Assembly: GCA_031265585.1 (NCBI GenBank)
Contig: JAISCL010000339.1
Span: 1-33,345 of the forward strand
Source of the DNA: Tannerella sp.
GTDB lineage: Bacteria > Bacteroidota > Bacteroidia > Bacteroidales > Tannerellaceae
Reading direction: 5' to 3'
DNA length: 33,345 nucleotides
The notes under the pieces were generated by a model that did not search any database, was not told the DNA's origin, and was given only the letters and a program-made list of their open reading frames with translations. Position 1 is the first letter of the stretch. Each line of letters begins with the position of its first letter. The translations under genes and the position numbers were made by a program. Shown one piece after another: positions 1 through 33,345 of the stretch.

Positions 1-194
1 CTATACTGCTAATTAATAATAATTTTGTTAAGTTTCTCATAGCTAGTGAAAAGGATAAAACTTACTTGTTTAAGTATAATAATAATAATACAATTTGCAA
101 GTTTTTTTTGACTTTTTTGAGAAACACTTGATTTCCAAAAGTAAACAGGTATAAGCAACCAACCCTATAAATTTATCTTTCTCATCACTCCACA

Positions 195-776
195 ATGCCT
201 ACCATCACCCCGTTCATCACCGAAACCGAACTCCAAACCATCTGCCAAACACTCGGTCGCCAAATCACCACCGACTATCAAGGGAAAACGCCACTCATCA
301 TAGGAATCCTGAAAGGGTGTCAGCCTTTTTTCTCTGATTTGGTCAGACAAATTACCCTCCCTGTAGAAATAAGTTACCTGAAAGTCCGCAGCTACACCGG
401 CATCACCTTCAGCGGAGCGATTCATCTGGAATTAGACGCAGACATCGCTATCACCCACCGTGATGTCATCATCGTGGAAGACATTATCGACACCGGCACC
501 ACTATGACCAACCTCTACGCCTTCCTCCGCAGCAAACAGCCCAACAGCCTGAAAGTAGTAGCTCTCTTAGACAAGCCTTCCCGGAGAACCACAGATTTCC
601 ACGCAGACTGCATCGGAAAAAGTATCCCAAACGTATTTGTCACAGGATATGGACTTGATTATACTGTGCGTGGCATTCATTGGTATGCAGGTACGGTGCA
701 GAGACGCGATGCATCGCGTCTCTACGGGGGCAGACATCTGTTTTCATCCCGCAATTTTAGCCCGCGCACAGTATAG
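195..776 (+). CDS. hpt: Hypoxanthine phosphoribosyltransferase with replaced C-terminus
   Basis: This is a type I phosphoribosyltransferase that should convert hypoxanthine or guanine plus PRPP to the nucleotide in cytoplasmic purine salvage. The PRPP loop VEDIIDTGTT lies near residues 94-103, LLDKPSRR near 124-131, and the base-binding segment VTGYGLDY near 149-156. Up to Asp155 the protein aligns with the family. Family members then continue with roughly 20 residues carrying a DYxxxxRNLPxI-type end. Here the last 38 residues are encoded by an inserted inverted-repeat element (660-775), and the stop codon lies at the element's right edge. Removing the element and leaving one TATA would give an ORF ending about 12 residues after Asp155. 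The conserved Arg of the family's C-terminal loop is missing from its usual place, so activity may be reduced. No partner gene is visible. The family call is firm; the functional state is uncertain. Confidence 0.88.
   Translation: MPTITPFITETELQTICQTLGRQITTDYQGKTPLIIGILKGCQPFFSDLVRQITLPVEISYLKVRSYTGITFSGAIHLELDADIAITHRDVIIVEDIIDTGTTMTNLYAFLRSKQPNSLKVVALLDKPSRRTTDFHADCIGKSIPNVFVTGYGLDYTVRGIHWYAGTVQRRDASRLYGGRHLFSSRNFSPRTV
660..775. mobile_element. MITE-like inverted-repeat element inside hpt
   Basis: The element begins TATACTGTGCG and ends CGCACAGTATA, so it has terminal inverted repeats of about 11-12 bp and a total length of 116 bp. It encodes no protein of its own. The centre is a 22-bp perfect palindrome (701-722). 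A left-half copy with about six differences in 54 bp is present at 31252-31305, which shows that the sequence is dispersed. The ends are consistent with insertion at TA or TATA, but the duplication cannot be separated from the terminal repeat with one complete copy. No transposase with matching ends is in the window, so mobilisation in trans is inferred. Confidence 0.75.
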
Positions 777-862
777 AATGGACAGTATAGAAATTCATCC
801 TTCCTGTTAGCTAATGAATGTATTCAATAAGTCAATTGATATAAACGTTACCGCACTCCTGC

Positions 863-1069
863 AGTACGTATCACGGTACTTTTGCGGTGCGAATCACGGC
901 GCTCTCGCGGTACGTATCGCTGCGCCATTCCGGTACGTACCGCGGCATCCGTTTGGTACGTACCGCGACACCCGTTTGGTACGTACCGCGACACCTGTTT
1001 GGTACGTACCGCGACACCCTTCCGGTACGTACCGGAACACCTTCGCGGTACGTACCGGAACCGGGACAT
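863..1069. repeat. 23-bp tandem array with GGTACGTACC palindromes
   Basis: Nine units start at 863, 886, 909, 932, 955, 978, 1001, 1024 and 1047, exactly 23 bp apart. The consensus is about GGTACGTACCGCGACACC plus five variable bases. Units in the middle are almost identical and the first three are degenerate. Each unit carries the palindrome GGTACGTACC. The period is not a multiple of three, so all reading frames look repetitive (RYVP motifs), and the ORFs listed here are artefacts of the repeat. This array and the flanks are all I see in the stretch between hpt and the next gene. Function is unknown. Confidence 0.9.
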
Positions 1070-1113
1070 GAAAATAACTTGCATAAATTAGTGCAGGAAT
1101 GGCCTGAAGCATC

Positions 1114-1500
1114 CTATCTGGTTGTGCGTTCTACCGGAATTTCCTTTATGTTTTTGCGGATTTTCCGGCCGAATACGAAACGCGGTACGATGTCGGTAAT
1201 CATGTTTGCCGTCGCATCTTCCGGAGCGGCCACGCCGTCGCTTTTCATTGTGACGTGCATGTAGCCCAACTCGCCCAGGTGAACGTTGAAGCCCAGGCTC
1301 ATATACTCTTCCGCCTTTTTGAACAGGCGGTTGACGGCCATCCGGGCTTCGTCGCGGCTGAGCGTCGTATCCGCGCAGATCGCGTCCAGCAACTGTTCCA
1401 GCGTAATCGTCCCGCGCGATACGGCAAAGGCATAATACAATGAATCCGCCTGCCTGTTCTGCGGATTTTTTCTCGGCGTAATGTTATACGGTAAACTCAT
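1114..1500 (-). CDS. HU-like DNA-binding protein (HU-HIG type)
   Basis: A 128-residue protein resembling the Bacteroidota histone-like family related to HU/IHF. The N-terminus has the usual YNITPRKNPQ-type strand. The central helical part (about 33-70, LEQLLDAICADTTLSRDEARMAVNRLF) is followed by GFNVHLGELGYMHVTM, which matches the HU-like G-x-V-x-L-G-x-L-G turn. The C-terminus is basic (FGRKIRKNIKEIPVERTTR). Family members are thought to bind DNA, but no specific target is known to me. The gene stands alone on the minus strand with a good -7 box about 75 bp upstream. Length fits the family and there is no sign of damage. Confidence 0.8.
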   Translation of the reverse strand: MSLPYNITPRKNPQNRQADSLYYAFAVSRGTITLEQLLDAICADTTLSRDEARMAVNRLFKKAEEYMSLGFNVHLGELGYMHVTMKSDGVAAPEDATANMITDIVPRFVFGRKIRKNIKEIPVERTTR

Positions 1501-1572
1501 GATGTTAAATTTTTAATAGTTACTTTTTAACCGTTAATAAATCGTATTGATTCTCTTTGAAAAGATTGACGG

Positions 1573-1580
1573 CAAAGATA
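1573..1580 (-). promoter_or_regulatory. -7 box for the HU-like gene
   Basis: On the minus strand the sequence reads TATCTTTG, an exact match to the Bacteroidota -7 consensus TAnnTTTG, about 75 bp before the start codon. A TTG lies about 21 bp upstream. Confidence 0.55.
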
Positions 1581-1707
1581 CATTTCTTTTTTTCATAAAA
1601 ACAACCCTTTTCCCGTTTTTTTTACCCGGGATTATGTTAAAAAAGAATAACCATATACGGCAAGGCGTCGCCGCAGGCGAACAGAACGGTAAATGGATTC
1701 ATTTTGG

Positions 1708-1729
1708 AGGCTCTATAAGGTTTTGTATG
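1708..1729. repeat. 22-bp sequence shared with 15150-15171
   Basis: The string starting AGGCTCTATAA and ending GTTTTGTATG recurs at 15150-15171 with one difference. Both copies lie in intergenic DNA just beyond a gene end. It may be the edge of a dispersed element; nothing else in the flank at 1730-1769 matches clearly. Confidence 0.5.
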
Positions 1730-1769
1730 GGTATAATCTCATTCGGGGTGCATTTGACTGCGTCGATTT

Positions 1770-3362
1770 TCAATTCAAAGGGTCGGGATGAAATCCAACA
1801 TCCAAACCCTCTTTTTGAAAGTCCTTTTCTTTCTTTTTTTCCGAATTGTTTTTTATCAATGATGCTAAGAATCGTGTAAAGTCAGTGATGTCTTCATTCG
1901 CACTGGCTTTTTCCAATGCAGTCATATATTCTTTTCTCTTCTCTACCGGAATAACAGTCCAGTCATATCCCCCTGAAATAAGCATGGTATTCATCAGGAA
2001 ACGGGCAATGCGACCATTACCGTCCATGTAGGGATGAATATATACAAACACAAAATGCCCCAAAACCGCCCTCACTCCGGCATCAGATTCATTTTTCAAA
2101 AGCTCGAACAAAACAGGCATCGCATCCCTTACTGCCTCCGGATTCAATGGAGTGTGCATAGAGCCACGGATATAGACTTGATTTGTGCGATACCCTGCCA
2201 GATCGGAAGCTTTTAACAAACCGACTGCAACACCCGGAGTAAACAGCTCACGATACCATACTCTGTGGTCATTATCAGCGACTTCTCCGGGATTATCACC
2301 GGCAAGTATTTTTTTTACGCTTTCTTTCACTGCCTGAAATGCCTGCCAGTACCCGCGGGCTGCCATTGCATTCCGTTGTTCTGCATCCGAAGAATCTTCG
2401 TCCGGGTTCCAGTTGCCGCTTCTCACTTTTTCGATCAGTTCGTCCGTTACCTTATATCCTTCGATAGAAAGAGAATGATAGGCATCCAGCTTATATTGCG
2501 CCTCTATTCCATTCAGGCAAGCGTCAACGTCGGTATGTTTGCTATCCGTTTCCGGAAAATTTGTAATAACCGCATCGCGCATTTTATTCCACATCAGTTT
2601 CAATCTCATTACATAGGGAGATGTTACCCGGGTGCAGGTAATCGTACTCCGGTCTGCAAAAGGATCTTCTTCCCGGATGTCATAGCTTAAACTTTTCATG
2701 ACGCTTACCATTTCGTCGGCAGCAGCAATATGGCCGATATTACGGAATGCTCCGGCCAGCCGTCCGGCTTTGACCGTTTGTCCTTTTTCAAGTACTATTT
2801 TCAAAATATCGGAGACATCAGGCACCATCGAAAGACACGTATGGGCGGTTACGCGGTCAAGTCTGAAAAAGTCAGGGCTACACTCTACCAAAGCTTCGGG
2901 TAGCGAATACAAATTCAATCCGAATGGAGGGTCTTTATAAATGGACGTTGCAATAGTGGCTTTTAAATCAAATAAAGAAGTGTTATGCATCAGTTGCGCC
3001 GCATTATTCGACCCTTGTGGGGAACGTATAATGATTTGCCCCGGAACGATTCTGCTACCGCTGTAAAAAGACAGTGACTGATCGGCAGATAAGCACCATT
3101 CTTCACCAAACCGGGCTGTTGCATATTCAGATATAAAATACCAGTATGAAGCGTATCGGTTCGTTGTATCACCGGGAAGACTGTCAGGCCGGGATGAAAT
3201 ATACCACCCCTTCATTACTTCCTGTAAAAATCCATGATTCAACAGTCTTTCCAAATGAGTCCTTGACATTTCAGAAGATTTAATGACCGCTAATCCGTCT
3301 TTGTTCTGTAACTGTTTCAGAATCGACAGAGAACCGGCTAACTTTTCCTGTATCGTTGCCAT
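1770..3362 (-). CDS. Fic family protein with AbiEi-like N-terminal region
   Basis: A 530-residue cytoplasmic protein. The Fic core is marked by HPYMDGNGR at residues 443-451, the HPFx(D/E)GNGR catalytic loop that transfers AMP or another phosphate-linked moiety to hydroxyl side chains. A candidate inhibitory helix motif SLSIEG at 297-302 fits (S/T)xxxE(G/N) and sits N-terminal to the core, as in class II Fic proteins, so the enzyme is probably autoinhibited. Residues 1 to about 210 resemble the winged-helix and following domain of AbiEi-type antitoxins (TSEMSRTHLERLLNHGFL-like recognition helix, then WYISSRP). That would allow DNA binding and self-regulation. The gene is single, with three 24-bp direct repeats directly upstream. 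The ORF is intact and catalytic residues are present. The target protein is unknown. Confidence 0.88.
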   Translation of the reverse strand: MATIQEKLAGSLSILKQLQNKDGLAVIKSSEMSRTHLERLLNHGFLQEVMKGWYISSRPDSLPGDTTNRYASYWYFISEYATARFGEEWCLSADQSLSFYSGSRIVPGQIIIRSPQGSNNAAQLMHNTSLFDLKATIATSIYKDPPFGLNLYSLPEALVECSPDFFRLDRVTAHTCLSMVPDVSDILKIVLEKGQTVKAGRLAGAFRNIGHIAAADEMVSVMKSLSYDIREEDPFADRSTITCTRVTSPYVMRLKLMWNKMRDAVITNFPETDSKHTDVDACLNGIEAQYKLDAYHSLSIEGYKVTDELIEKVRSGNWNPDEDSSDAEQRNAMAARGYWQAFQAVKESVKKILAGDNPGEVADNDHRVWYRELFTPGVAVGLLKASDLAGYRTNQVYIRGSMHTPLNPEAVRDAMPVLFELLKNESDAGVRAVLGHFVFVYIHPYMDGNGRIARFLMNTMLISGGYDWTVIPVEKRKEYMTALEKASANEDITDFTRFLASLIKNNSEKKKEKDFQKEGLDVGFHPDPLN

Positions 3363-3437
3363 ATCATTTTCAATTTAATGATCTCCTTTTGTTTTACCAT
3401 AAACTGTACTACTCCAAACACCGTCTATAGTGCAAAT

Positions 3438-3509
3438 ACAAGTTTTACCTGTTGTGGTATCACAAGTTTAATCCGATGTGGTATTACAAGTTTAATCTGC
3501 AAATGTAAT
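3438..3509. repeat. Three 24-bp direct repeats upstream of fic, candidate operator
   Basis: Three adjacent 24-bp units start at 3438, 3462 and 3486, each opening ACAAGTTT; the first two end GTGGTATY. The third unit contains CAAATGTA (3500-3507), which reads TACATTTG on the minus strand, an exact -7 consensus pointing at fic. Repeats overlapping a promoter suggest binding sites, possibly for the N-terminal domain of the Fic protein itself; that link is inference. Confidence 0.6.
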
Positions 3510-3538
3510 ACTATTTTTGAATCTATTGATTTTTATTC

Positions 3539-4873
3539 CTACACTTTTTCCGGTGGTTCCAGATAGGTCAAAATCTGTCCGCTTAGCTGTAGCAATGATA
3601 TTTCGCACAGTTTGGTATTGTATTCGGCAATCGACCGGCGCTCTTCCGCTTCGAGCAGATTGTTTTGCGCTTCGCGTAATTCAATACCGGATAAATCTCC
3701 CAGTTTGTAGCGTTCAATGGCGATCTCATAATTTTCCTGTGCGGTGACCAGGTTTTCTTTTTCCAGTTCCCATAAATCAAGGTTGTTCCTGTAGGCCATC
3801 CAGAGATTGGAAAGATCGGCTTTTAATCCGAGTTCCAGTTCCTGTGTACGGAGTTCCGTGTTTTTTATCCGGAGGCGCGCATTTTGCTGTTCACGGCGGC
3901 GGTTCATTCCGTCGAAGAGGGTCAATCCTACGGTGACGCCATAATTTAGTCCAAGACGTTTCTGCAGTTCCATGTCGCCGGTCCCGTACCGGTTGTCCGT
4001 ATACCCGTATCCGGCATTAAATTTAAAATACGGGTAATTGCGGCTGCGTATTTTCTTATAATCCAGTTCCGACAGGGTTTGGTTTTTATGCGACGCCAAT
4101 AAGGACGCGTTATTTGTCAGCGTTTTTTGCCACAGGTCTTTTTCTTCCAGCAGGGATGACTGAATGGGTATCGTGTCGCGCACCCTCAGATGCCGGTTGA
4201 CGGAATCAAGCCCCATCAGTTCATTTAATATGATTTGAGACGCATTTACCGTTTCATACTGTGTCAGCAACCTGGAACTGTCGGCATTGAAGTCCACTTT
4301 CGCCTGTTGCAGATCCAGCCGGGACATGGAACCGATCGTATACCGTTCTTCCACAATGCGAAGTCTTTCTTTTGATAACCGGACGGCGGAACGGAGATTT
4401 CTCAACCGTATCCGCTGCCGTACCAGATTATAATATTCGGCGGCAATATTGGCTGCCAGGTCTTCGATGGCTATCCGGGTATTCAGCGTTCCCATCTGCT
4501 GCAATTCTTTGAGTTTGCTGTAATCCGCCTGGATGCCGAATCCGTCGAAAACAGTCCAGTTCAGGTTAATCCCGGCGTTGGCTGTTTCACTGTTTATATT
4601 TTTAACGCTTTCGGACGTCCCGTCCGTATAATCATAATCGTAATTATAGACTGTCCCGTTGAACCCTCCGCTCAAATCGACGACGGGCAGGTAGCCGGCA
4701 TTTCCCGGCGTGGCATTATTGGATGAAATCCGTTCTTCGTTTTGAATGATCCGGATGGAATAATTATGCTCAAGGCCTATCCCGATGCATTTCTCTAATG
4801 TATATACCTCCTGTGCATGAGAAGCCGTATGGCAGGCTATGCATGTGAATATAATGATAAAAGAACGTTTCAT
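3539..4873 (-). CDS. TolC-family outer membrane efflux protein
   Basis: A 444-residue outer membrane factor that would form the trimeric exit duct of the RND pump encoded just upstream. A signal peptide is visible (MKRSFIIIFTCIACHTASHAQ). Two related OEP halves follow: the first with ANAGINLNWTVFDGFG near residue 100, the second with GVTVGLTLFDGMNRRREQQNARLR near 320, each followed by long coiled-coil helices. The end (LCEISLLQLSGQILTYLE) is typical of the family. It is the last gene of a three-gene minus-strand operon, and its ATG overlaps the pump stop codon by four bases (ATGA), implying translational coupling. Confidence 0.93.
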   Translation of the reverse strand: MKRSFIIIFTCIACHTASHAQEVYTLEKCIGIGLEHNYSIRIIQNEERISSNNATPGNAGYLPVVDLSGGFNGTVYNYDYDYTDGTSESVKNINSETANAGINLNWTVFDGFGIQADYSKLKELQQMGTLNTRIAIEDLAANIAAEYYNLVRQRIRLRNLRSAVRLSKERLRIVEERYTIGSMSRLDLQQAKVDFNADSSRLLTQYETVNASQIILNELMGLDSVNRHLRVRDTIPIQSSLLEEKDLWQKTLTNNASLLASHKNQTLSELDYKKIRSRNYPYFKFNAGYGYTDNRYGTGDMELQKRLGLNYGVTVGLTLFDGMNRRREQQNARLRIKNTELRTQELELGLKADLSNLWMAYRNNLDLWELEKENLVTAQENYEIAIERYKLGDLSGIELREAQNNLLEAEERRSIAEYNTKLCEISLLQLSGQILTYLEPPEKV

Positions 4874-7800
4874 TTTGTCTCTTTTTTGTTTTTCAGATTA
4901 GTAGCAATAAAACTGTACATGGCCGGTACAATATATAATGTAAGGAAAGTAGATACCAGCATCCCCCCGACAACGGCCGTTCCCATGGCAATGCGTCCGT
5001 TAGCGCCTTCCGCCGAAGCAAACATGAGCGGCAATAATCCGAGTATAGTGGAAGCGCTTGTCATCAGGATCGGGCGAAGACGCTGAATGGATGCGATCCG
5101 TATGGCTTCATCCTTTTCCAGTCCGGCCACTTGCCGCTGATTGGCAAATTCAACAATCAGGATTCCGTTTTTCGCGACTAATCCGATCAGCATGATGATT
5201 CCAATCTGGCTGAAAATATTCATGGTGATACTTCCCATACTCATAAACCATAAAGCGCCGGCAACGGCCAGGGGCACTGTAAACATGACAATCAACGGAT
5301 CTTTAAAACTTTCGAACTGGGCGGCCAGTACAAGGTAAATCATGATCAGAGCCAGGATCAGTGCAAACATGAGGCTGTCCGAGCTTTCGCGAAATTCTTT
5401 TGATTCTCCGGAAAGAGCCGTGCGGAAACTGTCGTCCAGCACGTCTTTGGCGATCCGGTCCATTTCGTCCAGTCCGTCTCCCAGCGTGTACCCTTTATTC
5501 AGGCCGCTTGAAACCGTAGCGGCCACGAACCGGTTATAACGGTATAATTGGGGAGGCGCCACGTTTTCTTCCAGACTCACCAGATTGTCCAGCTGGATCA
5601 TGGAACCGTTGTCGCTCCTTACATAGATGGATCTCAGGTCAAGCGGCGTATTGCGCTGCTGACGGTTTATTTCGCCCAATATCTGGTATTGCTTTCCATT
5701 CATGTAGAAATAGCCCATCCGTTGTCCGCTGAGTGCATATTGCAATGTCTGTGCGATATTTCTTGTGCTTACCCCGAGCAGTGACGCTTTGTCACGGTTT
5801 ATTTCGATACGTACTTCCGGTTTTGTAAATTTTAAATTTACATCCGCCATCTGGAAAACCGGGCTTTCATTTACTTTCAGCATAAATTCGGGCAGAAACT
5901 CCTGCAGTTTTTCAATACTGGTCGCCTGCAGTACGTATTGCACCGGCATACCGCCGCGCCTGCCGCCAAAAGTGGACTGTTGCTGGACAAATCCTCTTGC
6001 CAGCGTCTCTTTTCTTACCTCAGCGGAGAGCAGATCCGCTATTTCCATCTGATCGCGTTCACGATCCCTGATCTCCGGCAAAATGATCGATATGGAACCG
6101 CTGGCTCCGAAGGTGCGTGTTGTGATCACTTTTCTTTCATAAGCGATGGAATCGGAGATATCCTCTAATCGATCGGAAAAATCACGTACAAATTCGTATG
6201 TGGCGCCTTCCGGCCCCCGGATATTGATCGTTATTTGGGAGCGATCTTCAAGCGGAGACAGTTCCGACGGGATTTTTTGCCAGTAGTAAACAATCGCCGC
6301 TAATAAAGTCAGGACAATGGGGACGGCTATCCATTTTCTTTTCAGGAAAGCATTCAGGGATGTGGAATAAATATAGTTCAGGCCTTCAAAGAAAGGTTCT
6401 GTTTTTCGGGATAGCCAGTTTTTCTTTTCACGGCGTTTCAGCAATTTGGTTGCCAGCATAGGTGTAAATGTGAGGGCCACAAACGCGGAAATGGTTACTG
6501 ATCCGGCAATGACAATACTGAATTCTTTAAAGAGTCGCCCGGTCATCCCCTCCATGAAAACAATCGGGATAAATACCGCTACAAGGGTCACCGTAGTAGA
6601 TATGACAGCGAAGAAAATCTCTTTGGAACCTTCTATTCCGGCTTCCCTGGGCGTCATTCCATGCTCAATGCGGACATAGATATTTTCCGTGACGACAATC
6701 GCATCGTCTACCACCAGTCCGACAGACAGTACAATCGCTAACATGGTCAGCACATTGATTGAAAATCCGGCAATATACATCACAAAGAAAGCTCCTACCA
6801 ATGAAACCGGTATGACGACCACCGGTATAAGTGTTACACGCCAGTCGCGGAGGAACATGAAAATGACGATCACAACCAGCAGGAATGCCACATAAATCGT
6901 TTCTTCAACTTCACTGATAGATGCGCGGATAAACTGCGTATTGTCATAAATCATCTCAATGGTTACATCTTCGGGAAGGTCCTTTTTCAGCTGTTCGATA
7001 CGCCCGTAGGCTTCATTCGCTATTTCTATGTGATTGGCGCCGGGTTGCGGTATGATGACATTCATGACCATCGGTTCGCCGTTACGTTTCAGGATACTTT
7101 TTATATCTTCGGGCGACAGTTCGGCGCGACCTACGTCTTTAAAGCGGATGATATTGTTTTTACTTTCTTTAATGACAAGGTCATCAAACTCTTTTGCCGT
7201 ATGCATCAGTCCCATGGTACGGATAGACAGTTCTACCGTATTTCCTTCGATACTTCCCGAGGGCAATTCGACGTTTTCCGCATCGACTGCATTTTTTACA
7301 TCAAGCGGCGTCACTCCATATCCGGCCATTTTTACGGGATCAAGCCAGAGGCGCATGGAATAGCGTTTCTGGCCCCAGATATCTACACTGCTCACATTTT
7401 GTATGGTCTGTAAACGCTCTTTTACGGTTAATTCGGCTATTTCAGTCAGTTCCATCAATGAACGCTGACTGCTGCGAACGCCGATCTGCATAATGGGCGT
7501 GGCGTCGGCATCGGCTTTTGATACGGTAGGAGGGTCGCAATCGCGCGGAAGGTAACGCTGCGCACGCGACACCTTGTCGCGTACATCGTTTGCCGCCGTT
7601 TCGAGATCGACGGAAAGTTCAAATTCAATGGTGATACGGCTATTGCCCTGACTGCTGACACTGCTTAGCGAACGGATGCCCGGAATGCCATTGATATTTT
7701 GTTCCAGCGGCTCTGTAATCTGATTCATGATTACTTCGGCATTGGCCCCCGGATAAGATGTATTTACGGAAATAATGGGCTGGTCTACACTCGGATATTC

Positions 7801-7908
7801 CCGCACGCCGAGCGACGTATATCCTATCAGACCGAATAACAGGATGACAAGCTCCATTACGGTGGCTAAAACCGGGCGTTTAATATTTAATTCGGAAATA
7901 TTCGCCAT
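4870..7908 (-). CDS. RND multidrug efflux pump, inner membrane subunit (AcrB/HAE1 type)
   Basis: A 1012-residue proton-driven transporter of the hydrophobe/amphiphile efflux family. The first membrane helix follows ISELNIKRPVLATVMELVILLFG. The porter-domain segment REYPSVDQPIISVNTSYPGA is typical. The proton-relay pair is present in VGLVVDDAIVVTENI, and the helix-10 lysine in GLVAKNGILIVEFANQ. The second membrane block lies near residues 840-1000. Length is close to the usual 1020-1050. The gene sits between the adaptor (4-bp gap upstream) and the TolC-like gene (4-bp overlap downstream), so the whole tripartite pump is one transcript. Substrates cannot be read from the sequence. No frameshift is seen. 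Confidence 0.95.
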   Translation of the reverse strand: MANISELNIKRPVLATVMELVILLFGLIGYTSLGVREYPSVDQPIISVNTSYPGANAEVIMNQITEPLEQNINGIPGIRSLSSVSSQGNSRITIEFELSVDLETAANDVRDKVSRAQRYLPRDCDPPTVSKADADATPIMQIGVRSSQRSLMELTEIAELTVKERLQTIQNVSSVDIWGQKRYSMRLWLDPVKMAGYGVTPLDVKNAVDAENVELPSGSIEGNTVELSIRTMGLMHTAKEFDDLVIKESKNNIIRFKDVGRAELSPEDIKSILKRNGEPMVMNVIIPQPGANHIEIANEAYGRIEQLKKDLPEDVTIEMIYDNTQFIRASISEVEETIYVAFLLVVIVIFMFLRDWRVTLIPVVVIPVSLVGAFFVMYIAGFSINVLTMLAIVLSVGLVVDDAIVVTENIYVRIEHGMTPREAGIEGSKEIFFAVISTTVTLVAVFIPIVFMEGMTGRLFKEFSIVIAGSVTISAFVALTFTPMLATKLLKRREKKNWLSRKTEPFFEGLNYIYSTSLNAFLKRKWIAVPIVLTLLAAIVYYWQKIPSELSPLEDRSQITINIRGPEGATYEFVRDFSDRLEDISDSIAYERKVITTRTFGASGSISIILPEIRDRERDQMEIADLLSAEVRKETLARGFVQQQSTFGGRRGGMPVQYVLQATSIEKLQEFLPEFMLKVNESPVFQMADVNLKFTKPEVRIEINRDKASLLGVSTRNIAQTLQYALSGQRMGYFYMNGKQYQILGEINRQQRNTPLDLRSIYVRSDNGSMIQLDNLVSLEENVAPPQLYRYNRFVAATVSSGLNKGYTLGDGLDEMDRIAKDVLDDSFRTALSGESKEFRESSDSLMFALILALIMIYLVLAAQFESFKDPLIVMFTVPLAVAGALWFMSMGSITMNIFSQIGIIMLIGLVAKNGILIVEFANQRQVAGLEKDEAIRIASIQRLRPILMTSASTILGLLPLMFASAEGANGRIAMGTAVVGGMLVSTFLTLYIVPAMYSFIATNLKNKKETK

Positions 7909-7912
7909 GATA

Positions 7913-9010
7913 TTATTCTTCTTTCAGATTATCAATATTGACTTTCATCCCCATACGTAACTGCATCACGCCTGTCGTGATTACCGTATCGCCGGGGGTG
8001 AGTCCTTCCAGTACCTGTACCTGGCTTTCCGTGCGGAGGCCGGTAATGATCTCGGCGGATTTTGCTTCATCTCCCTTGTATAGGTAAACAATATTTTTCC
8101 CCATTTCGGGGATGATTGCTTCGCTTGGAATGGCTAAGGCATCTTTAATTTCACGTCTTGTTATTTCAACAGACAGGTAGCGTCCGGGCAGAATGGCTTC
8201 GTTCGTATTCGGATACAACGCGCGTACTTTCAGGGAACGTGTTTCAAGTGCAACTTTACTTTCTACCGCATATACCTGTGCCTGATGCTTTTGGATCATA
8301 CCGTTGGATTCTTCCATGTAGAAAGAGATGCCGGTGCCTTCCGAGACATCCGAAACATAGCGTTCCGGAATGGAAAATTCGATCTTTAAAGGACTGATTT
8401 TCGTCAGGTTTGCGACGATGGTCGAAGGCGTTGCGTAAGCGCCTTCGCTCACAAGACGGAGACCGATGATCCCGTCGAACGGTGCACGTAATTCCGTTTG
8501 CAGGATGTTGGATTTTACCAGTTCAATGTCAGCCATCAGTTTTTCAAGTTCGGTCGTTACCTGCTCGTAGGCTTCCTGGCTGACCGCATCTTTCTTCAGT
8601 AATGCGCCCTGGCGGAAAACGCGTTCTTTAGCCAGGGGAATCTGGGCCTCCAGTTTTTTTAATTCCGCCTGTAACGGTTTATCATTAATTTTCGCCAGCA
8701 GATCTCCTTTTTTCACATGCGTGCCCTCATTGAAATTTATGTTGACGATTTTTCCCGATGATTCGAAGGATAAATCGACTTCTTCGTCCGGGATAGTCGT
8801 TCCGGTACTGATAAATTTGTCCGTAAGGGATTGTTTTTTCAAAATTACGGCATGAATGTTAATCGGCAACCGTCTTTGTGACAGCGCCTGTGTTGATAAG
8901 GGTATTTCTTCGTTTGACTTTATTTGGCTTTTGATACGCGGATAAATAACTATTCCTGCAATGAATAACAGAATAACACCCATCAAAATCCATTTTACTG
9001 TTTTTGTCAT
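7913..9010 (-). CDS. RND efflux periplasmic adaptor (membrane fusion protein)
   Basis: An adaptor of about 365 residues that links the inner-membrane pump to the outer-membrane channel. It has an N-terminal membrane anchor (VKWILMGVILLFIAGIVIY), a lipoyl-like half (DLSFESSGKIVNINFNEGTHVKKGDLLAKIND), a coiled-coil hairpin (residues about 110-160), the second lipoyl half (LRAPFDGIIGLRLVSEGAY), and beta-barrel and membrane-proximal domains ending in GVMQLRMGMKVNI. The ORF track starts at a GTG at 9019; I prefer the ATG three codons later, which keeps the anchor intact. It is the first gene of the efflux operon and diverges from the aldehyde dehydrogenase gene. Confidence 0.92.
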   Translation of the reverse strand: MTKTVKWILMGVILLFIAGIVIYPRIKSQIKSNEEIPLSTQALSQRRLPINIHAVILKKQSLTDKFISTGTTIPDEEVDLSFESSGKIVNINFNEGTHVKKGDLLAKINDKPLQAELKKLEAQIPLAKERVFRQGALLKKDAVSQEAYEQVTTELEKLMADIELVKSNILQTELRAPFDGIIGLRLVSEGAYATPSTIVANLTKISPLKIEFSIPERYVSDVSEGTGISFYMEESNGMIQKHQAQVYAVESKVALETRSLKVRALYPNTNEAILPGRYLSVEITRREIKDALAIPSEAIIPEMGKNIVYLYKGDEAKSAEIITGLRTESQVQVLEGLTPGDTVITTGVMQLRMGMKVNIDNLKEE

Positions 9011-9060
9011 AACTTTCACTATTATAAATCTGTAATTGCAATTTGATAGCCAATGAGACT

Positions 9061-9104
9061 GTAAATTTACAAAAAGGTTTAATAGATACGGAACAAAAAG
9101 GTTT
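9061..9104. promoter_or_regulatory. Direct repeats in the efflux/aldehyde dehydrogenase divergent region
   Basis: The 12-mer ACAAAAAGGTTT occurs at 9069-9080 and 9093-9104, 24 bp apart, next to the palindrome GTAAATTTAC (9061-9070). The position, about 50-95 bp upstream of the efflux operon, suits an operator. No regulator gene is adjacent, and no clear -7 box was found for the efflux operon. Confidence 0.35.
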
Positions 9105-9154
9105 TGTAAACGTTTTTTGTAAAAAATTGTAAGTTTCGGGAAGGTGAATTGTAT

Positions 9155-9162
9155 TATCTTTG
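9155..9162 (+). promoter_or_regulatory. -7 box for the aldehyde dehydrogenase gene
   Basis: TATCTTTG lies 30 bp before the ATG and is an exact TAnnTTTG match. It is part of TTGTATTATCTTTG, which recurs before the next two plus-strand genes. Confidence 0.65.
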
Positions 9163-9192
9163 ATACCGGAATAATATTTAAAAACTGCTAAT

Positions 9193-10569
9193 ATGTCAGA
9201 TTATCAAAAGTTACTGGAAAAACAGAGGGCGTTTTTTGCTACAGGCAAAACAGGAAACATCGCGTTTCGTATCGGGCAACTGGAAAAACTTCGCCGGGTT
9301 GTCATTGAGAAACATCAGGATATAGAAAATGCGCTGTATAAGGATTTGAGGAAGTCTGATTTTGAGGCTTTTGCAACAGAAGTAACCGCGATGATTGACG
9401 AGATCAATTGCGCTGTTGAGAATCTGGAAACCTGGCTGGCGCCTGTTCATACGCCTTCTCCCCCTTTGTTCGGACAGGCGGAAAGCAGGATCTATTATGA
9501 GCCTTATGGTACGGTGTTGATACTGAATACCTGGAATTATCCGTTCGTGCTTTGTTTTAAGCCTCTTGTCGGCGCACTGGCGGCCGGAAACTGTTGTGTC
9601 GTTAAGCCGTCGGAAGTAGCGCCGGCCACCTCCAGCGTGCTGGCGGATCTTATTCATACGGCCTTTGAAGAAGAATACTGTGCGGCGGTCGAATGTGGGG
9701 CGGAAGAAACAGCCGGGCTGTTAAAGGAACGTTTTGATTTTATCCTTTATACAGGCGGAACGAACGGAGGCCGTATGGTGGCGAAAGCCGCAGCAGAACA
9801 CCTGACTCCCACCGTCCTGGAACTTGGCGGAAAAAGCCCCTGTATTGTAGATCAATCGGCCGATATCGAACGTTCGGTGGCTTCGATATGCTGGGGTAAA
9901 TTCATTAACTCCGGACAGACCTGTACCGCTCCCGATTACGTATGGGTTCATAGAGCGGTGAAAGATAAGCTGATTGAAGCGTTGAAAAGGCAGATAACGG
10001 CATTTTATGGAGATGATATTAAGCATAATCCGGATTTCGGCCGGATCATTAACCGCCGTCATTTCGACCGTTTACGGGGCCTGATGCAGGAAGGGCGGCT
10101 CGTTTTCGGAGGCGAAATCGATGAAAGCCAGAATTTTATTTCACCTGCCATTCTGGATGGAATCACCTGGGATCATAAAATCATGCAGGAAGAAATATTT
10201 GGCCCTTTATTACCTGTGATGACTTTTGAAAATCTTGAAGAGGTGGTCGTGACGCTTGCCGGGCGCGAAAAGCCTCTTGCTTTGTATTTGTATACGACGG
10301 ATAAGGCATCAGAGGAAATGATCATCCATAACGTTTCGTTCGGAGGCGGATGTGTTAATGCTACACTGATGCACATGCTGAACACAAACCTTCCGTTTGG
10401 CGGTGTGGGAAACAGCGGGCATGGATCTTATTCCGGCCGGTGGAGCGTCGAAACCTTCTCCCATAAAAAAGGAGTATTGAACAGGGCTTTGTCGGATGAG
10501 CCGGCGCCTGTTTTTCCACCCTATAAAGATCATGTAAAGATGTTGAAACAAATTTATTTAGGCAAATAA
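9193..10569 (+). CDS. Aldehyde dehydrogenase, fatty-aldehyde (ALDH3-like) type
   Basis: A 458-residue NAD(P)-dependent dehydrogenase that oxidises aldehydes to carboxylic acids. The cofactor region shows ILNTWNYPFVL, GALAAGNCCVVKPSEVAP and the turn FILYTGGTNGGRMV. The catalytic glutamate lies in TVLELGGKSPCIVD, and the nucleophilic cysteine in INSGQTCTAPDYV. The short length, absence of an N-terminal extension, and the end NLPFGGVGNSGHGSYSGRWSVETFSHKK fit the ALDH3/fatty aldehyde dehydrogenase branch. Transcription is from its own promoter, divergent from the efflux operon; a role in aldehyde detoxification or lipid turnover is plausible but not shown. All key residues are present. Confidence 0.93.
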   Translation: MSDYQKLLEKQRAFFATGKTGNIAFRIGQLEKLRRVVIEKHQDIENALYKDLRKSDFEAFATEVTAMIDEINCAVENLETWLAPVHTPSPPLFGQAESRIYYEPYGTVLILNTWNYPFVLCFKPLVGALAAGNCCVVKPSEVAPATSSVLADLIHTAFEEEYCAAVECGAEETAGLLKERFDFILYTGGTNGGRMVAKAAAEHLTPTVLELGGKSPCIVDQSADIERSVASICWGKFINSGQTCTAPDYVWVHRAVKDKLIEALKRQITAFYGDDIKHNPDFGRIINRRHFDRLRGLMQEGRLVFGGEIDESQNFISPAILDGITWDHKIMQEEIFGPLLPVMTFENLEEVVVTLAGREKPLALYLYTTDKASEEMIIHNVSFGGGCVNATLMHMLNTNLPFGGVGNSGHGSYSGRWSVETFSHKKGVLNRALSDEPAPVFPPYKDHVKMLKQIYLGK

Positions 10570-10614
10570 GATGCCGGATAATCGGTAAAAATATAAATAA
10601 TTGCTTTAAAAGAA

Positions 10615-10645
10615 TTGTTTTGTGCAAAAGATTGTATTATCTTTG
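10615..10645 (+). promoter_or_regulatory. Promoter of the Big_2-repeat protein gene
   Basis: TTG at 10615-10617 and TATCTTTG at 10638-10645 are separated by 20 bp, as expected for the Bacteroidota housekeeping promoter. The predicted start leaves a leader of about 70 bases before the ATG at 10724. Confidence 0.6.
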
Positions 10646-10723
10646 TTTGCTCTATGCTTTTCGCATTATTAAAATAAAAAATTGTTAGGTTGTATGATTG
10701 AATATTCATTAAAAGATTTAATT

Positions 10724-13504
10724 ATGGGAAAATTAATTACGAAAAAGACGCTATTCATGTGCGTGCTAAGCCTGTTTGTTTGGATGGGTGCGAAAGCGCA
10801 AACCGTCGTCCCGGTTATTGAAGTTAGATTGCCTGAGACCGTGACTGTGGAGATGGGTGCTCCAGATTATATATTAATTGCGGATATCATTCCTGGAGAT
10901 GCTACAGATAAATATGTAAAATGGACGCTTGAACCTTCTCCTTCCGAAGCAATTACTATTGATACTACAGGTGTTGATAAAACACATTGTGTTATTCATC
11001 CTATTGGTGCAGGCAAGGCGACACTTACGGCTAAAACCTCTGATGGGCCATTTACGGCTACTTGTGAAATAACCGTAGTGAAACCGGTTGTGGGTATGAC
11101 ATTGGACGGAGATCAAAATATAGAGATCTTGATTGGCAGAGACTCACTGCTGAAAGTAAAGATTGATCCGTTTGATGCGACTAATCCTGCCGTTATATGG
11201 GAAAGTCGTGATTCTTCCATTGTAGATCTTATATCAACGGAAGAAAACAGTAGTACCGACTCGGTTTGTAAGATTTTGCCTCTTAAACCGGGTACGGTTA
11301 GGATCTATGCTAAAACTGTTGAGGGAGATTTTGAAGATTTTTTTGAGATTACCGTAAAATCGGCTGAGATAAAGGAATTTTCACTTAACCATTCAATTAA
11401 AAATGATGATACGTTATGGATGTATATAGGTGAAGACACGACCCTTATTGCGCAGATACGTCCGCTCGAGGGAACGTATAAACAGGTTTATTGGACGAAT
11501 ACAAACTTTCCGGCTGAGGATATTATTGAGATCATATCCTCCGGTCGCGATACGATCTGTAGAATCAGGGCGACAGGTGTCGGGGTGGCTAAAATTGCAG
11601 CGGAGACTTATGATGGTGGGAAAAGAGACACCTGTGTGGTGAAGGTCGAAGCGGTAAAAATTGATACCATGTATATGAAGGTGGATACCCTCTATTTGGA
11701 CAATAAGTATCATACAGATTCCCTGTTGATTGCTACGATCGCTCCCTTTGAAGCGACGAATAAATCAATTACTTTTACAAGCGACAATTCTAATATTGTA
11801 GAAGTCACTTCCGTAGAAAAAGATACGGTTTGCCATATAAGAGCTGGTTATTCCGGAGAAACATATATTTATGCCGAAACGTTCGATGGCAGATTTAAGG
11901 ATTCCTGTTATGTAAAAGTGACTGTTCCGGTGGATAGCATCATTTTGCGCGCGGATACTTTAAAGGACGACAATTATGATCCTGCGGAGGTAATAAAGAT
12001 TTCTGACGGGCAAAGAACGATTAATGGAATAAACTTAGTGACTGACAGTGTTGTACGACTGACGGCAGTTATTTATCCCGATTCGGCAACCGAAGCCGCC
12101 TGTACGCCTTTGGTCTGGTATAATTTTGATCCGGATTTGATGAGAATTGATTCAATAAGACCGGAATCTATCGACACCGTATGTTATCTAACCGCACGCC
12201 TGTGGGGAGTTGATACGATTTCTGTTACGACGGCCGATGGCGCTGTTTCAAGTGATCTCTATTTCATTTCTATTCCTTTCAGGGAAGCAGACAGTATAAA
12301 AATAAATGTGGATGGGGGAATTGTAGATCAAGATACCATCACTTTGAATGTGAAAGATTCATGCGAATTAGCCACTACCATTTATCCGTGGAATGCTTCG
12401 AGTGATACGTTAACGTGGGAAATTATTGGCGAGACGGATGTGATAAGCGTGGATTCGGTAGAAAACAGGGTATTTCTTAGCGGATTGAAACAGGGTGACG
12501 CAATCCTGTATGCCCATGCAACGGATGGCAGTCAGAAAAAGGATTCATTTATTGTCCGGGTTCGCACTGTTCCGGTGGATAATATGGCCCTTACGAAGGA
12601 TACCGTATACCTGTATGAAAATAATGTCGATTCGGTATTTGCCGTCATAGTTCCGGTGAATGCTACGGATAAAGCGGTAGACTGGTCAAGCAGCAATGAC
12701 GGAATAGTGGCAATACAAGCAATGACGGATACGGTCTGCACCTTTAAAGGTCTGAAAGCAGATACGGCTGTTATCCGGGCCGAAATCAACGGATTTAAAG
12801 ATTCGTGTGTAGTCATTGTAAAGGAACAGTTTCTGTTTCTGGAATCCGATACGACTTCCACGAATACGGGTCTCATTGCATTGTCACTGAAATTGCCGGA
12901 GGATGTAACGCTTGCCGGATCGTTTGAATTGCAATTGCCGAAAGGCTTTGGACTGACGCTTGAAGGTGTGGATTATAGGACAGAGTTGGAAGTGCTCTAT
13001 AAGGAATCTTCGGATCTGACTATAAAACGATTAAGTGAATTAAATGATAGTACTTATATCTTTACGATTGTATTGAAAGCGTCGCCGGCAAACGGAAGTT
13101 CGGCTCCGGAAAAGAAGAAAGTGATGGATATTGCCTATACTATTTATGATAATGATTTGGAAAGCAGTACAGCTCTATACGATGTTAAGATTGTCAATGT
13201 AGACTTTCAATTAAGTGATGATACGGAGATCAGGGAAGATCATACCGTTAAAATCAAGGTCTTTAAAGATGAAACCGGTAATGAAGTGATTGAAGGTCGG
13301 AACCTGAATGTTTACATAACGGATCATTGTCTGTATGTCAATTCGGCGAAAGCGGAAACAGTTTCTGTTTATGCATTGAACGGAAGCCTTCTTTTCTCAA
13401 AAGAGAAACCGGAAGGACAGGCTGCTTTCACAATCCATACACAGGAAAAGATCCTGATCGTAAGAGGCAGTTCGGGTTGGGCGCAGAAAGTGTTTAATCA
13501 ATAA
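10724..13504 (+). CDS. Secreted protein with about seven Big_2 (bacterial Ig-like) domains
   Basis: The ORF track begins at a TTG, but the ATG at 10724 opens a clear signal peptide (MGKLITKKTLFMCVLSLFVWMGAKAQ), giving 926 residues. About seven Ig-like units of 85-100 residues follow, each running from a strand such as VxxMxL(D), through a TLxAxIxPxxATxKxVxWxSSN-like core, to AxTxDGxxxDSCxVxV. After roughly residue 700 there is a different beta-rich region resembling a cohesin-like or adhesion fold only vaguely. The last 65 residues (VSVYALNGSLLF to WAQKVFNQ) resemble a type IX secretion type A sorting domain or the related Bacteroidales C-terminal domain. A cell-surface or secreted adhesive role is likely; the ligand is unknown. 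It has its own promoter and a strong terminator, so it is monocistronic. Confidence 0.82.
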   Translation: MGKLITKKTLFMCVLSLFVWMGAKAQTVVPVIEVRLPETVTVEMGAPDYILIADIIPGDATDKYVKWTLEPSPSEAITIDTTGVDKTHCVIHPIGAGKATLTAKTSDGPFTATCEITVVKPVVGMTLDGDQNIEILIGRDSLLKVKIDPFDATNPAVIWESRDSSIVDLISTEENSSTDSVCKILPLKPGTVRIYAKTVEGDFEDFFEITVKSAEIKEFSLNHSIKNDDTLWMYIGEDTTLIAQIRPLEGTYKQVYWTNTNFPAEDIIEIISSGRDTICRIRATGVGVAKIAAETYDGGKRDTCVVKVEAVKIDTMYMKVDTLYLDNKYHTDSLLIATIAPFEATNKSITFTSDNSNIVEVTSVEKDTVCHIRAGYSGETYIYAETFDGRFKDSCYVKVTVPVDSIILRADTLKDDNYDPAEVIKISDGQRTINGINLVTDSVVRLTAVIYPDSATEAACTPLVWYNFDPDLMRIDSIRPESIDTVCYLTARLWGVDTISVTTADGAVSSDLYFISIPFREADSIKINVDGGIVDQDTITLNVKDSCELATTIYPWNASSDTLTWEIIGETDVISVDSVENRVFLSGLKQGDAILYAHATDGSQKKDSFIVRVRTVPVDNMALTKDTVYLYENNVDSVFAVIVPVNATDKAVDWSSSNDGIVAIQAMTDTVCTFKGLKADTAVIRAEINGFKDSCVVIVKEQFLFLESDTTSTNTGLIALSLKLPEDVTLAGSFELQLPKGFGLTLEGVDYRTELEVLYKESSDLTIKRLSELNDSTYIFTIVLKASPANGSSAPEKKKVMDIAYTIYDNDLESSTALYDVKIVNVDFQLSDDTEIREDHTVKIKVFKDETGNEVIEGRNLNVYITDHCLYVNSAKAETVSVYALNGSLLFSKEKPEGQAAFTIHTQEKILIVRGSSGWAQKVFNQ

Positions 13505-13530
13505 AGTAAATCAGTAATTAATTAAAAAAA

Positions 13531-13564
13531 AATCGAACCGGAATTTCTCCGGTTCGATTTTTTT
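13531..13564 (+). terminator. Rho-independent terminator after the Big_2 gene
   Basis: The stem AATCGAACCGGA (13531-13542) pairs perfectly with TCCGGTTCGATT (13548-13559) around a 5-base loop and is followed by a T-run. The A-run before it makes it usable on both strands. The 140 bp after it hold no gene that I can support. Confidence 0.92.
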
Positions 13565-13705
13565 TGCAGGTATGCCCTATCCTCCAGCAATTGACCATAG
13601 TTATCGCTGACGATCAATGCAGAAATTTGTCTGCTGCATTGGTATATTCTTTTTATAAAGACACCAAGCCGGTTGTGCCCCGGATATAAAAATAAGTCGA
13701 TTTAT

Positions 13706-13736
13706 TTTGTGTTTTATTCAGGTTGTATTATCTTTG
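13706..13736 (+). promoter_or_regulatory. Promoter of the trpB-like gene
   Basis: TTTG at 13706-13709 and TATCTTTG at 13729-13736 are 19 bp apart, matching both Bacteroidota boxes. The ATG at 13776 follows about 33 bases after the expected start point. Confidence 0.7.
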
Positions 13737-13775
13737 CTCACAAATGGAAAGAAATATCATCAAAAAATAAGAATT

Positions 13776-15137
13776 ATGTCAACAAAAAAGTTTTTACTGG
13801 AAGAGAAAGATATTCCGACAGCATGGTATAACATTGTTGCGGATATGAAAAACAAACCGTTACCACCCCTGAACCCTGCTACAAAACAGCCTCTGAACCC
13901 GGAGGATCTTTATCCTGTTTTTGCAAAAGAGCTTGTTGCGCAGGAGCTGAATCAGACGGATCCGTGGATTGAGATTCCGGATGAGATACGTGAAATGTAC
14001 CGGATATGGCGTCCGACGCCGCTGGTTCGCGCTTTCGGATTTGAAAAGGCACTGGATACGCCGGCACATATTTATTTCAAAAACGAAAGTGTCAGTCCGG
14101 TCGGTTCGCATAAACTTAATTCTGCCATTGCGCAGGCATATTACTGCAAAAAGGAGGGGCTTACCAATCTTACGACGGAAACGGGCGCCGGACAGTGGGG
14201 CGCTGCCATGTCGTATGCCGCAAAAGCGTTTGGTCTTGAACTGGCTGTTTACATGGTGAAAATAAGCTACGAGCAAAAGCCTTACCGCCGTTCTATCATG
14301 CAGACTTTCGGTGCGCAGGTGATCGCTTCACCCAGTATGAGCACCAAAGCCGGGCGTCAGATCCTGACGGAAAACCCGCAGTACATGGGCAGCCTTGGTA
14401 CGGCGATCTCCGAAGCGGTCGAATTGGCGATACAGACGCCCAATTGCAAATATGTACTGGGAAGCGTCCTTAACCATGTGGCGCTCCATCAGACTGTTCT
14501 CGGTCTGGAGGCGGAGAAACAGATGGAGATGGCGGGCGAATATCCGGATGTAGTCGTCGCCTGTTTTGGCGGCGGGTCAAACTTTTCCGGCATAAGTTTC
14601 CCGTTTTTACGGCATCAGTTTACGGAAGGCAGGAAGGTTCGTGTAGTTGCTGTGGAGCCTGCATCCTGTCCGAAGCTCACACGCGGCGTGTTCCAGTATG
14701 ATTTCGGCGACGAGGCCGGATATACTCCTTTCCTGCCGATGTACACGCTGGGCCATACGTTTGCGCCTCCTCATATTCATGCGGGCGGATTGCGGTATCA
14801 TGGCGCCGGAACAATCGTCAGTCAGCTTAACCGGGACGGATTGATGGAAGCGGTCGATGTAAACCAGCTTGATGCATTCAAGGCGGCTGTTCTTTTTGCC
14901 CAAACGGAAAGTATTATTCCCGCGCCGGAATCGTCACATGCGATCGCAACGGTTATCCGTGAAGCGGAAAAGGCGAAAGAAGAAGGAAAACAGAAAACCA
15001 TACTGTTTAATCTTTCCGGTCACGGTTTGATAGATATGTCTGCTTATGACCGGTATTTCGCCGGTGATTTGTCGAATTATGAACTGACCGAAGCCGATCT
15101 GGCAAAAAGCATTGATCCGCTGGAAAAAATCATTTAA
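13776..15137 (+). CDS. trpB: Tryptophan synthase beta chain, TrpB2 type
   Basis: A 453-residue PLP enzyme that condenses indole with serine to give tryptophan. The ORF track starts earlier in the promoter; the ATG at 13776 (MSTKKFLLEEKDIPTAWYN) matches the usual TrpB2 start. The PLP lysine lies in GSHKLNSA, TETGAGQWG follows, and the phosphate-binding loop is CFGGGSNFSG. The N-terminal extension and overall length of about 450 set it apart from classical TrpB1 of about 395 residues. There is no trpA or other tryptophan gene nearby, and it has its own promoter. TrpB2 proteins are thought to act without TrpA, for example in indole salvage; that role is knowledge of the family, not shown here. 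Confidence 0.93.
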   Translation: MSTKKFLLEEKDIPTAWYNIVADMKNKPLPPLNPATKQPLNPEDLYPVFAKELVAQELNQTDPWIEIPDEIREMYRIWRPTPLVRAFGFEKALDTPAHIYFKNESVSPVGSHKLNSAIAQAYYCKKEGLTNLTTETGAGQWGAAMSYAAKAFGLELAVYMVKISYEQKPYRRSIMQTFGAQVIASPSMSTKAGRQILTENPQYMGSLGTAISEAVELAIQTPNCKYVLGSVLNHVALHQTVLGLEAEKQMEMAGEYPDVVVACFGGGSNFSGISFPFLRHQFTEGRKVRVVAVEPASCPKLTRGVFQYDFGDEAGYTPFLPMYTLGHTFAPPHIHAGGLRYHGAGTIVSQLNRDGLMEAVDVNQLDAFKAAVLFAQTESIIPAPESSHAIATVIREAEKAKEEGKQKTILFNLSGHGLIDMSAYDRYFAGDLSNYELTEADLAKSIDPLEKII

Positions 15138-15149
15138 CGAAAGTTTAAC

Positions 15150-15237
15150 AGGCTCTATAACGTTTTGTATGTCCCCGACGGGGCATCTCTGTAATTTGCG
15201 GAGACGTCTCCACGGTTTGCGCACAAAACAGTATGGA
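15150..15237. repeat. Intergenic hairpin-rich repeat between convergent genes
   Basis: This stretch opens with the 22-bp sequence also found at 1708-1729, then has CCCCGACGGGG and the perfect palindrome GGAGACGTCTCC. Its edges, CGTTTTGTATG and GCACAAAACAGTAT, form a weak inverted repeat. It separates convergent trpB and acyl-CoA ligase genes and may act as a bidirectional terminator or be a decayed short element. Confidence 0.45.
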
Positions 15238-15242
15238 ACCGG

Positions 15243-17060
15243 TTAATCTTTGTACATTTCTTCTATTTCAGCTGCATAGTTTCGGGCGATGGCCGGGCGT
15301 TTTATTTTTAACGTATCAGTTATTTCGCCTTTATCCTTTGATAAAGATTCGGGCAGAAGCGTAAAGCGTTTGATTTTTTCGAAAGAGGCGAAACCTTTCT
15401 GGCAATCTTCAATAATGGATTGGAAAAAGCGTATGATTTCCGTCCTTTTTATCAATTCCTTGCGCTCTTCAAACGGAATATTTTTTGAAAGGGCGTATTT
15501 TTCAAGCGCTTCGAAATTCGGAATGATCAGGGCGCTGACAAATTTATAATTGTCGGCAATGACAATGCACTGTTCGATGTAGTTATTGCCGCTCATACTT
15601 AATTCGATAGCCTGCGGAGCGATGTATTTGCCATTGGATGTTTTGAACAGGTCTTTTATCCGTTCGAGGAAATAAAGCGTCTCTCCTTCGAGCCTTCCGG
15701 CATCGCCTGTACGGAAAAAACCGTCTTCCGTGAACACTTTTGCTGTTTCTTCCGGCTTTTTATAATAGCCGCTTGTAATGGTTTTGCCTTTAACCAGGAT
15801 CTCACTGTTTTCGGGATCTATCTTTACCTGCAGATCCGGCATGACCGTTCCGATGGAGCCTAGCGTGTAATTTGTCTGCGGATAGAAACAGACCGTGGCC
15901 GAAGTTTCGGACAGTCCGTAGCCATACCGGACAGGGAAGTTGACCGACAGTAGAAACTCTGCAATGTTATCTGCCAGCGGCGCTCCCGCAACCGGGAATA
16001 CACGTCCGCGGTTCAGTCCTACCACTTTTTTCAACAGGGCGAAAACCGTATGGTCATAAATATGAAATTTTACGGATAACCGGAAGGGCGGCTTGGTTCC
16101 CGTCCGTCTGTAATCAAGTACATACCTGCGTCCGGTTTTGATGGCATGTCTGAATATTTTTTGTAATAAGCCCGATGATCCGTTTATTTTATCCTGTACG
16201 CCTGCGTACACTTTTTCCCAGAAACGCGGTACGTTACACATCAATGTGGGACGCACCTCCGGCAATGTTTCCTGTATTTTTTTGGGATCCAGATTGACCG
16301 CGACCTCTACTCCCTTGTGAAAACAATAGCAGGCCCAGGCTTTTTCGAAGATATGCGTCAACGGCAGGAAACACATCGACAGGTCACTGTCGTTTACTTC
16401 CGGCAGACGCAGGTCATGGATACGCAGTACTTCCAGAAAGTTGGCGTGTGTGAGCATGACGCCTTTCGACTCGCCAGTCGTTCCGGACGTGTAAACGATC
16501 GCCGCCGGATCTTCGGGGACGGCGTTGCTTCTTCTTATCTTTGCTTCCGTTTCCGTCAGTGCATGATCGCCCAGCCGGAGAAATTCTTCCATATAGACCG
16601 ATGTCCTGTCTTCCGGGTTACGCACGATGGCCGGATCAAAAATAATCAGCCGTTTCAGTATATTCCCGTTTTTCTGCTGGACACGGAACGCATTATTGTA
16701 TTGTAACTGTTCCCCGACAAACAAAAAACGGATGTGGGAATCACGTACAATGTATTCGATCTGCGCCGGAGAACTCGTTGCATACATCGGAACGGAAACA
16801 GCGCGGATCCCGTAGGCTCCATAGTCCGTAAAAAAACATTCAGGTGTGTTCTGCGCACAGATTCCGATATTTTCGTGCGTTTCCACACCATATTCAATCA
16901 TCGCTTGCGACGTCAGCCGCACATATTCCGCAAAATCCGCCCAGGATATTTTCTGCCATTTCCGGTTTTTATCGCGGTACCGGATCGCCGAACGGTTTTT
17001 GTATTTTTCCGCACGCCTGAAAATCATTTCGGCGGGGTGATAATAAGTCATCTGCATCAT
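15243..17060 (-). CDS. Long-chain acyl-CoA synthetase (AMP-dependent ligase)
   Basis: A ligase of about 605 residues that adenylates a carboxylic acid and transfers it to CoA. The phosphate-binding motif IVYTSGTTGESKGVML lies near residues 188-203. The later motifs are GYGLSETSATVCFYP, FFRTGDAGRLEG and LFKTSNGKYIAPQAIE, with the C-terminal lysine in EITDTLKIKR. Long-chain type (FadD15/ACSL-like) is favoured by length. The ORF is open to 17108, only 4 bp from the stop of the upstream gene. I prefer the ATG at 17060, which follows an A-rich leader and begins MMQMTYYHPAEMI as in homologues; ATGs at 17108 and 17090 remain possible. It is the second gene of a two-gene unit with the receiver/ATP-grasp protein. 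Confidence 0.9.
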   Translation of the reverse strand: MMQMTYYHPAEMIFRRAEKYKNRSAIRYRDKNRKWQKISWADFAEYVRLTSQAMIEYGVETHENIGICAQNTPECFFTDYGAYGIRAVSVPMYATSSPAQIEYIVRDSHIRFLFVGEQLQYNNAFRVQQKNGNILKRLIIFDPAIVRNPEDRTSVYMEEFLRLGDHALTETEAKIRRSNAVPEDPAAIVYTSGTTGESKGVMLTHANFLEVLRIHDLRLPEVNDSDLSMCFLPLTHIFEKAWACYCFHKGVEVAVNLDPKKIQETLPEVRPTLMCNVPRFWEKVYAGVQDKINGSSGLLQKIFRHAIKTGRRYVLDYRRTGTKPPFRLSVKFHIYDHTVFALLKKVVGLNRGRVFPVAGAPLADNIAEFLLSVNFPVRYGYGLSETSATVCFYPQTNYTLGSIGTVMPDLQVKIDPENSEILVKGKTITSGYYKKPEETAKVFTEDGFFRTGDAGRLEGETLYFLERIKDLFKTSNGKYIAPQAIELSMSGNNYIEQCIVIADNYKFVSALIIPNFEALEKYALSKNIPFEERKELIKRTEIIRFFQSIIEDCQKGFASFEKIKRFTLLPESLSKDKGEITDTLKIKRPAIARNYAAEIEEMYKD

Positions 17061-17112
17061 AGTATATTTATTTTTGTTAATTATTTTCATTCTGTCAAAG
17101 GGCAGCATTGTG

Positions 17113-20079
17113 TCATGGAATCTTGTGTACCGGCTTCAGGACAACGCCTACGCTTTTCTTCCCGTCCATTTTGATCAGGACGGGTTCATCGAAGCGGACA
17201 AGCCGTAAGTATTTTGTTTCTTCGGCTACAGGTTGCCTGTTCAGGTAGCCTTCATCGAATAAATCGCCGTTATTCGGGTTTACCGTAAAATATCCGGCGC
17301 CGGAGGATGTCAGGTTCTGGAAAAAATGGGTTCCCTGGCTTGGATCCGTGTGGTAATTGGCCAAACTGTATTCCGCTATCACACGGGCATTGCTTATATG
17401 CGGCCATTTCACCGGAATGCCGAGCCACAGGTCGCTGCTTCCCCAGCGGCCCGGCCCTGCCAGTACATACCCTTCGTCCTTTCCCGTGAATTGCCGGTTA
17501 ATCCGTTCGATATCGTAAGCGATCAGTTGATTGTTAGACGAATTGAACGCCTCTGTTTTTACATACAGCACGTGATATACATTATTGATGATCCCGTGGC
17601 CGAGTACGCTTTTTGAATACAGTATCGTATCTTTCCGGTCGATTATTTCGAGGTTTTCGTCAATCCGTTCCTTTTGATCGACAATCGGTCTGATCTGAAG
17701 CATGTAAAAAGAGCCTTTGTCGCGGCAGTCGGGCTTGATGTCGACGGCAAATTCAATTTCTATCGGCCGCCCCATTTCCTTTTGTCCTATCTCCAGCAAT
17801 TCATTGAGTGTTTCACTTAGCGGAAGCATGTCATATTGCAGGATATTTGCAAACGACAGGATTTTTCTTCCGCCGGGATAATATCCGTCCCGTATGACCT
17901 GGTCCTGCGGATCGAAAGTAGACGCAATATATTTCAGGATTCCGTCCTGATCGGCGTCTTTGACGGATAGCCGGATCAGGTTGAAAGCGTCGTTTGCCGC
18001 CAGGTGCAGGGGCGCGTCTTTCATATCCAGCGCCAGGAAGTGCGTCTGCGTTTCGCGCAATGCAAAATCCATCGTACTCATCTGCAGGATATTGTGTGGA
18101 TGACGTGGAGAGAATCTCAGGGTGACACCTCCGTCAACCACATACTTCCCCAGGCCGAGCGCGATATTTGCAATCCCGTCTTCCGCCGTTTCATTTCCGA
18201 TCGGGTAGAAATTCAGTGATTTGGCGACCCCGCTGATCGTAGGATACAGGTGGTTTCCGTATTGCCGGCCGATCACTTCCTGAAGGACAATGGCCATCTT
18301 TTCATTTTCTATCAGGTTGCTCGTCGCCATCATATAGGCTTTGCTGTCTTTGTAGAATACGGAAGCATAAACCCCTTTGATGGCATCGCTTACGGATTGC
18401 AGCATCTCGTATTTGTCGGACATATTCGGCACCATATAGGTCGAATAGACGCCGGCAAAAGGCTGGTAGTGCGCATCTTCCAGCAGGCTTGACGACCGGA
18501 CGGCGACCGGACGCCTGATAACCTCAAAAAAAGCCATCAGGTCGTCGATCAGGCGGGTCGGCAGACCGGCGCGCAGAAAATAGTGCAGGATTTCATCATC
18601 TTCAATATCGCCCAGGGCAATCGAATATAAGTTGTTTGTCTCCATAAATTCATCGAAGATGTCGGTACACAAAACGACTGTTTTGGGAATATTGACGGGA
18701 AAATTATCTTTTTCCAGACAGGGATAGCGTTTGATCATGGCGCCGATGAAGGCCAGTCCGCGACCTTTGCCTCCGAGCGAACCCTCTCCTATGCGGGCAA
18801 AGTTGCTGTATTCGTCAAACCGGTCTTTTTGGTAGATGGCCACTACGCCGAAATTTTTCATTTTACGGTATTGCACGATGATGTCAAAGATAAATTGCCG
18901 GGCCTCGTCCATGTCTTTGTATTCACTTACATCCACACGTTTGAGCAGTTCCGCGGGCGGGAACATGGCCCGTGAATAGAAAAAGCGGGAGAAATGATTG
19001 CGTGAAAGATGGTATCTTAGCGAGTCGTCCGGGATCCTCATCATTTTGTGCTGGAGATCCTGCAGATCTTTTATGTGCATGATTTCCTCTTTGGTTTCAG
19101 GGTTCAGGATCACAAAATCACCGAATCCGAAACGTTGCATGATCTTCTTTTTCAGTTCGCGCGCGTAAGTCTTTGACTGTTTATAGATGAACGATGCGCC
19201 CAGCTCCTTTGCATACGTTTGGTTTTCCGGATCGGACGATTCGAGGATGATCGGGATGGGGCCTCCTTCTCTGCGTACATAACGGCAGAATTTATACCCG
19301 GCAGCCGGATCCTTTTCGCCTTCATGCATGAAACTGATATCGGATATGATGCCAAGGATGTTGTCTTTGTAATCATTAAAGACACGGATCGCTTCTTCAT
19401 ACGTCCGCGCCAGTTTTATTTTCGGACGGCCCCGCATACGCAGCGTTTTCTGGTGTTCGTTCAGCGCTTCTTTTGCAAATTCCCGGCTCTGTTCCAGTAC
19501 AAACCGGTATAGATGAGGCAGCGTGGAAGAATAAAACCGGACGGAATCCTCTATCAGCAGGATGATTTGTACGCCTACGCTTTCCGTGTCGTCCGGCGCG
19601 TTCATCTTATCTTCTATCAGTTTGATGATAGCCAGTAACAGTTCCGAGTTTCCCAACCAGCTGAAAACATAATCGATGGCGCTGAGGTCTTCGTTTGCAA
19701 TGCTTTTGGATACTTCCCTTGAAAAGGGCGTCAGCACAACGATCGGGATCTCCGGGTAGCGCCGCTTGATTTCCTTGGCCGTTCCGAAAATGTCGCGGTC
19801 CACCATGTTCGGCATAAAGATGATCAGGTCAAATCCCAGGTTATTCAGTTCGTTTAATGCTTCTTCTTCTGTTGTTGCCTGGGTAAACCGGGGCGGGTAA
19901 CGCAGGCTTAACGAGGTATATTCGTTAAAAATCTGTTCGTCTACGCGCCCGTCGTCTTCCAGCATAAAGGCGTCATATTTTGTCGCTATCAGCAATACAT
20001 TATAAATACGCTTTTGCATGAGGTTTGCAAAAGAGGTATCTTTGAAAGCGACATTCCGGAATTCCTGTATTCCACTCAT
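17113..20079 (-). CDS. Dual receiver-like / PEP synthase ATP-grasp fusion protein
   Basis: A 988-residue cytoplasmic protein. Residues 25-155 and 170-315 look like two CheY-type receiver domains. In the second, the acidic pair (E177, D178), phospho-acceptor D247 (IISDISF), S281 and K300 (FIYK) are all in place. In the first, the acceptor position in FDLIIFMPNM is a methionine. Residues about 425-800 match the nucleotide-binding ATP-grasp half of PEP synthase/pyruvate phosphate dikinase: GSLGGKGRGL (434-443), VAVRSSSLLED (525-535), FAGVYSTYM and MLQIRPI. There is no swivelling phosphohistidine domain (TSHAAI) and no PEP-binding barrel. Instead the C-terminus carries AGPGRWGSSDLWLGIPVKW and DPSQGTHFFQNL, a conserved-looking module I cannot name. 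It is probably a regulated phosphotransfer or nucleotide-binding protein rather than a true PEP synthase. It is first in an operon with the acyl-CoA ligase. Confidence 0.8.
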   Translation of the reverse strand: MSGIQEFRNVAFKDTSFANLMQKRIYNVLLIATKYDAFMLEDDGRVDEQIFNEYTSLSLRYPPRFTQATTEEEALNELNNLGFDLIIFMPNMVDRDIFGTAKEIKRRYPEIPIVVLTPFSREVSKSIANEDLSAIDYVFSWLGNSELLLAIIKLIEDKMNAPDDTESVGVQIILLIEDSVRFYSSTLPHLYRFVLEQSREFAKEALNEHQKTLRMRGRPKIKLARTYEEAIRVFNDYKDNILGIISDISFMHEGEKDPAAGYKFCRYVRREGGPIPIILESSDPENQTYAKELGASFIYKQSKTYARELKKKIMQRFGFGDFVILNPETKEEIMHIKDLQDLQHKMMRIPDDSLRYHLSRNHFSRFFYSRAMFPPAELLKRVDVSEYKDMDEARQFIFDIIVQYRKMKNFGVVAIYQKDRFDEYSNFARIGEGSLGGKGRGLAFIGAMIKRYPCLEKDNFPVNIPKTVVLCTDIFDEFMETNNLYSIALGDIEDDEILHYFLRAGLPTRLIDDLMAFFEVIRRPVAVRSSSLLEDAHYQPFAGVYSTYMVPNMSDKYEMLQSVSDAIKGVYASVFYKDSKAYMMATSNLIENEKMAIVLQEVIGRQYGNHLYPTISGVAKSLNFYPIGNETAEDGIANIALGLGKYVVDGGVTLRFSPRHPHNILQMSTMDFALRETQTHFLALDMKDAPLHLAANDAFNLIRLSVKDADQDGILKYIASTFDPQDQVIRDGYYPGGRKILSFANILQYDMLPLSETLNELLEIGQKEMGRPIEIEFAVDIKPDCRDKGSFYMLQIRPIVDQKERIDENLEIIDRKDTILYSKSVLGHGIINNVYHVLYVKTEAFNSSNNQLIAYDIERINRQFTGKDEGYVLAGPGRWGSSDLWLGIPVKWPHISNARVIAEYSLANYHTDPSQGTHFFQNLTSSGAGYFTVNPNNGDLFDEGYLNRQPVAEETKYLRLVRFDEPVLIKMDGKKSVGVVLKPVHKIP

Positions 20080-20104
20080 TCTGTATAAGATTCCTGTATT
20101 TTTG

Positions 20105-20137
20105 TTGCAAATATATTAAAAATTCATATATTTGCAA
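20105..20137. promoter_or_regulatory. Symmetric overlapping divergent promoters
   Basis: TTGCAAATATAT (20105-20116) and ATATATTTGCAA (20126-20137) form a perfect 12-bp inverted repeat with a 9-bp spacer. Each arm contains TATATTTG, the -7 box of an outward promoter (minus 20108-20115, plus 20127-20134). The TTG at the end of each arm lies 19 bp from the other arm's -7 box, so each arm also provides the -33 element of the opposite promoter. The minus promoter drives the ATP-grasp operon (start codon 29 bp away) and the plus one the AraC-type gene. Confidence 0.7.
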
Positions 20138-20265
20138 TCCTTTTTGTCTATAAAACGGATTTATTGTAAGGGAGAGGGCGTATAAGGATGGTTCTGTAAA
20201 TGACAGGTTCGTTTTTCATAGATAGGTTTTTTTCCGTGATGTGATTGGAGGTAGTTTTTGCTTGG

Positions 20266-21177
20266 ATGGAAAAAATTTTTAAGATAAGGAAATTAGGAGT
20301 ATGCCGGACAGGTCAATTGGATGCCGGGACTGCTTTTACGTATTATGAGTTGAAAGCAGGACTGGAAATCCGGAACAGTGATTTGCCGTTGAATTTTATC
20401 TTATTTGTCCTTAAGGGGGGGATGGATGTCAGTTGCAACGAATTTGAAAACCGCCTGCTTCAGTCCGGTGAAATGATTTTCCTGTTACGTTCGTCTGCTG
20501 TTTATATGCGAACGCTAAAAAAAACAAAGCTCTATGTCATGCACTTTGATACGCTCCTTTCTTCCTGCGACCGGCAACTCTTCAAGGCCTACCTGCCGGA
20601 TACGGAGAAAGCGGTATATGATTTCAGTCCTGTACCTGTTCCGCTTCCTGTACAGGCGTTTTTGGAACAGATGCTGTATTTCCAGGAGCAAAAGGTTGAC
20701 TGTGTGCATTTCAATAACCTCAAACATCGTGAGTTCTTTCTTTTGTTACGCCGGTTTTGTCCGCGTGCGGATATCGTTGCGTTCCTTTCCCCGTTGATCA
20801 GCAATTCCATGAATTTCCGGAATAAAGTTCTACAGAAGTATTCCAGGCTTGAAAGCGGGCGGGTGACCGAGTTTGCCGATCTGGTAGGGATGGGACGGAA
20901 AAATTTTGACAAACGGTTCCGTGAGGAGTTCGGAACTTCTCCCGCCAAATGGATACAGCAGGAAACAGCCAAGCGGTTGCGGCTGTATCTTGCAGAGCCG
21001 GATGTGACAATTTCCGATGCAATGGATAAGTTTCATTTTAATTCTCCCAGTCACTTTAACCGTTTTTGTCGCCGATATTTTGACAAGTCTCCCGGTGCGA
21101 TGATCAAAGATGCGCAGGATTTGAAGGCTATGAAATCTAAAAAAACAAAAGCAGCCCGACCAACATTTCGTACCTGA
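20266..21177 (+). CDS. AraC-family transcriptional regulator
   Basis: A regulator of about 303 residues. The ORF track begins at a TTG (20245); the ATG at 20266 is preferred, although the GGAGG at 20247-20251 is rather far from it. The N-terminal half (about 1-180) is a cupin-like sensor region (DLPLNFILFVLKGGMDVSC, LLQSGEMIFLLRSSAVYM). The C-terminal domain (about 200-290) holds two helix-turn-helix units: VTEFADLVGMGRKNFDKRFREEFGTSPAKWIQQ, and VTISDAMDKFHFNSPSHFNRFCRRYFDKSPGAM. It diverges from the ATP-grasp operon and lies about 1 kb upstream of the fimbrial operon, so either could be its target. The ligand is unknown. Confidence 0.9.
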   Translation: MEKIFKIRKLGVCRTGQLDAGTAFTYYELKAGLEIRNSDLPLNFILFVLKGGMDVSCNEFENRLLQSGEMIFLLRSSAVYMRTLKKTKLYVMHFDTLLSSCDRQLFKAYLPDTEKAVYDFSPVPVPLPVQAFLEQMLYFQEQKVDCVHFNNLKHREFFLLLRRFCPRADIVAFLSPLISNSMNFRNKVLQKYSRLESGRVTEFADLVGMGRKNFDKRFREEFGTSPAKWIQQETAKRLRLYLAEPDVTISDAMDKFHFNSPSHFNRFCRRYFDKSPGAMIKDAQDLKAMKSKKTKAARPTFRT

Positions 21178-21207
21178 CGGCACGAAAAAAACAATCATCC
21201 GATTTTT

Positions 21208-21317
21208 CTACCGACATCTTATGCCTGACGGCACAAAAATAGTCCCGTTAGGGATACCTATCGGTAGAATAATGGCATGCCGATAGCATAAATCCCGTCT
21301 GGGATGCCATGTCGGCA
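21208..21317. repeat. Two tandem nested hairpins (dispersed palindromic repeat type)
   Basis: The first unit (21208-21267) is bounded by CTACCGA and TCGGTAG and has an inner TCCCGTTAGGGA. The second (21278-21317) is bounded by TGCCGA and TCGGCA and has an inner ATCCCGTCTGGGAT. The shared layout, an outer CCGA/TCGG stem around a CCCGT..GGG hairpin, suggests two diverged copies of a short repeat. They follow the araC stop codon and could terminate its transcript. Confidence 0.6.
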
Positions 21318-21383
21318 GAAAATTTTTATGGAATGAGTTTCGATTGTTTTTACTCTTTATATTAATGTTCGCGCGTACACAAT

Positions 21384-21411
21384 GTAGAGACGCGATGCAT
21401 CGCGTCTCTAC
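21384..21411. repeat. 28-bp palindrome, same core as in the hpt element
   Basis: GTAGAGACGCGATG and its exact complement CATCGCGTCTCTAC form a perfect palindrome. The same core is found at 701-722 and 32087-32112, and half of it at 31290-31305. The terminal inverted repeats of the hpt element are not recognisable here. Confidence 0.85.
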
Positions 21412-21467
21412 CTGAAACGCAAACCGTCCTGTCCTACCTTTCAGGCAATATTATCTGTGTTTTCGCT

Positions 21468-21489
21468 TCCGCAGGTTGGAACCTGCGGA
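21468..21489. repeat. Perfect 10-bp inverted repeat
   Basis: TCCGCAGGTT and AACCTGCGGA are separated by two bases. There is no T-run after it, so it is not a standard terminator. It lies in the long non-coding region before the fimbrial operon. Confidence 0.5.
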
Positions 21490-21972
21490 CCGGAAGACCG
21501 GAGCGAGAATTGCACGGAATATTTTTGCTAAAAAATAGTTTGATTCCTAAATATTTATTATTTTTGCGATTGGATAATGTCGATGAAATCGTAAAGTTTT
21601 CAACAATGGCTCGATGAAAGCGTTCATCGTATGTAAAAAAGATGAAAATTTTTCTTAATCATGGAAAAGGCGTAAAAGCAATCACGGAAAAGCGGTGAAA
21701 TCGCTTGTTCAACGTGCCGGAAGGTGTGATTTTGTGATTATTTCGCTTAATTTTTTTCAAAATAGCAAAAATGTAAATATATTTATCCAAAAGGGTAATG
21801 TTTTTCGATAAAACACTTGCATTTTTGTATCGGATAAATCGGCGGATTGATTAACAATGTTACGGTTATTTCTGATGAAATCGTTTTTTGATGCTTCTGG
21901 TACTTTATAGCGCCTTTTTTGTACAAAAAAACTTGGATTTTGTCCTGTGGCATAAAATTTTTATACATTATG
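21490..21972. other. AT-rich non-coding region upstream of the fimbrial promoter
   Basis: No ORF here can be supported. Visible items are a possible plus-strand -7 box (TATTTTTG, 21559-21566) and the 16-bp palindrome TTTTTTGTACAAAAAA at 21915-21930, about 45 bp upstream of the better fimbrial promoter and so a candidate operator. The length of this region is unusual compared with the rest of the window. Confidence 0.45.
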
Positions 21973-22003
21973 TTGTGTTTTTTAAAATTATAGTGTATAT
22001 TTG
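21973..22003 (+). promoter_or_regulatory. Promoter of the fimbrial operon
   Basis: TTG (21973-21975) and TATATTTG (21996-22003) are 20 bp apart. The leader would be about 225 bases. It contains GGGG..CCCC (22132 region) and other small hairpins, and ends in AAGGAGAATATG, an unusually good Shine-Dalgarno site (around 22230) for this phylum. Confidence 0.6.
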
Positions 22004-22237
22004 CACGGTGAAGATGAACCGGGATTTCTCTAAAATACGGAAAAATGATGTTTAGAGGCGGTTGATAACTAAACAGCGACGGTATAGATGTTTAAAAGTG
22101 ATGTTGAAAAATAATAATAAATGGGGTGAACGAATCCCCGCAATTAAATTATGTAATGATGATAAGTGAGACTTTGGTTTTACAAGGGGGATTGCTACCT
22201 CTGACCGAAGCCTTTTCTTGTCATAAAAAAGGAGAAT

Positions 22238-23065
22238 ATGAAAAGAATAGCATTATTGGTGTTTCTGGCATTATGGATAACGGGATCGAAGCTATCGGCA
22301 CAGGATATGGCGTTAAAGACGAACCTCCTGTACGATGCGACGACGACCCTGAACCTTGGATACGAGGTTGCCTTGAATCACAGGACAACGTTAGATATCG
22401 GGATCAACTATAACCCGTGGACATTGGGACATAAATGGGTGGGTTTAATGGATAAGCAGCAACCGGTGACGGGTTCCGCATCAGAGCGGGAATCAAGATT
22501 GAAACACTTCATGATCCAGCCGGAAGTACGTTGGTGGTTATGTGAAAAATTTAACGGCCATTTTTTCGGCGTTCATTTACATGGTGGTGTATTTGATGTG
22601 GGAGCGATGAAGATGCCTTTCGGATGGGGACGATATAAGGATGCGTCGGGAAATTATTTAGGGTCATACCCTAAACCGATGAGTCCGGTAGAATATCCGG
22701 TAATAGATGCTCAAAATCCGATCAACGGGATCGGATATGAAATTTCGGATAAGCCGTACCCGGGTTTGGGAAGCGTCAGTGGTACGGAGTTGGAACCGAA
22801 TGATGTTTATTGGGGTAATGCCGATCGCGATGGGATATATACAAATAATTTTGAAGGATGGTTTGTCGGGGTAGGAGTTTCGTACGGGTACCATTGGATT
22901 TTAAGCCGCAGGTTGAGTATGGAATTTTCGTTAGGTCTCGGTTATGCCTATCTGGATTACGATAAGAGCCGTTGTACGGATTGCAAGAAAAAGATCGGTG
23001 AGGAGTCTGCGCACTATTTTGGCCCTACGCGTGTAGGAATATCATTAGTGTATATGATTAAATGA
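22238..23065 (+). CDS. DUF3575 outer-membrane-type protein, first gene of the fimbrial operon
   Basis: A 275-residue protein with a signal peptide (MKRIALLVFLALWITGSKLSAQ). The start of the mature protein, MALKTNLLYDATTTLNLGYEVAL, is the family's signature, and the end (FEGWFVGVGVSYGYHWILSRRLSMEFSLGLGYAYLDYDK) looks like beta-barrel strands. DUF3575 proteins often lie beside fimbrillin genes in Bacteroidales; their exact role is not established to my knowledge. Between KMPFGWGRY and NNFEGWFVG there is a stretch of about 70 residues rich in Pro, Gly and Tyr that seems longer than the usual short loop. The start codon follows a strong GGAG. Four downstream genes on the same strand complete the operon. 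Confidence 0.8.
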   Translation: MKRIALLVFLALWITGSKLSAQDMALKTNLLYDATTTLNLGYEVALNHRTTLDIGINYNPWTLGHKWVGLMDKQQPVTGSASERESRLKHFMIQPEVRWWLCEKFNGHFFGVHLHGGVFDVGAMKMPFGWGRYKDASGNYLGSYPKPMSPVEYPVIDAQNPINGIGYEISDKPYPGLGSVSGTELEPNDVYWGNADRDGIYTNNFEGWFVGVGVSYGYHWILSRRLSMEFSLGLGYAYLDYDKSRCTDCKKKIGEESAHYFGPTRVGISLVYMIK

Positions 23066-23113
23066 TCGTAATCGTGAAATAAATGAGTTGAGGATTTTTA
23101 AATTAAGCAGCGT

Positions 23114-24760
23114 ATGGATAAGATAAGGTACATAATAGCTTTGATATTTAGTTTTTCCCTTTGTTTTGCGGTTGATGCACAGCGTCAACGGGTCGATGCC
23201 GGGAATAACCGTAACCGGACGGCCGTGCAGGCTTCTCCGTCTCAAGGGAAGCAGTCCGGGCAGGATAGCCAGCGGACGGTCTCCCCGCGTAACCGGGTGG
23301 AGTATCATCGTAATTCGATGAAACAGGTAGGTGATTCCCTTGTTATTGATATGGATATTGACATGTCCAAAATGGATCTTAAAGCAAACCATGCGCAGAT
23401 CATAACGCCTGTCATTGGCTCCTCGACGGAAGAAATCGAATTGCCCCGGGTAATGATACAGGGCACTGCAAAAAATAAGGCTTTTATGAGGGAACTGGAA
23501 TTGAACGATCAGGCTTATGAAGAGTTTGAAAACAATTTTCCTTATGCCATCGTAAAGCCGAAAGGTAAACTTCAATACCGCATGTCTGTTCCTTTTGAAC
23601 CCTGGATGTCCGATGCATTCCTTGACGTAGAGGAAGATTTGTGCGGATGCGGCGATCAGTCGAAGATAGCGCGTTCCCGTGTGTTTGAAAGTTTAACAAA
23701 GGATATCATTGCCGATCCGGTCTATCAGGTGCGTCCGAAGCTGGCTTATATTCAGCCGGCGGTAGAACCGCTCAAGAAGCGTATAGAGATCGGGAACGCT
23801 TATCTTGATTTCCCCAGGGGGAAGAATGACATTCTGCCGAACTTCGGGAATAATGCTACTGAGCTGGCTAAAATTGATAAAATGATCCGGACCATTGCTA
23901 CGAATGAAGACATCACGGTGCAGGGTGTTCAGATGGTAGGATATGCCTCCCCGGAAAGTTCCGTGAAATTTAACACCGAGCTTTCGCGCGCCCGTTCCGA
24001 ATCCATGATGCGGTATTTCATGAATAACAGTACGATCCCGGCCAGCCTGTTTGAAACGCGCACCGGCGGGGAAGACTGGGACGGACTGCGCCGGTTGCTG
24101 GAAGACTATCCGCTGTCGAATAAGGCTGAGATTTTCCGCCTGATGAATACGATTTCCGATCTGGACGCACGGGAAAAAGCGATCAGTAAGGTGGGAGACG
24201 GAAGGCCCTATAAGATAATGTACGAGGAACTGTATCCGAAGCTGCGCCGCGTAGTCTGTGAAGTCAATTATACGGTGAAGGATTTTTCACTGGAGGAAGC
24301 AAAGGAAAACCTGTCGATTGCACCTCAGCTGCTGAGCTTGAATGAGATGTATATTGTAGCCAACACGTATGAGCCGGGGTCTCCGGAGTTCCTGAAGGTA
24401 TTTGAGGTAGCGCGCGAAGAATTTCCGGACGATCCGGTGGCCAACCTGAACGGTGCGGCGGCGGCGCTGGCCAAGAATAACCTGCGTGAAGCCGAGCGTT
24501 ACCTGAAGTTGGCCGATCCGTCCACACCGGAATATGCGAATAACATGGGAGTCTTCCTGATGCTGAAGGGCAATTACCGGGAGGCGGAAAAATACCTGAA
24601 GCGCGCCGAGCAGGAAGGGATAGCGGATGCATCGATTAACTCAAGAGAATTGAAAAAGAAATTAGCTAATATAAATAATCGCCGTGAGGCCGGAGTTGAT
24701 GAGAACAGGGATGATGACAAATCCCCGCAGAGTTCTTCCCAACGGCGCAAAACCCGGTAA
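23114..24760 (+). CDS. DUF3868 / OmpA-like / TPR protein
   Basis: A 548-residue exported protein (signal peptide MDKIRYIIALIFSFSLCFAVDAQ) with a Gln/Arg/Ser-rich linker up to about residue 60. Residues about 70-170 (GDSLVIDMDIDMSKMDLKANHAQIITPVI) match DUF3868. Residues about 255-345 (ITVQGVQMVGYASPESSVKFNTELSRARSESMMRYFM) resemble an OmpA-like peptidoglycan-binding unit. Residues about 380-510 contain tetratricopeptide-like helices (ANLNGAAAALAKNNLREAERYLKLA). The tail is charged and low in complexity. Together with the DUF3575 protein it may provide the outer-membrane or periplasmic part of fimbrial assembly or anchoring; this is inferred from position and domains. It begins 48 bp after the previous stop codon. 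Confidence 0.8.
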   Translation: MDKIRYIIALIFSFSLCFAVDAQRQRVDAGNNRNRTAVQASPSQGKQSGQDSQRTVSPRNRVEYHRNSMKQVGDSLVIDMDIDMSKMDLKANHAQIITPVIGSSTEEIELPRVMIQGTAKNKAFMRELELNDQAYEEFENNFPYAIVKPKGKLQYRMSVPFEPWMSDAFLDVEEDLCGCGDQSKIARSRVFESLTKDIIADPVYQVRPKLAYIQPAVEPLKKRIEIGNAYLDFPRGKNDILPNFGNNATELAKIDKMIRTIATNEDITVQGVQMVGYASPESSVKFNTELSRARSESMMRYFMNNSTIPASLFETRTGGEDWDGLRRLLEDYPLSNKAEIFRLMNTISDLDAREKAISKVGDGRPYKIMYEELYPKLRRVVCEVNYTVKDFSLEEAKENLSIAPQLLSLNEMYIVANTYEPGSPEFLKVFEVAREEFPDDPVANLNGAAAALAKNNLREAERYLKLADPSTPEYANNMGVFLMLKGNYREAEKYLKRAEQEGIADASINSRELKKKLANINNRREAGVDENRDDDKSPQSSSQRRKTR

Positions 24761-24972
24761 TGAATTATGAATAACGATTTGGCATTTGAAAAAACAGGTG
24801 TAAAAACAGATGAGAAGATGAATATAATATTAACAAACAAAATGAGTATGCTTATGAGATAAAAAAGGAACATGAATAACAAGTATTATTAATTAAAATG
24901 TAAAATTAAAGAAAAGAATAAACAAAATTATCAATTAAATTATTTTATTACTAACTAAAAAATTAAAAAACT
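24761..24972. other. AT-rich leader of the major fimbrillin gene
   Basis: This 212-bp gap holds no gene. It is very A/T-rich and ends in an A-rich run before the ATG. I did not find a TAnnTTTG box, so a separate promoter for the fimbrillin is possible but not supported by sequence. Confidence 0.4.
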
Positions 24973-26958
24973 ATGAAGTTTAAATCTTTATTTTTGACGA
25001 TGTTGGGTGCAGCTGCGATAGTCAGTTGTAACAACGATGCGATTGACGGTGGCGGCAATGGCAATGGCAACGGGGAAGTCATAGAAGGGCTTCCTATCTA
25101 TGCGACGATGACTTTTAAATTAGGAAAAGCCGGGACTTATGCTGGAGCTTCGGATGTTGCTTCTTCACCTCATGAGTCTACGTTGAAAGATGCTGCAGTG
25201 TATATTTATAAAAGCGATGCATCGGGTGCAACACCTCAATGTGCAGTGTTTATTACTTCTCTTGGTCAGACAGGACAGAATGGTGACGGCAACACGGTTA
25301 CCTTGAGAACGACAAGTGGCAGCAAGAAAATTTTTGTTGCAGCTAATGTTAAACAAAATCCTGCCACTACAGATATGGTATCACTTACAGGTCTTGGTGT
25401 TGTATCGGCGGATTGGACTACTTTAGTAGCAGATTTGAATAAAACATTGTATTCAACTCCATCGGCTTTTACAGTTACTGCTCCCGGATCACCCGTGTAC
25501 ACAGACCCGGCAGACGGTTTGATTAAGAACCTCGCAATGAGTGATCTTTATGGCACAGGTGCAGGTACCTATACGACAGGATCTCCTACTCCTGGACCTA
25601 ATGCTGCATTTATGACAAACTGGGATGGTCCTGATGATGTAGGTACTGGTACTGGTACTGCGACGCCTCACGTAGGCACTGCAAGCATTACTCTTGTACC
25701 CGATATTGACTCTATATCTTCCAGACCAACAGGGCCTGTTGATAACAATAAGAACCAGTTTGACATTAATGTACAGCGTGCTTATGCAAAGGTTTCTTTG
25801 AAATTCGGTTTTACAGCGACTGGTGCAACTGCTCCTAATTTTCTTAGTAGTGTTCTTACCAATAAATGGTACATTGCTGCTGCAGGTTCTCAAAATGAAG
25901 GCCGGTTCTTTCCATGGGGACAAAACACCGATGCACGCTGGTCACTTGGAAATATTCCTACGGCAGAACTTCCGTTCCAGCAGTATGTGAACGGGGTCGC
26001 TCAGGATATGTTCTATACGGAAACAACGGATTCTATACAACCGGCTCAATTGACTAACTGGTTCCTGCACTATGACAATACACGTGTATTCCCATTCAGT
26101 AGTACTATTACTACCTATCCTAACAAGAATCAAATTAACGTGCAAAATACCAGGGATACAATGTTAAAGGCTACTAATTATCAAATTTTTACAGCGGATA
26201 ATTCAGTAAATCAAGCAGACTATCAGTATGCATATACTACAGAAAACGCCCGTTTGGATCCTGTGAAGCAGGACCATGCAACTTATGTTATCTTTGGTGG
26301 TTTTTATCAACCGAAGAGTGTATTGACAAATATTATCCGTTCAAACGTTGCTACGAATAACCCGATTCTTGGTTTTAATGGTGCTGTACTGACAGGTAAT
26401 GAAGGTGCAGGTGTAAGCGTACCGGGTACGCCTTATAGCTGGCAACCCACCAGCGCCACCGATACATTGTATTATATTGCTGATGATAAGATCTTTATCA
26501 GCGGAAAAGACAATTTGATGGCTTATTATGCCTGGGCTTCTACCCAACAGGTAAATAGAACTGCCGGAGATGCGTGGGCAGCGCTCAATCCGAATCAACC
26601 TATTACGGCTGCTGCTGTTTATGGTACCGATGGATTGGCATTCGGAGCAGATGTTGCAAATGCTATCAATCTTGAGATTGACGCAAAAGTATTATATGCA
26701 TACGTTCAAGGCCAATGCTTTTATCGTATCTTTATCCAGAATGATGCTTCTGCAACCTCAGCAGATAGAGTTTCAGTATTGCGTAACCACATCTATGATA
26801 TAAATATTACTTCTATCAAAGGTCCCGGTATTGCAGATCCTAACAGGATTCTTGTTCCGGGTACGTCGGTACTTGAGCAGGATACTTATGTATCAGCTAC
26901 AATCAATGTACTGAACTGGCATAAAGTTGATCAGGATAAAGACGTTGATAACGAGTAA
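24973..26958 (+). CDS. Major fimbrial subunit, Mfa1-like lipoprotein
   Basis: A 661-residue fimbrillin. The leader MKFKSLFLTMLGAAAIVSC ends in a lipobox with Cys19, followed by a Gly/Asn-rich linker (GGGNGNGNGE). The N-terminal domain has the typical KDAAVYIYKSDASG strand and the later VQRAYAKVSLKFGF segment. The C-terminal part (RNHIYDINITSIKGPGIADPN to VSATINVLNWHKVDQD) closely follows the Mfa1 C-terminal domain, including the final strand used for polymerisation in type V pili. Precursors of this class are lipidated, moved to the surface and cleaved by an Arg-type protease before donor-strand assembly. It is rather longer than the known Mfa1 (about 560). A terminator follows directly. Confidence 0.87.
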   Translation: MKFKSLFLTMLGAAAIVSCNNDAIDGGGNGNGNGEVIEGLPIYATMTFKLGKAGTYAGASDVASSPHESTLKDAAVYIYKSDASGATPQCAVFITSLGQTGQNGDGNTVTLRTTSGSKKIFVAANVKQNPATTDMVSLTGLGVVSADWTTLVADLNKTLYSTPSAFTVTAPGSPVYTDPADGLIKNLAMSDLYGTGAGTYTTGSPTPGPNAAFMTNWDGPDDVGTGTGTATPHVGTASITLVPDIDSISSRPTGPVDNNKNQFDINVQRAYAKVSLKFGFTATGATAPNFLSSVLTNKWYIAAAGSQNEGRFFPWGQNTDARWSLGNIPTAELPFQQYVNGVAQDMFYTETTDSIQPAQLTNWFLHYDNTRVFPFSSTITTYPNKNQINVQNTRDTMLKATNYQIFTADNSVNQADYQYAYTTENARLDPVKQDHATYVIFGGFYQPKSVLTNIIRSNVATNNPILGFNGAVLTGNEGAGVSVPGTPYSWQPTSATDTLYYIADDKIFISGKDNLMAYYAWASTQQVNRTAGDAWAALNPNQPITAAAVYGTDGLAFGADVANAINLEIDAKVLYAYVQGQCFYRIFIQNDASATSADRVSVLRNHIYDINITSIKGPGIADPNRILVPGTSVLEQDTYVSATINVLNWHKVDQDKDVDNE

Positions 26959-27000
26959 GCTGAAATTTCAGATGAAAATGTAAAAGTTGAACGATCATGA

Positions 27001-27046
27001 AAACCGGGCACAGCGCAGGGGCTGTGTCTGTGTCCGGTTTCTTTTT
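27001..27046 (+). terminator. Intra-operon terminator after the major fimbrillin
   Basis: AAACCGGGCACAG (27001-27013) pairs with CTGTGTCCGGTTT (27028-27040) with one G-T pair, and CTTTTTC follows. It lies 42 bp after the fimbrillin stop and 83 bp before the next gene, so it probably reduces read-through to the anchor and tip genes. Confidence 0.82.
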
Positions 27047-27128
27047 CTCCAAAAAATAAGAAAAGAAAATCAATGACGAAATGAGTTTTCGGTCATGTAA
27101 TGAACAAATAAAATAATTAAAAAAACAA

Positions 27129-28217
27129 ATGTGTATGGAATGTCATAAGTTACTCATATTACCCATATTCTGTCTGATATTTTTCCTGCAGGGTTGTGTT
27201 CATGGAGATCTGGAAGATTGTCCTCCGATGGTAAGGTATGCCGTTGCATTTCAATATACGAACCATACGAAATCTTCAGATCGGTTTTATGATGATGTGA
27301 AGAAAATCAATTTATATGTATTTGATGAGAACAATCTTATCTATACAACAACGACTGAATTAAGTCCTTACGAAACGAATTTTAATATCCCGCTGGATCT
27401 TCCGATGGGAAACTATCATATCATTGCCTGGGGAAATGTGCTGGACAGTCAACCCTTTTCAGTCACTCCGGATGAATTTGTGAAAGGTCAGACTACACTT
27501 GCCGAGGCGCGGCTTACGTTGCAGCGTGAAGCCGGAAATTTGAGTCAGAAAGAATTGGAAAAATTGTTTTATGGCGAAATAGATGCTGAAATCCCTTTGT
27601 ATGTCAGCCGTATAGATACAATGCCTCTTATAAATAATACAAATCGGGTACGTGTTGTCTTGCATTGGGATCATTCCGGAGAATTGAAAGAAACGGACGA
27701 AACGATCAATTATGATGAAGTTCAGGTGCGCCTGAGCGCTTCCAATGCCGTATATGGATTCGGTAATAATCTGACAGGTACAAATAATGCAGTTTATATG
27801 CCGTGGGCATCTTATTATACGGATGATATATTGAATGAAGACGATGATGACTGGCTAACTATGTATTATTATTCCGATGCAGTTTCGGAAGTAACCAATT
27901 CCTGCGTATATGATTTTAGCATACTGCGAATGGTTGTCGGCAGCCCAATCTATTTGACGGTTGAACGTAAGAAGCCTGTAATACCGGAGCCAAATAATCT
28001 ATTGTCGGAACAGATTGATGTTATACAAACATTTATTGCCTGTTTTAATGATCAGGGTGTGCCTGCGGCACAAAGACAAAATATGTTTGATAAACATGAA
28101 TATTATCGAATTGATTTATATTTTACGTATGATCTTTTGATGAATACTTATGTCAGCGGATCATTACAGGTGAGACCATGGACAATGGTAGAACAGCCTG
28201 AGGTGCCGATGAATTGA
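27129..28217 (+). CDS. FimB/Mfa2-family fimbrial anchor lipoprotein
   Basis: A 362-residue lipoprotein. The leader CHKLLILPIFCLIFFLQGC ends in a lipobox cysteine and is followed by VHGDLEDCPPMVRYAVAFQYT, the hallmark start of FimB/Mfa2 proteins. A fimbrillin-like first domain follows (VKKINLYVFDENNLIYTTTTE, LPMGNYHIIAWGN). The second domain includes VRVVLHWDHSGE and the end LMNTYVSGSLQVRPWTM. In this family the protein stays lipid-anchored in the outer membrane and ends polymerisation at the base, controlling length. ATGs at 27129 and 27135 are both possible. It lies between the major subunit and the candidate tip gene. Confidence 0.87.
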   Translation: MCMECHKLLILPIFCLIFFLQGCVHGDLEDCPPMVRYAVAFQYTNHTKSSDRFYDDVKKINLYVFDENNLIYTTTTELSPYETNFNIPLDLPMGNYHIIAWGNVLDSQPFSVTPDEFVKGQTTLAEARLTLQREAGNLSQKELEKLFYGEIDAEIPLYVSRIDTMPLINNTNRVRVVLHWDHSGELKETDETINYDEVQVRLSASNAVYGFGNNLTGTNNAVYMPWASYYTDDILNEDDDDWLTMYYYSDAVSEVTNSCVYDFSILRMVVGSPIYLTVERKKPVIPEPNNLLSEQIDVIQTFIACFNDQGVPAAQRQNMFDKHEYYRIDLYFTYDLLMNTYVSGSLQVRPWTMVEQPEVPMN

Positions 28218-28254
28218 TATTCAATATAGGAATTGAAAAAAATACAGAACATAA

Positions 28255-30882
28255 ATGAAAAGGTGGATATATAACACAGGATTTCTTCTCATTAGCATGT
28301 TGATACTTATTTGCCCGGCATGTTCGGATGAAGTAATACGTGGCGGTGGTAACGGTGATACGCCGGGTAAAGGGGATAAGGAGATACCTGTAGTCATTAG
28401 TATGCAAGACTTGTCTTTGCCGGGAGCTGTTCCTACGTATGCGGGTGGCACTGATTATACCGGAGAAACTTCGGTGGGAGGTTCATCATGGGAAAATGCT
28501 GTCAATGATATCACTGTTTATATATTTAACACGTCATTTGAATGTGAAAAAATAGTACAGGCTACTTCCTCTCCTACTGATACGGTAATGGTGAAAACCG
28601 GATACAAGCATTTTGTTGCAGTGGTAAACGCACAGGGGAAGATGACTTTGCCTTCTACTCCCGCGACAACCGATTATTCGGCACTGAACAGAATGCTTAC
28701 GGATGCTGCTTTCACATTGCCTGCATCCCCGTTCCTTATGACAGGTGAATTGAGAGATGTTGCACTGCCTGACGAATTGCTCGTTTCCTCTCCTTACAGT
28801 ATAAGTATAGATGTGAACCGTGCATGTGCAAAAATGACGCTCAGGGTGACGAAAAGCGGACAATCTGAAGGTCATACTATTACATTGAAAACAGTGACCC
28901 TGCATCAGGGGGCTGACAGAGTTGCATTATTTGTAGCGCCGAGTCCGGATATGACATCTTATACTTTGAGCGCTTCAAAAACTGTTTTTGACCCTGCAAC
29001 CGGCGCTGTGCCGAATAAGAATACAGGGACCTATTGCGCATTGGCGGATTCGTTCTATACCTATGAAAGTTTATGCGGATCGGATAAGAGCAAGGCTGTA
29101 TGGATAGAGATTGAGAGTGCGGTAAATTCGCCGACGAATATACGGACCGCCAAATTTTATTTAGGTGAATATTCGACGACGCCCGGTGATACGACCTATA
29201 ATATCTATCGTAATTACTGGTATGATGTGAAGGTTGATATTGTAAAGCCCGGGATGGATTCTATCTATGTGACGGTTAAGGCCTGTCCGTGGAATATGGC
29301 GGATATACAGGATGCAACAGCCGGCGGCGGATACGATGCAACACCGTCAGAGCCATTCAAATTAGTCAAGAACTATACCGAGAGTGAATTGTCGTCAGGT
29401 AATAACGGCGCCTTTGCGGCGATCGGGAAACATACAAAAGGTCAGGCATATATTGATTTGAAAGTTTCGGATGGCGTGGGTTGGAGTCTGGCATTCCAGA
29501 GTTCTACAGGCGAAAATGCTGGCGCGAAGATGGCGCTTGGCGCTGATTCGGCAAACTGGGGAACAAACTGGCAAACCTCTCTTGGGGGTTTCGGTGACGA
29601 CAATACGCACCGCATTTGGATTTATCGCCCTTATGTGGAAAATGCAGAACCGGAATCAGGCCCTACACTAAGATTGACGGTTGGAGGTGTTGTGGTGCGG
29701 GACTTTATCGTGCAACCCCGTGATACAATGCCGATACCGACTAACAGTTATATTATGCGTCCGCAGTTAACCGGCGTTCCATCCAACCAAACGCGTGTTT
29801 ATATACCTCTTGCCGGAGTTTACCGTTTCTGGGAAGATGAGGTATTGTCTAATGGGGATTCTATACCTGACGGTACCATTTCGGCAGAGTTGCTGTGGAA
29901 GGACCGTACGGGTGAAGTAATAAAGAATATAAGTGTTATTAATGCAGGAAAACGGGATCAGGCCTATATCTATGCTGAAGCCGGTTCTATACAGGGAAAT
30001 GCCATTGTTGAAATGAAAGTGGGCGGTACGACCTACTGGAGTTTTCATCTTTGGGTAACCGAATACAATCCTTATGAAGCTGCAGGGCAGAAATTGTATG
30101 CCGGAGCTTCCACTAATATTTTTATGGACCGGAATTTGGGTGCATTGAATAATAAATTTGATGCTGCCGGCGAAGCCCGTGGACTGTATTATCAGTTTGG
30201 ACGGAAAGATCCATATCCGAGAGCAGCTAGCTGGGGTGGAGGTAACAGTTATGACTGGTTTGCTGCGGGAAATACTAATTTGGGGTCAATAACCGGAGTG
30301 AATCTTTCGCATAGCTATACAAGTCTGCGTCCCCGCGATGGTTTTGAAACTTATTTGAATAATCCCAGGGTATTTTATACGAATGTTTCAGTGGGTTCAC
30401 AGCCATGGCCTTTATATACGGAAGATCATTATTTATGGGATACGGAAGGAGGGAATAAGACTGCTTTTGATCCCTGTCCAGAGGGATGGCGTATTCCTAA
30501 ACAGGATGTAAATGGAGATACCGGTTCTCCATGGAAGGATATTCTAACAAAGTACACACTTCCCCAGCCGGATTATGGAAACGGACGCTATTATGATAAT
30601 GCCGGATATTATCCTTATTCCGGATATATTTCGCCTGCTACAAATCCGATTATTAATGGTGCAGGGGCTGATGGCTATTTCTGGTCATCCTGGAGAGGTA
30701 CAGATGGAAAGACAGGAACCGGATTGAGGATTGGGAGTAGTGAGACAACCTCTCCGACTATAAATATGGATCAGGGGCTTAGCGTGCGTTGTGTGGCAGA
30801 TATTAATTATCTGCTAAATACGGAAGGAGGCGGTTTGTTTGGTAACAGCGCCGGAAATATGGCAAATAAAATAAAACCCTAA
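28255..30882 (+). CDS. Large fimbrillin-like protein with C-terminal FISUMP-like domain, candidate tip adhesin
   Basis: An 875-residue lipoprotein (lipobox CPAC near residue 23, then a GGGNGDTPGKGDK linker like that of the major subunit). Residues about 40-340 are fimbrillin-like (WENAVNDITVYIFNTSF, SIDVNRACAKMTLRVT, VDIVKPGMDSIYVTVKACPWNM). Residues about 350-600 are two beta-rich repeats. From about 610 to 865 the protein resembles the Fibrobacter succinogenes major paralogous domain (FISUMP): IFMDRNLGAL, YYQFGRKDPYPRA, FDPCPEGWRIPK, GYFWSSW, GLSVRCV. That fold is related to C-type lectin/formylglycine-type modules. Being the last and largest operon gene suits a fimbrial tip ligand-binding role; the ligand is not predictable. 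Confidence 0.78.
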   Translation: MKRWIYNTGFLLISMLILICPACSDEVIRGGGNGDTPGKGDKEIPVVISMQDLSLPGAVPTYAGGTDYTGETSVGGSSWENAVNDITVYIFNTSFECEKIVQATSSPTDTVMVKTGYKHFVAVVNAQGKMTLPSTPATTDYSALNRMLTDAAFTLPASPFLMTGELRDVALPDELLVSSPYSISIDVNRACAKMTLRVTKSGQSEGHTITLKTVTLHQGADRVALFVAPSPDMTSYTLSASKTVFDPATGAVPNKNTGTYCALADSFYTYESLCGSDKSKAVWIEIESAVNSPTNIRTAKFYLGEYSTTPGDTTYNIYRNYWYDVKVDIVKPGMDSIYVTVKACPWNMADIQDATAGGGYDATPSEPFKLVKNYTESELSSGNNGAFAAIGKHTKGQAYIDLKVSDGVGWSLAFQSSTGENAGAKMALGADSANWGTNWQTSLGGFGDDNTHRIWIYRPYVENAEPESGPTLRLTVGGVVVRDFIVQPRDTMPIPTNSYIMRPQLTGVPSNQTRVYIPLAGVYRFWEDEVLSNGDSIPDGTISAELLWKDRTGEVIKNISVINAGKRDQAYIYAEAGSIQGNAIVEMKVGGTTYWSFHLWVTEYNPYEAAGQKLYAGASTNIFMDRNLGALNNKFDAAGEARGLYYQFGRKDPYPRAASWGGGNSYDWFAAGNTNLGSITGVNLSHSYTSLRPRDGFETYLNNPRVFYTNVSVGSQPWPLYTEDHYLWDTEGGNKTAFDPCPEGWRIPKQDVNGDTGSPWKDILTKYTLPQPDYGNGRYYDNAGYYPYSGYISPATNPIINGAGADGYFWSSWRGTDGKTGTGLRIGSSETTSPTINMDQGLSVRCVADINYLLNTEGGGLFGNSAGNMANKIKP

Positions 30883-30976
30883 GCCTGATTTTCAGTAGAA
30901 TAAAGAATAATGGAACCGAAAGTTGTAATGAATGATGAATAACGTTTTTTAATTTCTCTCTTTTTGTAAGAGCTTT

Positions 30977-31018
30977 TTCGCTTCGCTTGAATAGATTTCA
31001 GGCGAAGCGAATGTTTTT
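30977..31018 (+). terminator. Terminator closing the fimbrial operon
   Basis: TTCGCTTCGCTTGAA (30977-30991) and TTCAGGCGAAGCGAA (30997-31011) pair over 15 positions with one G-T pair and a 5-base loop, followed by TGTTTTT. Confidence 0.88.
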
Positions 31019-31037
31019 AAGGGGTAAAGAAGCGATC

Positions 31038-31251
31038 TTCCGTTAATAACGGAACCGTGTTTCATGTCTGCAATGGTTTTCCGTTAATAACGGAACTGCG
31101 TTTCATGTCTGCAATGGCTTTCCGTTAATAACGGAACCGTGTTTCATGTTTGAAATGGCTTTCCGTTAATAACGGAAGCGCGTTTCATGTTTGAAATGGC
31201 TTTCCGTTAATAACGGAACCGCATTTCATGTCTGTAATGGCTTTCCGTTAA
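31038..31251. repeat. 41-bp tandem array with TTCCGTTAATAACGGAA palindromes
   Basis: Units begin at 31038, 31079, 31120, 31161, 31202 and 31243, exactly 41 bp apart. Each begins with the 17-bp palindrome TTCCGTTAATAACGGAA, followed by a conserved 24-bp segment containing TTTCATGT and AATGGC. The sixth unit stops after TTCCGTTAA, where the MITE-like element begins. The 24-bp parts are alike, so this is not a CRISPR array. A diverged single unit lies at 31953-31998, beyond the nucleotidyltransferase gene. Confidence 0.93.
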
Positions 31252-31305
31252 TATACTGTGTGCGGCATTAATTTGTATACAGGTACGGTGTAGAGACGCG
31301 ATGCA
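31252..31305. mobile_element. Truncated second copy of the hpt MITE-like element
   Basis: The 54 bp from TATACTGTG to GCATC match the left half of the 660-775 element with about six differences. The match stops at the centre of the core palindrome, so the right half and right inverted repeat are lost. It interrupts the sixth 41-bp unit at its TTAATA step. Confidence 0.8.
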
Positions 31306-31329
31306 TCCTTTGCCCTTTCAAGCCATGAC

Positions 31330-31656
31330 TCATAACGTTCCATATATCACTTTCCCTTCTTCCTTTATTGTTTTATAAATATATCCTGTTTTATCATTCA
31401 ATTCGATATACCGGTCATAATCAATTGTAAGCAAATCAACCGGAATACCGATTTCATTTTCAAGAAAGGCAATGTAAATTGAGCCACTGATTTTCCGTCC
31501 ATTCTTTAAGCCTTTTTTTACAATGAGCAAATCAATGTCACTTTTCTCAGTATGATTCCCCCGTGCGTATGAACCGAAAAGTATAATTTGATCCGGCGAC
31601 GCGAGTGATATGATAATGGGAATAATTTTATCAATATACGGTATATTATTATCCAT
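31330..31656 (-). CDS. Minimal nucleotidyltransferase (MNT-type) domain protein
   Basis: A 108-residue protein of the polymerase-beta-like nucleotidyltransferase superfamily. The signature GSYARGNHTEKSDIDLLI (about 28-45) has the Gly-Ser and the two metal-binding acids D40 and D42; a third acid is available in PVDLLTIDYDR. Such proteins usually pair with a HEPN-domain partner and act as antitoxins that AMPylate it. No HEPN gene is visible on either side here, so this looks like an orphan. A 62-codon ORF ends 4 bp before its ATG and may be translated first. The gene lies between the 41-bp repeat array and a stray repeat copy. Confidence 0.82.
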   Translation of the reverse strand: MDNNIPYIDKIIPIIISLASPDQIILFGSYARGNHTEKSDIDLLIVKKGLKNGRKISGSIYIAFLENEIGIPVDLLTIDYDRYIELNDKTGYIYKTIKEEGKVIYGTL

Positions 31657-31660
31657 GACT

Positions 31661-31849
31661 TTATTTTGCGCTTTGCTTCTTACTCAGGTTTGTTATTTTT
31701 ATCCATTGCCTGGCGTGGAGACTGTGCCATGTTAAAGACAGGGAACTCCGGTCCCTGCGACAGTTGCCAAATGTCCCGGCAGCCGTCTCCGCCATGCTGT
31801 CCGCTCCTGCGGGAACATCGCCCGCGCGTCTTTTGTCCGTATTACGTAT
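31661..31849 (-). CDS. Hypothetical 62-residue ORF upstream of the nucleotidyltransferase
   Basis: The ORF MIRNTDKRRAGDV to LSKKQSAK is basic and has no motif that I recognise. Two facts support it weakly: an exact -7 box lies about 25 bp upstream, and its stop is 4 bp before the next ATG. The middle is rich in Gly, Ala and Arg in a GC-rich stretch, which also could arise by chance. It may be a leader or a remnant of a former partner gene. Confidence 0.3.
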   Translation of the reverse strand: MRNTDKRRAGDVPAGADSMAETAAGTFGNCRRDRSSLSLTWHSLHARQWIKITNLSKKQSAK

Positions 31850-31873
31850 CATCTTCCTGAAATTTTTACGGGG

Positions 31874-31881
31874 CAAAGATA
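31874..31881 (-). promoter_or_regulatory. -7 box for the nucleotidyltransferase transcript
   Basis: On the minus strand this reads TATCTTTG, an exact consensus match, placed before the 62-codon ORF and the nucleotidyltransferase. No strong -33 box was identified. Confidence 0.5.
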
Positions 31882-31952
31882 GGAAAAATAACCGTACCGT
31901 GTCCCGTGATTCCCAATTTTCCTGTTCTGCTTCTGTATGGGCAGGTCTTTAA

Positions 31953-31998
31953 ATGACGAAACGGTATTTCATATTTGAAATGGCTTTCCGTTCATAAC
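31953..31998. repeat. Isolated diverged copy of the 41-bp repeat
   Basis: ATTTCATATTTGAAATGGC followed by TTTCCGTTCATAAC matches the end of one unit and the start of the next in the 31038-31251 array at most positions. Only the left arm of the palindrome is kept. Confidence 0.7.
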
Positions 31999-32086
31999 AA
32001 AGCTATGAAAAAGAATGGATTGAATTATATTTTGCGCGCGGCCTGATATTGCGGGATAGATGCGGAAGGGCGTCCCCCGTCATCGT

Positions 32087-32112
32087 TAGAGACGCGATGC
32101 ATCGCGTCTCTA
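32087..32112. repeat. 26-bp palindrome, same core as in the hpt element
   Basis: TAGAGACGCGATG and its exact complement CATCGCGTCTCTA form a perfect palindrome, the same core as at 701-722 and 21384-21411. It lies just upstream of the promoter of the PIN gene. Confidence 0.85.
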
Positions 32113-32121
32113 CAGTTTGCG

Positions 32122-32153
32122 TTTGATAATTCTCATTTAAATCCGTATCTTTG
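32122..32153 (+). promoter_or_regulatory. Promoter of the PIN-domain/partner operon
   Basis: TTTG at 32122-32125 and TATCTTTG at 32146-32153 are 20 bp apart, matching both boxes. The ATG at 32187 is about 27 bases beyond the expected start. Confidence 0.7.
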
Positions 32154-32186
32154 CAACTGTCATTAATGGATTTAAATAAAACATTT

Positions 32187-32649
32187 ATGAGACAGCGTAT
32201 ATACATAGACACATCGGTAATAGGCGGATATTACGACCCTGAATTTGAGGCATACACCATTCCCCTGTTCGAACGGATCAGGGAGGGCGAGTTTGTCATA
32301 CTCCTTTCGTCCGTTACACAGGATGAACTGGAAAATGCCCCTGAACAGGTGCAAAGCCTGATAAAAGGCTTGAGAAAGGAATATACGGAATTTCTGGATC
32401 CCGGACGAAGCCGTAGAACTGGCAACCCGGTATATTACTGAAAAAGTGGTCGGACAGACAAGCTATGCCGACTGCCTGCACATCGCACTCGCAACCATTC
32501 ACCGCGCCGACTTCCTGATAAGCTGGAATTTCAAGCATATCGTGAATGTCCAGCGCATACGTGGATACAATGCCATCAATATCAAAAACGGATACAAACC
32601 GTTGGAAATACGTTCACCCAGAGATTTTGAAAAATATGAAGACGACTGA
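32187..32649 (+). pseudogene. PIN-domain (VapC-like) nuclease gene with a one-base frameshift
   Basis: The first frame (MRQRIYIDTSVIGGYYD onward) gives the PIN N-terminus with the first acidic residue and TQDELENAP with the second. It runs into a premature stop at 32439-32441. The second frame continues with VVGQTSYADCLHIALATIHRADFLISWNFKHIVN, the PIN C-terminal half with further acids. Dropping one C from the CCC at 32400-32402 restores a single reading frame (LDPDEAVELATRYITEKVVGQTS) of 153 residues. PIN proteins are Mg-dependent RNases, often type II toxins. The lesion may be a true mutation or a sequencing error; programmed frameshifting is less likely. The intact small partner gene follows with a 14-bp overlap. 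Confidence 0.85.
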
Positions 32650-32788
32650 AAAAGAATTTGACGCCGTAAAGTTCATGCGGCAACAGCGCGACCGGTTAAG
32701 CGCTCAATTATCGAAAATGACAAAACCGGAAATAGTAGCTTATTTCAGAAAAAAGGCAGCGGAAACAACCGTTCGTCCCGCCGGATGA
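32636..32788 (+). CDS. Small partner protein of the PIN gene, putative antitoxin
   Basis: A 50-residue protein (MKTTEKEFDAVKFMRQQRDRLSAQLSKMTKPEIVAYFRKKAAETT). The ORF track begins further upstream, but the ATG at 32636, overlapping the end of the PIN gene by 14 bp, gives the family-like start. Short proteins with FDAVKxMRxxRD and a KMTxxEIxxYFRKKA end commonly follow PIN genes of this type; I take it as the antitoxin on position and resemblance alone. No DNA-binding motif is obvious. The order toxin then antitoxin is the reverse of the usual VapBC order. This gene is intact although the PIN gene is broken. Confidence 0.65.
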   Translation: MKTTEKEFDAVKFMRQQRDRLSAQLSKMTKPEIVAYFRKKAAETTVRPAG

Positions 32789-32828
32789 TAGCCCCCGCCC
32801 GGCGTAGCATCTGTGTTAGGACAGTGAG

Positions 32829-32857
32829 GATGTCTTAAAAGAGCGACATCTTTTTTT
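32829..32857 (+). terminator. Possible terminator after the PIN/partner operon
   Basis: GATGTC (32829-32834) and GACATC (32845-32850) form a 6-bp stem with a 10-base loop followed by seven T. The stem is short, so support is moderate. It might instead belong to the end of the adjoining insertion sequence. Confidence 0.45.
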
Positions 32858-32859
32858 AA

Positions 32860-33345
32860 TCAGGCCGCGAATTTGAGGGGAAAATTTTCGGTTGATGGAG
32901 TTTGAGGAATGAAAAAGTGACCGTTTTTCATATGGTCTTCCTTCATGCGCATAAAGGTTGCATCCCGGTCAGTCTTGGAATATGAATTTCTGTCTCCCAT
33001 AATTTCCGGTTTTTCTTCGTACTCCTTCAGTTTCGGTAAATATTTTTTTTCCAATGTTTTAAGCGATTTTGTAACTGCTTTTTCTTCTTCTTTTGTAAGA
33101 TTCTTTTGGCTGTTTTCGGCATTGATTTGGGAAATGCGTTTTTTGAGTTCTTTTGAGTTTATGGGCGTGGGCGGATCATCATCGGGCTGGTTGTCCTGTG
33201 CTATGCATTCGTCTATCTGTTTGAGGATGACCTCGATTTTTGCTTCGAGTTTCGCCCTGTTTTTTTCAACCGACTTGCGCCGGACAAAACTGTACCGATT
33301 CGCCCGCGATTCCATTTTCGTACCGTCTATATAAATCGTGTTTAA
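32860..33345 (-). pseudogene. IS1182-type transposase fragment, cut by the window edge
   Basis: The reading frame is open to the right edge (LNTIYIDGTKMESRANRYSFVRRKS), so the ORF-track start at 33315 is internal and the true N-terminus lies outside the window. YIDGTKxE followed by ANRYxFV, and later KTDRDATFMRMKEDHMKNG, are typical of the DDE transposases of IS1182 and its relatives. In intact members KEDHMKNG is followed by QLKPGYNVQ and about 200 more residues. Here it goes straight to HFFIPQTPSTENFPLKFAA and a stop, so most of the C-terminal catalytic part is missing. An internal deletion that joins the last codons of the original gene is possible. The element end has not been located. 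Confidence 0.8.

Follow-up and report, generated by a model that had tools for sequence, protein, structure and literature searches.

A receiver-containing ATP-grasp protein family encoded beside glutamate dehydrogenase in Bacteroidota, a candidate modulator of the enzyme

The gene at positions 17113-20079 (minus strand) of the window, by which we mean the whole 33,345-nucleotide stretch of Tannerella sp. DNA analysed here, raises the question of what the nucleotide-binding half of PEP synthase acts upon when it is joined to receivers and to a C-terminal module of a different kind. The open reading frame starts with ATG and comprises 988 codons, and full-length relatives of the 988-residue product are 36% to 92% identical to it. 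An AlphaFold model of the protein was built from 57 relatives (pLDDT 86.5, pTM 0.79). The features of the gene and its two flanking neighbours are as follows.

17113..20079, minus strand: whole gene, 988 residues, comprising pseudo-receiver, receiver, helical linker, PPDK_N ATP-grasp domain and C-terminal module
19585..20007, minus strand: first receiver-like domain, residues ~25-165, degenerate (Pfam, fold, conservation)
19132..19572, minus strand: second receiver, residues ~170-316, all acceptor-site residues present (fold, conservation)
19339..19341, minus strand: codon of D247, the predicted phospho-acceptor (invariant in 143 sequences)
18805..19092, minus strand: helical linker, residues ~330-425, with a sub-threshold resemblance to DUF5752 (Pfam, AlphaFold model)
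17647..18780, minus strand: PPDK_N ATP-grasp domain, residues 434-811 (Pfam; Foldseek match 5hv1)
17113..17646, minus strand: C-terminal module, residues 812-988, a confident fold with no PDB or Pfam match
17440..17457, minus strand: GPGRWG motif, residues 875-880 (conservation)
17320..17343, minus strand: PSQGTHFF motif, residues 913-920, with H918 as candidate active-site residue (conservation)
15243..17108, minus strand: AMP-binding acyl-CoA ligase, 4 bp downstream, a local neighbour and not a conserved partner
20245..21177, plus strand: AraC-type regulator, divergent, a neighbour in close relatives only

Receivers and N-terminal variation

The initial annotation had placed two receiver-like domains ahead of the ATP-grasp domain, the first deprived of its phospho-acceptor (methionine at position 89) and the second retaining D247, K300 and the acidic pair, and structure prediction likewise finds the receiver fold in the N-terminal part of the protein. 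Receiver 1 is matched by Pfam Response_reg at residues 64-148 (E 5e-7), barely above the Pfam cut-off. Receiver 2 of the window protein has no Pfam match, and the equivalent region is recognized by the Pfam receiver in relatives, at residues 633-716 of L063 (E 7e-7) and 376-462 of L067 (E 2e-4). When the AlphaFold model is compared with the PDB by Foldseek, tandem-receiver proteins are matched (PleD, 1w25, E 1.6e-6; 3luf, E 1.7e-4). Receiver 2 is taken as real because of its AlphaFold fold, these tandem-receiver matches and the Pfam matches in relatives, and the model supports both domains as genuine receivers. TnpB matches in the PDB around receiver 2 (E 0.07) were set aside as chance.

Position 89 of receiver 1 is Met in 115, Thr in 26, and Trp and Ile in one each of 143 relatives that have the receiver region and is never Asp, while the position of the receiver Lys (W141 in the window protein) is Trp in 142 of the 143; judged by these residues, receiver 1 is a pseudo-receiver. 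Receiver 2 has all the residues of an intact response-regulator receiver: of its acidic pair, E177 is present in 143/143 relatives and D178 in 142/143, and the acceptor Asp (D247), the Ser/Thr (S281) and the Lys (K300) are each present in 143/143. The helical linker that follows scores 12.3 bits against DUF5752 in the window protein and 25.5 bits in relative L060, the Pfam cut-off being 23 bits.

The N-terminus differs among variants of the family, and the core and C-terminal module are constant. Besides the two-receiver type of the window, there are proteins with extra N-terminal GAF-like repeats, receiver-less proteins of ~580 residues and divergent proteins of ~1060 residues that end in a nucleotidyltransferase. 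One to three or more repeats of ~115 residues occupy the N-terminal extension of the paralogues L060, L063, L067, L070 and L071 (consensus KEL..INrTT...WQYP..t.aRI.y...y....f..t.W...DEGPFL.EER); the repeat has no convincing match in Pfam and, from its sequence, looks like a sensor of the GAF type. In the divergent branch (L180, L186, L187 and L191, about 913-1063 residues), a helical region precedes PPDK_N and the C-terminal module, and a nucleotidyltransferase domain ends the protein. Members of this branch have no receivers, the longer ones start with a GAF-like sensor, and in most loci the gene comes after that for glutamate dehydrogenase (GDH). This arrangement points to another activity, of the nucleotidylation type, at the GDH node.

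Close relatives with up to 92% identity occur throughout the genus of the window organism, and others are spread across Bacteroidales (Parabacteroides, Bacteroides, Phocaeicola, Prevotella, Muribaculaceae and more). In a phylum sample of 297 genomes, 49 carried the family, most of these 49 belonging to other classes, and a search of plasmids gave partial PPDK_N matches in Deinococcus and Thioclava as the sole matches outside Bacteroidota. Within the literature searches made, no paper was found that describes the REC-REC-PPDK_N architecture or the GDH linkage. PPDK_N and receiver domains are of known kinds; their combination, the C-terminal module and the pairing with GDH appear to be undescribed.

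ATP-grasp core and C-terminal module

Pfam recognizes the PPDK_N domain of the window protein at 160.5 bits, the cut-off being 27 bits (E 8e-47), and the best Foldseek match of the ATP-grasp part is rifampin phosphotransferase (5hv1, E 5e-13). None of the ATP-site residues K438, R528, E776 and Q795 varies among the 161 relatives examined. Whole-protein models fall far below threshold, with 38 bits for PEP synthase (TIGR01418, cut-off 739.75) and 20 bits for rifampin phosphotransferase (NF041857, cut-off 999). The initial annotation had described the nucleotide-binding half of PEP synthase stripped of its phosphohistidine and PEP-binding parts, and this description stands: Pfam detects neither domain in the window protein or in 57 C-terminal segments, hhalign finds no match between the C-terminal module and the true PPDK of the same genome, and a PEP/pyruvate-binding TIM barrel has no Pfam match, the C-terminal module being short and without a PDB fold match. 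A phosphohistidine domain hidden in the C-terminus, considered as a candidate, was rejected for want of Pfam, hhalign, PDB-sequence or fold support.

Modelled alone, residues 800-988 give a confident fold (pLDDT 92.4). A Pfam search with the module of 57 members gave no family for any of them; no PDB sequence matched the module below E 0.1, nor, by Foldseek, did any PDB fold at E <= 0.001; chitinase-like and GPX4 matches (E >= 0.009, TM ~0.25) were discarded as noise. The two motifs originally pointed out in it, GPGRWGSSDLWLG (residues 875-887) and DPSQGTHFF (912-920), are present, and their cores are invariant wherever the module occurs: G877, R878, W879 and G880 are found in 160/160 relatives that have the region and G875 in 159/160, H918 is kept in 159/159, and S914, G916, F919 and F920 are likewise unchanged. 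Across the 297 phylum genomes, matches to the module coincide with the sites of PPDK_N family proteins. Where PEP synthase has its phosphohistidine and PEP domains, the family has this uncharacterized and highly conserved domain.

Because the ATP-site and C-terminal motif residues are invariant, the protein is predicted to be an active enzyme and not a remnant, the conservation being the signature expected of catalysis. The view that it is a degenerate PEP synthase, either an inactive remnant or a broad-specificity side enzyme of PEP/pyruvate metabolism, would fit the strength of the PPDK_N match and the existing annotation as a 'PEP/pyruvate-binding domain-containing protein'. It can hardly be credited, given the invariance of the four ATP-site residues, the presence of the gene in 81/81 genomes of one Bacteroides-type genus, and the existence of a separate true PPDK in the window genome alongside a protein that has no phosphohistidine or PEP domain. 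That the family protein is a phosphotransferase, as had been proposed with its acceptor unspecified, is possible on the basis of these sequences, with H918 or GDH as candidate acceptors.

Genomic linkage to glutamate dehydrogenase

In a survey of the surrounding genes, the recurrent neighbour proved to be GDH, identified by Pfam ELFV together with the NCBIfam model for NADP-specific GDH. Of 117 family genes, 59 have an NADP-type GDH within 2.5 kb; the second most frequent neighbour is at 10 of the 117. A further count with a 6-kb limit placed GDH near 91 of 162. By our own estimate, which assumes about three GDH matches per 3-5 Mb genome, chance would account for linkage at roughly one per cent of genes. 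In other classes of the phylum GDH accompanies 34 of 41 family genes, with few exceptions as the next gene upstream, transcribed from the same strand; neighbouring GDH genes of Bacteroidales copies are usually divergent, as is the annotated gdhA adjoining the family gene of P. distasonis. In four Bacteroides-type genomes (G298, G290, G393 and G416; loci L194, L195 and L200-L202) the family gene is directly downstream of GDH and convergent with it, at 85-298 bp.

No major clade of the family tree is without the linkage, and even the most divergent type, with its C-terminal nucleotidyltransferase, has it. Within Bacteroidales it is patchy, more than half of the copies having no GDH within 2.5 kb, and the linkage that holds for the family across lineages does not extend to the window's own genome: the window contains no GDH, and the GDH matches of that genome are on contigs C149 and C113. 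The association looks old and lost many times, the window's lineage included. At four loci with two modules, both with an upstream GDH, each type of family protein is paired with its own type of GDH, and the true pairing has the best correlation of 16. Such matching also follows from operon duplication, and it therefore supports a lasting partnership but not contact between the two proteins. Co-occurrence at genome level was uninformative, since 291 of the 297 genomes have a GDH. Almost all members of the phylum have the enzyme and the family is not so widespread, so GDH generally works without the family protein. The linkage shows shared function or regulation, and does not show GDH to be a substrate. 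Functional coupling of the family protein to GDH is well supported, and we hold it with considerable confidence.

Other neighbours are more local. The operon with an acyl-CoA ligase described in the initial annotation exists in the window, where 4 bp separate the genes, and in the close relatives L002, L005 and L008; elsewhere no comparable neighbour is found and GDH is the conserved partner, and the ligase was dropped as a functional partner. Genes for 2-oxoacid:ferredoxin oxidoreductase lie upstream of the family gene in L060-L062 and L109, and the theme of the neighbourhoods is the glutamate/2-oxoglutarate node. In many Bacteroides-type genomes the family gene is near one or two GDH genes and a prolyl-oligopeptidase-type gene; this S9 peptidase recurs beside the GDH/ATP-grasp pair in L087, L088, L173, L177, L194 and L195, hinting at a link to peptide catabolism. 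Elsewhere in the window, a fimbrial cluster at 22238-30882 (plus strand) encodes DUF3575 and DUF3868/OmpA-like proteins, two FimA/fimbrillin-type proteins and an Mfa2-type anchor, and a 530-residue Fic/DOC domain protein (1770-3362, minus strand) is encoded beside an RND efflux operon (3539-9019).

These surroundings could also be explained by a metabolic enzyme of the GDH pathway, in which ATP would activate or phosphorylate a small derivative of glutamate or 2-oxoglutarate, the C-terminal module would hold the substrate and the receivers would tune flux. The ferredoxin oxidoreductase genes would suit this, as would the invariant, active-site-like residues of the C-terminal module and the small-molecule substrates of PPDK_N relatives such as rifampin phosphotransferase, whose structure 5hv1 is the closest fold. 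We nevertheless think it unlikely. PEP synthase and rifampin phosphotransferase require a phosphohistidine carrier domain that the family protein does not have, its N-terminal sensor and receiver modules are typical of regulators, and near 1:1 pairing with GDH in lineages that differ widely is easier to explain for a partner protein than for a downstream enzyme.

Signalling genes accompany part of the family. In L162, L171, L173 and L177 the order is GDH, family protein, PAS-HisKA_3 histidine kinase, LuxR-type response regulator, GDH, family protein and GDH, with further genes interposed in L162 and L171. A LuxR-type response regulator adjoins 10 of 117 family genes, at a distance of 4-8 bp in L067, L070 and L071, and in the window no histidine kinase gene is next to the family gene. 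The predicted control through the receivers, as first proposed, has support from sequence and gene order, in that the acceptor residues are fully conserved and some relatives have a histidine kinase gene alongside. Kinase and regulator sharing an operon in some lineages, and LuxR-type regulators only a few base pairs away in others, would also be consistent with a phosphorelay that responds to the ATP/2-oxoglutarate state and hands a phosphoryl group on, by way of H918 or D247, to a LuxR-type regulator of gdh transcription, GDH linkage then reflecting co-regulation only. This scheme seems rather improbable: most loci have GDH without a regulator gene, and the fully conserved motifs of the ATP-grasp domain and C-terminal module point to a catalyst with a conserved target.

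Proposed action on GDH and comparison with known systems

We are evenly divided on the reading that we nonetheless prefer, namely that the family protein is a two-component-gated, ATP-dependent modulator dedicated to GDH. In its favour are the recurrent linkage and matched pairing with GDH, the kinase and regulator genes at some loci, and the intact acceptor and ATP sites; against it stand the unlinked copies, among them that of the window, operon duplication as a sufficient cause of the pairing, and the GDHs of genomes that have no family member. A histidine kinase that senses a nitrogen or carbon cue would phosphorylate D247 in receiver 2, with the dead receiver 1 serving as a scaffold, and phosphorylation of D247 would reorient the ATP-grasp domain, which is of the PEP-synthase type, or alter its activity. 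This domain would then use ATP by way of the C-terminal module, where R878 and H918 are the predicted participants, to switch GDH activity on or off, either direction being compatible with the scheme. The simplest route would be phosphorylation of GDH, directly or through phospho-H918. By way of GDH, which stands at the 2-oxoglutarate/glutamate/ammonia branch point, the family protein probably controls the uptake or release of ammonia.

The title of Baggio & Morrison 1996 (cited in PMC4539542) states that trans-acting gene(s) downstream of gdhA affect NAD(P)H-utilising GDH activity in Bacteroides thetaiotaomicron. Because the family gene lies directly downstream of GDH in the four Bacteroides-type genomes named above, it is by analogy a natural candidate for this factor, as far as the title describes it, and would give the 1996 report a concrete gene. 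The fullest version of the proposal, in which an ATP-grasp enzyme under two-component control modifies GDH covalently, by phosphorylation or otherwise, through an undescribed catalytic C-terminal domain (GPGRWG...PSxGxHFF) and is the missing trans-acting GDH factor of Bacteroides, we put forward tentatively, as possible but doubtful. Coupled to GDH, present in all sampled genomes of one Bacteroides-type genus and so far annotated only as 'PEP/pyruvate-binding', the family protein would be a first candidate in the phylum for a switch dedicated to this enzyme. GDH is itself a major gateway between ammonia and amino acids for dominant gut Bacteroidota. Reversible inactivation of GDH has reportedly been described in Bacteroides fragilis, and is not used as evidence here.

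Compared with PEP synthase and pyruvate phosphate dikinase (PpsA, PpdK), the family has the same N-terminal PPDK_N ATP-grasp domain with conserved ATP-site residues, but neither the phosphohistidine swivelling domain nor the PEP/pyruvate TIM barrel. Receivers stand at its N-terminus, and its C-terminal module is of another kind. The phosphohistidine and rifampin-binding domains of rifampin phosphotransferase (RPH, 5hv1) are absent as well. PleD (REC-REC-GGDEF) also places tandem receivers, one of them degenerate, before an enzymatic output domain, whereas in the window protein the intact receiver is the second and not the first, and the output is ATP-grasp and not GGDEF.

Dedicated modifiers of central enzymes are known in AceK for isocitrate dehydrogenase, GlnE/GlnD for glutamine synthetase/PII and the PEP synthase regulatory protein. 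Each is dedicated to one branch-point enzyme and often encoded beside its target, as predicted here for GDH, although the ATP-grasp/C-terminal core of the family is not known to be related to any of them in sequence. A nucleotidyltransferase domain is present in the divergent branch of the family. With the 1996 B. thetaiotaomicron factor, as its title portrays it, the family shares a site downstream of GDH in some Bacteroides-type genomes and, by prediction, an effect on the enzyme.
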